From Tropicimonas sp. IMCC6043 (GTDB lineage: Bacteria; Pseudomonadota; Alphaproteobacteria; Rhodobacterales; Rhodobacteraceae), in assembly GCF_004146235.1 (NCBI RefSeq), contig NZ_SELO01000029.1, positions 1 through 48,433 on the forward strand: 48,433 nt of DNA, in the 5' to 3' direction. Numbering within the stretch: position 1 is the stretch's first letter; every line of letters begins with the position of its first letter. This document shows, one piece after another, positions 1-48,433 of the stretch. Position numbers and translations under genes: made by a program. The notes below the pieces were generated by a model. The model searched no databases and had not been told where the DNA came from. It saw only the letters and a program-made list of their open reading frames with translations.

Positions 1-701
1 AGGGCCGTCCCGTTCTCGATGATGATCGCCGCGCCGATCCACAGCGCGGCGATGCCGATGGCCGCGGAGGTGCCGGTGCGCAGCCAGTTGGCCCCGCGCT
101 GCGCCAGCAGCAACGGAAAACTGACCACCGCCGACAGCGCTGCCATCCCCGCCATCGAGCCCAGCCCGAATACCGCAAAATAGGCGAGCGCCTGACCCAA
201 GCTCTGCGTCGCGCTGACGGTCAGAACCAGAAGTGCTCCGGACCCAGCCACGCCGTGGACCAGCCCTACGCCAAGTGCCTTGGCGTTTGTCCGTCGGTGA
301 ACGTGGTCATGGCGGGTCTCCTCGTGCGGCAGGGTCTCGCCCTTGTGCGAATGGGCATGCATGTGCTTGCGGTCGCCGTGTTCGTGAACGTGGATGTGGA
401 CACGGTCCCGGTGCAGCCGCCAGAGCGTCTGCGAGCCAAGCGCCACGATCATCACGCCAACCATGAACTCAAGCCCTGCCTGCACCCGACCTGAGATCGT
501 CAGACCCAGAAGCAACACCACTGCACAAAAGCCGAATAGCGCGAGGGTGTGCCCGAGCCCCCAGAACGCCCCGCGTGCGATCAGCGCGCGGCGGTTGCCC
601 TTCTGGGCCAGCATATTGGATACGGCAGCAAGATGATCGGTTTCAAGCGCATGGCCCATGCCGATGACGAAGGCAAGCGACAGGATGGCAGAGTAGGTCA
701 T
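1..701 (-). CDS. Nickel/cobalt transporter (NicO/HoxN/UreH type), 3' end outside window
   Basis: Reads leftward from an ATG at 701 and runs off the window edge, so only about 233 residues are visible. The N-terminal helix carries HALETDH, the HX4DH signature of nickel/cobalt permeases. Several hydrophobic helices follow. Between them lies a histidine-rich hydrophilic loop (HIHVHEHGDRKHMHAHSHKG region), typical of metal-handling members of the family. The expected role is Ni2+ or Co2+ movement across the inner membrane. Uptake versus efflux cannot be told from sequence alone, and no urease or hydrogenase genes are visible next to it. Family call is confident; substrate is inferred. Confidence 0.85.
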   Translation of the reverse strand, partial: MTYSAILSLAFVIGMGHALETDHLAAVSNMLAQKGNRRALIARGAFWGLGHTLALFGFCAVVLLLGLTISGRVQAGLEFMVGVMIVALGSQTLWRLHRDRVHIHVHEHGDRKHMHAHSHKGETLPHEETRHDHVHRRTNAKALGVGLVHGVAGSGALLVLTVSATQSLGQALAYFAVFGLGSMAGMAALSAVVSFPLLLAQRGANWLRTGTSAAIGIAALWIGAAIIIENGTA

Positions 702-1059
702 GTCGTGGTCCTCATGCCTTGGGAGAAAGTAACATCGCCAGGATGTAGCCCTTGTCTTCGATACCACCGCAGCCGGTGCACAACCGCGCCGGATCGTTCA
801 CGCAGCCGACATTCCTACTTTTGGCGTCGGCGGCAAGCACAACCTGCGAATTTGGTTTGATGGAAAATCCGCGTCACCGGCAGCACGCATGCCCATGTCG
901 CCGCCCACATTTTCAGCGCAGTCTTCCGCGAATTGCGGGGAATTTGGCACACAGTTCCGCCGGAGCTGGACAAGCCCGAAATCATGGCCACCCTGGAGCA
1001 GTCAGCGGCTATCATCTCCACGAGCGGGACCATCTGCCAGGCCAGCGAGGACAAGCCCG
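702..1059. other. Intergenic region with an unidentified short reading frame
   Basis: No recognised gene lies here. A plus-strand frame entered after a stop near 858 (ATG at 933, stop at 1142) would encode a 69-residue peptide with plausible composition in its first half (VPPELDKPEIMATLEQ). It overlaps the start of the ProQ gene in another frame and matches no family I recognise. It may be a decayed gene end or chance. A DevR-like or metal-responsive site for the nickel transporter could lie just upstream of 701, but I see no clear palindrome. Confidence 0.3.
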
Positions 1060-1491
1060 ATGCAGAAACTGAGCCCGCCGCGCAAGCGTCCGACCTTGAC
1101 GCTCAAGCGCCCCACAGCGTCGCTGACGGCCAAGGTGCCTGAGGAGCGGACTTACGTTGATCGACCCGCTGACGGCCCTGAGAATGCCGCTCAGCACCGT
1201 GCAGCGGCCCGGGCCGGTTTGGCCGAGTTGGCAAAGCGCTTCCCGGCCGCGTTCGGGCCGAAGCCGGTTCCGCTCGCGGTCGGCGTCCATGCCCATCTCC
1301 GCGAGGCCACCGGATGGTCGAACAAGCGCGCACGGCGGGCGCTGGGCTATCGCTGCAGCTGGGACGAATACCTACGTGCCCTTGCAAGCCCCGGTGCCCA
1401 GCGCCACGATCTGACTAGGCAGCCCGTCGCGGCCGATCACGCCGAACAGGCTCGCGAAGCACTGAACCGGATGCGCCAGGGCGGTCGCTAA
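1060..1491 (+). CDS. ProQ/FinO-family RNA chaperone
   Basis: A 143-residue protein. The basic N-terminal tail (KLSPPRKRPTLTLKRP) is followed by a ProQ/FinO domain from about residue 50, recognisable from LAKRFPAAFGPKP, HAHLREATGWSNKRARRAL and the tryptophan-bearing SWDEYLRAL segment, ending in DHAEQAREAL. Family members bind structured RNAs and stabilise or anneal small RNAs. Small forms like this one occur on chromosomes, plasmids and phages of alphaproteobacteria. Start at 1060 was chosen because GAGGA precedes it and the basic tail begins there. An in-frame ATG at 889 would add a low-complexity extension unlike the family. It stands alone with no obvious operon partner. Confidence 0.8.
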   Translation: MQKLSPPRKRPTLTLKRPTASLTAKVPEERTYVDRPADGPENAAQHRAAARAGLAELAKRFPAAFGPKPVPLAVGVHAHLREATGWSNKRARRALGYRCSWDEYLRALASPGAQRHDLTRQPVAADHAEQAREALNRMRQGGR

Positions 1492-1499
1492 CTGCGCAG

Positions 1500-1620
1500 A
1501 GCCGCCGGTCACGACACATTAGTATTTCGCATGTGCAGCATCATGGTCGGAATCGGAAGCCGCCATTCGTGCCCGGAGCGGCGAAGGGCTGAGATGAGCC
1601 CGGAGCAGTCGTTTTGGACC
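1500..1620 (+). repeat. Partial copy of the dispersed composite intergenic repeat
   Basis: Contains the module TTCGCATGTGCAGCA (1526-1540) followed by ATCGGAAGCCGCCATT (1552-1567) and a GCGGCGAAGG tail, in the same order and spacing as copies near 6462, 9662 and 13319. Only the right half of the composite is present. It lies between the ProQ gene and the convergent serine hydrolase gene. Confidence 0.55.
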
Positions 1621-1625
1621 GTTGA

Positions 1626-3146
1626 TTAAGAATGTCCCGTTGGACTCGGCATTGTCGTTCTGGATGGTGGATTTGTGGTTGGTAGCATCGCGAGAAGAAC
1701 CAGCGAGAGTCCTAATACAGTCAAACCGAGGCTCACCCACACAAAAGCGGTGGGCCAAAGCGTAGCCCTGACCGTGTAGAACGTGGGCGGAAAGCCTTGC
1801 AGGCGAAGCGGGATGTCGGAGAACCAGTAGGCCCACCAGGCGGCAATGATGAGGGTCGGCAGGATTGCTGCTGCTCTGCGCCATGCCGAGTATCTTCGCG
1901 GCCGGGCGCGGCGGCCTCTTCGCCAGCCCGATAGAACATTGCCCACGATTGCGGCACCGACCACCGTTAAGAATAGACCCGCCGCCAAATGCGCCTTGTG
2001 CAACAGCCCGAGTTGCGAACACACACCCTGCAGCGGGTCATCCGTCAACGCACGGCTCCACGGGCAGGCGATGTCAGCGAAAATGCCGGGTGCCGCGCGG
2101 TCGCTGTTGGCGAGGATCGCTAGACCGGCACCGGTCTCGGGCATCAGGAACACGATGGCCTTGTAGCCGCGATGATCGCCGCTCTTCCGTGCGACAAGCG
2201 TTTGACTGCCAAGGTGCAAGTTGTAGCCGAGACCAACTTCGCTGGCATCGTCGGTGAATGGAAACGGCTCGAAGGTCTTTCTCACGGATTCGGGCGTGAT
2301 CACTCCCCGTCCAGGTTCACCTTCCTCTACGTCCAGCATCGAGGCCGCAAGGAACAGTGCCACATCGTCGGCGGTCGCCACCAGTCCTCCTTGTGCCTTG
2401 GTCGCGTGCTCGTAGTGCGGCAAAGGCTTCCCGTACCAATCGTGCCCCCAAGCGGCGCGGGTCTCCAATTCGGGAGTCCAGCCGAAGGCAGTGTCGTTCA
2501 TTCCGAGCGGTCGGAGGATCTCTCGCGTGACATAGTCGCTAAATGGTTCGCCTGTGACCGCCTCGACCGCGATCTCAAGAAGGACAAAACCTTTAGACGA
2601 ATAGTGATAAGTCTCTCCTGGCGGATGAGAGACCCGGACCGGGCCGAACTCCATAGTCGCGCCATCGGCGGCTTCCAGAAGCGACGGTGGGTCCTGTCCC
2701 GGATCGACGCCGGTATCGCCCCCTTTTGAAAGGCCAGCACCGTGGGCGAGGATGGCACGCGCGGTCACTTGGGAATGGTCAAACTCAGAAGGCGGGAGGG
2801 TCCAGCCGCCTAGGTAGGTTTCGATCGACGCGTCGAGGTCGATCTTGCCCTCTTCAGCGAGCTTCAGCATTGCCCATGCGGTCACCGGCTTGGTGACGGA
2901 AGCGATCTCGAAGACCGTGTCCGCCGTCACAGGCTCCCCGGTCTCGACATTGGTCACCCCGAATCCGCCCGACCAGATCGGCTGACCGCCGAATACGATG
3001 GCAACGCCCACCCCTGGCGTTCCTTGGCGTGTCAATGCGGCCGGGGCTGCCTGCTCAACGGCCGCGATCATCGAGCGGGTCTCGTCCTGCGCCCATGTGG
3101 GATTAGTCAGGATCAAACCGGCTGCAAGATACGATACCAGGCGCAT
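1626..3146 (-). CDS. Beta-lactamase-family serine hydrolase with C-terminal membrane segments
   Basis: A 506-residue protein. An N-terminal signal peptide ending near TWAQ is followed by a beta-lactamase/penicillin-binding-protein-like fold with SVTK as the SxxK catalytic motif (about S83, K86), a YSS motif in the YxN position, and HRG near the end of the domain in the KTG/HxG position. After about residue 370 come three or four hydrophobic helices, so the catalytic domain would sit in the periplasm tethered to the inner membrane. The domain is shared by class C beta-lactamases, esterases and D-aminopeptidases, so the substrate is open. The start used is ATG 3146, eleven bases after the CPBP gene stop; a TTG two codons earlier is possible. 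It forms an operon with the CPBP protease and is probably controlled by the divergent TetR gene. Confidence 0.85.
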   Translation of the reverse strand: MRLVSYLAAGLILTNPTWAQDETRSMIAAVEQAAPAALTRQGTPGVGVAIVFGGQPIWSGGFGVTNVETGEPVTADTVFEIASVTKPVTAWAMLKLAEEGKIDLDASIETYLGGWTLPPSEFDHSQVTARAILAHGAGLSKGGDTGVDPGQDPPSLLEAADGATMEFGPVRVSHPPGETYHYSSKGFVLLEIAVEAVTGEPFSDYVTREILRPLGMNDTAFGWTPELETRAAWGHDWYGKPLPHYEHATKAQGGLVATADDVALFLAASMLDVEEGEPGRGVITPESVRKTFEPFPFTDDASEVGLGYNLHLGSQTLVARKSGDHRGYKAIVFLMPETGAGLAILANSDRAAPGIFADIACPWSRALTDDPLQGVCSQLGLLHKAHLAAGLFLTVVGAAIVGNVLSGWRRGRRARPRRYSAWRRAAAILPTLIIAAWWAYWFSDIPLRLQGFPPTFYTVRATLWPTAFVWVSLGLTVLGLSLVLLAMLPTTNPPSRTTMPSPTGHS

Positions 3147-3156
3147 GACCAAGTCT

Positions 3157-3927
3157 TCAGGCGGGCGTGGCGGCAGGGCGCCCGATACGTGGGATGTCCT
3201 TCTCGGTTACGCCCGTCATCAAACAGATTCCAACCAGGGTGTTGAGCCCCGCGATACCAAGGTGAACCCGGATGTCCAGCGGCTCCGCAACGAAGGGACC
3301 AGCGGTTCCCGAGGTTACGTAGATGTAATCCAGAAGTGTGTGGAGGAAAATCAGCGGCAAGAGACTGCCGGTCCGCAAGAATAGCGCGCCGTAGAGCACC
3401 GCGAAGCCGAATGTGTTGCCGAACTTGTCAATCCATTCCAGCAACGTGAACTCCTCGAATGCCGCATTCGTGAGATGACCAGCGCTGAAGATTGCCGCCG
3501 CGATCAGGACGGCGCTCCACTTGCCGAACTTGAGAAGCACGGGCAAAGCGATACCTCGCGCGAAGCCTTCCTCGCTGATACCCGTCGCCAGTACGGCCAA
3601 GAAATAGAACAGGACCCAACCAGCCGAGATTTCGACTGAGCCATAAAGAAGGGCTGGTACGAAATGGATCAACGCCGGATAGATCAGTAGATGCGTGTTT
3701 CGAACGGGACCGGCTAGACCGCTGGTCCGCCACCATCCGAGCGCCCAGATCAGCCACAGGACGAAGACCGATTGAGCCGTCGGAATGATCAGGCGGAGCG
3801 GCGTGATCTCGGTTCCGAGCACCTTAGCGACGACAACGAAGGGTAACGCGATGATCGGTTGAAGAATGGCCAGTGTGACGACAAACCAGAATGGATGCCT
3901 TTCAGCGAAAGCGCGAATTGCGTCCAT
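3157..3927 (-). CDS. CPBP-family intramembrane metalloprotease (Rce1/CAAX-like)
   Basis: A 256-residue, strongly hydrophobic protein with about seven to eight membrane helices. The three family motifs are present in order: EExxxR (E119, E120, R124 in ISEEGFARG), the FxxxH block (FSAGHLTN, H151) and HxxxD (H196 to D200 in LHTLLD). CPBP proteins are glutamate-dependent intramembrane proteases related to eukaryotic Rce1. In bacteria they serve in bacteriocin immunity, peptide processing or regulated proteolysis. It is the first gene of a two-gene operon with the serine hydrolase, and GGGGAGA precedes its start. Nothing in the sequence identifies the substrate. Confidence 0.88.
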   Translation of the reverse strand: MDAIRAFAERHPFWFVVTLAILQPIIALPFVVVAKVLGTEITPLRLIIPTAQSVFVLWLIWALGWWRTSGLAGPVRNTHLLIYPALIHFVPALLYGSVEISAGWVLFYFLAVLATGISEEGFARGIALPVLLKFGKWSAVLIAAAIFSAGHLTNAAFEEFTLLEWIDKFGNTFGFAVLYGALFLRTGSLLPLIFLHTLLDYIYVTSGTAGPFVAEPLDIRVHLGIAGLNTLVGICLMTGVTEKDIPRIGRPAATPA

Positions 3928-3961
3928 TGGCCCATCTCCCCAAGATCGAATCCCGGTTTAT

Positions 3962-3996
3962 AAACGATGCGTTTCGTTTCAAAACTTGTCAAGTTT
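3962..3996. promoter_or_regulatory. Probable TetR operator between divergent genes
   Basis: Two palindromes lie in the 116 bp between the divergent CPBP and TetR genes: AAACG-ATG-CGTTT (3962-3974, with the half-site CGTTT repeated at once) and a 15-bp perfect one, AAACTTG-T-CAAGTTT (3982-3996). Such sites usually bind the TetR homodimer and control both directions. Binding by the adjacent regulator is inferred from position. Confidence 0.6.
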
Positions 3997-4043
3997 CTCG
4001 AAATCGGCTTTACGAAAGGCGCAGCTTCGGATCAGACGAGTGA

Positions 4044-4637
4044 ATGAACGCTAGGAACGAGAACAGTGGGAGCCGCAGCGGTGGTCGCCCAAGAAGCGAG
4101 CGATCCAAAGCCGCCATACACGCGGCGGTAAGAAAGCTGCTGCTTAAAGACGGCTATGCGAACTTGACCATAGAAGCCGTCGCGCAAGAGGCCGGTGTCA
4201 GCAAGGCAACGATCTACCGTTGGTGGAAGACCAAGGGTGAGTTGGTCCTGGAAGCGTCAGAACAGGAGATCGCCATCGGCTCTGTCCCCGACACAGGAGG
4301 TTCCAGGGCCGACATGGATGCCGCCATAGGTCAACTTATCGACACGTTCACGCGTCCCCTGGCCTCTATCGTCATCTTTGCAGCAATCACAACGGGCGGC
4401 AGTGATCCGAAAATGGCGCAGATATTTCGCGACCGGTTTGTCTACCCTTGGCGTGTTTCGGCATTTGAAGCGCTTGAACGTGCGCAAAGAAGAAACGAAA
4501 TCTACCATGAGGACCTTCACTTCTTGCTCGATGTAATCGTCGGTACCGTCTTTCAGCGAACTTTGGTGATGAAGGAGCCGATGATCGACGGGTTGAAGGA
4601 GAGCTTGCTCGGCGTGATTTTCGGTCGTGACAGATGA
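4044..4637 (+). CDS. TetR/AcrR-family transcriptional regulator
   Basis: A 197-residue protein of typical family length. The N-terminal TetR helix-turn-helix is clear: LTIEAVAQEAGVSKATIYRWW at about residues 41-61. A helical C-terminal ligand and dimerisation domain follows, resembling the TetR_C_16/AefR-like groups. It is divergent from the CPBP-serine hydrolase operon, with palindromes in the shared promoter region, so it probably represses that operon and itself. The inducer cannot be guessed. Confidence 0.9.
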   Translation: MNARNENSGSRSGGRPRSERSKAAIHAAVRKLLLKDGYANLTIEAVAQEAGVSKATIYRWWKTKGELVLEASEQEIAIGSVPDTGGSRADMDAAIGQLIDTFTRPLASIVIFAAITTGGSDPKMAQIFRDRFVYPWRVSAFEALERAQRRNEIYHEDLHFLLDVIVGTVFQRTLVMKEPMIDGLKESLLGVIFGRDR

Positions 4638-4836
4638 CCTGACCCTGTGCTGCTGCGAGTTGGAAGCGCGGCGCATATTTCGACATAGTGCGTGTCGTCT
4701 GGACGTCTGCTAGGTCCGCAGAACCGACCATGGTTAGCCGTGCGACGAACGTCCGGTTCTCAGAAATTGTCGACATTCGTTCTGACTCTAGAAATAGTCT
4801 CTTGTATCGTCGCTTCGGCCAAAGACGGAGTTCAAC

Positions 4837-5292
4837 ATGAAAATCTCGCTCGCTGCTGCCGTCGTCGTTGTGTCGACGTGCTCCGCGCATTCGCAGGAAG
4901 CGCAGACGCTTATCGACCACGCCGCCGCCGATTGCCGGTCGTTTGAGAACGGTGAGTTCGATCCGGGCGATGCATTGCAGCAGATTGAACTCCGTTCGCA
5001 GTTTGGGGCGGTCAAAGCGGAGCTCGTCGACGAAAGTAAATACTCATGCTCGACAGCGGCATCCCTTTACTGCGGGAGCGGCGGTTGCATGCTCAATCTC
5101 ATTGTGGACGGGTCTGTCATGGCTTGGCAAGCAACGGGCTGGCGACTTGTCGACTGGGGTCCTGACACCATCCTGTTGATCGGTCGCGATGGTGGCTGGT
5201 GTGGAGGTGCTGGCGCCGAGGTCTGCTATGAAGCCTTGGTATGGAGCAACGGAAAGATCCTTTCAGTTGGGCCCGCTCCAGAGCTACGCTAG
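4837..5292 (+). CDS. Exported protein of unknown function
   Basis: A 151-residue protein. It has a signal peptide (MKISLAAAVVVVSTCSAHSQ, cleavage after residue 20 likely) and about six cysteines in the mature part (DCRSF, YSCSTAASLYCGSGGCM, GGWCGGAGAEVCYE), suggesting disulfides in the periplasm. GGAG sits before the ATG at 4837. I recognise no named domain. The pattern resembles small secreted alphaproteobacterial proteins annotated only as hypothetical. The 199 bp before it hold no gene. Confidence 0.7.
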   Translation: MKISLAAAVVVVSTCSAHSQEAQTLIDHAAADCRSFENGEFDPGDALQQIELRSQFGAVKAELVDESKYSCSTAASLYCGSGGCMLNLIVDGSVMAWQATGWRLVDWGPDTILLIGRDGGWCGGAGAEVCYEALVWSNGKILSVGPAPELR

Positions 5293-5443
5293 CGCCGATG
5301 GATATGGAGTTGGGAAACAACTGCGCATTTGCCTACGTAGCAGACCTCGAAAAACGTCATCGACCAGCTCTCACATGTTGCCTGACTACAATCGGTTGTC
5401 TATTTGAACGCGTGCTGCAGTCCTTCGTTTTCGGAAAACCAGA

Positions 5444-6187
5444 ATGGTCATTGGCGCCGGAATAATACTCGCGACCGTTCTTGCGGTCTTCACGGTCTAC
5501 TTCGGCGTCCGCTCGGTACTTGAACCGGATCCGGAAGACCGAACACGTGACTTGGCCACGTCTGTAGTGTTCCGGATCTCCTCACTGCATGGCCTCGTCC
5601 TTGCGCTGGTTTTCGCATCGGAGGTTGTCGAATATCATTCCTTGGCATTCGAAAGCGCCAACGAGGTCAACGCGATCTCGGACGCCTACTACGATGCTGT
5701 AAGATATGGCGACGAGGCGCACGGTGTCCGTGCGGCCCTTCGAGAGTATGTTGCAATCGTGCCGTCCGAGGAGTGGCGCGGCCTCGGAAAGGAAGGTGAT
5801 CTTTCGCCAAGGGCTTGGGCACAGTGGAATGAAGCCTACCGTATCGTCTTGGACCTAACGCCCGTGTCGCCCAGACAGGTCGCCTTGCGGGACAATATGC
5901 TCAGAAAAATCCACCTGATCGCAGAAAACCGCGACCTCCGCGAGTATCAGGCCAACGCGGCTCTGAGTTCGTTTTTCTGGGCCGCAGCGCTCATCGGTGT
6001 CCTCCTGGTTTCGGTCGGCTTCTATATCTTTCCATCGAAACGCGACAATCTTGTCCTGCTCACGGTCTTCTCGGCCTACACAGGCCTGATCCTGTTCACG
6101 ATATACGCCATGTCTAATCCATTCAGCGATCCTGCGGCGCTGGAACCTGTACTGTTCTTTGAACTCTCGCAAGAATTTGAGGGCTGA
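5444..6187 (+). CDS. DUF4239 (bestrophin-like) membrane protein
   Basis: A 247-residue protein with the DUF4239 layout. There is one N-terminal helix, then FRISSLHGLVLALVFASEVVEYHSL with a second helix, a soluble helical middle rich in acidic and aromatic residues (EVNAISDAYYDAVRYG, LREYV), and two C-terminal helices (SFFWAAALIGVLLVSVGFYIF and LVLLTVFSAYTGLILFTIYAM). The family is compared with bestrophin channels, but its function is unproven. No strong ribosome-binding site precedes the ATG, and it stands alone. Confidence 0.72.
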   Translation: MVIGAGIILATVLAVFTVYFGVRSVLEPDPEDRTRDLATSVVFRISSLHGLVLALVFASEVVEYHSLAFESANEVNAISDAYYDAVRYGDEAHGVRAALREYVAIVPSEEWRGLGKEGDLSPRAWAQWNEAYRIVLDLTPVSPRQVALRDNMLRKIHLIAENRDLREYQANAALSSFFWAAALIGVLLVSVGFYIFPSKRDNLVLLTVFSAYTGLILFTIYAMSNPFSDPAALEPVLFFELSQEFEG

Positions 6188-6343
6188 GAGGTCAGGCATC
6201 AGTTTCCAAATTGAACGCCGACTCGAGGCAAATGTCGGGTGCTCGCCAGGGCCATCGACCGACTCCATTCAGCCCAAAACTTCAAAGCTTCATCAATCAT
6301 AAAGGTCTGTTTTGGGTTCTCTTGAGACATCTGACCATTTGAC

Positions 6344-6570
6344 TCAGATGTCCGCAACGTCGGCAAACCTGCCATCTGTGGCCTCGTTGGGCGAGACCTG
6401 ACGCTCCCTTGTCTTACAGGTCGGCTCCCTGCGCATTGCCGTCATCGAGCCGATCTCGCAGCTTCGCAGTTGCAGCAACGCTGCTTCAACCGGAAGCTGC
6501 CATTTGTGCCCGACGCGGCTAAGGGCAGCGAGGAGCCCATCTCGGACCTTCGGGTTGAGCGCAGCATTCG
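6344..6570 (+). repeat. Composite intergenic repeat, copy 1
   Basis: Starts around GTCGGCAAACCT (6359), passes CTGCGCATTGCC near 6430, CTTCGCAGTTGCAGCA (6462-6477) and ACCGGAAGCTGCC (6489-6501), then GACGCGGCTAAGGGCAGCGAGGAGCCC. All modules occur in the same order and orientation in other copies in this window. The whole 6188-6814 gap has no supported gene. Confidence 0.6.
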
Positions 6571-6814
6571 ACACTCAAGGCGGAACGGGGCCGTTCGTCA
6601 CACAAAGCTCTGAGGTCCGGTTCGGCGATTTTGGTGACTTCTGTGTCATCAGGCGGATACCCGCCATGGTACGACGATCGGAGCGTCGGAGAGCGAAGCT
6701 GCTCCCTATGGAAATAGCAGTACGGCCTCCCGAGGGACTTGCGAGAAAGAGCTTGCCTCGCCAGCGAATTCCCTGAAGGTGAAAGCGTTGGCGTGAGGTT
6801 GGGGGGACGGCGCG

Positions 6815-7123
6815 ATGATTTCGATACTTGCTTCGCTTCTTGCGGTGAACGCGGTCCTGCACGGGATGATCATTGCTCGCTTCGGCGTGAAGGGAAACGA
6901 GCCTCCGCTCGCCTTCGGAATCGCCTACGCCGCCCTCGCCGTCGGAGTGTTCCTGGCGATCCCCTACGCGCTCTGGGCCACCCTGATCGTCTCGGTCGTA
7001 GGTGTCGCGGGCCTTACGGCGGCCTATGCGAAGATTCCGCACGAGAAATCAGTGGAGCGCCTCTGTTGGGCACTGGGGGCGATTATCATCGTGCTCACAG
7101 CCTACCTCCTTTTCCTGCACTGA
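6815..7123 (+). CDS. Small multi-helix membrane protein of unknown function
   Basis: A 102-residue protein made almost wholly of membrane helices: MISILASLLAVNAVLHGMIIARF, AFGIAYAALAVGVFLAIPYAL, TLIVSVVGVAGLTAAYA and LCWALGAIIIVLTAYLLFLH, four helices in all. A strong purine-rich ribosome-binding site (GGGGGGA) lies eight bases before the ATG, which supports it as a real gene despite its isolation in a gene-poor stretch. I do not recognise a family; it could be part of a transporter or an immunity-type small protein. Confidence 0.68.
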   Translation: MISILASLLAVNAVLHGMIIARFGVKGNEPPLAFGIAYAALAVGVFLAIPYALWATLIVSVVGVAGLTAAYAKIPHEKSVERLCWALGAIIIVLTAYLLFLH

Positions 7124-7299
7124 GGGCGACGCTCACTCATCCCGGTGCTTCATGAAGGCCGAAGCATTGGCCCGCCCTCTGGACCTTTGCCGCGATAGGC
7201 ACAACGGCAGCTTCGTCGGGATCAGTGGCCTCTGTCTGGGCCATGGTGGAGGTCAGAACAGGGTCGTTCTTTATGGTTTGGGCTCAGCGAACGAAGGTC

Positions 7300-7560
7300 C
7301 ACTTCGTCCGCTGAGTCGGCTTTGATGTGTGGCGTGGCGAAGGTCCGGTCCTTGATCGCCATGCTGGATACCGGGCGACCGCGACGGGGATTGCTGCACT
7401 GCCGAGAATGACCGCGAAGTCGGCAAACTCGCCGTTCGATCCTGGTCGGCGGCGACCGGACCTCCCGCGCCAGCGCGAACGGCAGTGAACTGCGCATTGC
7501 GGCCCTTCAGCATTGGTGTTGGCTTCGCAGGTGCAGCAATGCCGATTTGGAGCACCCAAC
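7300..7560 (+). repeat. Composite intergenic repeat, copy 2
   Basis: Contains TTCGTCCGCTGA (7306-7317), AAGGTCCGGTCC, GTCGGCAAACTCGCCGTTCG (7419-7438), CTGCGCATTGCGG and CTTCGCAGGTGCAGCA (7523-7538). The first element matches GCTTCGTCCGCTGA near 12094. The right part is inside the inverted duplication, so it also occurs reversed at 16520-16570. Confidence 0.6.
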
Positions 7561-8870
7561 CACAAACCGGACGTTGGAGGAAGATGTGGCGAACGGCAGC
7601 GGGCAGCGGACATGAACGGTCGGGCATGCCGGCGACCTCCATGCGTGAGAGCGGTCACCATCGAACCGAGGCAGCACGGACAGCGGCTCGCCGAGAGTTG
7701 ACAGCCAAGACTGCGTCGAACGTCCGTCGCAGATGGGGGCTCAGTCGTGCTCTCGAAGGAACTCCGCGACCACGGCACAGTAGCGCTCGGGCTCCTCGAT
7801 GTGGGCGCAGTGGGCGCTGTCCTCGAAGATGACCACACGTGACTCCGGCAGACGTTGGTGCATGGTTTCGGAGCAGACAGGAGTGATCTCGTCATGGCGG
7901 CCGACCGTAATCAGCACCGGCTCGTCGATCTCGTGCAGCCGATCGGTACGGTCCCAGTCTTTCAGGTTGCCGATCACCGTGAACTCGTTTGGGCCATTCA
8001 TGGTCATATAGACCTGATTGCCGTCGAGATTGGCGACGGTGCGGTTGAGGCAATCCGGCCAGTCCGGCAGACGGCAGACATGTAGGCGATAGAAGGTTTC
8101 CATGGCGGAAAGGTAGTCGGGGTGGTCATAGGCGCCCGCAGCCCCGTGAATCCGCAGCGCCTCCCGATCGGCCTCCGACATCTGGCCGATCAACCGTTGT
8201 GCTTCGGTGACGAATTGCCGGGTCGAACTGGACGTGGATGCCAGGACAGCGCTCTTCACCCCTTTTGGCCGCCGCAACAACCATTCGATCGCGAGCCACC
8301 CCCCCCATGACTGGCCAAGTACGTGGCATTCGGTCAACCCGAGGGCGTCCCGCACCTCGTCGACCTCGTCGCAGAACCTTTCGACGGTCCAAAGTGTCGG
8401 ATCATCCGGTTGGTCAGACCGGCCGCAGCCGAGTTGATCGAAGAACACCACCGGGCGGTCGGCAGACAGCGCCTCAAGCGGCTCCAGATAGTCGTGTCCG
8501 GCCCCTGGTCCTCCATGGAGCAACAGCAGGGGCGTCCCCGATCCTTGGCCGGCGATGCGGTACCAGAGCTTGTAGCCGTTCCCGAGGGTGATGTGGCCGT
8601 CGTAACTCATAGGCGTTCTCCATTTAAGGTCGGTTACCGCGCAGGAGCGGTCAGATCGATTTTAAAAGAACTGTCAGCACTCAGTAAGCATCAGAGTGGA
8701 TGACACAGAACATCTCGAACCCCTCGCGGTTACCTGTCCCCAATGGAGTTCCTGATGACCGAAACCGCGTCAACGCCAGAGATTTTTGCGGTTTCCGCGC
8801 CGCCGCTCGACACTCAAGCCCAACCGGAAGATTCTGGATCGACCCGGCCCTAACCGCGGGGGAAGGTCAC
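7489..8870. repeat. Large inverted duplication, left arm, segment A
   Basis: These 1382 bp match 15189-16570 in reverse complement over equal length with no visible indel. They include a complete hydrolase gene and its upstream region. The match stops sharply at 7489 (ACTGCGCATTGC) and continues on the other side into segment B after a 530-bp interruption present only here. The encoded hydrolases differ at six positions of 289. Confidence 0.93.
7741..8610 (-). CDS. Alpha/beta hydrolase, proline iminopeptidase-like (S33), copy 1
   Basis: A 289-residue protein with the full S33 pattern: the HGGPG oxyanion motif near residue 33, GQSWGG around the nucleophile serine near 107, a late aspartate in GRHDEITP and the catalytic histidine in DSAHCAHIEEP. 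This matches proline iminopeptidases and tricorn-interacting-factor-like peptidases that release N-terminal residues from peptides, acting in the cytoplasm as there is no signal peptide. It is nearly identical to the gene at 15449. Differences lie at T7/I, T25/A, T and V to A and I in the LTECHV segment, D/E and E/K. All catalytic residues are kept in both. Product is confident; peptide specificity is not. Confidence 0.9.
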   Translation of the reverse strand: MSYDGHITLGNGYKLWYRIAGQGSGTPLLLLHGGPGAGHDYLEPLEALSADRPVVFFDQLGCGRSDQPDDPTLWTVERFCDEVDEVRDALGLTECHVLGQSWGGWLAIEWLLRRPKGVKSAVLASTSSSTRQFVTEAQRLIGQMSEADREALRIHGAAGAYDHPDYLSAMETFYRLHVCRLPDWPDCLNRTVANLDGNQVYMTMNGPNEFTVIGNLKDWDRTDRLHEIDEPVLITVGRHDEITPVCSETMHQRLPESRVVIFEDSAHCAHIEEPERYCAVVAEFLREHD

Positions 8871-8932
8871 TGGCAATCCGACAGTGATCCCTCACCTTGA
8901 CCGAGGTCATCAAGTTCCTAGGAAGAATTGTG

Positions 8933-8938
8933 TATAAT
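8933..8938 (+). promoter_or_regulatory. Probable -10 box (TATAAT) for the cytochrome c gene
   Basis: A consensus TATAAT lies 67 bp before the cytochrome start, in sequence that is otherwise GC-rich. No convincing -35 hexamer is at 16-18 bp. An inverted TTCCTAGGAA (8915-8924) sits directly upstream and may be an operator. It is inside the segment missing from the right arm. Confidence 0.45.
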
Positions 8939-9004
8939 TTGGCTCGTAAGATCCAGTTGGAGGCTAACAGGAAACAGTTCTTCATCAAGGAGAGGAGTTC
9001 CACA

Positions 9005-9409
9005 ATGAAAGGGATTTTCGCGATCTTTTGTGCTGCTCTCGTCGCCGCGCCTGCGCAATCCTTCGCCCAGGATGCAAACATCAAAGCGGGAGAGCGGGAG
9101 TATATAATAGCTTGCGCCGGATGCCACGGAGAGTCGGGCAAGGGCGATGGCCCTCTTGCGGGCCTTCTCGAGATCGAAACGCCCAATCTGACCACGATTA
9201 CCGAACGCACTGGTGGAGGTGACTTCCCGTTCCACAATACATTGCTACTAATTGACGGTCGCGACGTTCGTGCTCATGGCGGGGCGATGCCCATTTGGGG
9301 TGAGCGCTTCACGGCTTCGGCAACGAGCCAGCGTGGAGAGACCGACGACATGGTAGCCCGGGGACGCATCCTTTCTCTCGTCTACTACCTCGAGTCAATC
9401 CAGGAGTAG
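9005..9409 (+). CDS. Exported c-type cytochrome (class I)
   Basis: A 134-residue protein. A signal peptide ends at SFAQ (residue 22). One haem site follows, CAGCH (C37, C40, H41), and M95 in GGAMPIWG is the likely sixth ligand. It is therefore a soluble periplasmic monohaem cytochrome used in electron transfer to a dehydrogenase or oxidase. The real start is the ATG at 9005 after AAGGAGAGG; longer reading frames upstream lack a signal peptide. The gene sits as an island inside the left arm of the duplication. Its last codons (CAG GAG TAG) also occur at 15180-15188 without the rest of the gene. No partner enzyme is next to it. Confidence 0.9.
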   Translation: MKGIFAIFCAALVAAPAQSFAQDANIKAGEREYIIACAGCHGESGKGDGPLAGLLEIETPNLTTITERTGGGDFPFHNTLLLIDGRDVRAHGGAMPIWGERFTASATSQRGETDDMVARGRILSLVYYLESIQE

Positions 9410-9567
9410 AATCCAGGAGGCGAGTTCGGTTTCGACCGTCCGTTCCGTCCAAATCAGAGACTTCGCTGGCGCTTGCAGTGCGGGACCGGTCCCCGAGTGG
9501 TTTACGAATTGCCGGATGAGTGAAGTAGGGAGTGCTGCGCATGCAGCGAATGCCCGGTAGGTCGGCA
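9401..9567. repeat. Large inverted duplication, left arm, segment B
   Basis: These 167 bp match 15022-15188 in reverse complement with several substitutions, somewhat more diverged than segment A. The segment starts inside the last three codons of the cytochrome gene and ends at GTCGGCA, within the first core of the composite intergenic repeat. Confidence 0.88.
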
Positions 9568-9770
9568 GACTAGACCGTGGCCGGTCGGTTCGTTGCGGCT
9601 GTGAACCCTTAGCGATGGGAGGTCCGTTCACTGCGCTAGCTGCCGGTCACGGCGCATGAGCCCTTCGCAAGAGCAGCATCTTCGCTAGTACCGAAAGCCG
9701 CCGTTCATGGTCAGCGCGGCGAAAGACGGTGACGAGCCGAGAGCGGCCAGATTGAAATCGCTCAACGCCA
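9541..9770 (+). repeat. Composite intergenic repeat, copy 3
   Basis: ATGCAGCGAATGCCCGGTAG leads into GTCGGCAGACT (9561), GTTCACTGCGC (about 9627), CCTTCGCAAGAGCAGCA (near 9662) and ACCGAAAGCCGCCGTTC with a GCGCGGCGAAAG tail. The order matches copies at 12190 and 13200. The gap 9571-9971 otherwise holds no gene; the last 100 bp before 9972 are AT-richer and probably carry the amidase promoter. Confidence 0.6.
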
Positions 9771-9971
9771 TACCCAAGAATAAGATGGTCTCCCCTTGAT
9801 CTCCGAAGTGCGCGCCCTTCATCCAAAGGTCTCACGCCGAACTTGGCTCGCTAAAACAGATCAACCTGAAAATCCCCAAAACAGCTAAAATGACGTTGTT
9901 TCCCGTTTTGGCTCGGGACCTGCTACATTGCCTCACTGAATGAATCTTGTTTTGACATTGAAGGGGCAGAC

Positions 9972-10574
9972 ATGACTTCACACGCGCAGCGTTCCATCTA
10001 CCTGTTCAGCTGGCACGACCGCATCAACAACGGGGCAAACACCGTTGTGGGCAGACTGCGAAAAATCACCGATGTGACGGGGCTCGTGCTCCACCAAACG
10101 TCGTTCAACCGCGGCAATGACACGGGTGCCTACGATAAGATCAATGCACATTTTGTCATCCTTCCGAATGGAACGACAGTTACCAAATTCGACGAAACTG
10201 AGAATCGTCCCTGCTCGGGAGGCTTCAACTCTTACACGGTCGGTGTCGAGTTTGTCGGTAACTTTCCAATGGATAGCGGGAGTTGGTGGAAGGGAAATGC
10301 TAGCCATGACATGCCTAGCTGGGCTCAGATCCACGCCGGACGATGCTTGGTAAATTATCTCCAGAATGCCGTGGGAATCACCCATGTCTTCGCCCATCGG
10401 CAGACCGTGCCCGGCAATCGGCGTAGCAACTGTCCGGGGCCTCACATATGGTACAATGTCGGGGAATGGGCGATGAAACGCGGTTTGAGCGATGGAGGGC
10501 TGGGCTATGCCATTAAAGGCGGAAACCCCATCCCGGAGCTCTGGCGCGAGCAGCAATTCGACTTATTTGCGTGA
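9972..10574 (+). CDS. PGRP/Amidase_2-type N-acetylmuramoyl-L-alanine amidase
   Basis: A 200-residue protein with the fold of T7 lysozyme and peptidoglycan-recognition proteins. Putative zinc ligands are H41 (VLHQTS), H142 (VFAHRQ) and C154 (SNCPGPHIW); H60 of NAHFVILPNG lies in the position that usually holds the catalytic tyrosine/histidine block. GVEFVGN is also typical. These enzymes cut the bond between muramic acid and L-alanine of the peptide. There is no signal peptide or membrane anchor, as in phage endolysins or cytoplasmic effectors that need a separate release route. No holin, phage structural or secretion gene is adjacent, though the 14.3 kb gene looks phage-derived. Confidence 0.85.
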   Translation: MTSHAQRSIYLFSWHDRINNGANTVVGRLRKITDVTGLVLHQTSFNRGNDTGAYDKINAHFVILPNGTTVTKFDETENRPCSGGFNSYTVGVEFVGNFPMDSGSWWKGNASHDMPSWAQIHAGRCLVNYLQNAVGITHVFAHRQTVPGNRRSNCPGPHIWYNVGEWAMKRGLSDGGLGYAIKGGNPIPELWREQQFDLFA

Positions 10575-11008
10575 CCTTGCGGTGGTTTGCCGAAAAGCTG
10601 AACCGAAATCCACCACTTCTCGCACTCGGCGCGAATGCTCATTCCACTACGCGGTTTATTGAGGAAATGGAGTTAAAAGGGTCCCGATACAGGTCCAGCA
10701 GGGTTTCATTGCTCAAATCGATTGAGTGGCGGACTTCTCCTTTCCCTGACGGGTACAGCCTATAGCCAAAGTGATGAGCATTGCGTACGGCCGTTTTGTC
10801 CGCTGAGCGCCTGCTCGGGGACCTTTCGATGAATGGCAGCGTCTGAATGCAGCCGGAGTTCGTACAATTTGCAGCAAAAGCCGACTTCGATCCGAGAGCC
10901 GACGTATCATCCGGCATATGATTTCTGCTACCGGTGAAGAATGACTGCATCCACTCGACCTGGTCATCGACCGGGCAAAGTTCGGAGTGGGCATTTTCGT
11001 GTTTCCGA
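10575..11008. other. Gene-free stretch with repeat fragment
   Basis: No supported coding sequence. GTACGGCCGTTTTGTCCGCTGA at about 10785-10806 is shared, with two mismatches, with 12088-12109 and is a left module of the composite intergenic repeat. The rest shows no palindrome, terminator or RNA pattern that I can defend. Confidence 0.4.
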
Positions 11009-11908
11009 CTAGCAGTCGCCCGCTACCAACCAGGTTCGTGCCTTTTCGTTAGGCACAAGTTCAGCCAGGCGGCTGTTGAAAAGGTCGATTTCGGCTTGCG
11101 AGAGTTGGCCTTCCCACTTGCCAGAACTGCCGGAATCGAAAAAACCGGCGTCGGATTTCCAATAACCGGTACCTCCCACGGGGGCATAGTCGACTGCTCT
11201 GGCTTTCATGGCGCTAAAGGCGGTGGCCTCTGCGACCTGATCAATAAGCTCTGCATCGGCTTCAATGCCAGCTGCCCTGGCCAGATGTCGTACGGTGCGG
11301 TGACCGTCGCGCAACATGTCTGAATAGTGAGAGACGTTGAGGTTTGGATAGCGTCCGGAAAGGACAGTCTTGGAATAGTGGAGGGTTACAGACGCCAAGG
11401 TGTCTTTGTCAAAATCTTCCGGGTCCACTGGTTCGTCGATAAACCGCAGGATGGATTCCGGGACAGGTAAACTCATCGGATGATCCGGCGTGACCACTTT
11501 TTTGTTGGCTTCGTGTTTGCGTAGGGAAAAGAAGATGTCCAGCGGGTGTCGATAGACAGCAATTACTGTTACGCCGTCCCAGATCGGAAACCCGTCTGCC
11601 GGCGTATGGGTCTTTACAACCCGCCGCCCCTTTTGTCTGGCCAGGCTCGTGGCAACCTCATCGGCGGGAACCCCAAGGTCCGCGTCAACCCAGGGAGATA
11701 ATACCGGTATCTTTTCCTGCAGATGCGAACTGCCGTTCACAAGCATAGCGAGCATAGTTTGTGTCCAGGTCGTACCACATTTAGGCGGCGTGCACACAAG
11801 GATGTCACCCTTTCTCGGAGCCCACGTCGCCCAACGCAATGGGTCGGTGGTCGATCCGCGATACTCCCGGACCGCGGGTGCAAGAACTGGAGCATGGGCA
11901 TCCATCAT
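11009..11908 (-). CDS. PAPS-dependent sulfotransferase (Sulfotransfer_1 type)
   Basis: A 299-residue cytosolic-type sulfotransferase. The 5'-phosphosulfate loop is CTPPKCGTTWTQ (about 39-50), the general base is H101 in VKTHTPADG, and the 3'-phosphate-binding block is YRHPLD (119-124). GKWEGQLS near the C-terminus matches the conserved RKGxxGDWK-like element. The family moves sulfate from PAPS to hydroxyl or amine groups of small molecules, lipids or sugars. The first two codons are both ATG, so the start could be three bases later. No PAPS synthesis gene is adjacent. A second, unrelated sulfotransferase lies 0.5 kb away, with the same orientation. Confidence 0.9.
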   Translation of the reverse strand: MMDAHAPVLAPAVREYRGSTTDPLRWATWAPRKGDILVCTPPKCGTTWTQTMLAMLVNGSSHLQEKIPVLSPWVDADLGVPADEVATSLARQKGRRVVKTHTPADGFPIWDGVTVIAVYRHPLDIFFSLRKHEANKKVVTPDHPMSLPVPESILRFIDEPVDPEDFDKDTLASVTLHYSKTVLSGRYPNLNVSHYSDMLRDGHRTVRHLARAAGIEADAELIDQVAEATAFSAMKARAVDYAPVGGTGYWKSDAGFFDSGSSGKWEGQLSQAEIDLFNSRLAELVPNEKARTWLVAGDC

Positions 11909-12411
11909 CAGACGATTTCATGGTTCGGCAATTCAGGCAAGTCTCGCTGTTTCTTCTGATCACGCGTACTCATGCCACCCGCTTCCGGCTTGGCATCATC
12001 GGCCGCTACCGCGCATGCCTGACCCGTCAAGTTCCGTTTTGTCCGCTGAGTGAATATCCAACCCGCCACTGTGTGCCGAAGTCCAACGTACGGCCGCTTC
12101 GTCCGCTGATCGATCCTTGGTGTTGGCCGCCGCGAACGTCCGGTCCGCGAAGACATTGCGTATTCTCGGATGGGCGCTGATGGGAGTGCTGCGTTTGCAG
12201 CGAAGGTCTGGAAGGTCGGCAAACTCCCCGTTCGGTGGCACGAAGCGTTGGCTCTTGGACCGGACACGCCAGCGCGGTCGCTCACTGCGCTTTGCAGCTG
12301 TTGGTCGGTTTCGGGCAACGGTCCGGTGGTGCGGAAAAAAGCACGAATTCACTCTTACTAGGTTTAGGTCTTGGCCAGCATTTCCGGAGCCGCATGTGCC
12401 CGCCTCCGGCG
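11909..12411 (+). repeat. Gene-free stretch with composite intergenic repeat, copy 4
   Basis: Between the two sulfotransferase genes. Modules seen in order: GTACGGCCGCTTCGTCCGCTGA (12088), AACGTCCGGTCCGCGAAGAC, GGGAGTGCTGCGTTTGCAGCGAA (about 12182-12203), GTCGGCAAACTCCCCGTTCGG (12215) and CGCTCACTGCGCTTTGCAGC. This is the most complete left half in the window. The GCTGCG/CGCAGC-type sequences could form a short hairpin. Confidence 0.55.
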
Positions 12412-13041
12412 CTAGACTGGTTCTCCTCCCCTGCGCAGGCTGTCCAGTCGGGCGTTGGTTTCCATGAAATCGTGGGCTTCGTTCGAGCGGGGGAACGGTT
12501 CGTCCGGAACATCGCAGCCAAGGAAATCACACAGTCGGGTCCACCCCTCACCGAGGTCGTAGGTCAGAAGTCTGTCGGGTCCGAAAGCGGCCTGCACCTC
12601 GGCGGTATTGCGTTCGTAGGCCGCGATCATGTGATCCTTGTCCGTGATGTTGCCTTCGAAAACACCGTCACGGATCAGCGGAATGGCTACGGGGTTCGGA
12701 TCTGGCTTTTCGCGCAGAACGCGCAGGATTGTCTTCTCCATGCTGGTATACCAGGATTCGGCGCTGCGAACCGTCAGCAGGACTTTCGCCCGCGGATAGT
12801 GCTCGGCAATCTCGCGCCAGAACCTCGCTGCAGGCCAATCGACCGTCGCGCGATAACCTGCGAAGGCTTCGTCCCAGTCCGGAATTCGGCCAGACGCGGC
12901 ATCGCACCACATGTCGATGCGGTCGGGGCTGATAACTTCGCGCATGTGATAGCAAGGTCCGAACCCTAGTTTCTCGAGCGCCAGTTTCATGGATTCCGTG
13001 CCAGTGCGTCCGAAACCGGCACCGATGACGTCGAGGCTCAT
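12412..13041 (-). CDS. Sulfotransferase-family protein (Sulfotransfer_4 type)
   Basis: A 209-residue protein. The N-terminal GAGFGRTGTESMKLAL (7-22) is the P-loop-like 5'-phosphosulfate motif of the short sulfotransferase group, followed by YHMREV, the WDEAFAGYRATVDWPAARFW block and KVLLTVRSAESWY, the 3'-phosphate site. GWTRLCDFLGCDVP near the end is also typical. It shares a fold but not close sequence with the gene at 11009. Substrates for this group are mostly unknown. The neighbouring gene order (two sulfotransferases, then a GFA protein, all leftward, each with its own spacer) does not look like a tight operon. Confidence 0.87.
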   Translation of the reverse strand: MSLDVIGAGFGRTGTESMKLALEKLGFGPCYHMREVISPDRIDMWCDAASGRIPDWDEAFAGYRATVDWPAARFWREIAEHYPRAKVLLTVRSAESWYTSMEKTILRVLREKPDPNPVAIPLIRDGVFEGNITDKDHMIAAYERNTAEVQAAFGPDRLLTYDLGEGWTRLCDFLGCDVPDEPFPRSNEAHDFMETNARLDSLRRGGEPV

Positions 13042-13194
13042 TCAGGTCCCTCCCCCGATGGCTCGAAACGAGTAGATCACAGCGCGGTCTGAATTGCCAA
13101 GAACGGGTTCGATGTTGCGTTACCTGCTCCCGCGCCAGGCGAACACTGTAGCGATACCAATAACCGCTCTGGGGCTTTTTGCGGACATTTGATC

Positions 13195-13405
13195 CTTTCG
13201 CTCGGATGACCGAACTGTCGGCAAACTCCCCCTTCAGCGCCACGCGGCGCTGGCCCGCGACGCTGGCGCATCACGGCTGTCACTTCCTGCGCAATCCTGC
13301 GTTCACGCTGTGTGAGCGCTTCGCAGGTGCAGCATCATCCCTTGAACCGGAAGCCGCCGTTTGAGGTTGGCGCGGCGATTGGCGGTTAAGAGCCAAAGCA
13401 CTTTC
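13195..13405 (+). repeat. Composite intergenic repeat, copy 5 (most complete)
   Basis: GTCGGCAAACTC (13217), CGGCGCTGGCCCGCGACGCTGG, CTGCGCAATCCTGCG, CTTCGCAGGTGCAGCA (13319-13334), ACCGGAAGCCGCCGTT (13346-13361) and a GGCGCGGCGATTGGCGG tail all occur in one run, linking the left and right halves seen separately elsewhere. The repeat fills almost all of the gap between the Sulfotransfer_4 and GFA genes. Confidence 0.65.
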
Positions 13406-13441
13406 TTCCGACAAGCATTAACCGGACATTCAGGAATATTA

Positions 13442-13924
13442 TCAAATTTCTCCGTTCCTGGCTGCTTGGAAGGCTGCCGCGATTCCGGGATCGTCTTCTG
13501 AACGTGTCTGCGGAAGATCGCCGTCAATCTTGACCCAGGGCAATTTCGACTCCACGCCGAAATGAAATTCCAGCTCAACTTTTTCGGGGTGGTCGAGGGT
13601 CCCAATTGGAATCCAAACTATGTCCGGACCGGAAGGATCGCCTTTCTCGGGTCGGAAATCGTTCAGGCTGACCAAGTATCGGTCCCAGATCGGACTGCCA
13701 CATCTTCCGCAAAAACCGCGTTCCTTGATAGCGCCGGGCTCATGGAACATTGTAAGCGTGCCTTTGGTGAACTTGAGGGTCGCCGTAGGGAAGCCTACCA
13801 AGGCATAGTAGGGTCCGCCGGACCATTTCTGGCAACGCCTGCAATGACACAAACCAGCCGAGACAGGGTCTTCGTCACACTCGTACTTGATCGCACCGCA
13901 CAGGCATCCCCCAGTCCACTTCAT
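13442..13924 (-). CDS. GFA-family (CENP-V/GFA domain) zinc protein
   Basis: A 160-residue protein. Cysteine clusters match the glutathione-dependent formaldehyde-activating fold: CLCG (C7, C9), CHCRRC (C26, C28, C31) and GFCGRCGSPIW later in the domain, with the usual GAIKYEC strand after the first. Members bind two zinc ions. The original enzyme condenses formaldehyde with glutathione, but most homologues have no proven activity. The ATG at 13924 was preferred over upstream starts because the family begins with this short MKWTGGCLCG segment. The C-terminus is longer than in the 125-residue relative at 22992. Confidence 0.87.
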   Translation of the reverse strand: MKWTGGCLCGAIKYECDEDPVSAGLCHCRRCQKWSGGPYYALVGFPTATLKFTKGTLTMFHEPGAIKERGFCGRCGSPIWDRYLVSLNDFRPEKGDPSGPDIVWIPIGTLDHPEKVELEFHFGVESKLPWVKIDGDLPQTRSEDDPGIAAAFQAARNGEI

Positions 13925-14262
13925 GTGCGTCTCCAACGAGCCTGCATACGTCCATCGCAAGAAGGATATATCACATCTTGGGCGGCTTTTCCTAAGTCGT
14001 ATGATGCCCGGTCGCATCCGCCCGTTCCAAAGGCAACTATGTCCGCTGTGCTGACCTGCGTGCGGGTCGCCGCGAAAGTCCGGTCTGGTTACCGACGCCG
14101 GGTGCCGGGCGGGCATGTCGCGGAACTGATGCCGATGCAGCGAATAGCGGCAAGGTCGGCAAACTCGACATATTATTGCTTTGGAAATCTCCTCAAACCC
14201 CGTTATTATGTCAGCATAACTGCCCCTTTTCCGGCACACACAATGGCGACAAAGGCGACCCG
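13925..14262 (+). repeat. Intergenic stretch with composite repeat, copy 6 (partial)
   Basis: Contains GAAAGTCCGGTC (near 14076), GATGCAGCGAATAGCGGCAAG and GTCGGCAAACTCG (14155-14167), after which similarity stops at an AT-rich run that leads into the phage-like gene. Only the left module is present. No gene is supported here. Confidence 0.5.
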
Positions 14263-14802
14263 ATGACTGAAGACACAATCAACGACAAACGTGGCCCGGA
14301 CGGTCGCTTCCTGCCCGGCAACAGGCCTCCGAGATCCACTGGCCGCCCGCCTGGATCCAACGGCGTGAATGCACGAGCCGCCCACCTCGCCAACGAGTGT
14401 CTGGAGACCATGCTCGGCAAGGCCGCCGATGTCATCAACGCCGCCCTCGACGAGGGCGACAGCCATGTCGCGACATGGCTCATCGACCGGATCCGTCCGC
14501 TGAAGACAGCTGACTTCGTACGGATCGACATCGCCTCGGATCTCGAAACCCCTCGAGAGGCCGTGGAAGCCGCCAGAGAGGCCATTCTGGCCGCTGGCAG
14601 GGGTGAAGTCAGCATGTCCGAGGCGAAGGCCTACGTGGCGCTCCTTGAGCGTCTGGGAGGCATGCAGGGGTATCTTGAGCTGGAGCAATTGAAGGCGTCT
14701 CTTGAGGAGTTGAAGGCAAGCCGGGATCGGCCGCCGCTGCAACTGCCGGAGATTTCGCGGGTGCAATGGGGGCATGGTTCGGTTGATCGGGAGATTGGGT
14801 AG
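14263..14802 (+). CDS. DUF5681-like protein, possibly phage terminase-associated
   Basis: A 179-residue protein. Its N-terminus has the pattern GPDGRFLPGNRPP...GRPPGSNG, like the DUF5681 segment that precedes small-terminase-like proteins. A helical region follows (ECLETMLGKAADVINAALDEGD) and then a coiled coil, LERLGGMQGYLELEQLKASLEELKA. No large terminase or other phage gene is adjacent, so it is likely an orphan from a decayed element. A clearly homologous, broken copy lies at 45955-46240. ATG 14263 was chosen at the start of the conserved segment. Function is inferred from weak resemblance. Confidence 0.6.
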   Translation: MTEDTINDKRGPDGRFLPGNRPPRSTGRPPGSNGVNARAAHLANECLETMLGKAADVINAALDEGDSHVATWLIDRIRPLKTADFVRIDIASDLETPREAVEAAREAILAAGRGEVSMSEAKAYVALLERLGGMQGYLELEQLKASLEELKASRDRPPLQLPEISRVQWGHGSVDREIG

Positions 14803-15021
14803 ACTGCCATGTTCTCGGGAGGTGCGTGAATAATTCCGCTGCCTGCGCGGAGCCGGCACTGGTGTGCCCAAGGCAACGTCCGGTGTGCGAGCTATCCGGA
14901 TCTTTGGCTCGGATCGCTCAACCTTCGTTAACGGCCCACTGCCGTCATTCGTGCGTGCCGCTGCGAACGGCCGGAACGAGCCCTTCATGCCTGATTCTGC
15001 GTTCGGGACGAACTGGTAAAA
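14803..15021. other. Short gene-free spacer before the right duplication arm
   Basis: No gene. GCCGCTGCGAACGGCCGGAACGAGCCC near 14960 resembles a reversed or shuffled part of the composite repeat. Otherwise nothing is recognisable. Confidence 0.35.
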
Positions 15022-15188
15022 TGCCGACCTACCGGGCATTCGCTGCATGTGCAGCACTCCCTGCTTCACTCACCTGGCAACACGTAAACCACTCGGGGAC
15101 CGGTCCCTCACTGCAAGCGCCAGCGAAGTCTCTGATGTGGACAGAACGGACGGTCGAAACCGAACTCGCCTCTTGGATTCTACTCCTG
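15022..15188. repeat. Large inverted duplication, right arm, segment B
   Basis: Reverse complement of 9401-9567. It contains the last three codons of the cytochrome gene (CTACTCCTG in this orientation, 15180-15188) joined directly to segment A at 15189, with no cytochrome gene. The join shares a single C between the two original flanks. Confidence 0.88.
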
Positions 15189-16570
15189 GTGACCTTCCCC
15201 CGCGGTTAGGGCCGGGTCGATCCAGAATCTTCCGGTTGGGCTTGAGTGTCGAGCGGCGGCGCGGAAACCGCAAAAATCTCTGGCGTTGACGCGGTTTCGG
15301 TCATCAGGAACTCCATTGGGGACAGGTAACCGCGAGGGGTTCGAGATGTTCTGTGTCATCCACTCTGATGCTTACTGAGTGCTGACAGTTCTTTTAAAAT
15401 CGATCTGACCGCTCCTGCGCGGTAACCGACCTTAAATGGAGAACGCCTATGAGTTACGACGGCCACATCATCCTCGGGAACGGCTACAAGCTCTGGTACC
15501 GCATCGCCGGCCAAGGATCGGGGGCGCCCCTGCTGTTGCTCCATGGAGGACCCGGGGCCGGACACGACTATCTGGAGCCGCTTGAGGCGCTGTCTGCCGA
15601 CCGCCCGGTGGTGTTCTTCGATCAACTCGGCTGCGGCCGGTCTGACCAACCGGATGATCCGACACTTTGGACCGTCGAAAGGTTCTGCGACGAGGTCGAC
15701 GAGGTGCGGGACGCCCTCGGGTTGGCCGAATGCCACATACTTGGCCAGTCATGGGGGGGATGGCTCGCGATCGAATGGTTGTTGCGGCGGCCAAAAGGGG
15801 TGAAGAGCGCTGTCCTGGCATCCACGTCCAGTTCGACCCGGCAATTCGTCACCGAAGCACAACGGTTGATCGGCCAGATGTCGGAGGCCGAGCGGGAGGC
15901 GCTGCGGATTCACGGGGCTGCGGGCGCCTATGACCACCCCGACTACCTTTCCGCCATGGAAACCTTCTATCGCCTACATGTCTGCCGTCTGCCGGACTGG
16001 CCGGATTGCCTCAACCGCACCGTCGCCAATCTCGACGGCAATCAGGTCTACATGACCATGAATGGCCCAAACGAGTTCACGGTGATCGGCAACCTGAAAG
16101 ACTGGGACCGTACCGATCGACTGCACGAGATCGACAAGCCGGTGCTGATTACGGTCGGCCGCCATGACGAGATCACTCCTGTCTGCTCCGAAACCATGCA
16201 CCAACGTCTGCCGGAGTCACGTGTGGTCATCTTCGAGGACAGCGCCCACTGCGCCCACATCGAGGAGCCCGAGCGCTACTGTGCCGTGGTCGCGGAGTTC
16301 CTTCGAGAGCACGACTGAGCCCCCATCTGCGACGGACGTTCGACGCGGTCTTGGCTGTCAACTCTCGGCGAGCCGCTGTCCGTGCTGCCTCGGTTCGATG
16401 GTGACCGCTCTCACGCATGGAGGTCGCCGGCATGCCCGACCGTTCATGTCCGCTGCCCGCTGCCGTTCGCCACATCTTCCTCCAACGTCAGGTTTGTGGT
16501 TGGGTGCTCCACATCGGCATTGCTGCACCTGCGAAGCCAACACCAATGCTGAAGGGCCGCAATGCGCAGT
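15189..16570. repeat. Large inverted duplication, right arm, segment A
   Basis: Reverse complement of 7489-8870, exactly the same length (1382 bp). It ends at 16570, just before unrelated sequence (ATGCGGTCC) begins. It includes the hydrolase gene, its upstream sequence and about 250 bp after its stop. Confidence 0.93.
15449..16318 (+). CDS. Alpha/beta hydrolase, proline iminopeptidase-like (S33), copy 2
   Basis: A 289-residue protein, about 98 percent identical to the product at 7741, with all catalytic motifs intact (HGGPG, GQSWGG, GRHDEITP, SAHCAHIEEP). GGAGAACGCCT precedes the start in both copies, so translation signals are conserved. The few amino-acid changes are conservative except E to K before PVLITVGR. 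Because the upstream region is duplicated too, both genes probably keep their promoter. Conservation of the reading frame in both arms implies a recent duplication, selection on both copies, or gene conversion. Confidence 0.9.
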   Translation: MSYDGHIILGNGYKLWYRIAGQGSGAPLLLLHGGPGAGHDYLEPLEALSADRPVVFFDQLGCGRSDQPDDPTLWTVERFCDEVDEVRDALGLAECHILGQSWGGWLAIEWLLRRPKGVKSAVLASTSSSTRQFVTEAQRLIGQMSEAEREALRIHGAAGAYDHPDYLSAMETFYRLHVCRLPDWPDCLNRTVANLDGNQVYMTMNGPNEFTVIGNLKDWDRTDRLHEIDKPVLITVGRHDEITPVCSETMHQRLPESRVVIFEDSAHCAHIEEPERYCAVVAEFLREHD

Positions 16571-16849
16571 ATGCGGTCCTCTCGGAAACGAATGACTTAA
16601 CTGTTTAAACCCATGCTAGATAGTGAGCGTCCCCGATGTTCGGCAAAGGTCAAATCCAGCCCCCTCAACCAGAAATTACCAAAAAACAGACACTTACAGA
16701 CGCGCCCGCAAAAGCGCTCGTAAGCTGTTTTTTCTTGCTCACCACTAGCTCACCAAATTACTCGTTCTCCAGACGCGGCTTTGGCGATCGCGCGATGCGC
16801 ATCGCGAGGTAGGCGAATCGGTCGATGAAGGGCACATGTGAGATTTAGT
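16571..16849. other. Intergenic region between convergent units, includes a terminator
   Basis: Lies downstream of hydrolase copy 2 and downstream of the exporter operon on the opposite strand. Apart from the hairpin at 16681-16733 nothing is recognised. It is AT-richer than the surroundings. Confidence 0.5.
16681..16733. terminator. Bidirectional hairpin terminator
   Basis: CTTAC (16693-16697) pairs with GTAAG (16720-16724), and CGC with GCG inside. AAAAAACAG (16681-16689) pairs with CTGTTTTTT (16725-16733), giving a T6 tract after the stem on either strand. The position between convergent genes fits a shared rho-independent terminator. Confidence 0.65.
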
Positions 16850-17050
16850 TCAGGTCGAAGGTGGGGAGGAAAGAGCTGAGATATCCGCAACCACTTCGGT
16901 TCCGAAACGCAAGGGCGGTTCCGAGGTCCGATTCGTGACCGGGAAGATTGTGCGCGCGGTGCTCGTGGTTTCGGGTGCCGGCGAGAACTCTCCGCGTTCT
17001 GCACAGGCAGCAAGGGTCAAGGTAGCGAGGACCGCCAGCACTCGGATCAT
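16850..17050 (-). CDS. Small lipoprotein, last gene of the exporter operon
   Basis: A 66-residue protein with a lipoprotein signal: hydrophobic helix then LAAC (C16), followed by a short threonine- and proline-rich tail. Its ATG overlaps the ATPase stop (ATGA), so it is translationally coupled to the exporter. The mature part is too short for a domain, and its role may be outer-membrane or periplasmic assistance to the exporter. A shifted reading of the same DNA is possible but lacks the lipobox. Confidence 0.62.
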   Translation of the reverse strand: MIRVLAVLATLTLAACAERGEFSPAPETTSTARTIFPVTNRTSEPPLRFGTEVVADISALSSPPST

Positions 17051-17742
17051 GGCGTGCGGTCGTCAACGATGCGCCCATCCTCCAGCGTCACGATGCGGTC
17101 TGCCAGGTCAAGGATGCGGTTGTCATGGGTGACCATCACGGTCGTCGTGCCGCGCTCTCGTCCCAGGGCCTTGAGCATCTCCACGACCGTTCGCCCGCTT
17201 TCCTTGTCAAGCGCTGCGGTCGGTTCATCGGCAAAGACGATCTCGGGGTTTCCGACGAGGGCACGGGCCACGGCGACCCTCTGTTTCTGTCCGCCAGACA
17301 GGCTGCCGGGCAGATAGTCCAGCCGTTCGCCCAGCCCGACAAGGCCCAGCATGTGATTGGCCGCCTCGACATAGGCCGCCGAGGCGCCGCCTCCGTGAAC
17401 TTCCAGTCCGATCAACACGTTTTGTCTTGCGGTCAGGCTGCCATGCAGGTTGTGGGCCTGAAAGATGAAGCCGAGGCGGCGGCGCAGCGCCACCTGCTCG
17501 GCGGTCCGGGCACCGTTGAGTTCGTGATCGAGCAGGCGCACCGATCCGCCTTGGACATCGCGAAGACATCCCATGAGTGTCAGCACCGTCGTCTTGCCGG
17601 AGCCTGAGGGGCCCATCAGGATCGTCAGGCTGCCGCGTGGAATGGTGAGGTTAACGTCGAAGATCGCCTGTTTGCGGGCCTCGTTCTTGCCGAACCAGTG
17701 GTTCAGTCCGGTCACGCGGATGGGCGAGGCGACTTTGTTCAC
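17047..17742 (-). CDS. ABC exporter ATPase (DevA/LolD/MacB-like)
   Basis: A 231-residue protein with all nucleotide-binding motifs: Walker A GPSGSGKT (44-51), the Q-loop region FQAHNLHGSLT, signature LSGGQKQRVAVARAL, Walker B EIVFADEPTAALD and the switch histidine in VMVTHDNR. It is closest in style to the DevA subgroup that works with an FtsX-like permease and a HlyD-type adaptor. It starts eight bases after the permease stop. It would energise export through the envelope or from the outer leaflet of the inner membrane; cargo is not visible. Confidence 0.93.
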   Translation of the reverse strand: MNKVASPIRVTGLNHWFGKNEARKQAIFDVNLTIPRGSLTILMGPSGSGKTTVLTLMGCLRDVQGGSVRLLDHELNGARTAEQVALRRRLGFIFQAHNLHGSLTARQNVLIGLEVHGGGASAAYVEAANHMLGLVGLGERLDYLPGSLSGGQKQRVAVARALVGNPEIVFADEPTAALDKESGRTVVEMLKALGRERGTTTVMVTHDNRILDLADRIVTLEDGRIVDDRTP

Positions 17743-17750
17743 GGCGGGGC

Positions 17751-18920
17751 TCAGAACAGATCGGCCGGATCGGCGGCCGCGAGCCTGCGCGTCGCGATGG
17801 CGCCCGACAGCGCGCAGGCGGCCATGGTGCCGGCGAGAACCGCAAGCGCCGTATCCACGGTCATAACCAGCGGCAGCCCGGTCGCGGTATTGAGCGCGGC
17901 ATAGAGGCCAGTCGCGATTGCAATGCCCGGCACAAATCCGAGTGTGGCCAGGATCAGTGCCTCTTCCAGTATGATTGAGATAAAATACCGATGGGGATAC
18001 CCTACCGCTTTGAAAGTTGCGTATTCGCGCAGATGGTCGGCGACATCAGTGGACAGGACCTGATAGACGATCACGATCCCGACGAGAACGCCGATGACGA
18101 CCCCGAAGCCGAAGATGATGCCAGTGGGCCGCTCGGTCCCCTGGTATTGCTGGTCCTCGGCGATGGCATCGGCCATGGACCGGACGCGAAGATCGCCGCC
18201 CAGATCCCTGCGCAGCCGGTCAGCCACCTGCGCCGGATCGGCGCCGGGAGCGAGCCGGATCAGAAGATGGTTTGGCGCGCCGGACAACCGCCGCGGAAAC
18301 AGGGACAGAAAGGTCTGGTCCGAGACCAGCATGTACCCATCTGCGCTGAAGCCGACGCCACCCGTGAAAGCGCCGGTCACGCTCAGGGTCCGCCCGCCGC
18401 CTTCGAACGTTAGGGGCGTGGTTTCCGACAACGTGGCGACAAGCCCCGGCTCCAGCCTGCGGGTCATCCGGTCGATCACCGCAGTGTCCGCCCGCATCAG
18501 CGAGGCCGCGTGGGGAGCCAGGTTCGGCGCGAGGAAATCCCCCTTGTCCGGACCGATCCCGAAGGTCTGGAGCGCGGTGTCCCCGCTCGTCCGTGACCAG
18601 GTTAGCGTGCCGATATACAGCGCAGCACCGTCGGCTACATCCGGATCCGCCAGTGCCTGCCACAGATGCTGGCGCGCGACGTTGCCACCATCCGTCATCG
18701 TGTTGGCGTCCGGAGCCGAGATCAGGATGTCGGCACGAAACAGGTCATATCCCTGCGCAATGGTTCCATTTAGCGCGCCGGCGATCCCTAGCTGGACGAG
18801 GACGAGCACGTTGGCAAAGGACACGCCCGCGATGGCGGCCGCGAGTCTGCCGCGCGAATGGGTCAGCTGAAGCCAGCCCACAGGGAGTCGTCCGAGAATG
18901 CGTTGGAGAAGCCGAGTCAC
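17751..18920 (-). CDS. ABC exporter permease (DevC-like, FtsX/MacB fold)
   Basis: A 389-residue protein. The first helix follows QLTHSRGRLAAAIAGVSFANVLVLVQLGIAGAL, a large periplasmic domain of about 220 residues comes next, and then three helices of the FtsX domain (IIFGFGVVIGVLVGIVIVYQVL, ISIILEEALILATLGFVPGIAIATGLYAAL, and a last helix at ALAVLAGTMAACALSGAI). This is the DevC topology. Its ATG overlaps the adaptor stop by four bases. The pair of proteins needs the adaptor upstream and an outer-membrane TolC-type channel, which is not in this window. Confidence 0.92.
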   Translation of the reverse strand: MTRLLQRILGRLPVGWLQLTHSRGRLAAAIAGVSFANVLVLVQLGIAGALNGTIAQGYDLFRADILISAPDANTMTDGGNVARQHLWQALADPDVADGAALYIGTLTWSRTSGDTALQTFGIGPDKGDFLAPNLAPHAASLMRADTAVIDRMTRRLEPGLVATLSETTPLTFEGGGRTLSVTGAFTGGVGFSADGYMLVSDQTFLSLFPRRLSGAPNHLLIRLAPGADPAQVADRLRRDLGGDLRVRSMADAIAEDQQYQGTERPTGIIFGFGVVIGVLVGIVIVYQVLSTDVADHLREYATFKAVGYPHRYFISIILEEALILATLGFVPGIAIATGLYAALNTATGLPLVMTVDTALAVLAGTMAACALSGAIATRRLAAADPADLF

Positions 18921-20104
18921 AGAGCGCCCTCGATTTCTATGTGAGCAACGGCTTCAAGGTTCGACAGACGCGCGGCGCGAGCAGAACTGTCGGCGTCCAG
19001 TCGCACCAGAACCTCAATAACGCGGGCATCCGTATTGGCCGCCGCGTCGTCCGAGACAAGGTTCTGCCGCCCGACGACAAGTCCGATCCGCTCCACTTGG
19101 CCGGTCAGGGGCGTATCGAGGGGGGCGGCGGTCAGTCGCACCGGCTGGGCTTCACGCACGCGTCCGATCTCGGTCTGGTATATCTCGACGCGCGCCACCA
19201 TCCGCTCGGTTTGGCCCAGCGTCATCAAGCCGTCCGAACCGGGCCGTTCGCCGGGACGGCTGTCGATCTCCAGCACGACGCCTGAGATCGGTGCTCGCAC
19301 TTCCGACCGGGCCAGGTCGCGCGCGGCGCGCTCGAGGTCGATCCGTGCTGCATCGCTTGCAGCCTGCGCGATGACGATGTCCGGGTGGGTGCCGATTTCC
19401 CCGGTGTCCCATCGCGCAAGCGTCGCGCGCGCCCTCGCCAGACCTTGCGCAGCCTGCGCCGCTGCGGCTTGCAGATCATCCAGTGTTGCTGCCGTTGTCA
19501 CACCACGCTCTGCCAGAGCCCGCGCTCTCGCGAGGCGGGTTTCGGCAATTTGCGTTGCCGCCTCAGCCTCGCCGACCGAGGCCCGCGCTTCCAGAAGGCC
19601 GATGCGGACCGTCTCGCGCGATTGGGCAAGGGCGGCTTCGCGCTGCACAACAGCTGCCTTCGCCGCGAGGCGCGCGCTTTCAAGAGCCGGGCGGTTGTCG
19701 AGCACGGCGAGCAGATCGCCGGTCGCGACCCGATCGCCTTCAGACACAAGGATCTCCGCTATACGCGCGTCCGCCGCACCGAAGGGGGGCGACACACGGA
19801 TCAGATCGCCGTCCGGCATCAGCCTTGCGAGCCCCAGGACAGGGCGGGACGCCTCGGCGATCGGGATAATCGCCTCGGATTGTGCCGGCAGCGTCCCTGC
19901 CGCCCCGTCCACAAGGTCTGCAAGGCCGGCGAAGGCCTCCGGTTCCCGCACGGTCGCAAATACCCCGCCAGTTACGAAGGCGGTCGCGACAACGGCAAGA
20001 ACCAGTAGTTTGCCTGCCCACTTCGAGCATGCACGAGCCATCTTCTTTGGAAGCTGGACTTCGAGCGGCAAAGGGGGGGCGCCCGGATCGACCTTCTTCA
20101 GCAT
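18917..20104 (-). CDS. HlyD-family periplasmic adaptor (DevB-like)
   Basis: A 395-residue membrane-fusion protein. One N-terminal helix (LLVLAVVATAFVTGGVFATV) anchors it, and a lipoyl half-motif lies around VSEGDRVATGDLLAVLDN. A long alanine- and arginine-rich coiled-coil hairpin follows (about residues 140-235), then the second lipoyl half (RSEVRAPISGVVLEIDSRPGE) and a beta-barrel. It bridges the ABC permease to a TolC-like channel. Its start codon lies just inside the end of the broken DoxX frame, so the two were once or still are coupled. Confidence 0.92.
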   Translation of the reverse strand: MLKKVDPGAPPLPLEVQLPKKMARACSKWAGKLLVLAVVATAFVTGGVFATVREPEAFAGLADLVDGAAGTLPAQSEAIIPIAEASRPVLGLARLMPDGDLIRVSPPFGAADARIAEILVSEGDRVATGDLLAVLDNRPALESARLAAKAAVVQREAALAQSRETVRIGLLEARASVGEAEAATQIAETRLARARALAERGVTTAATLDDLQAAAAQAAQGLARARATLARWDTGEIGTHPDIVIAQAASDAARIDLERAARDLARSEVRAPISGVVLEIDSRPGERPGSDGLMTLGQTERMVARVEIYQTEIGRVREAQPVRLTAAPLDTPLTGQVERIGLVVGRQNLVSDDAAANTDARVIEVLVRLDADSSARAARLSNLEAVAHIEIEGAL

Positions 20105-20376
20105 GTCAGACTCCCGGCCAAACGATCAGCACGATTTTGAGATGAAGTCGGCTGCCCGGGTGCAAGAGCCAGTTGAACCAGTGCCGGATGATATTGCGCG
20201 GCAAAAGGATAACGGAACCACCGTCCAAAGCCGATCTTTGCGAATTGATCGACGATTTGTGGAGCGCTAGCGAGCTTTGTACTCGCCGCTCCGCGAAAGG
20301 CGAGGGACAGGACGATCTGTCCGGCCATGCGGAGGCGCGGGCGCTCTGCGCCATTTGGTTGCCTTGGCGAATCCAT
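20098..20376 (-). pseudogene. Truncated DoxX-family membrane protein gene
   Basis: AAGGAG precedes an ATG at 20376. The product begins like DoxX: GQIVLSLAFRGAASTKLAS, then VDQFAKIGFGRWFRY, which is the conserved KIGxGxWFRY block. After residue 56 the frame departs from the family, lacking the second and third membrane helices, and ends after 92 residues. Another frame over the same DNA (ILLPRNIIRHWFNW) also reaches a stop next to the adaptor start. A deletion and frameshift in the middle explain both. It sits as the first gene of the exporter operon; a very short functional variant is less likely. Confidence 0.55.
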
Positions 20377-20398
20377 CGGTTTCTCCTTCGATCACCTC

Positions 20399-20454
20399 AA
20401 AAGTGGCCTTTGGGTCATTTTTGTCAAGATAAAACTGTCCCTAAGGTCATTTTT
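20399..20454. promoter_or_regulatory. Two tandem TetR operator-like sites
   Basis: Each site is an imperfect 24-bp inverted repeat. Site 1 is AAAAGTGGCC (20399-20408), a 4-bp spacer, then GGTCATTTTT (20413-20422). Site 2 is AAAACTGTCC (20431-20440), spacer CTAA, then GGTCATTTTT (20445-20454). Left arms share AAAAnTGnCC with 8 of 10 positions complementary to the right arm. They start 32 bp apart, three helical turns, so two dimers could bind the same face. They lie between the exporter operon and the TetR gene. Confidence 0.68.
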
Positions 20455-20493
20455 AATGTAATATCGAATCCAAACAGGTATTGAGGGGCATCG

Positions 20494-21138
20494 ATGGCAG
20501 AGACACGTCGCGGGCGGGGCCCGAGCCCGCAGAAGACGGCGGAAACCCAGGCGAGGATCTGCGAGGCGGCCCTGACCCGGTTCCTGTCAGAGGGCTTCGA
20601 GCGCACGCGGATGCTGGACGTTGCGCGGGATGCCGGACTCGCGAAAGGAACGCTTTACCTTTACTTCCCAACGAAAGAGGCGCTGTTCGAAGGTGTCGTG
20701 ACCGAGATGTTGGGCGGCGCAGTGGAACGGTTCGACCTCGAACCCCCAGGAGAGGACGAGCCAACGCTCGACTTCGTGCTTCGCGCGATGATGCCCCTTG
20801 TCACCGACGAGCAAGCCGAGCTGCGGCAGGCGCTCTTTCGGTTGATACTGAGCGAGGGGCAGAGGTTTCCAGAAGTGCTGGTCGCCTACCGAAAGGTCGC
20901 ATTGGATCCAGTGCTCGCGGCGGCGCGTCGGATCGGTGCCCGAGCGAGGAGCAGGGGCGAGATCCAAAGCGATGCGCTGGAACGCTTGCCGATGCTTCTG
21001 CTGGCGCCGGGAGTGCTGGTAACGATGTGGAACCACTTGTTCCCAGGCGAAGCGCTGGAACCTTCTGATCTGTTCAGAAGCTATCTTGGGCTACTGTTCG
21101 ACGAAGCTGACTCAGATAGGAGGCGAGGCCAACAATGA
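20494..21138 (+). CDS. TetR/AcrR-family regulator of the exporter operon
   Basis: A 214-residue protein. The helix-turn-helix is MLDVARDAGLAKGTLYLYFPTKEALFEGV (about 42-70), preceded by a basic N-terminal arm RRGRGPSPQ. The C-terminal helices match the AcrR-type ligand-binding group. It is divergent from the DoxX-HlyD-DevC-DevA-lipoprotein operon, and two operator-like repeats lie between. Autorepression plus repression of the exporter until a toxic compound binds is the usual arrangement; the compound is unknown. Confidence 0.9.
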   Translation: MAETRRGRGPSPQKTAETQARICEAALTRFLSEGFERTRMLDVARDAGLAKGTLYLYFPTKEALFEGVVTEMLGGAVERFDLEPPGEDEPTLDFVLRAMMPLVTDEQAELRQALFRLILSEGQRFPEVLVAYRKVALDPVLAAARRIGARARSRGEIQSDALERLPMLLLAPGVLVTMWNHLFPGEALEPSDLFRSYLGLLFDEADSDRRRGQQ

Positions 21139-21355
21139 CGCCGTAGCCCAAGGCTCGGAAATGGACTCGAGCAGTAAATCTCACAGCATATCATGTAGTT
21201 GGGTGGGGCTTCGGGGTGCGGGAACGGTGTATTCCCAACTGGAGGATTTTTTTGCGTCGGGCCCGTCCGCTACATGCAATGACGGATAAAGAGCGGACTT
21301 TCGTCGGGGGTATCGCCGAGGTTCACCAAGCGGACGAGGCAGACCTCTGTGATTG
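21139..21355. other. Short gene-free spacer between convergent regulators
   Basis: No gene. GAGCGGACTTTCGTCGGGGG near 21291 resembles the left module of the composite repeat (GACTTTCGTC, then GCGGACGA), and CAAGCGGACGA follows at about 21328. No terminator hairpin stands out. Confidence 0.35.
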
Positions 21356-22276
21356 TCAGATTTCGAGAACGCTCAAGACTTCGTTCGTTAGCCACAGAGT
21401 TCGCGGGTCATTGTCGTTTCGGCGGTGCCAGAAGACAGACACCGGAAAGCGCCTGGCGTCCACCGGGGGCTTTGCCGTGACGAGACCGAACGCAGGGGCA
21501 ATTGCATGAGCAACTCGGGCGGGCAGAGTGACGAGCGCACCTGACGCGGAGACCGCTGAGAGTGCGGGCAGGAAGGCGGGAAACCCGAGGACCACGCGGC
21601 GAGAGAGTCCAAGGGCGGCAAGCTGCCGGTCCACAATGCCGGAGAGATCTCCGGCAGGTGAGACAAGAACGTGCTCCGCCGTGCAATAAGCGTTGAGGCT
21701 GATCGCTGGCGCCTCGGGAAGAGCCTCCGGCCGCCCGGCGACGAGAAAGCCTTCGTCGTAGAGCCGCTGACCAGAGAGCCAGTCCGGGACATCCCACAGG
21801 AAGCCAAGAGCGAGGTCGGCCCGCCCATCAGCCAGCGCCGCCACGGCCTCGCCCCGGCCGAGGGGAAGAACCGACATTCGCAGGCCTGGCGCCGCCGCCC
21901 GAACTCTTGCCGCGAACGGCGGGATGAGAACGGCTTGCTCGGCGTCGAGAGCGCATACGCGCACGACGCCGTTCGCCCCCGCTGGGTTGAAACGGCGCGC
22001 GACCCCGAGTGCTCCCCTGAGTGTCTCCACAGCCTGCGCCACCGGAAGCTCGAGCGCGAGCGCCGTCGCTGTCGGATCCATGCCATGTGGGCGGCGAAGG
22101 AAAAGCTCGTCGCCGAAGATCTCGCGAAGGCGCTTCAGCGCTTGGCTGATAGCCGATTGGGTGAGGCCGAGTTCCACTGCCACTTCCGAAGCCTTCCGGT
22201 GCCTCAAGAGGCCGAGGAAGACCAGAAGCAGCGTCAGGTCGAGCCTTCTGAGTTCGTTAATACTTAAGTCAGACAT
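21356..22276 (-). CDS. LysR-family transcriptional regulator
   Basis: A 306-residue protein. The winged helix-turn-helix spans residues 8-65 (LDLTLLLVFLGLLRHRKASEVAVELGLTQSAISQALKRLREIFGDELFLRR), and a periplasmic-binding-protein-like effector domain follows. The pattern of the effector domain (SVLPLGRGEAVAALADGRADLALGFL) is like the NodD/LinR group that senses aromatic or phenolic compounds. It is divergent from the oxidoreductase operon by 72 bp, so it probably regulates that operon. The effector is not visible. Confidence 0.92.
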   Translation of the reverse strand: MSDLSINELRRLDLTLLLVFLGLLRHRKASEVAVELGLTQSAISQALKRLREIFGDELFLRRPHGMDPTATALALELPVAQAVETLRGALGVARRFNPAGANGVVRVCALDAEQAVLIPPFAARVRAAAPGLRMSVLPLGRGEAVAALADGRADLALGFLWDVPDWLSGQRLYDEGFLVAGRPEALPEAPAISLNAYCTAEHVLVSPAGDLSGIVDRQLAALGLSRRVVLGFPAFLPALSAVSASGALVTLPARVAHAIAPAFGLVTAKPPVDARRFPVSVFWHRRNDNDPRTLWLTNEVLSVLEI

Positions 22277-22348
22277 GATACGTATTCGTTTTCACTTTTA
22301 TCTCCTTGCGCCTAACTCCGGACCATGGCTTCGCGCAAGGAGAATTTG
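22277..22348. promoter_or_regulatory. Divergent promoter region, LysR and oxidoreductase operon
   Basis: A 72-bp spacer. It is AT-rich near 22280 (GATACGTATTCGTTTTCAC) and contains GATACGTATTC, which has a TACGTA core in a loose T-N11-A context, the kind of site LysR proteins bind. AAGGAG lies at 22338-22343, six bases before the ATG at 22349. Confidence 0.4.
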
Positions 22349-22978
22349 ATGCGGATATCAATCATCGGCACGGGAAGCGTGGGCACGGCTCTTTCACGCG
22401 GGCTGAGTGGCAAGGGCCACGAGGTCATGCTCGGCGCACGGACGCCCGACGCAGCAAAGGTTCAGGCAATCGCCGCCGGGACGCAGGCTGCAGTGTCCGA
22501 GCCAGCCGAGGCCGCAGCATTCGCTGACGTCGTCATCCTCGCCCTGCCCTGGGCGGCGATGGAGGACGCACTGTCGGGGTTGGGTGATCTCGCGGGCAAG
22601 ATCGTGATCGACTGCACCAATCCCCTCGGCCGTTCGAACGGCGGCATCGCTTTGTTGCTCGGACACACGACTTCGGGCGGCGAGACGGTGCAGCGTCTCC
22701 TGCCGCATGCGCGCGTGGTCAAGACGCTGAACCAAGTCGGCGCTGAATTGATGGCGGAGAATGGTCGCCTGTCCCACCGGCCCGCGATGCTGATGGCGGG
22801 TGACGACGATGCCGCCAAGGGCGCCGTGGCCGATCTCCTTCGCGACCTCGGTTTCGAGCCACTCGATGCAGGTGACATAACGATGTCCCGCCTGCTGGAG
22901 CCCTTCGCGCTCGTCTGGATCAACCAGGCGCTCGCGCGCGGAAAGGGCCGCGACTGGGCCTTTTCGGTCATATCTTGA
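22349..22978 (+). CDS. NADPH-dependent F420 reductase-like oxidoreductase
   Basis: A 209-residue protein. The Rossmann motif is ISIIGTGSVGTALSRGL (residues 3-19), with GARTPD after the second strand in the position that reads the NADP phosphate (arginine present). IDCTNPL and VKTLNQVG are the other landmarks of the coenzyme F420-dependent NADP reductase and NAD-binding-10-like group. In bacteria without F420 these proteins are usually of unknown activity. The ATG at 22349 has a good ribosome-binding site; an upstream ATG at 22325 does not. It is the first gene of a four-gene operon. Confidence 0.85.
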   Translation: MRISIIGTGSVGTALSRGLSGKGHEVMLGARTPDAAKVQAIAAGTQAAVSEPAEAAAFADVVILALPWAAMEDALSGLGDLAGKIVIDCTNPLGRSNGGIALLLGHTTSGGETVQRLLPHARVVKTLNQVGAELMAENGRLSHRPAMLMAGDDDAAKGAVADLLRDLGFEPLDAGDITMSRLLEPFALVWINQALARGKGRDWAFSVIS

Positions 22979-22991
22979 GAAGGAGCCCAGG

Positions 22992-23369
22992 GTGTCCAAG
23001 AACCTCCACGCTTCCTGCCATTGCGGTACCGTGCGGATCGCTCTTCCGTCAGAGGCGGCTGGCGTCCTCGCCTGCCACTGCGGCGACTGTCTGAAGACGC
23101 ATGGCAATTTCAACGCCTTCCTCGCAGCCCCTGTCGCGGACGTATCACTCGACGGCGCGGAAGCGCTGGTCTGGTACCAGTCCTCCGAGACCTCTCGCCG
23201 TGCCTTTTGCGGCACCTGTGGCGCGCGTGTCCTTAAAGAGGTCACGCCTACGGGGCGCTGGCTGATTTCCGCAGGCCTTGTCGACGGCCCGACCGGAAGA
23301 CGCATTATCAAGAACCTCTGGGAGCAGTCTATGCCCGACTGGTACGACCTGCCTTCGGTTGTCCCATGA
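22992..23369 (+). CDS. GFA-family zinc protein (short form)
   Basis: A 125-residue protein starting with GTG, with AGGAG ahead of it. Cysteine pairs match the GFA fold: SCHCGTVRI (C9, C11), CHCGDC, and FCGTCGARV, all in family positions. It would bind two zinc ions. It is shorter than the protein at 13442 and only loosely similar to it. Its ATGA overlap with the next gene shows it is translated together with the ABM protein. Activity on a formaldehyde-glutathione adduct is possible but not shown. Confidence 0.86.
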   Translation: MSKNLHASCHCGTVRIALPSEAAGVLACHCGDCLKTHGNFNAFLAAPVADVSLDGAEALVWYQSSETSRRAFCGTCGARVLKEVTPTGRWLISAGLVDGPTGRRIIKNLWEQSMPDWYDLPSVVP

Positions 23370-23794
23370 GCGACCCCGTCACCGTCGTCGTCCGCCGCAG
23401 GGTCCGGGCGGGATGCGAGGCGGAGTACGAGGCCTGGCTCGCCCAGCTAACCAAGGGTGTTGCACAGAATTTCGAGGGCTACCTCGGAGCCGAGTTCTCC
23501 CGGCCCCGGCCCGGCGGCGCCTATCGAAGCGTCTTCCACTTTGACAGACTCGACCATCTCGAGGCGTTCGAAAGCTCAGATTTCCGCACGCCAATTGTGG
23601 CGGAGGCCGCGGACTACTTCGACGGGGAAGCAGCCTGGGATCGCATGACCGGACTCGAGTTCTGGTTCGGCCTGCCACACGGTACGCGGATGCCGCAGCC
23701 TTCGCCGCACCGTATGGCGCTGGTTCTGATCGCGGTGATCTTCTTCCTCGTCCTAGCATTAAATCTCGCACTCGGCCCCGCCATGGCGGGCTGA
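23366..23794 (+). CDS. ABM-domain monooxygenase-like protein, ended by an in-frame TGA
   Basis: A 142-residue protein. The first 100 residues form an antibiotic-biosynthesis-monooxygenase (ABM) domain: VTVVVRRRVRAGCEAEYEAWL, then FHFDRLDHLEAFESSDFR, and WFGLP near its end. A membrane helix follows (MALVLIAVIFFLVLALNLALGP) and the frame stops at TGA after AMAG. The DNA beyond the stop stays open in the same frame: PLPLRILVTVATQVGQMTYLV and MSRLTPRIARFVYP, the second helix and tail seen in relatives, ending just inside the DJ-1 gene (stop near 23943). So this is either a recent nonsense mutation, a sequencing error, or readthrough. Confidence 0.8.
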   Translation: MSDPVTVVVRRRVRAGCEAEYEAWLAQLTKGVAQNFEGYLGAEFSRPRPGGAYRSVFHFDRLDHLEAFESSDFRTPIVAEAADYFDGEAAWDRMTGLEFWFGLPHGTRMPQPSPHRMALVLIAVIFFLVLALNLALGPAMAG

Positions 23795-23930
23795 CCCCTT
23801 CCCCTTCGCATCCTTGTCACCGTCGCCACCCAGGTCGGGCAGATGACCTACCTCGTCATGTCGAGGCTGACGCCTCGGATCGCCCGCTTTGTCTACCCCA
23901 AAACCACAACTCTAAGAACTGGAGAGAGAA

Positions 23931-24668
23931 ATGACCGCATCCATTGACATCCACGTGAAGAAGCGCGTCCTGATGATCGCCGCCAATCCTGGCGTATCGC
24001 CGACAACCGGCTGGCCCATCGGCTTCTGGTGGGCCGAGCTTACCCATCCCTTCTGGGTTTTCACCGAAGCGGGATACGAGGTCGACATCGCGAGCCCCAA
24101 GGGCGGCGACCTTGAGACCGACAGCTACTCGGACCCCGAGGACCCGTCTGGATACTCCGCCCATGACCTTATTTCGCTTGGCTTCAAGAAGTCCGAAACC
24201 CACGCCAAGCTACTGAAAGGCACGCGCTCCATCGCAGAGGTCGAACTCGACAGCTACGACGCGATCTTCCTCGCGGGCGGGCAGTCGCCCATGGTCACGA
24301 TGATCGGCGACACTGACCTTCACGACTTCGTCGCCCGCGCCTACGAGGCGGGCAAGATCGTGGCCGTAGTCTGCCACGGGACCTGCGTCCTCCTAAAAAC
24401 GAGGCTTTCAAGCGGAGATCTCCTCGTCAAGGGCAAGACATGGACGGGCTTCGCCAACAGCGAGGAAGCCTACGCGGACGCTTTCGTGGGCATGAAGATC
24501 CAGCCCTTCTGGATCGAGGAGGAGGCAAAGAAGCTTCCGGACACGAACTTCATCGTCTCGGGCATGTTCAAGGCGTTCGCCGTGCGGGACGGCAACCTGA
24601 TCACCGGGCAGCAGCAGTATTCCGGTGCCGCCGCGGCCGAGTTAACGGTCGAGGCATTGGGAAGATGA
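23931..24668 (+). CDS. DJ-1/PfpI-family protein (class I glutamine amidotransferase-like)
   Basis: A 245-residue protein. The nucleophile elbow is VAVVCHGTCVLL with C148 and H149, and the AIFLAGGQSPM loop holds the typical glycine pair. The N-terminal RVLMIAANPG strand is family-typical. The size and the GWPIGFWWAELTHPFWVF insertion fit the HchA/YDR533C-like subgroup, in which some members act as glyoxalase III or protein deglycases. GAGAGAG sits before the ATG. It closes the operon with the oxidoreductase, GFA and ABM genes, together suggesting handling of reactive carbonyl or aldehyde compounds. Confidence 0.87.
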   Translation: MTASIDIHVKKRVLMIAANPGVSPTTGWPIGFWWAELTHPFWVFTEAGYEVDIASPKGGDLETDSYSDPEDPSGYSAHDLISLGFKKSETHAKLLKGTRSIAEVELDSYDAIFLAGGQSPMVTMIGDTDLHDFVARAYEAGKIVAVVCHGTCVLLKTRLSSGDLLVKGKTWTGFANSEEAYADAFVGMKIQPFWIEEEAKKLPDTNFIVSGMFKAFAVRDGNLITGQQQYSGAAAAELTVEALGR

Positions 24669-25003
24669 ATGCCTCAAAGGGTGGTCACGGGTCGTTCTGC
24701 TCGGACCGGCAAAAGGAACGCCCGCGAGTTCCGACACACCGCAGATAATAACATGACAGGGCCCAAAACAGGCGCTCGGTGCGGTCGCGCTGAACATCCA
24801 CTTCTCGGACAAAGCCGTCATTCTTCACAGCGCAGCATCAACACGCTTTCTGAAAGTCGACTGAGCGGACGAAGACGACCTGTCGCGGACCTGACGATCC
24901 TCATTCGACGCAGCATCGCTACACTCACCTGGCGACGCAGCGGTTTACAATGCGTACGGTTCTGCAAGACTTCTCCCCATCGGATGCCTCGGAGCAGATT
25001 CTT
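24669..25003. other. Gene-free stretch with partial repeat sequence
   Basis: No gene. Composite-repeat fragments occur: CACAGCGCAGCATC (near 24828), GACTGAGCGGACGAAGACGACC (24860-24880) and GACGCAGCATCGC (24907). An ATG at 24950 begins an upstream extension of the antiporter frame, rejected below in favour of 25004. Confidence 0.4.
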
Positions 25004-26890
25004 ATGACTGACTTTCTTCTGCTGGCCTTCGTCTTCCTGATCGCGGGCGTCGTTTCGGTCCCACTCGCAGCTCGCCTGGGGCTCGGGTCGGTCCTCGGCT
25101 ACCTAATCGCTGGGATCGTCATCAGCCCGATCTTGGCCCTGCTTCATGTGGATGTGGTCTCTATCCAGCACTTTGCGGAGTTCGGCGTCGTGATGATGCT
25201 GTTTCTAGTCGGGCTGGAACTGGAACCGAAGATACTCTGGTCCATGCGGGCGCGGCTCTTGGGTCTCGGCGGCGGTCAAGTGGCACTGACGGCGGTGGCC
25301 GTCATGGCCGTGACGATGGCCTTTGGGCATGTCTGGTCCGTGGCTCTGTCCGTCGGGCTGGTGTTGGCGCTCAGTTCGACGGCCATCGTCCTTCAGACGC
25401 TGCAGGAAAAAGGCCTGATGCGGAGCGACGGGGGGCAGTCTTCATTCTCCGTACTTCTGTTCCAGGATATCGCGGTGATCCCGATGCTGGCGCTGATCCC
25501 GCTGCTTGCCATGCCGGATCTCGCTCACACGCTCGTCGAGAACGCAGGCGGCGGACACGGTGGTGGTAACGAGCATGGTGCCAGTCTTAGCCTGGTAGAC
25601 GGCTTGCCGGGTTGGGGAGTGGCGCTGGTTACACTGGCAGCTATCTCGGCGGTCATCGTCATCGGTTCGTTCCTCACTGGGCCTATCTTTCGCTTCATCG
25701 CGGCCGCCAATTTGCGCGAGCTCTTCGTCGCGACCGCACTGATGATCGTCATCGCGATCGCGCTGCTGATGACGCTGGTCGGGCTGTCACCGGCCCTCGG
25801 AACTTTCCTCGCGGGCGTGGTGCTGGCCAACAGCGAGTACCGCCACGAGCTCGAAAGCGACATCGATCCGTTCAAGGGTCTGCTCCTCGGGCTGTTCTTC
25901 ATGACTGTGGGAGCAGGGATTAACTTCGGGCTTCTCTTCGATGATTTCCTCGCCATTTTCGGCCTGTCGGTAGGGCTCATGGCGGTCAAGGCGGCGGTCC
26001 TCTACGGACTGGCGGTTGCGTTCCGGATCGGCGGGTCGGACAGGTTCCTGTTTTCCCTCGGACTGGCGCAAGCCGGCGAGTTTGGCTTCGTGCTCTTGTC
26101 ATTCACTGTTGCGAGCGCCGTTATTCCCGGAGACTTGGCGGACCGGCTGCTCCTGATTGTGGCGCTGTCCATGCTGCTGACGCCGGTGCTGTTCATCCTC
26201 TACGATCGTATGGTTGTGCCCCGCTTCTCGGCACAAGAAGAGCGGGAAGTGGATGCGATCGAGGAACAGAGTGACATCATCATTGCCGGGCACGGCCGGG
26301 TCGGCGGTATCGTCGCGAGGCTGCTGCGTGGGGCGGGCCTGCGGCCGACGGTGATCGACTACAGTTCAAAACAGCTGGAGATGCTCAAGAAATTCGGGAT
26401 TCAGGCGTACTACGGCGATGCGACCCGGGCCGATCTGCTTCACGCCGCCGGTATCCAGCATGCGAAGCTCTTCATCATCGCCATCGATGAAAAGGACCAG
26501 ATCACCGAGCTCGCCAAGCACCTGCACGAACACCATCCCGACGTACACGTCATAGCCCGCGCGGTGGATCGCAACCATGTCTATGACCTCTGGTATGTCG
26601 GCTGCCGCGACATTATCCGTGAGACCTATGACAGTTCGCTAAGAATGGGCCGTTCCGCGGTTGAGGCCCTGGGCTACTCGCGCGACCAGGCCGAGCGGGT
26701 CACGGCGGTTTTTCAGGACTTCGACCGCAAGGTAATGGTGATGGCGGCGGAGCACTACGACCCTGCCGTGCCCGCTACCGAGAACGAAGCCTACCTTGCT
26801 AGCATCAACCAGATGCGGGACGAATCGGAGGCTGAGTTGGCCGACCGCATGCATGGGATCATGGCAGAGCCGAAGGCCGGTACAGCGTGA
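25004..26890 (+). CDS. Monovalent cation:proton antiporter, CPA2 family (KefB/KefC-like)
   Basis: A 628-residue protein. The first 400 residues have about twelve membrane helices with the CPA2 pattern (RLGLGSVLGYLIAGIVISP, ALSSTAIVLQTLQEKG, GLSPALGTFLAGVVLANSEYRHELESDIDPFKGLLLGLFFMTVG). A histidine/glycine-rich cytoplasmic loop (GGGHGGGNEHG) follows helix six. A RCK/TrkA-N nucleotide-binding domain starts near residue 425 (IIAGHGRVGG). It exchanges K+ or Na+ for protons, usually for detoxification or pH balance. GGAG precedes the ATG by nine bases. The stop overlaps the MATE gene start by four bases. Confidence 0.93.
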   Translation: MTDFLLLAFVFLIAGVVSVPLAARLGLGSVLGYLIAGIVISPILALLHVDVVSIQHFAEFGVVMMLFLVGLELEPKILWSMRARLLGLGGGQVALTAVAVMAVTMAFGHVWSVALSVGLVLALSSTAIVLQTLQEKGLMRSDGGQSSFSVLLFQDIAVIPMLALIPLLAMPDLAHTLVENAGGGHGGGNEHGASLSLVDGLPGWGVALVTLAAISAVIVIGSFLTGPIFRFIAAANLRELFVATALMIVIAIALLMTLVGLSPALGTFLAGVVLANSEYRHELESDIDPFKGLLLGLFFMTVGAGINFGLLFDDFLAIFGLSVGLMAVKAAVLYGLAVAFRIGGSDRFLFSLGLAQAGEFGFVLLSFTVASAVIPGDLADRLLLIVALSMLLTPVLFILYDRMVVPRFSAQEEREVDAIEEQSDIIIAGHGRVGGIVARLLRGAGLRPTVIDYSSKQLEMLKKFGIQAYYGDATRADLLHAAGIQHAKLFIIAIDEKDQITELAKHLHEHHPDVHVIARAVDRNHVYDLWYVGCRDIIRETYDSSLRMGRSAVEALGYSRDQAERVTAVFQDFDRKVMVMAAEHYDPAVPATENEAYLASINQMRDESEAELADRMHGIMAEPKAGTA

Positions 26891-28284
26891 GCGACCTGCC
26901 GGCCGCCTTTCTCACCGGAAGCCTTACTCGACATATCATCGTCATGTCGCTCACGTCGGCGGTAGGACTCGTCGCCATCTTCTTGGTCGACGTCGTGGAC
27001 ATGCTCTTCATCTCGATGCTTGGGGTGGAGGAACTTGCCGCAGCCGTGGGGTTCGCCGGAACGGTCCTGTTCCTGACGACTTCGATCTGCATCGGTATGG
27101 CCATAGCGGGCGGGGCCCTCGTGGCCCGCGCCCTGGGCGAGGGCTTCACCGATCGGGCCAGCGAAGTGCTGACGCACGTCATGATCGTGGGCGTCGTCTT
27201 CGCGATCGCTTTCGCGACGCTGATCCTCGTCAATCTCGAGGACCTGACAAGGCTCATTGGCGCCCGCGACGAGACACAGCGTCTCGCCATGTCCTACCTG
27301 ACGATCCTTCTGCCGAGCATGCCGCTCTTGATGATCGGCATTGTCGGCAGCGCTGCGCTGCGCAGCCATGGCGCCGGACGGCTATCCATGCAGGTTACGC
27401 TGGTAGCCGGGGTAGTGAATGCGGCGCTCGACCCGATATTCATCTTTGTCTTCGGTTGGGATTTGGACGGCGCCGCGGCTGCCAGCGTGGTTTCGCGGTT
27501 CGCCCTTGCCGCCACTGCTCTCTGGCACCTGCAAACAAGATTTGGCGGCTTGTCGCGGCTGGACCCAGCGGCCTTGGCCCGTGACCTGAAAACCATCGCG
27601 GCGATCGCCGTCCCGGCCATGTTGTCGAACATTGCGGCACCCATCGGCGGCGCGTACGTTGTTCGCGCCGTGGCCGAGTTCGGAGAGGCCGCGGTCGCGG
27701 GGATGGCGATCGTAGGCCGGATCACTCCCATTGCCTTCGCCCTGATCTTTGCCATGTCGGGCGCCATCGGACCCATTATCGGGCAGAATTTTGGGGCTGG
27801 ACGGCACCACCGCGTGCGCACGGCCTTCAACACGAGTATCGGGCTGATCGTCGTTTACGTTGTGCCAGCCGTTGCTGTCCTGTTCTTGGCTCGTGGCTGG
27901 ATCGCTGACTTGTTCGGGGCAACAGGGGACGCCCGGGAACTCGTCTTTCTCTTCTGCGGGCCGCTCTCGCTTCTCTGGATCTTCAACGGCGTGATCTTCA
28001 TCGGAAACGCTTCATACAACAACCTAGGCCACCCATTCTATTCGACATGGGTCAACTGGGGGCGCAACACGCTGGGTATCTTTCCGTTTGTCTGGGCTGG
28101 GGCGCAGATCTGGGGCGCCGAAGGCGTGCTCATTGGGCAGATGGTGGGAGGTGTTCCCGTGGCCGTCGCCTCATTCATAATTGCAGAACGACTGATGCGT
28201 CGTGCCGAGGTCCGCAAGATATCGCAAGCGCCAGACTTTGCTGCGCACCGGAGGTGGTTCAACATCGTGCACACCAGGCGCTGA
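26887..28284 (+). CDS. MATE-family efflux transporter
   Basis: A 465-residue protein with about twelve membrane helices in two homologous halves. The first half is marked by LVDVVDMLFISMLGVEELAAAVGFA and the second by PAMLSNIAAPIGGAYVVRAVAEFGEAAVAGMAIVGRI, with IGPIIGQNFGAGRHHRVR as the conserved GQNxGAGxxxR block. It exports cationic drugs or metabolites using a Na+ or H+ gradient. GTG start, in-frame overlap with the antiporter stop. Pairing of a cation antiporter and a MATE pump on one transcript could link efflux to ion gradients. Confidence 0.93.
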   Translation: MSDLPAAFLTGSLTRHIIVMSLTSAVGLVAIFLVDVVDMLFISMLGVEELAAAVGFAGTVLFLTTSICIGMAIAGGALVARALGEGFTDRASEVLTHVMIVGVVFAIAFATLILVNLEDLTRLIGARDETQRLAMSYLTILLPSMPLLMIGIVGSAALRSHGAGRLSMQVTLVAGVVNAALDPIFIFVFGWDLDGAAAASVVSRFALAATALWHLQTRFGGLSRLDPAALARDLKTIAAIAVPAMLSNIAAPIGGAYVVRAVAEFGEAAVAGMAIVGRITPIAFALIFAMSGAIGPIIGQNFGAGRHHRVRTAFNTSIGLIVVYVVPAVAVLFLARGWIADLFGATGDARELVFLFCGPLSLLWIFNGVIFIGNASYNNLGHPFYSTWVNWGRNTLGIFPFVWAGAQIWGAEGVLIGQMVGGVPVAVASFIIAERLMRRAEVRKISQAPDFAAHRRWFNIVHTRR

Positions 28285-28803
28285 TGCCGCTGTTTGCGGA
28301 AATCGTCTGCACTTCGCAACAAGACCCCAATGCGCCGGACCCGAAATTGAAGACAATCTACGGTCGATCTTTTTCAGTTTCTCAAGGGCAACACGCCCGA
28401 TCAGGGAGTCCTTTCCCTGAGAATGTGATGCCACCTGTCGAACTTTATAAAATGTTGCGTCCGCTGCGGTCTGTCATCGGTCCTTCGTCGCACGGCTGAC
28501 GAATGGCAGCTTCCGAGTGTCGGCGCTTTCTGCAGCGATGCTGCACGTGCAATGCGTTCGGGTATCGTGAGTGACCGCAATGAGCAGGTAGCGACCCAAC
28601 AGGTTGGCACGCTCGACTGGCGGCTTAGTTCGCAGAGCAGCGTTCTAAATCGTTCTCACAGCAACTGAGGCGCACTGGGAATCTTCTGTATGGTTTTGAA
28701 CAATAGCTGCCATTGAAAGTGAGCGCCTTGACGACATGCAGCGTGCGCTGAGAATGGTGATCCGTACCGTTCGACAAAAGGCGCATGGAATGTCTGACCT
28801 GCA
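28285..28803. other. Gene-free stretch with weak repeat traces
   Basis: No gene. TTTCTGCAGCGATGCTGCACGTGCAATGCG (about 28529-28557) looks like a scrambled copy of the repeat's CTTCGCAGGTGCAGCA core and contains GCAGC-A-TGCTGC inverted elements. No terminator was found for the MATE gene. Confidence 0.35.
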
Positions 28804-29475
28804 ATGAGGTATTTTTTTCTGAGCACCTTGCTGGCCGCCTTGGCAATCCTTCATCAGCGCGATGTTCTGGCGGAGGAGGTAGCGAGCTTCGATTGCGCGA
28901 AGGCGAGCACCGCCGTGGAACAGACGATTTGCGAAGATGCGTATTCGATGCTCATGGACCGGGAGATCGCGCGCCAATTCGACGCTCTGCAGTCAACGCA
29001 CCCGGGCATCGTCGCCGAGCAGTTGAACTGGTTGAAACAGCGGAACCGTTGCCAAGACGACCGCATCTGCCTTTGGACTGCGTTGGCGGATCGGTGGGTC
29101 GCGTTGGGCCGGCAGATCGAGGAAAATCTGGGCATTCCAAAGCTTTCCGGTGTCTACGACTATGTCGTCCGCCCCGAAGAGATCGCGGGCGATCTGACGC
29201 TCGCGGCGGGACCTGGGGGCGATTACGGGTTCTTCATCTCTACGGTGACCCTGACGCACGGACATCTATGCGAAGTCATGGGTGCCAATGCCAGCCGGGC
29301 CGAAGCCGGCGAAGTTTTCTGGCGAATCCCCGAAACGGGCCGGGCCCTGACATTGACCCCCGGTGATGACGGGGTCGTAACACTCGCAATCGAGTACGAC
29401 GACGAGCGCAGCTTCTGTGGCGCACGCGCGTATCTTTACGGCCCGTATCGGCTCACGGCAGACGGCGGAAACTGA
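28804..29475 (+). CDS. LprI/DUF1311-like exported protein
   Basis: A 223-residue protein. A signal peptide (to about DVLAEE) leads into FDCAKASTAVEQTICEDAYSMLMDREIARQF, the lysozyme-inhibitor LprI N-terminal pattern (DC-x-A-x-T-x-VE-x-x-IC). This is continued by WLKQRNRCQDDRICL with its two cysteines. The second half, from about residue 110, is not clearly of a known family. LprI-like proteins bind lysozyme or are general periplasmic proteins. There is no obvious ribosome-binding site, so expression is uncertain. It faces the membrane protein block that begins at 29501. Confidence 0.72.
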   Translation: MRYFFLSTLLAALAILHQRDVLAEEVASFDCAKASTAVEQTICEDAYSMLMDREIARQFDALQSTHPGIVAEQLNWLKQRNRCQDDRICLWTALADRWVALGRQIEENLGIPKLSGVYDYVVRPEEIAGDLTLAAGPGGDYGFFISTVTLTHGHLCEVMGANASRAEAGEVFWRIPETGRALTLTPGDDGVVTLAIEYDDERSFCGARAYLYGPYRLTADGGN

Positions 29476-29500
29476 ATTCTCAGCTGCCGCGGCCAACGGG

Positions 29501-30517
29501 TCACTCTACCGTCGCGGGCTCCGGGGCATTCGCGAGGGCGGAGGTCAGGAAACCATGCAGCCACTCGGCATTTTTCGGGCTCAACGGCCTGATTTTCATG
29601 ACATTCCTGTCGGTCTCCACGCGCACGCTGGCGACGATGTCGTCAAACTTCAGCACTTCCATGATCGCGTCGAGTGGATAGCGCCGGCCCGGTAGCGCCA
29701 AGACGCCGAGCGTCCGACGCATGATCATGTGCTCGGGCGTCATTTCGATGCGATAGTCTACAGCCATCCAGACCAGCAGGATCGCCGCCGGCCCACCAAC
29801 GATCACCAGCTTCACGACCGGGGGATCGTTGGGCAACATCACGGTGAGGAACAGCACCGGCAGCAAGCTCAGCAGGAAGGGCCAGCGCGACTTGCGGATC
29901 ACTACCGAGACCATGCCGTCGGCATGCCACCAGGTCAGGCCCTTGGGGACCTCCTGCTGAAGGTCGAAGAAATACGCCATGCGCCCCTGGCGAGCCCGCT
30001 CCCGGGCTGATCGGGTCAGGTCCTCGACTTCAAGGCGCGTTACCTTTCCGTTGCCCGTGTCGCGCAAGGCCGGCAAGTCCAAGGCGAGCGCCATTTCGCT
30101 CCACCGCCGGCGCATGCCATAGTCGCTCTGCGACCGGTAGAGGGTGATGGTGCGCTTCGGATCGGTGCGGTGGACCAGCATGAGGATGTTCCAGATGCCG
30201 GTCTTGTCGCGAGCCGCTCGTTCCACCCGCCACAGGACGCCGTCGAAATTCCTGACCGGTTCGGACCAGTCGTCCTGACCGTCGTCGAAATGAACGACAC
30301 CGCCCTGAACCGTGATCTGGTCGGTGAAGTCGTCGTCGTTCGCCATCGCCTCGGAAAATGGCACGTCGCACGTGGCCATTCTGTAGACCACGATTGCCGA
30401 GAAGAAGCCGAAAAACGCGGCGCCGATCGGGTCTTCGATGAAGCGCAAATAGGCGTAGACTCCCAGCGCGCACAGAACGGCAACCGGGAGCCATCGGGGG
30501 AGGGCATTGAAAGCCAT
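29501..30517 (-). CDS. Membrane protein of unknown function (paralogue A of the block)
   Basis: A 338-residue protein. Two helices lie near the N-terminus (WLPVAVLCALGVYAYL and IGAAFFGFFSAIVVY), a soluble segment of about 140 residues follows, and a paired helix sits at FLLSLLPVLFLTVMLP and LVIVGGPAAILLVWMAVD. A soluble tail of about 85 residues comes after it. The soluble segment (TLYRSQSDYG...WSEMALALDLPALRD, then ARERARQGR) and the tail are alignable by eye to the protein at 35526. I recognise no family. It is the leftmost of the 29.5-37.1 kb block. Confidence 0.75.
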   Translation of the reverse strand: MAFNALPRWLPVAVLCALGVYAYLRFIEDPIGAAFFGFFSAIVVYRMATCDVPFSEAMANDDDFTDQITVQGGVVHFDDGQDDWSEPVRNFDGVLWRVERAARDKTGIWNILMLVHRTDPKRTITLYRSQSDYGMRRRWSEMALALDLPALRDTGNGKVTRLEVEDLTRSARERARQGRMAYFFDLQQEVPKGLTWWHADGMVSVVIRKSRWPFLLSLLPVLFLTVMLPNDPPVVKLVIVGGPAAILLVWMAVDYRIEMTPEHMIMRRTLGVLALPGRRYPLDAIMEVLKFDDIVASVRVETDRNVMKIRPLSPKNAEWLHGFLTSALANAPEPATVE

Positions 30518-30630
30518 ATCGCCAGTCTAGGCGTCGCGGCTTGGGACATCCACCGCGAAACACGCCCAATCTGCGAACCGTAGCAGGGGACGAATCCGCC
30601 ACGCAACAGGGTCGATGGCGGATCGGGACT

Positions 30631-31431
30631 TCAGCCCCGAGACCGCATCAGGGCGCTGACGCCCTTGTAAATCAGATATAAGCCGTAGAGGACCGGCCCG
30701 GCAGCGGTGACCAACACCGTTCCACCGCCCATTTCCATCACCCACAGAACGCCGCCAATGGTGACGGCGCTACCCACAACGACCACTGCAAGACCGGCCT
30801 TGATTGCGAACCAGCCCGCGCTGGCGAGGGTAGATCCGGGAGGCTGCGGCGGGACGAAAAGCCTGAGCAGGACAAGCCCGCCCGCGGTCACGGCCATTGG
30901 CATGGACCAGTAGAACAGTTCGGGATCGTTGAGGCCGATCAGCGGAGCCGACACCACGGGCGCGGGACCCAGCGATACCGCCAGCGCGCCCAGATAAGTG
31001 ACGAAGCCAGGCCATCGCAACATGGCCAGGCCAAGCAGCGAACCACCCCCAAAAACTACCGCCATCAAGACGGCGACATCGTCGAACTCACGTCCCATCT
31101 CGGTGATGGCAGCGTTCAGCCGGTCAACCCGTTGCTCGAGGGTGGAATTGTCGCGTTGCCAGGTGCTGGGCGCCGTTACCGCCCTGGTTCGGTCCGCAAC
31201 CCAGAACAACGGCCCCGCCACAAGTGGCCGCGCCGTTGCCGTCAGGTTCCCCTCGATCCAATCGAGAGCCTCGGCCGCCTCGATCGCTGCTTGTCTTTCC
31301 GCCGTGTTTGCCGCTGCGGAAAGCCGGGGGAGCTCCGATGGAAATGTAAGGATGGCATGCAGCACCGCGCCACTGCCGAGCAGTGCGAAGACCAGATAGG
31401 CCACGGCCAACAGGCGATTCAACCGCTCCAA
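30631..31431 (-). CDS. Membrane protein of unknown function with a periplasmic or cytoplasmic helix
   Basis: A 266-residue protein. Helix 1 is LLAVAYLVFALLGSGAVLHAIL. A 95-residue mostly helical segment follows (ANTAERQAAIEAAEALDWIEG, STLEQRVDRLNAAITEMG), then four helices including VAVLMAVVFGGGSLLGLAML, VTYLGALAVSLGPAPVV, SMPMAVTAGGLVLLRLF and AGLAVVVVGSAVTIGGVLWVM. No domain is recognised. It lies in the same direction as the gene at 29501, 113 bp upstream of it, so they could be one transcription unit. Confidence 0.72.
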   Translation of the reverse strand: MERLNRLLAVAYLVFALLGSGAVLHAILTFPSELPRLSAAANTAERQAAIEAAEALDWIEGNLTATARPLVAGPLFWVADRTRAVTAPSTWQRDNSTLEQRVDRLNAAITEMGREFDDVAVLMAVVFGGGSLLGLAMLRWPGFVTYLGALAVSLGPAPVVSAPLIGLNDPELFYWSMPMAVTAGGLVLLRLFVPPQPPGSTLASAGWFAIKAGLAVVVVGSAVTIGGVLWVMEMGGGTVLVTAAGPVLYGLYLIYKGVSALMRSRG

Positions 31432-31531
31432 GATGTCGGTCCCCAGCCGAGAAGTGTATAGCGTAATTGTAGAGCAGATTCCGCCATCCTACACTACCGA
31501 TCACAAAGCCATGGCGAGGGGACACGCCATC

Positions 31532-32116
31532 ATGGGAAGCGGCAAGCGGTCGCGCAAACCCCGCGCGGTCAAACCGCCTACAACCGCAACCGCCTGGTCG
31601 AAAGCGGTGTCGATCGTCATGATGGTCATCATCATGGGGCCCGCGGGGGGCTTCATGGGCGGTATGGTTGGGGCGGCCGTCTCGTTTGACCTGCGGGCGC
31701 TGCAACTGGGCGCAGGAGACCTGTTCACGGACGTGATCGTGGCCGCAGGAGTTGGCATCGGAGTTGCCGTCGCGGCCGGTCTCGCGACCGCGCCTTTCGA
31801 CCGTGGCAGCATTGTCCCGTTCGCGACGATCGGAGGGCTGGTGGGGGCCGTCGGGTATTTCCTCTACTCGGTATCGGTGAATGCTTGGACGATGAGCCCC
31901 TGGGGCGCCAGGATTGGCGGCAGCATCGGCGCCCTATTGGGCATACCGGCCGGGTTGGCGGTCAGCCGCGAGGAATACGTTTCTCCGTCGTTGCGCGCGG
32001 CGGCCATGCGGGCGACTCGAGCGCCGGGCCAGCGGATTGACGACGTGGACTGGTGGCGCGCCGATCTGCGATCAGGGGATACCGCGGCCGACACCGATGC
32101 CGAAGACGCGGATTGA
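31532..32116 (+). CDS. Glycine-rich membrane protein of unknown function
   Basis: A 194-residue protein with four membrane helices rich in glycine (VSIVMMVIIMGPAGGFMGGMVGAAV, VIVAAGVGIGVAVAAGLA, PFATIGGLVGAVGYFLYSV and ARIGGSIGALLGIPAGLAV) between a basic N-terminus (GKRSRKPRAVKPP) and an acidic C-terminus (TAADTDAEDAD). It is divergent from the gene at 30631. The ATG 31532 was chosen for GAGGGGA nine bases upstream; an in-frame ATG at 31511 lacks one. Confidence 0.65.
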   Translation: MGSGKRSRKPRAVKPPTTATAWSKAVSIVMMVIIMGPAGGFMGGMVGAAVSFDLRALQLGAGDLFTDVIVAAGVGIGVAVAAGLATAPFDRGSIVPFATIGGLVGAVGYFLYSVSVNAWTMSPWGARIGGSIGALLGIPAGLAVSREEYVSPSLRAAAMRATRAPGQRIDDVDWWRADLRSGDTAADTDAEDAD

Positions 32117-32254
32117 ATGCCTGCGGGAGGTGCGGCGCTGACCGTCTCTGCCAGTGTTGACGGCCTGTCCCGACACCCCTGGCATTACCACCCGAGGTCG
32201 GCGCGCTCACGGCATCGAGACACGAAGCCATCACGGCAACGCCGTGAACCGCCG

Positions 32255-33055
32255 TCACTCCTGGACGAGATCCACGAAGCAGAAGGCGGATCTGGCCTCC
32301 TCGATCTGTGCCGCCGAGAGCTGGTCGCTCAACGCCTTGAGCCGCCGGTTCGCCGGTTCGTAGTGGCTCAGCGCCGCACGGAAGTAGCATGACCAGGCCC
32401 GCAACGGCTCCTTTTTCATCGACTGGCCGTATTCGAACATGATTCCCAGGTTGGTCAGGGCGGCATAGTCGCCCTGACCCGCCGCCTTCAAATACCACGC
32501 GAGAGCAGCCGGGAAATTCTGGGCCATCCCCTCCCCGTTCGCGGCCATGATCCCGAGGTTGCGCTGGGCCGGTGCATAATCCTCGGCGGCCGCTCGGCGA
32601 TACCATGTGAGGGCGGCGCGTGGATCCTTGTCCACGCCTTCTCCGTGGCGGTAGAGGTCGCCCAGCGCATTCATCGCCGCCGGGCTGCCGTCTTCTGCCG
32701 CCCGGGTGAACAGCGAGACGGCCCGCGCGATATCCCGGTCAACGCCGTCACCGCGTCGATACAGATCGCCGAGCCCATACAGCCCCCCGGCATGGTTCTG
32801 CGCCGCCGCCTTCTCGAACCACCGGCGCGCCGCTGTCGAGTCGACGGGCAGGCCCTGTCGCCCCGTTATCCGGTAGAATCCCATCAGATATTGTGCGTGC
32901 GCCTCGCCATCTTCGGCCCGGGCCAGGATCCGGAGGTCGTGGCGGGTCGGGTTGGTATCAGTGTAGACGAAGTAGTTCAGATAGAGTTGGTAGCCGATGA
33001 AGATCGGCAGCCCGATGATCATCGACAGGAAAAGGAGTCTTTCTAGGGATCTCAA
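32255..33055 (-). CDS. Membrane-anchored Sel1-repeat (TPR-like) protein
   Basis: A 266-residue protein. An N-terminal helix (LLFLSMIIGLPIFIGYQLYLNYF) anchors it. Five Sel1-like repeats follow, each about 36 residues with the pattern A...LG.LY..G.GV..D...A..W..RAA (for example GLYGLGDLYRRGDGVDRDIARAVSLFTRAAEDG). A short C-terminal segment with two cysteines ends it. Sel1 repeats bind other proteins, so this is a likely scaffold facing the periplasm. The adjacent divergent gene encodes the long repeat protein. Confidence 0.88.
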   Translation of the reverse strand: MRSLERLLFLSMIIGLPIFIGYQLYLNYFVYTDTNPTRHDLRILARAEDGEAHAQYLMGFYRITGRQGLPVDSTAARRWFEKAAAQNHAGGLYGLGDLYRRGDGVDRDIARAVSLFTRAAEDGSPAAMNALGDLYRHGEGVDKDPRAALTWYRRAAAEDYAPAQRNLGIMAANGEGMAQNFPAALAWYLKAAGQGDYAALTNLGIMFEYGQSMKKEPLRAWSCYFRAALSHYEPANRRLKALSDQLSAAQIEEARSAFCFVDLVQE

Positions 33056-33301
33056 GGCTTTCTTCTTCCGGCGGCGCTGGCGGCAGGCCGCGTTAAAGCG
33101 GCCAAGGCAGGCAATCCAATCACGGCGGCCGATCGCCCCTCGCGTCCGGGCTTTCCTTGCATTTTCTACGGGAAACGTGCGCTGAACAGAAGAATGTTAT
33201 CGCAATGGCTAGCGTGCTTTCGTCGCCCGCGAAACAACATTCAGTTGCCCGAGATCGGCGCAATCCGGCAAAGTAGAAGTTATCGGATGAGGAGGGAAGC
33301 C
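33056..33301. promoter_or_regulatory. Divergent intergenic region between Sel1 and repeat protein
   Basis: A 246-bp spacer that must hold promoters for both neighbours. I see no clear palindrome. AGGAGGGAA at 33289-33297 is the strong ribosome-binding site of the repeat protein, whose ATG at 33302 was chosen for it. Confidence 0.4.
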
Positions 33302-35479
33302 ATGACCCGGTGGTTCGTTCTTGCGGCGTCTGTAGCGCTGTTTGCAATGCAATCGAGCCCTGGGCTCTCCGAGGACCTCAGTTCTAACATCATGAGGCGG
33401 GTCAATGCGGCAAACCTTGCTCTGGACAAGGTAGAAGACTTGATCAGGCGGGAGAATGCCGACCTGACGGAAGGACCATTTCGCGAGGCGCGTCAGGAAT
33501 ACGAGCACATTTTCAACTATTATGGGTCATCCTTCGACCACGAACACCCGATCATCGTGGAGCTGAAACAGCGGATCGACACGCTGTCGGCTCAGGCCGA
33601 GGGCGCATCCGCCGCCGCAGAGGCACCGGCCGCTTCGACGGAGACAGCAGCATCGCCGCCGAGGGACCTCAGTGCCAACATCCTGCGCCGGGTTGACGCG
33701 GCCAAACAGTCGCTCGATCGGGTCGACGGCATGATCAGGACCGGAAATGCGGACCTTGCGGCGGGACCGTTGGCCGCCGCGCAGACCGAGTATGACAACA
33801 TCTTCACCTACTACGATAGGCAGTTCGATCCTGCGCATCCGACCCTGACGGCGCTCAAGGCACGCATCGACAGGCTGACGGCCGAAGCGCAGAAAGCGGA
33901 GGAGGAGGCGGAGGCGACCGCCGCGGCCGGATCGCCGGCCTCGGGCGATTCCGATCTGCTTCCGAACGTCCGCCGCATGATCGGAATCATCGAAGAGGAT
34001 GTCGAAAGCGTGGAAACCCTGATCGCCAAAGGGCAGCGTACTGACGGCGCCATGAACCGTCTCAGGAACGACTACACTCAGATCGCCGCGCGCTACAGCG
34101 GCCTATACGATCCCAATCACCCGGACCTGGTCGCGTTGGAGCAACGGATCGCCACACTGGAACAGTCCGTGACCGCGGCGAACCAGACGAAGATGGCCGC
34201 TACCCCGGTCGAGAAGATGGATCTGATCACCGGGATGTCGGAGGAGGCGGCAGGCCAGCTCAAAGAGGTGGGAGTGGCCCTGTCGATGCTGGACCGCGCG
34301 CTCGCGCAGGCCCGCGAAGCCGAAGCCGCGGCGGCAGGGATGGTGCCCAAGCTGACGCCGCTGGCCGACAACGCCCAACTCATCGCAGGACGGATGCAGG
34401 AGGTCGAGACCGCCTTCGCCGCCTTCGACCGCGAATTCGACGGGTTGGTCGATCCCGATCACGCGGCCTATGTCCAGGTCAAGAACCGGATCGCCGCGGC
34501 GCGCGATGGGGTCGTCGCCTACCAGGCCGACGTGGCCGCCGAAGCCCGCGCGGTGCAGCAGGAACGGGACGCCAAGTTCGCCGCGGAGATCGCCGCGATC
34601 ATGGGGAAATACAGTGACCAGCCGCCAACCAGCAATCTGCATGCCGCCAATGCCGGGAAGATGGTGTTTTCCACCCAGCCCATTCCCTTCGCCGAGCAGG
34701 ACCAAGCCGAGATTCTAGACACGTTCAGGCTGACCGACCCGATCTTCGGCCGGGTATTCCTGATGCACTCGATCGGCAACACACCGATTTACGGATCGGA
34801 TGGAAGACCAAGTGCCAACGACGCATTCGGCTATACAGTGCGCCTGTTCATCAATGGCGAAGAGAAGGCATACAAGTTTGACGTCTTTGCCGAAGGCCAG
34901 CTGCAAGGCGAGGCGGGGGAGAGCTGGACGACATGGCAGTTCGCGCCCAACCCCCAGCCCTTCGATGAAGCCTTCAAGGCCGAAGCCGACGCCTGGCGCG
35001 CCACCACCCGCGAACTGGCGCCCGGCGCACACGAGGTCCGGTTCGAGCTGTGGAGCACGCAGGGACAATTCACGTCACGCCAACCGGTCTCGGTGGGCGA
35101 GTTCGCGCTGATGGTCGGCGAGGGTGACCGCATCGCCGCCGGTTCCGCGTTTCCCAGCGACGCCCATGAAGGTGGCGATACTGAAGCACTTCGAGCCCAG
35201 ATGCTCCAGGCCATCGTTGGGCCGGTCACGAAAAGTGCCGACGAGATCCTGAAGATCGCGGTCACCAGCAATTGGCGCGAAGGGGTCTACAGCGACACCA
35301 AGCGACGCTATCGGACTGTCAGCGGCGCGGTGCTGTGGCGCGACACGGACAGCGATGGCGTCTGCCGGTTCACGACCTACAATTTCGTTTCCGACCACCT
35401 GGGCGGAAACGACTGGAGTCCCGCCGCTTTCAATTCCTTTTGCCTAAGTTGCCCGGAAGGAGATGTGGAATGCCCGTGA
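33302..35479 (+). CDS. Large exported protein with four-fold internal repeat, unknown function
   Basis: A 725-residue protein. A signal peptide ends near LSED. Four helical repeats start at about residues 25, 122, 218 and 314. Repeats 1 to 3 begin DL...N(I/V)xRR and end with a [FY]DxxHPxxxxLkxRI signature (SFDHEHP, QFDPAHP, LYDPNHP; the fourth is VDPDHAAYVQVKNRI). Repeats are joined by alanine/glutamate-rich linkers. From about residue 435 a globular C-terminal domain of 290 residues has four cysteines in its last part (GVCRF, FCLSCPEGDVEC), likely disulfide-bonded. No named domain is recognised. It faces the anchored Sel1 protein, its most plausible partner. Confidence 0.78.
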   Translation: MTRWFVLAASVALFAMQSSPGLSEDLSSNIMRRVNAANLALDKVEDLIRRENADLTEGPFREARQEYEHIFNYYGSSFDHEHPIIVELKQRIDTLSAQAEGASAAAEAPAASTETAASPPRDLSANILRRVDAAKQSLDRVDGMIRTGNADLAAGPLAAAQTEYDNIFTYYDRQFDPAHPTLTALKARIDRLTAEAQKAEEEAEATAAAGSPASGDSDLLPNVRRMIGIIEEDVESVETLIAKGQRTDGAMNRLRNDYTQIAARYSGLYDPNHPDLVALEQRIATLEQSVTAANQTKMAATPVEKMDLITGMSEEAAGQLKEVGVALSMLDRALAQAREAEAAAAGMVPKLTPLADNAQLIAGRMQEVETAFAAFDREFDGLVDPDHAAYVQVKNRIAAARDGVVAYQADVAAEARAVQQERDAKFAAEIAAIMGKYSDQPPTSNLHAANAGKMVFSTQPIPFAEQDQAEILDTFRLTDPIFGRVFLMHSIGNTPIYGSDGRPSANDAFGYTVRLFINGEEKAYKFDVFAEGQLQGEAGESWTTWQFAPNPQPFDEAFKAEADAWRATTRELAPGAHEVRFELWSTQGQFTSRQPVSVGEFALMVGEGDRIAAGSAFPSDAHEGGDTEALRAQMLQAIVGPVTKSADEILKIAVTSNWREGVYSDTKRRYRTVSGAVLWRDTDSDGVCRFTTYNFVSDHLGGNDWSPAAFNSFCLSCPEGDVECP

Positions 35480-35525
35480 GGCGAGGCTCGGTCTCGTCCC
35501 GACGCTGGCGATCGGCGGTGTCGCA

Positions 35526-36638
35526 TCAGCCGATTGCCGACTCGTCGAGCGCGCGCTGTATCCGGTAGGCGTCCCGCTCCTTCAGGTTGGGTATGGCAGT
35601 CTCGCGGTGGCCCGCGCACAGGAATGTAAACAGCGCTACCCCGAAGCGGGTATAGTGGACCATGGTTCGCTCGACGTCGCGGCGTTGTATGGTTCTGACG
35701 TCGTAGCGCCAGATCCAAAGTCGCGAATAGACGGTGACGGTGGTGGCATCGATGTGGACAGCTTGTTTCGAATAGGCCCAGGCAAGAACCAGCAGGTAGG
35801 CGATCGCCGACGCCAATGCCGCCGCGATGTGGATTTCGCGAATGGCGCCTATCGCGCCCCGCGCGAAGTTCTGGATCACCGCCGCCAGGACGAGAGCGGC
35901 AAGACAGGAAGACAGGATCGGCCAAGCGTGGCGCTTTGCCTTGGCGAACTCCAGGATGACCGGCGTTTTGTCCTCCGGGTCGGGCCGTGCCGGGACCGGA
36001 AGCCACGTTTCCTGCAGCAGCGTGCCGGGGATTGTCCCAGCGAGCAATCTCTGCCTGTCCTCGATGCGCTCGCGCGCCCTTGACGGGTCGAAAACCTGCG
36101 CCCCCGTGCTGCCCGTAAATTCGAGCGGAAGCCCCAGGGCCTCGGCCAGCGCCTCGGCCCGGGCGCGCCAGGGCTCCCTGCGGCTGGTGAACAGACCCTT
36201 CGAATACAGGGGGACGGACCGGGCAGAATCGCTGCCATGGCGCAGCACGATCGCCCACCCCACCAGGTTCGCCCCACCGCCGCGGTAGCTGCGTATTTCC
36301 TCGACAGTCTCGCTCCAGGCGACCGCCCGGTAGGCGGACAGGGGTTCAAACCACTCGCTGCTGCCGCGCCGGAAGCGGACTCCGGTGGCGTCGATCTTGT
36401 AGCGCTTCCCGAATGCCCGTTCCAGCAGCACGCCGATGGCTTCGAGGACCAGGGGCGCGGCAACGGCGACCGGCAAGGTCGACATGGCTTCCGACCGCCC
36501 GAAGGAACTCCCCTCGATGAGGGAATAGATTCCGTAGCCACCAAGAAGGACAGCGATCGAGAGGCCAACATAACGGAACCCGCGGCGCAGTGAACGGGTC
36601 ACGACGAAGGGCAAGGAGAAGTGGCCGGGAGCTGTCAT
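35526..36638 (-). CDS. Membrane protein of unknown function (paralogue B of the block)
   Basis: A 370-residue protein. Helices lie near the N-terminus (YVGLSIAVLLGGYGIYSL and TLPVAVAAPLVLEAIGVLL), a soluble segment of about 140 residues follows, and a helix pair sits at SSCLAALVLAAVIQNFA and IHIAAALASAIAYLLVLAW. A soluble tail follows (IDATTVTVYSRLWIWRYDV). Order and landmarks match the protein at 29501, including a VPLYSKG segment aligning with TLYRSQ, the LAEALGLPL segment and a charged stretch RARERIEDRQ. Sequence identity looks low, so the relation is distant. Confidence 0.75.
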   Translation of the reverse strand: MTAPGHFSLPFVVTRSLRRGFRYVGLSIAVLLGGYGIYSLIEGSSFGRSEAMSTLPVAVAAPLVLEAIGVLLERAFGKRYKIDATGVRFRRGSSEWFEPLSAYRAVAWSETVEEIRSYRGGGANLVGWAIVLRHGSDSARSVPLYSKGLFTSRREPWRARAEALAEALGLPLEFTGSTGAQVFDPSRARERIEDRQRLLAGTIPGTLLQETWLPVPARPDPEDKTPVILEFAKAKRHAWPILSSCLAALVLAAVIQNFARGAIGAIREIHIAAALASAIAYLLVLAWAYSKQAVHIDATTVTVYSRLWIWRYDVRTIQRRDVERTMVHYTRFGVALFTFLCAGHRETAIPNLKERDAYRIQRALDESAIG

Positions 36639-36663
36639 TGCGGTTTCCTGTCGGCGAAGCCGA

Positions 36664-37113
36664 TCATACGTAGACGTCGTCCAAGCGGCCGGACTCGATT
36701 TGAGTCACGGCGTGATGCAAAGCCTTGATCCGGTTTTGGGACGCCCGTATCCGAGCATGGTTTTTTTCGATTTCAGTCAGGGCCCAGGCCAGCATGATCC
36801 CCGCGTTGCGCTCGGCGCCGCGCTTCAGGTAGATCGGCGCGCGCGGATTGTTGGGGTGGCGCATGTCGACCACATCCTCGGGTCGATAGTAGTTCTCGAT
36901 TCCGGCGAGAAGCTTGATCATGTCGTCTTCGTTCCCGAGGAACTCAATCTCGACGGCGTTTGGGTCGAGACGCGATCTTTCGCTCAGCACGCCACAATAG
37001 GTGTCGTAGAGGCCTCCCTTCCAGACGACGCAGAGTTGCGAGTAACCACAATAGGGCACTTCGCGATCGTGCTCGTCTTTCCAACGCCATTTGTAGATAT
37101 CTCGCTCTCGCAT
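36664..37113 (-). CDS. Small cytoplasmic protein of unknown function
   Basis: A 149-residue protein rich in tryptophan, tyrosine and charged residues at the start (RERDIYKWRWKDEHDREVPYCGYSQ), with a helical C-terminal part (LTEIEKNHARIRASQNRIKALHHAVTQIESG). No membrane helix or signal peptide. Start was placed at ATG 37113, preceded by AAGGACAAAG; an upstream ATG would add an unrelated 39-residue extension. It is downstream of the transposon debris and leftward with the 35526 gene, 25 bp apart, so they may be co-transcribed. Confidence 0.62.
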   Translation of the reverse strand: MRERDIYKWRWKDEHDREVPYCGYSQLCVVWKGGLYDTYCGVLSERSRLDPNAVEIEFLGNEDDMIKLLAGIENYYRPEDVVDMRHPNNPRAPIYLKRGAERNAGIMLAWALTEIEKNHARIRASQNRIKALHHAVTQIESGRLDDVYV

Positions 37114-37232
37114 TGCTTTGTCCTTTTCGACGGTGGACGGGCTCTGTTGATGGCGTGGATGCCCCCACCTGACGGCATCGCAATGTGCCAATGCAATAAG
37201 TTTTGAAACCATCACAGAAGGAGAGAGCATCC

Positions 37233-37334
37233 ATGTCTGAGGTTACGACCGTCGGGATCGATCTGGCAAAGCGCATTTTCCATCTGCACGGCACCGACCG
37301 CAACGGGTCCGTCGAATTTCGCAAGAAGCTCAGA
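37233..37334 (+). pseudogene. IS110-family transposase, N-terminal fragment
   Basis: The reading frame begins MSEVTTVGIDLAKRIFHLHG, typical of IS110 transposases (the first catalytic aspartate of the DEDD nuclease is in GIDLAK), but stops matching after FRKKL (about 37334). The rest of the gene is missing. The fragment is replaced by the end of another element. Confidence 0.72.
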
Positions 37335-37480
37335 AAGGTCCATGTTGGTCTTGGTCATCGGGGTCTCCGTGTGGTTCGTGGTTGAAGCGTCGAAACTCCA
37401 CCTCGACCATACACCTCGATGGCCACCCAGGATTACACCGGCACCGCCGATGAAATTACACCACGTCCTCGGACACTAAC
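37317..37480 (-). mobile_element. End of an IS256-family element, N-terminal codons only
   Basis: On the minus strand an ATG at 37358 opens MTKTNMDLSELLAK, the usual first residues of IS256-type transposases in alphaproteobacteria, and breaks at 37317 inside the IS110 fragment. Upstream of the ATG are the untranslated end and a GTGTAATTTCATCGGCGG sequence near 37444-37461, as at the terminus of this type. The IS110 and IS256 readings overlap in GCAAGAAGCTC, a probable deletion junction. Confidence 0.55.
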
Positions 37481-37530
37481 AAACAAACAAAACATGCGAA
37501 GTTCAGTAATTTTGATCCCCCTAAGATCTT

Positions 37531-37558
37531 AAAAACTCAAGCACCTACGAGCCGGTGC
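37531..37558 (-). terminator. Probable terminator of the VIT/VWA operon
   Basis: On the minus strand GCACC pairs with GGTGC (37541-37545 and 37554-37558, loop of eight) and is followed by TTGAGTTTTT. It lies 95 bp after the stop of the VIT/VWA gene. Confidence 0.42.
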
Positions 37559-37652
37559 CTCACCTTGCCGATTTTGTCCCCCCCATCATCTCGGCCTGTA
37601 AGTCGCATCGATGTCGTATGCGCTTGTGCTGTTCTTTCCGGTTCACGTCTCA

Positions 37653-39695
37653 TCAAGTGGTGAAGCTTAGCTGTGAAGCGATCTCGTCAAACGAGATAAC
37701 GGCACTGATATTGCGTGCGACACGTCGCGCGTATCGGTCGAGCCCGGCCCGTGATGCAATCACACCGATTGCGACCAGCAGAGCGCTAATCTTGTGCTGG
37801 TTAGCCACTCTCTTGACCTCGGGTGCCTCTGCCAGGCGTTCAATCAGATCCCGGGAATGGCGATCCAGTCTCGAGAAGTCGCCGACCGACAGGCTGCGCC
37901 CCAAATGCGCCCAGTCTATCGACGCGGCCAGGCGCTCGACGTCTTCCTTTTTTGGGCTCTCGCCGATGCGAAGAGGAGAACCCTGAACGAGCTTCCGGGG
38001 AGCACGGCTGAGAGAAGGTCTTTCCGCACGCCGGAATTTTGTCGTGGCAAAGCTCTCACTGCTATATGCGTCAATCGAAGGGGTCCTTGCCGCGAGTATT
38101 GAAAGATGCGGAGCCGCCATTGGTATGCTCATAGCGCGCGCATCACCCGCAAAGCCCATCAGCGGCACTTTCCGCATTTCCGGCGGTCGGCTGTCCTCAT
38201 TGATTTCTGTGTCCGTGAGGATGAGGCTGGTTAAATGGGAGCACAGTCCGTTGGCCTCGGCCCATTTCTGTGCGGCCGCCTTCCTCAGAAGCGGAACGGC
38301 CAGCGCTGCGGCGTAGCGGCCCGGTGGGTTGGCGGTGACCGTTTCGACCCTGTCTCCCCATTCGGCGCGGATCTCGACCCCGCCGCGAGTTGCGGATAGC
38401 AAGGCAACGCGATCGTCGTCGACTTCGCCGGTGACGTAACCCCCTGGGCGCCGCATCGATTCCAGCGCCGTTTTCAGGGCCGGGGACACGTCATCGCCCC
38501 TGGCGAAGAAGACCTGACCACCGGTCATCGCACAGACGTGGCCGATATGGGCGTCGAGACTACCGGCCCCTACGAGGATCGCCGATACTCTGGCCTCGGA
38601 GGCTTTCAGGTCCTCGACCAGCGTTGCGTGTGTCATTCCGTCCGTCAGCACGAGAATATGCCGCGCGCCGGACGCCAAAACTTTTTTCACCGCCGCACCG
38701 AGTTCGGTACCGCCCCGGGGACTCTCTAACGAACGTGCCAGATCTGCTGCTCGGGCACCACTTGCTTCACCCACGTTTTCGCAAGTCGAATCGAATTGCC
38801 AGAGATCGATACGATCGTTGTCACCAATAATTCCAAGTTCTCGCACCAGCGCCGACTTCATCGCGGAAAACACGGTGCTGCCTGAGCTGTTCACCGCCGC
38901 GCCGGTGGATCCCGACCGATCGACAAGGATCGAAAGGGCGAGCGGTGCGTCATTCCTTTCGAGCAGAGAGAGAGATATCTGCACGCCACGCCCGTCAGCC
39001 GTGACGCCTTGATGCTGGCCAAATACCCCGCCTTCGACGCTGAGTTCTATCGCCCGATCTAAGGGGATGCGGAGACCCCGGATAGGCAGATCGGAATTGC
39101 CAATGAGACGCACGGCACCCTCGTCGGCTGTGACTGTAAGGGTCGCCTCGTGTCGGACATGTGCCGACACCGCGAGGTCATCCGCGGGAAGAAGAGGCGA
39201 AGTGCCATAGAGGTGTCCCACGGTGACCGGAATCCGAAGAAACGGCACCCCGTCGAGGTTGGTCAGGGGGGCTACTGCTTCGAGCGTGACCGAAACCTCC
39301 TCTCCGGCGGGCAACGATCCAACCGACAGGATGTGAACACCGCGCAATGCCTCTTCGTGCAAAACGGCAAGCCGCCCATCATCGATCGCGTTCTCATAAA
39401 CCTCCCGGGCGGTCGTTTTGGCCTTGGCCTGCGCCTCGAAAGTCCGCTCTCCGATACTTGCCGATAACCCGGTGACGACCGCGTCAAATCCGACCGGCAT
39501 GGTCAGGACAACCTCGATTGGAACCTCTTCGGCATTTCGGAAGGTGCGGGTAGTTGTGATCGTGGCGAGGCCGCACGAAATCTGAACGTCAATCTCCGTG
39601 TCGGTCAAAGGCATTGGGCGGCCATCGCCGTCAAGAAAACAAGTGGCTCCTTCGTTGAGGGTTTCGATCCGATGGCCCAGGGCTGTTGCGATCAT
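37653..39695 (-). CDS. VIT and von Willebrand A domain protein (inter-alpha-trypsin-inhibitor-like)
   Basis: A 680-residue protein with no signal peptide. Residues about 20-130 form a VIT domain: ATITTTRTFRNAEEVPIEVVLTMPVGFDAVVTGLSASIGER and the TAREVYENAIDDG/AVLHEEALRGVHILSVGSLPAGEEVSVTLEAVAPL block. A VWA domain follows from about 255 with the MIDAS motif DRSGST near residue 259 and VLVLTDGMT as the DG-type second metal segment. A low-complexity link and a helical C-terminal tail of about 120 residues end it. Bacterial VIT-VWA proteins are mostly of unknown function. Its ATG lies within the stop region of the MerR gene (ATGA), so the two are translated together. Confidence 0.87.
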   Translation of the reverse strand: MIATALGHRIETLNEGATCFLDGDGRPMPLTDTEIDVQISCGLATITTTRTFRNAEEVPIEVVLTMPVGFDAVVTGLSASIGERTFEAQAKAKTTAREVYENAIDDGRLAVLHEEALRGVHILSVGSLPAGEEVSVTLEAVAPLTNLDGVPFLRIPVTVGHLYGTSPLLPADDLAVSAHVRHEATLTVTADEGAVRLIGNSDLPIRGLRIPLDRAIELSVEGGVFGQHQGVTADGRGVQISLSLLERNDAPLALSILVDRSGSTGAAVNSSGSTVFSAMKSALVRELGIIGDNDRIDLWQFDSTCENVGEASGARAADLARSLESPRGGTELGAAVKKVLASGARHILVLTDGMTHATLVEDLKASEARVSAILVGAGSLDAHIGHVCAMTGGQVFFARGDDVSPALKTALESMRRPGGYVTGEVDDDRVALLSATRGGVEIRAEWGDRVETVTANPPGRYAAALAVPLLRKAAAQKWAEANGLCSHLTSLILTDTEINEDSRPPEMRKVPLMGFAGDARAMSIPMAAPHLSILAARTPSIDAYSSESFATTKFRRAERPSLSRAPRKLVQGSPLRIGESPKKEDVERLAASIDWAHLGRSLSVGDFSRLDRHSRDLIERLAEAPEVKRVANQHKISALLVAIGVIASRAGLDRYARRVARNISAVISFDEIASQLSFTT

Positions 39696-40045
39696 TCCTG
39701 TGTCTCCTTTCCGACATAGGCCTCTAGCGCCGTTTTGACTTTTTCGAGAACGTCGTCGATATCGAGGGATTGAGGAGAAACATCCTGTGCCACGCGCAGT
39801 TCGACCCCGCCCTCCTGAAGCACTGGCACGGCATCGTCGAATGCCATCAGCACCTTGATCGAACCGGGTTTCATGCCCAGGCGGTGCAGGCCCAGGTAGC
39901 GGCGTGCCCGAGAGAGGTGCTCATTGTCATAGGCGTCTGCCGCGCGACCGGTCTTGTTGGCCGGGGGTAGTATTCCTTCGGCTACCAGGAAACGAATCTG
40001 CCGAGGTGGCACATCCAGTGTTTCTGCCAGTTCTGAAAGAGTCAT
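39692..40045 (-). CDS. MerR-family regulator, partner of the VIT/VWA protein
   Basis: A 117-residue protein. The MerR helix-turn-helix is at the start: LSELAETLDVPPRQIRFLVAEGILPP. Next comes AYDNEHLSRARRYLGLHRLGMKPGSIKVLM, and then a short helical tail with no cysteines, so it is not a metal sensor of the classical type. The first in-frame ATG (40048) is one base after AGGAGG; the second (40045) has better spacing and was used. It is first in the operon, so autoregulation from the promoter at 40066-40094 is likely. Confidence 0.8.
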   Translation of the reverse strand: MTLSELAETLDVPPRQIRFLVAEGILPPANKTGRAADAYDNEHLSRARRYLGLHRLGMKPGSIKVLMAFDDAVPVLQEGGVELRVAQDVSPQSLDIDDVLEKVKTALEAYVGKETQE

Positions 40046-40061
40046 CATGCCTCCTATCGCG

Positions 40062-40094
40062 ACATAAACTATGTTTTGTTTTAGGTGATGTCAA
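40062..40094 (-). promoter_or_regulatory. Promoter of the MerR-VIT/VWA operon with overlapping palindrome
   Basis: On the minus strand TTGACA (40094-40089), a 17-bp spacer and TAGTTT (40071-40066) form a good sigma70 promoter. The palindrome ACATA-AAC-TATGT (40062-40074) covers the -10 box. The start site would lie about 10 bp before the first ATG. Confidence 0.58.
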
Positions 40095-40189
40095 TAATCG
40101 CGACAAGAGAAATGTCTCGATTTCTAATCAGACACCGAACGCGGGCCAGGATCTAGCTTGCGGCGTTCTCGAGGCGTATGCCGACCAAA

Positions 40190-40660
40190 GGATGCTGTAG
40201 TTCTTCCGTGCAGATGCCGCCTTCGCCCTGCTGGAACTCCCCGGGACGCTGGAGGCGGCGGGCCACTCTGATTCCGTCCGTCCGCCCACCAACACCTTTC
40301 TTCACGGACGTATCGCGTATCGGCTAATGTGCCCGGTCGGGCGTCCGCCAAACATGTCCGACTGTTCTACGAGATCTTCGAGTGCTGGGCCAAAAGCTGG
40401 TACAAGCCGCGCAGGGTTGTCGTGAAGATCGAGTGGCGTGCCGGCGAACTGTTCCCGCGCGTCGGCTTCGTGGTGACCATCCTGCGGAGGGAGCCTGAAT
40501 GGGTGATCGACTTCTTCAACCGCCGCGGCACCGCCGAACAACACATCCGCGAGGGCAAGTATGCCATCCATTGGACGCAGCTGTCCTGCCGCCACTTCTG
40601 TCACAACGAGGTGCGCGTTCAGTTCTACGCTTTGGCCGATATCGGCCGACTGCGACGAGC
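40190..40660 (+). pseudogene. IS1380-family transposase remnant
   Basis: From about 40201 the frame gives FFRADAAFALLELPGTLEAAG, and after a frameshift near 40345 continues as RRVVVKIEWRAGELFPRVGFVVTILRR, WVIDFFNRRGTAEQHIREGKYAIHWTQLSCR and VRVQFYALA. These are the conserved blocks of IS1380 transposases. The 5' and 3' ends are missing and no inverted repeat is visible. Confidence 0.75.
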
Positions 40661-40913
40661 GGCTGATCTACCTCCCGTCTGCCGCTCGTCGAATTCGACG
40701 AGCCTGAGCACGGAATTGTCGGGTGTGGCGCCAGTCGGACGGAGTACAGCCGGTGAACAGCACCCCCTCGCTGCAGACAAACGCCATGTGCTTGCGGCGA
40801 CACCGAACTTCGAGAAGTGTCAGGCCCTCGGCGGCATTGATCTGGATCAGCGCGCGATTCCGAAACTCCCCTAGTTTTCTGATATGCGCCGCGTGGCGCG
40901 AAATGAGCGCTCC
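40661..40913. other. Gene-free spacer before the CsbD gene
   Basis: Reading frames here have no family match. A promoter for the stress cluster would be expected. I see no clear box. Confidence 0.3.
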
Positions 40914-41087
40914 ATGGACAAGGATCGGGTGATCGGTTCCGCGAAGGTCGTCAAGGGAAAGGTTAAGGAGGCCGTAGGAAAGGCTGTGGGAGACGCCAAG
41001 CTTGAGACCGAAGGCAAGGCAGACAAGGCTGAGGGCAAGGTTCATAATATCGTCGGCGGGCTGAAAGATGTGCTGCGCGGTGAGTGA
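40914..41087 (+). CDS. CsbD-family stress protein
   Basis: A 57-residue hydrophilic protein. VIGSAKVVKGKVKEAVGKAVGDAKLETEGKADKAEGK matches the CsbD pattern, which begins with xxxGxxxxxKGxxKexxGxxxxd and repeats. Members are induced by sigma-B or general stress and have no known enzymatic role. An upstream ATG at 40884 in the same frame would add ten residues, but the family starts near MDKDRV. It is the first of four genes (CsbD, 48-residue membrane protein, DUF3309, P-type ATPase) with the same orientation. Confidence 0.85.
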   Translation: MDKDRVIGSAKVVKGKVKEAVGKAVGDAKLETEGKADKAEGKVHNIVGGLKDVLRGE

Positions 41088-41195
41088 CCGTCAGGATCAG
41101 GTGGCGGGTCCCGCGCACCAGCGCCGCGGTCCATACAAGGTGCCACCAAGGTCGAGGATGGCGCCACGCGGGGGGCGTCGGGAGGCGCGATCAAG

Positions 41196-41342
41196 ATGAA
41201 CCGCAATGCACTTTATCTGGTCATCGGCCTGCTCGCCGCAGGCGTCCTTGTCGTGGGCTACCTGTATTATCAGGAAAGCCGGAGCCGGAGCGGCATCGAA
41301 ATCGAGATCGGCGAGCACGGCGTCTCGATAGAGGAGAGATAG
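41196..41342 (+). CDS. Very small membrane protein, stress cluster
   Basis: A 48-residue protein. It has one helix (LYLVIGLLAAGVLVVGYLYY) and a charged tail (QESRSRSGIEIEIGEHGVSIEER). GGAGGCG precedes the ATG with eight bases between. Being in line with its neighbours and having a membrane helix and stop at the right place, it is likely real. I do not know its role. Confidence 0.6.
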   Translation: MNRNALYLVIGLLAAGVLVVGYLYYQESRSRSGIEIEIGEHGVSIEER

Positions 41343-41462
41343 TCCGCCGAACCTTATCGGGCGGCGAATTGTGCAGGACGCATCAGACAACACCGGAAGA
41401 TGCGTCCGGTTCTCGGAATACTCAACGGCTTGGCAGGATCCTGCCATCGAAAGGGGGCAATA

Positions 41463-41627
41463 ATGTCGCTTGGTACCATTCTTCTCATCCTCCTCGTCAT
41501 CTTCCTGCTCGGGGGCTTCAGCGGCCGCTTCGGCGGTTACGGCTATGGCTTCGGACATGGCGGGATCGGTGTGATCGGGGTCCTGATCATCATTCTTCTT
41601 GTTCTGGTGATTGCCGGACGCCTCTGA
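41463..41627 (+). CDS. DUF3309-family small membrane protein
   Basis: A 54-residue protein. It has two hydrophobic stretches, LGTILLILLVIFLLGGF and GVIGVLIIILLVLVIAGRL, joined by a glycine/tyrosine loop (GRFGGYGYGFGHGGIG). This is the DUF3309 layout common beside stress genes in alphaproteobacteria. Function unknown. GAAAGGGGG precedes the ATG. Confidence 0.8.
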   Translation: MSLGTILLILLVIFLLGGFSGRFGGYGYGFGHGGIGVIGVLIIILLVLVIAGRL

Positions 41628-41732
41628 CTGCGTGCCCGTTGGTCAGGGGGAGACGGTGCCGCGCGACTGATGGTAGGACGTCGTAATGCGGTTTCGAGCC
41701 AGAACTCTATCGTCCGATGAGGGGGCCGCGAC

Positions 41733-44306
41733 TTGAAACCATCCGTCCGGCAACCGCACTCCGCAGCGCCCGTTGGTCGCGGCCTCACCCAAGCCGAGGC
41801 AGAGTCGCGCCTGGCCGCCGAAGGCTTCAATGAACTGCCCCGCGCGCGCCGTCGCACACCCTTGCGGATCGTGCTGGAGGTCCTGCGCGAACCGATGTTG
41901 GCGCTGCTGATCGCGGGGGGTGTGGTCTATCTGCTGCTTGGCAGCCTGGAAGAGGCGCTGGTCCTGCTGGCCTTCGCGTGCCTGTCGGTGGGCATCACCG
42001 TGGTCCAGGAGGCGCGGACCGAACGCGTGCTGGAGGCGCTGCGCGATCTGACCAGCCCGCGCGCGCTGGTGATCCGGGGCGGCGAACGGCTGCGGATCGC
42101 CGGGCGCGAGGTTGCACGCGGCGACCTGATCGTGCTGGCCGAAGGCGACAGGGTGCCGGCCGACGCGGTGCTTCTGGAGGCGACGGGCCTTTCGGCCGAC
42201 GAATCCCTGCTGACAGGCGAGGCTGTTCCGGTCCGCAAGCTTGTGGGAACGCCCGATCCAGACACCCGTCCGGGCGGCGAGGATCTGCCCGTGGTCTTCT
42301 CGGGCAGCATGATCGTTGGCGGATCGGCCATCGCCGAAGTCACGGCAACGGGGTCTGCCAGCGAGATCGGGAAGATCGGCGCTTCTCTCGCCACGCTGGA
42401 GACCGAGACGCCGCACCTGCAGCGCCAGATGCGCAGGCTGGTCATCGGTTTCGCAGCGCTGGGGGGCGCGGTCAGTGTGGCCGTCGTGGTGCTCTATGGT
42501 CTGTTGCGCGGCGGCTGGCTGGAAGGCGTGCTGGCGGGCATCGCCGTCGGCATGTCGATGCTGCCCGAGGAATTTCCGATGGTACTAGCCGTCTTCATGG
42601 CGATGGGGGCGTGGCGGATTTCCCGCGTCAGGGTGCTGACGCGCCGGGCCTCGGCGATCGAGACGCTGGGCGCGGCCTCGGTGCTGTGCACCGACAAGAC
42701 CGGCACCCTGACCGAGAACCGCATGACGATCGCCGAACTCCGCCTGCCCGACGGTACGGCGGCGAGGGTCGACGACACGGCCCTTCCCGAGGCATTTCGC
42801 GAGCTTGCGGCGGCGGGGGTCATGGCCTCGGCCCCCGAACCGTTCGACCCGATGGAGAAGGCGTTTCATGTGCTGGCCGCAGCAGACCTGCGCCCGGGCG
42901 AGACCGTGCCCGGCGCGGGCCGGACGCTGGTGCGCTCCTATCCGCTTGCACCCGACCTGCTCGCCATGTCGCAGGTCTGGGCCAGCGACGGCGTGGGTTG
43001 GCAGATCGCCGCCAAGGGCGCGCCCGAGGCGATGGCCGATCTGTGCGGGCTGGATGCTGCCGCCCGCGCCGGGGTCACGGTGCAGGTGAACGACATGGCC
43101 GAAGCCGGCCTGCGGGTACTGGGGGTGGCCGAGGCCGCGTTTGCCGGCGCCGATCTGCCGGACAGCCAGCGCGCGTTCGCCTTCCGCTTTCTGGGCCTTG
43201 TGGGCCTGGCCGATCCGCTGCGGGCCTCGGTACCCGCGGCGGTGGCGCTGTGCCGCAGCGCAGGCATCCGCGTCATCATGATCACCGGGGATTATCCCGC
43301 CACGGCGCAGGCGATTGCGGCGCAGGCGGGATTGCGGGGCGGGCGGGTGATCGACGGGACCGCACTTCAGGCGATGTCGGACGCCGATCTGGCAACCGCC
43401 GTGCAGGACGTCACCATCTTCGCCCGCATCATGCCGGAACAGAAACTGCGCATCGTCACCGCACTGAAATCCGCGGGCGCCGTCGTGGCCATGACCGGCG
43501 ACGGCGTGAACGACGCGCCCTCGCTGAAGGCCGCCGATATCGGCGTGGCCATGGGCGGGCGCGGCACGGACGTGGCACGTGAGGCGGCGTCGATCGTGCT
43601 GCTGGATGACGATTTCGGGTCCATCGTGACGACCGTACGACTGGGGCGGCGCATCTACGACAACCTGCGAAAGGCCATGAGCTTCATCCTGGCGGTGCAC
43701 GTGCCGATCGCCGGACTGGCGCTGATGCCTTTGCTGTTTGGCATGCCGATCCTGTTCGGCCCGATGCACATCGCCTTTCTGGAGATGGTGATCGACCCGG
43801 TTTGTTCGCTCGTGTTCGAGGCCGAGACCGAGGAGGACGGCGTGATGGACCGCCCGCCGCGCCCGCCCGCCGAGCCCCTGTTCTCCGTCCCAACCATCCT
43901 CTGGAGCGTGGTCCAGGGCGCGATGGTACTGGGAGTCACCGCCACGATCTTCGCGCTTGCCCCCGGTTACGGGCTGGACGCTGATCAGGTGCGCGGCCTC
44001 ACCTTTGCCGCCCTGGTACTTGGCATCGTGGCGCTGATCTTCGTGGACCGGTCGCTGTCGTCCTCTCTCATCACCGCCATCCGGCGGCCCAACAGGGCAC
44101 TGGCGGTTGTGCTGCCGATCGTGGCGGTCCTGCTGGCTGTCACCCTGTTCTGGCAGCCCGCCCGCGACCTGTTCGGCTTCGCGGCACTGGACCCGGTCTT
44201 CCTGGCCGTCCCGCCGCTTGCAGGGCTGGCCGTGCTGCTGGTGCTCGAAATGGTCAAACCGATCTGGCGGCGGAGCGTCCGCGTGGGCACCATAGTCCAA
44301 GGGTAA
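41733..44306 (+). CDS. Cation-translocating P-type ATPase
   Basis: An 857-residue P-type ATPase. LTGEAVPV is the actuator motif in place of TGES, DKTGT is the phosphorylation site (D321), and MTGDGVNDAPSLKAADIGVAMG is the hinge. The PEEFPMVLA sequence in helix four replaces the PEGL of Ca2+ pumps. Six or more C-terminal helices are present. It is a P2-like cation pump of unproven specificity (Ca2+, Mg2+ or Mn2+-like). The start is a TTG preceded by GAGGGGG, since there is no ATG before the first helix. It follows CsbD, a small membrane protein and DUF3309, a set that suggests envelope stress. Confidence 0.9.
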   Translation: MKPSVRQPHSAAPVGRGLTQAEAESRLAAEGFNELPRARRRTPLRIVLEVLREPMLALLIAGGVVYLLLGSLEEALVLLAFACLSVGITVVQEARTERVLEALRDLTSPRALVIRGGERLRIAGREVARGDLIVLAEGDRVPADAVLLEATGLSADESLLTGEAVPVRKLVGTPDPDTRPGGEDLPVVFSGSMIVGGSAIAEVTATGSASEIGKIGASLATLETETPHLQRQMRRLVIGFAALGGAVSVAVVVLYGLLRGGWLEGVLAGIAVGMSMLPEEFPMVLAVFMAMGAWRISRVRVLTRRASAIETLGAASVLCTDKTGTLTENRMTIAELRLPDGTAARVDDTALPEAFRELAAAGVMASAPEPFDPMEKAFHVLAAADLRPGETVPGAGRTLVRSYPLAPDLLAMSQVWASDGVGWQIAAKGAPEAMADLCGLDAAARAGVTVQVNDMAEAGLRVLGVAEAAFAGADLPDSQRAFAFRFLGLVGLADPLRASVPAAVALCRSAGIRVIMITGDYPATAQAIAAQAGLRGGRVIDGTALQAMSDADLATAVQDVTIFARIMPEQKLRIVTALKSAGAVVAMTGDGVNDAPSLKAADIGVAMGGRGTDVAREAASIVLLDDDFGSIVTTVRLGRRIYDNLRKAMSFILAVHVPIAGLALMPLLFGMPILFGPMHIAFLEMVIDPVCSLVFEAETEEDGVMDRPPRPPAEPLFSVPTILWSVVQGAMVLGVTATIFALAPGYGLDADQVRGLTFAALVLGIVALIFVDRSLSSSLITAIRRPNRALAVVLPIVAVLLAVTLFWQPARDLFGFAALDPVFLAVPPLAGLAVLLVLEMVKPIWRRSVRVGTIVQG

Positions 44307-44414
44307 AAGGCTGCCCGGTTCCTTGCGTCCAAAGCAAAAGCGCGAGCGCAATGCGCGGCGGGCGCGGAGAGGTCCGATGTCGGAGCGGCCGGGGCGCCGG
44401 CTCGGGAACGGCGA
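44307..44414. other. Spacer between the ATPase and the IS3-family element
   Basis: No gene. No inverted repeat matching the right side of the element (TGTCTCAGAAACCAGGGGCGG at 45659-45679) is visible here, so the left end of the element may be lost or diverged. Confidence 0.35.
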
Positions 44415-44672
44415 ATGACGGCAAGGCGAAAGCAGGAGGCGGTTCTGCGGGTTCTTCGCGGCGAACCGCTGGAAACCCTGGCGCGGGAACTTCGGGTCAC
44501 CGTGAAGGAGCTCAGCGGATGGCGGAATGCATTTCTCGAAGCAGGGGCCGAGAGCCTGAAATCCCGTCCGAGGGACGATCGGGACGACCGGATCGCGCTG
44601 CTGCAGGCCAAGCTCGGCGCCGTCACTATGGAGTTCGCGCGTCATGAAATCGGTCCGGGGGACCGATTTTAG
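44415..44672 (+). CDS. IS3-family transposase orfA (helix-turn-helix), shifted at its end
   Basis: An 85-residue reading frame. The first part is a helix-turn-helix (VLRVLRGEPLETLARELRVTVKELSGWRNAFLEAG), then ALLQAKLGAVTMEF, after which it ends in an unrelated short tail. The expected continuation (NELLYEKVARMEGGRPLGRRRSRR) is in the next frame from about 44644 and ends as ATGA over the orfB start. A frame change therefore lies near 44640-44670, where a 10-bp hairpin occurs. It may be programmed or a mutation. Confidence 0.68.
   Translation: MTARRKQEAVLRVLRGEPLETLARELRVTVKELSGWRNAFLEAGAESLKSRPRDDRDDRIALLQAKLGAVTMEFARHEIGPGDRF
44647..44669 (+). other. Perfect hairpin at the orfA frame change
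   Basis: AAATCGGTCC (44647-44656), loop GGG, then GGACCGATTT (44660-44669), a perfect 10-bp stem. It sits where the reading frame of orfA changes. It may stimulate frameshifting or act in control of transposition, or be a terminal inverted-repeat relic. Confidence 0.55.
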
Positions 44673-44747
44673 CAAGAACGAACTGCTTTACGAGAAGGTC
44701 GCGCGGATGGAGGGCGGGCGCCCTTTGGGCCGGCGGAGGTCGAGGCG

Positions 44748-45647
44748 ATGAGTGCCGTGCTCTCGATCTCCGGGCGTCGTCGCTACGGGCTTTCTCGCGT
44801 CTGCCGGGTCTGGGGTGTTCCTCGCGCCGGCATCTATCGCCGGCGGCGGGTCGCCAACCTGCCCGCGACCCCGCGCCGCCGGCCAGGGCCGCAGGGCCCG
44901 ATGCCTGATGCCGCCCTGGTGGAGAAGATCCGCACCATTCTGACCGACAGCCCCTTTCACGGCGAGGGCTATCGCAAGGTCTGGGCGCGCCTGCGTCACA
45001 AGGGCGAGCGGACCTCGAAGGAACGCGTGCGCCGTCTGATGCGGGAGAACGGTCTCTCGGCGGACACGGGCCGGGCGACGCCGCGCGGGCCGCGGGCTCA
45101 CGATGGCACGATCATCCCGGAGACGCTCGATACGATGTGGGGCACCGACATGACGGCCACGGTGACGACCGAGCACGGCCAGGTGGCGGTCTTCGTCGCT
45201 GTGGACCACTGCTCTGCCGAGTGCGTCGGCATCCATGCCGCGCTGCGCGGTACGCGCCACGAGGCGCTGGAGCCGGTGCGCCAGGGCGTGACGGCCTGCT
45301 TCGGCGCTATCGGCAAGGATGTCGCCGTCGGGCTGAGCCTGCGCCACGATCACGGCTCCCAGTACATGTCCCACGACTTCCAGACCGAAATCCGGTGGCT
45401 GGGCATCTCGTCCTCGCCGGCCTTCATCCGGGCACCGGAGGGCAACGGCTGCGCTGAGAGATTCATCCGGACCCTCAAGGAAAACCTGTTGTGGGTCAGG
45501 ACTTTCGACACCGTCGAACAACTCCGCGAGGCGCTGATCGCATTCCGGCAGACCTACAACGAACAATGGCTGATCGAGCGACACGGTCACCGCTCGCCAG
45601 CCCAGTTCAGAGGTGACCAGATGGACAGCCAGCCCGTGGCAGCGTAG
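44748..45647 (+). CDS. IS3-family transposase orfB (DDE integrase)
   Basis: A 299-residue protein. YGLSRVCRVWGVPRAGIYRRRR is the usual start, and HTH_21-like IRTILTDSPFHGEGYRKVWARLR follows. The catalytic residues are D in GTDMTATV, D in VDHCSAECVG and E in EGNGCAERFIRTLKE, spaced as in the rve integrase core. SPAQFRG ends the domain. The reading frame is intact, so the element may be mobile if orfA is made by frameshift. Confidence 0.9.
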   Translation: MSAVLSISGRRRYGLSRVCRVWGVPRAGIYRRRRVANLPATPRRRPGPQGPMPDAALVEKIRTILTDSPFHGEGYRKVWARLRHKGERTSKERVRRLMRENGLSADTGRATPRGPRAHDGTIIPETLDTMWGTDMTATVTTEHGQVAVFVAVDHCSAECVGIHAALRGTRHEALEPVRQGVTACFGAIGKDVAVGLSLRHDHGSQYMSHDFQTEIRWLGISSSPAFIRAPEGNGCAERFIRTLKENLLWVRTFDTVEQLREALIAFRQTYNEQWLIERHGHRSPAQFRGDQMDSQPVAA

Positions 45648-45765
45648 ATGCAAACCGGTGTCTCAGAAACCAGGGGCGGTACACCTTGGCGCAAGTCGCG
45701 GCTTGTGCATTGGCGAACGTCCGATTTCCGTTCCATCTAGCCGAGCGCCACTGAATTCGCAGTGC

Positions 45766-45939
45766 TCAGCCTTGGTTCCGGAAAAAACATGCGATCTTGG
45801 TCAGCTTCACCTGCAGGCTGGTCAGCGACCAGTCGGCCTTGGCCTCAGGCATCCCGATGCACAGGAAGGTGGCCAGGTTGTAGGCCAAGGCATTGAGATG
45901 CAGCCGCACCTGGTTATCGAGGAACCGCCAGCACGGCAT
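45766..45939 (-). pseudogene. IS1380-family transposase, C-terminal fragment
   Basis: The minus strand reads FLDNQVRLHLNALAYNLATFL and then MPEAKADWSLTSLQVKLTKI, the last conserved block of IS1380 transposases, and stops at TGA 45768-45766. The 5' part is absent: it meets unrelated DNA near 45940. It is not the missing end of the fragment at 40190, which is in the other orientation. Confidence 0.7.
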
Positions 45940-45954
45940 GGCGATAGCCCAAAC

Positions 45955-46240
45955 TCAGCGCTCGTTGCTCTTTGATCTTGGAATGCCCTGTCCCCATTGA
46001 ATTCTGCTTTCCGGCGGAATGCGGCTCTGGTCGAAGACCCGTGCCGATTTGGTCGCGGACTGCTTCAACTCCTCAAGCGACGCCTTCAACTGCTCCAGCT
46101 CAAGATACCCCTGCATGCCTCCCAGACGCTCAAGGAGCGCCACTTAGGCCTTCGCCTCGGACATGCTGACCTCCTTCCCCCTGGCAACGGTCAGAATGGC
46201 CTCTCTGGCAGCCTCCACGGCCTCCTGTGGGGTCGTGGTC
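45955..46240 (-). pseudogene. Broken paralogue of the DUF5681-like gene at 14263
   Basis: The minus strand matches the C-terminal half of the 14263 product: TPQEAVEAAREAIL, SMSEAKA, then a TAA where the intact copy has TAC (tyrosine), then ALLERLGGMQGYLELEQLKA and a diverged tail RIQWGQG against RVQWGHG. Small insertion of glycine/lysine codons lies before SMSEAKA. The N-terminal half is absent. It is a pseudogene with a nonsense codon. Confidence 0.75.
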
Positions 46241-46314
46241 GATGGTCTGGTTGCCGCTGGTCAAGATTGGAGGATAGGTTCCCACCACCCCGCTATTGGA
46301 CCAGGCATCAGGCC

Positions 46315-46974
46315 ATGCATTTCCGAACTACCCCGACCTCCTCCAAGGTTCGCCGTGACCAGCAGGTTGGTGCACCAGCGTTTCTCTTGTGGGTTGTTGG
46401 GGTCATGGCCCTGATTGAGTTCACCCTCAGCGCTGCCGACGCCGATATTGTCGGTTCACCTTCGTGGCGTTGGGTCGCCTACGGTTTCGGAGCATTTTGG
46501 CAGCCATTGATTTCTGGGGACGTCTCGCCGATTTTTCCCGGCCAAACCGCAACGATGTTCGTCACACACGCTTTCTTGCACGGAGGACCAATGCACTTGG
46601 TCCTGAACAGCGTCATCCTTCTCGCCCTTGGAAAATACATTTCCGCACGTATTGGTCCCGCCAAGACCATGTTGGTTCTTCTTCTTTCAGCCGTAGGAGG
46701 CGGGGTCGCCTTTGGATTTATCTCTACGAGCAGCGCTCCCATGATTGGAGCCTCAGGAGCCGTTTTTGGTTTGATCGGCATCTGGCAGACTTGGGACTAT
46801 CTCAGCCGCCGAAGGCTTCGACTGTCGATCCAACCCGTTGTGAGCGCAATGTTGGGCTTAATCTTCGCGAACTTTGTCCTTTTTGCCTTTCTCGACGGTG
46901 GGCTCGCATGGCAAGCACATCTCGGGGGCTGGGTTGTCGGATGCATCTCGGCGACCACTTTTGTCCGAAACTGA
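46315..46974 (+). CDS. Rhomboid-family intramembrane serine protease
   Basis: A 219-residue protein with six membrane helices. The hallmarks are HAFLHGGPMHLVLN (H89, H94, N98; the HxxxxHxxxN pattern), the nucleophile S148 in GASGAVFG and H202 in WQAHLGGW of the last helix. The product is a small rhomboid peptidase acting within the inner membrane on transmembrane substrates. Upstream DNA contains the broken paralogue on the opposite strand. ATG 46315 starts a short basic N-terminus; a longer frame reads back through the pseudogene and was rejected. No regulator is nearby. Confidence 0.88.
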   Translation: MHFRTTPTSSKVRRDQQVGAPAFLLWVVGVMALIEFTLSAADADIVGSPSWRWVAYGFGAFWQPLISGDVSPIFPGQTATMFVTHAFLHGGPMHLVLNSVILLALGKYISARIGPAKTMLVLLLSAVGGGVAFGFISTSSAPMIGASGAVFGLIGIWQTWDYLSRRRLRLSIQPVVSAMLGLIFANFVLFAFLDGGLAWQAHLGGWVVGCISATTFVRN

Positions 46975-47382
46975 GGGCAAGTTTTCAGGGCTCGGATGAC
47001 GGCTTCGCGCTCGCAAGCCGCCCTCCATGCCGACCGCAGCATCCCGTAGGAAGGGCGGAGAGCGGGAATTCGCCGCGTGCAGCAGCGATGGCCGTTCAGC
47101 GGACATTGCCGCCGATCATCGACTCTGTCTTTCCAACCGCTTTCTGCGCATATGTATGTGCCGACTGCTGATCGCAATGGTTTTTGCGTGGCTTCAGATA
47201 TCGCTCATATGTATCCGGTCTGTTTGTCGGCGCGCGGGCCGTGACCCTGTTGGAAATACGCACGCACTTTGATCTCATTAGCAGCTCGGCCGACTTGGGG
47301 CCAAATGCGCAGTCAGATTCCGGGTGCGTTATCTATCCGTCCCATGCTGTCTCCTTCGCGAACCTCTGTTCGGTGCCGGGCG
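46975..47382. other. Gene-free stretch
   Basis: No gene. The GTGCAGCAGCGATGGCCG sequence near 47077 resembles part of the composite repeat. The right part is the non-coding flank of the IS110 fragment; a terminal repeat is not visible. Confidence 0.35.
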
Positions 47383-48072
47383 TCAGATGGCCTCGACAAC
47401 CGTATTTCCTGGGGTGTCGAAGCCCCGTTTGTACCGCAGAACCGCCCAGGCTATCCGGGCAAGCTTGTTGGCCAGGGCGACCGCCAGCTTGTTGCGATGC
47501 ATCCGTCGATCCGCTTCCGTGAGCCATGCTCCAAAGCTGAAGTTGGGCCAGTTGTGCGGGCGCAGCAGGATGACCTTGGCCGCCTGGATCAACAACGTTC
47601 GCAGGTATCGGCTGCCGCGCTTGGATATCCCGCCAAGGATCGTTTTCCCACCGGTGCTGAATTGTCTTGGAACCAGCCCGAGCCAGGCCGCCATGTGACG
47701 CCCGTTGTCGAAGGCTTCTCCCTTCCCAACAGCCGCAACGAGGGCAGTCGAGATGATCGGGCCTATTCCGGGAATAGTTCGCAGATCGCGGCAGTGCGCC
47801 TCGTTTTCGCCGATCTCAGCAATCTCCGAGGACACGGCATCAATCCGTTCGTCCAATCGCATCCAATCGCCGTGCAGATCCAGAATGATGTGGCGCATCC
47901 GGGGAGAAATCTCGTCTCGCCGCTCGTCGAGCAGTTTCAGCAACGAGTTCCGGACAGCGCGTAGCCCCTTGCGAATGGTGATCCCCTGTTCGATCAGGAA
48001 TGCCCGGATCTGGTTGACGGTGGCTGTTCGACGGGAGACGAGGCGTGAACGGACCCGGTGCAATGCTGTCTG
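47383..48072 (-). pseudogene. IS110-family transposase, C-terminal fragment
   Basis: The minus strand encodes the C-terminal Transposase_20 part: LHRVRSRLVSRRTATVNQIRAFL, then LRTIPGIGPIISTALVAAVG, then MAAWLGLVPRQFSTGGKTILGGISKRGSRYLRTLLIQAA and ALANKLARIAWAVL. The N-terminal nuclease half is missing: an in-frame TGA and the IS3-like element start at about 48070. The interrupted gene thus was split by that element. Confidence 0.8.
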
Positions 48073-48433
48073 ACGTCAGCACCCCGCGGAGAGATTTAGG
48101 GGTTTGAGCAACGGAGGGTTCTGGTTCATCGAAGCCGCCAAGGAGCGAAGATGAAACAGACACCCGGAACATCGAAGGATGCCGCTGACAAGCTGGTCAG
48201 GGGGATCAAGCGGAAGACCCGCAAGCATTACTCGGCCGAGGAGAAGATCCGCATCGTGCTGGCTGGACTTCGAGGCGAGGAGAGCATCGCCGCGCTGTGC
48301 CGCCGCGAGGGGATCGCCGAGAGCCTCTACTACACCTGGTCGAAAGAGTTCCTCGAGGCCGGCAAGAAACGCCTGGCTGGAGACACTGCCCGTCAGGCGA
48401 CGGCGCCGGAGGTCAAGGAACTCCGCTCGGAGG
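48073..48433 (+). mobile_element. IS3-family element, left end, cut by the window edge
   Basis: Interrupts the IS110 gene at about 48072. GTCAGCACCCCGCGGAGAG at 48075-48093 may be its left inverted repeat. The orfA of the element begins at 48151 and runs off the window. Confidence 0.55.
48151..48433 (+). CDS. IS3-family transposase orfA (HTH), 3' end outside window
   Basis: The first 94 residues are visible. The helix-turn-helix is KHYSAEEKIRIVLAGLRGEE followed by SIAALCRREGIAESLYYTWSKEFLEAGKKRLAGDT, typical of the orfA of IS3 subgroups in alphaproteobacteria, with VKELRSE starting the expected coiled coil. AGGAG precedes the ATG. It differs from the orfA at 44415, so it belongs to another IS3 subgroup. 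Confidence 0.85.
   Translation, partial: MKQTPGTSKDAADKLVRGIKRKTRKHYSAEEKIRIVLAGLRGEESIAALCRREGIAESLYYTWSKEFLEAGKKRLAGDTARQATAPEVKELRSE

Follow-up and report, generated by a model that had tools for sequence, protein, structure and literature searches.

How did two nearly identical copies of a hydrolase gene come to lie in opposite orientation on one contig of Tropicimonas sp. IMCC6043, and does the DNA between them invert? The window that raises these questions is the whole stretch of DNA analysed here, 48,433 nucleotides in length. BLAST aligns its segments 7489-8870 and 15189-16570 in inverted orientation over 1382 nt, with 13 mismatches, 0 gaps and 99.06% identity, and the E-value of 0 excludes chance as the source of this match. 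A preliminary description of this DNA had reported a near-identical inverted duplication of 1382 nt without an indel, encoding 289-residue products that differ at six residues, and alignment of the two arms bears this out. Its account of the extent of the repeat holds for this outer pair but breaks off too early, in that the repeat continues inward with a second inverted pair of 168 nt (10 mismatches, 94% identity). The arms and the hydrolase genes are:

7489-8870, no strand: left outer arm, 1382 nt, with no indel relative to 15189-16570
15189-16570, no strand: right outer arm, 1382 nt, with 13 mismatches to 7489-8870
9400-9567, no strand: left inner arm, 168 nt, holding the cytochrome gene's last codons and part of a dispersed repeat
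15022-15189, no strand: right inner arm, 168 nt, of which base 15189 also belongs to the right outer arm
7741-8610, minus strand: hydrolase copy 1, 289 aa, proline-iminopeptidase family (TIGR01250 322.6 bits, cut-off 167.65; Abhydrolase_1)
15449-16318, plus strand: hydrolase copy 2, 289 aa, six residues different (TIGR01250 321 bits, cut-off 167.65)

On the right side the outer and inner pairs overlap at base 15189, and on the left side 529 nt separate them. The left unit, 7489-9567, spans 2079 nt and comprises the hydrolase gene, the 3' remnant of an IS3-family insertion sequence (IS), a cytochrome c gene and a repeat core; the right unit is 530 nt shorter, at 1549 nt. In all, 23 substitutions and one 530-nt indel distinguish the copies. 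Judged by their scores above the curated cut-off, both hydrolases are members of the TIGR01250 family. Each carries GQSWGG at residue 99, and S101, D240 and H267 are among the positions that are invariant across 20 aligned sequences; we take GQSWGG to be the nucleophile motif and these three residues to be the predicted catalytic residues. Ten codons have changed between the two genes, six of them non-synonymously and four synonymously, giving a pN/pS of 0.47 that is not separable from neutrality (p=0.26).

The divergence between the copies is uneven, at 0.9% in the outer pair (13/1382) versus 6% in the inner pair (10/168; Fisher p=5.6e-5), and it remains so when only the non-coding sites of the outer pair are compared with the inner pair (3/512 versus 10/168, p=9.6e-5). 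The longest run free of differences in the outer arm is 282 nt, and the final 282 nt of that arm, IS remnant included, contain no difference at all. The best reading of this divergence is that the outer part is younger than the inner 168 nt or has been homogenised relative to them. The outer part may have been recopied or gene-converted at a time when the inner part was already divergent; alternatively, the two parts go back to separate duplications, and relatives are needed to decide between these options. Conversion or a second copying is thus argued from the divergence itself, there being no close outgroup to polarise the six residue changes.

The search for such relatives was broad. At E<=1e-80 the hydrolase was found in 0 of the 393 other family genomes sampled, making its own genome the only match among 394. 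At E<=1e-60, homologues of 42-45% identity occur in 3 of 59 other relatives, and none of the eight genus mates has one. Consequently, among 394 family genomes at the first threshold and 60 relatives at the second (own genome included in both), no close relative carries the gene pair for comparison with a single-copy state. A wider collection of genome contigs yielded 124 relatives, of which 80 were retained (40-66% identity). These are too distant for polarising the changes: an alignment of 18 of them with both copies did not clearly show which state is ancestral at the six differing residues. The plasmid collection holds no near match to 3900-17100; distant matches to the outer arm occur in 33 plasmid records (32 from Rhizobium, one from Rhodovulum), none covering more than 80% of the arm, and those among the 20 listed reach 69-70% identity over 12-15% of it. 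The hydrolase had no pattern match among viral contigs.

The one large difference between the units concerns the cytochrome gene, and it lies at the edge of the IS remnant:

8870-9400, no strand: 531-nt stretch matched on the right by the single base 15189
9005-9409, plus strand: small c-type cytochrome gene, 134 aa, in the left copy only (Cytochrom_C 22.8 bits, cut-off 21.3)
8727-8869, plus strand: what truncation has left of an IS3-family IS, namely its 3' end, closing with the right terminal repeat (...GGTCA); 88% identical to the end of the element on contig C74 of the same genome
15190-15332, minus strand: mirror IS3-family remnant in the right arm, by sequence match

What the right copy lacks is 530 nt, corresponding to 8870-9399 or 8871-9400, with base 15189 assignable to either side. 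This absent stretch takes in nearly the whole of the cytochrome gene, which scores 25.1 bits against Cytochrome_CBB3 (below the cut-off of 27), and it ends inside the gene's last codons; the right copy retains CAG GAG TAG, the 3' end of the cytochrome ORF. Homologues of the cytochrome at eight places in the own genome, the genus and the family align as far as residue 134 in seven cases and residue 133 in one. Because these homologues align to the end of the ORF, CAG GAG TAG in the right copy is a leftover, and the difference reflects a deletion on the right rather than an insertion on the left. The endpoints of the deletion have only a single base in common, so direct repeats are not its cause.

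The final base of the IS remnant marks, to within one base, where the 530-nt gap starts. A longer copy of this IS, 1255 nt from TGACCTT... to ...GGTCA with matching ends, lies on contig C74. Its OrfB scores 220.1 bits against the IS3-family model NF033516 (cut-off 160) and its OrfA gives a partial match of 51 bits, under that cut-off. A second, interrupted copy on contig C265 of the same genome is 83% identical to the window remnant. The remnant contains the frame GYLSPMEFLMT, and its last base, 8869, corresponds to the last base of the C74 element; with both the OrfB C-terminus and the right terminal repeat matching the longer element, 8727-8869 is an IS3-family remnant. A complete element, which requires both ends, was rejected, 143 nt remaining in each arm and the truncation being alike in both. 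With the C74 element as the only IS query, the two remnants are recovered in the window at E 3.6e-48, together with six short matches (14-43 nt, E 0.18-0.62), and no IS copy is seen at the outer ends; a composite transposon was rejected on this result. The preliminary description's statement that no transposase lies at either end thus stands for the outer ends, as probed with the C74 element, but overlooked the IS3-family remnant at the inner side of the outer arm.

Passages of PMC11708052 document deletions adjacent to IS150, a member of the IS3 family, and state that for IS903, of the IS5 family, both IS ends are required for adjacent deletions. If the two-end requirement described in those passages holds here too, the like truncation in both arms may mean that the deletion occurred while the element was still untruncated, the outer part being copied at a later stage, or that a further IS end was involved.

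The ends of the units point to a second class of element, the dispersed repeats of the genus:

7302-7507, no strand: dispersed repeat A, containing the left outer arm end 7489, with copies in genomes G003 and G004
16552-16676, no strand: dispersed repeat H, containing the right outer arm end 16570, with copies on contig C106 of the own genome and at G004:C9
9528-9572, no strand: dispersed repeat core (family D1) where the left arm ends on its inner side, 82% identical to the reference copy
14932-15046, no strand: dispersed repeat G, containing the right inner arm end 15022, with a crossing copy at G003:C46

Position 7489 is crossed by copies of repeat A at five separate places, distributed over G003 and G004, each reaching 10 nt or more to either side. 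For repeat H, two places (one in the own genome, one in G004) have copies that extend past 16570, reaching 16-19 nt into the arm. The outer end sits in a short core, ACTGCGCA..., that is common to repeats A and H, and the change from A to H falls there. The inner end likewise falls within a core of the dispersed repeats, though with weaker support: in the loci examined from the own genome and relatives, repeat G crosses 15022 at a single place, and no copy crosses 9567 by 10 nt at the left inner flank. The mode of copying, left as unclear by the preliminary description, is narrowed by these findings though not solved, an IS3-family remnant adjoining the deletion and dispersed repeats lying at the unit ends.

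Altogether, we consider it probable that the locus is an inverted segmental duplication, scarred by repeats and an IS, within a repeat-rich mosaic stretch, and that its outer part is younger or homogenised. In such a model, copying of the unit would have gone through dispersed repeats, by ectopic recombination or template switching; an IS-adjacent deletion may then have removed the cytochrome gene from the right copy, and the outer 1.38 kb may later have been recopied or gene-converted, a step that would account for the divergence of 0.9% there versus 6% in the inner 168 nt. A one-step inverted duplication by template switching, in which 94% versus 99% identity reflects chance or local mutation, has the appeal of a simpler single event and fits the fact that the copies differ only by 23 substitutions and the 530-nt deletion. 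Nevertheless, we regard it as somewhat unlikely; the heterogeneity is significant even with the non-coding outer sites alone, and the difference-free end of the outer arm includes the IS remnant.

The repeat-rich mosaic is most apparent in the 5454 nt between the inner arms (9568-15021), where five ORFs were accepted:

9972-10574, plus strand: Amidase_2 gene, with a related segment in genome G008 (86%) and on contig C11 of the own genome (96%)
11009-11908, minus strand: Sulfotransfer_1 gene; 10800-12106 has a 97% copy in G003:C157
12412-13041, minus strand: Sulfotransfer_4 gene; 12284-13134 has a 92% copy in G004:C9
13442-13927, minus strand: GFA-family gene, with a close copy at the gene end only (13287-13536, 98%, at a contig end on C292 of the own genome)
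14263-14802, plus strand: ORF with no family assigned, with 96-97% copies on contigs C106 and C74 of the own genome

These ORFs cover 3159 nt (58%), and the earlier characterisation of the interior as gene-poor is therefore only moderately true. Four of the five genes (the amidase, both sulfotransferases and the ORF at 14263-14802) recur as separate, closely similar segments in the genus or the own genome, which indicates that the interior is a mosaic of single-gene segments. The ORF at 14263-14802 belongs to no Pfam or PHROG family; a phage origin was rejected in the absence of a match in the phage collection, and a terminase-like identity was dropped, nothing in the searches backing it. Scans of the window with Rfam at gathering scores and for tRNA genes found nothing.

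Do the dispersed repeats mark the ends of such segments more generally? Compared with random non-ORF positions on the same contigs, 43 of 134 ends of shared gene-sized segments lie near repeats against 12.7 expected (sd 3.1, maximum 23 in 300 draws), a count in which the repeat track is possibly inflated by fragments of the segments themselves. A stricter test, for which the repeat library was taken from the window itself, gives a weaker signal, 13 of 111 ends outside the window versus 5.7 expected (sd 2.2), a value reached in 1 of 500 draws; leaving out pairs that involve the window gives 11 of 99 versus 4.5, again in 1 of 500 draws. Repeat cores at segment ends, compared with positions inside the same repeats, number 38, 33, 33 and 32 against 26.2, 22.4, 26.2 and 33.8 expected (448 ends), and the contigs in this test, as in the segment-end tests, were mostly picked for matching the window. 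With cores not clearly enriched at segment ends, site-specific recombination at the cores or a breakpoint motif is not supported. We speculate that the dispersed repeats of the genus serve as joints for the integrase-free exchange or duplication of single-gene segments (here hydrolase-cytochrome, the amidase, the two sulfotransferases, GFA and the ORF at 14263-14802) and that the inverted pair is one recent product, a proposal that we hold to be doubtful at present. The parts of the literature that our search reached hold no published description of these repeats; one could still be in print.

Long, near-identical inverted repeats are a suitable substrate for homologous inversion, and the arms described here, 1.38 kb in length and 99% identical, are competent in this respect. 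The draft assembly shows one arrangement of the segment, which is compatible with a minority of flipped cells, and occasional inversion through ordinary homologous recombination is possible. A stronger proposal is that the 5.5-6.3 kb enclosed by the arms changes orientation within the population, as a homologous-recombination switch that alters expression of the genes inside. Both hydrolase genes face outward, however, and their 260-nt upstream stretches inside the arm are identical, so that a flip is expected to join no new promoter at the arms. In addition, within the draft genome this contig alone matches the hydrolase part of the arm, matches on other contigs being confined to the IS remnant and cytochrome parts, and four of the five enclosed genes have their close copies elsewhere as separate segments. 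We therefore view the flipping switch as quite improbable, and a dedicated or regulatory one as unlikely. The suspicion that one arm is a misassembled copy, natural for a draft of 293 contigs, is hardly tenable, given that 23 substitutions and the 530-nt deletion separate the copies and that counterparts of both outer flanks elsewhere run across the junction.

One contig thus records several layers of rearrangement: a segment copied in inverse orientation, a deletion adjoining the end of an IS, and a stretch that is younger or homogenised. Overall the locus looks like ordinary, if instructive, genome scarring; any novelty would lie in what the genus's dispersed repeats do where gene segments end. 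They occur at such ends, around gene-sized segments, more frequently than chance predicts, and this may be one reason why orphan genes accumulate in these genomes.

The locus shares features with several known systems. Like inverted repeats that permit homologous inversion, it has two long and nearly identical arms that face opposite ways across a few kilobases, but it shows no sign of flipping and, at the arms, neither a promoter nor a gene fusion. Integron cassette arrays resemble it in having single-gene segments set apart by repeats of ~100-200 nt. Here, in contrast, genes lie in both orientations, and such an array was rejected on two grounds: the best TIGR02249 integrase score is 79.1 bits against a cut-off of 265, with 0 of 6 genome matches above it, and eight repeat stretches folded as single-stranded DNA gave z-scores of -1.57 to +1.55, with no strong palindromes of the attC kind. 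Finally, the locus recalls the IS150-associated rearrangement with an adjacent deletion described in those passages of PMC11708052, in that the deletion abuts an IS3-family end and a duplication lies nearby. Compared with the rearrangement as set out there, each arm of our locus retains only a 143-nt remnant, truncated alike, the acting element is not in place, and the duplication is inverted and reaches beyond the IS on both sides.

Several families of dispersed repeats, each about 100-200 nt long and with short cores in common, occur in the window at 7302-16676 and on contigs of its own genome (G000) and of two relatives' genomes, G003 and G004. One member, at 12107-12283, has matches in 7 of the 40 genomes searched; six of these belong to the genus (six of the nine genus genomes searched), and the seventh match is weak. 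A copy of window positions 12196-12483 lies at 1147-3659 of a locus taken from contig C1 of G000, where it is interrupted by about 2.2 kb. Both edges of this split copy carry window bases 12357-12361, a duplication such as transposon insertion would leave.

Part of the ORF between the two arms of the inverted repeat (14263-14802, plus strand; no Pfam or PHROG family) also recurs: 46063-46233 is an inverted copy (91%) of 14548-14715, and pieces of the same segment are found again on contigs C106, C74, C93 and C79 of G000. The window also contains the following gene:

44748-45647, a second IS3-type transposase gene (domains rve and HTH_21)

In translation, it is about 23% identical to the IS3-family element on C74, a longer copy of the element whose truncated 3' end is left in each arm.

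The right arm (15189-16570) is adjoined by DevA/DevC-type exporter genes at 17047-20104, among which DevA and DevC score above their cut-offs, while the third ORF (18917-20104) is taken, from its position, for a putative exporter adaptor, as in related plasmids.
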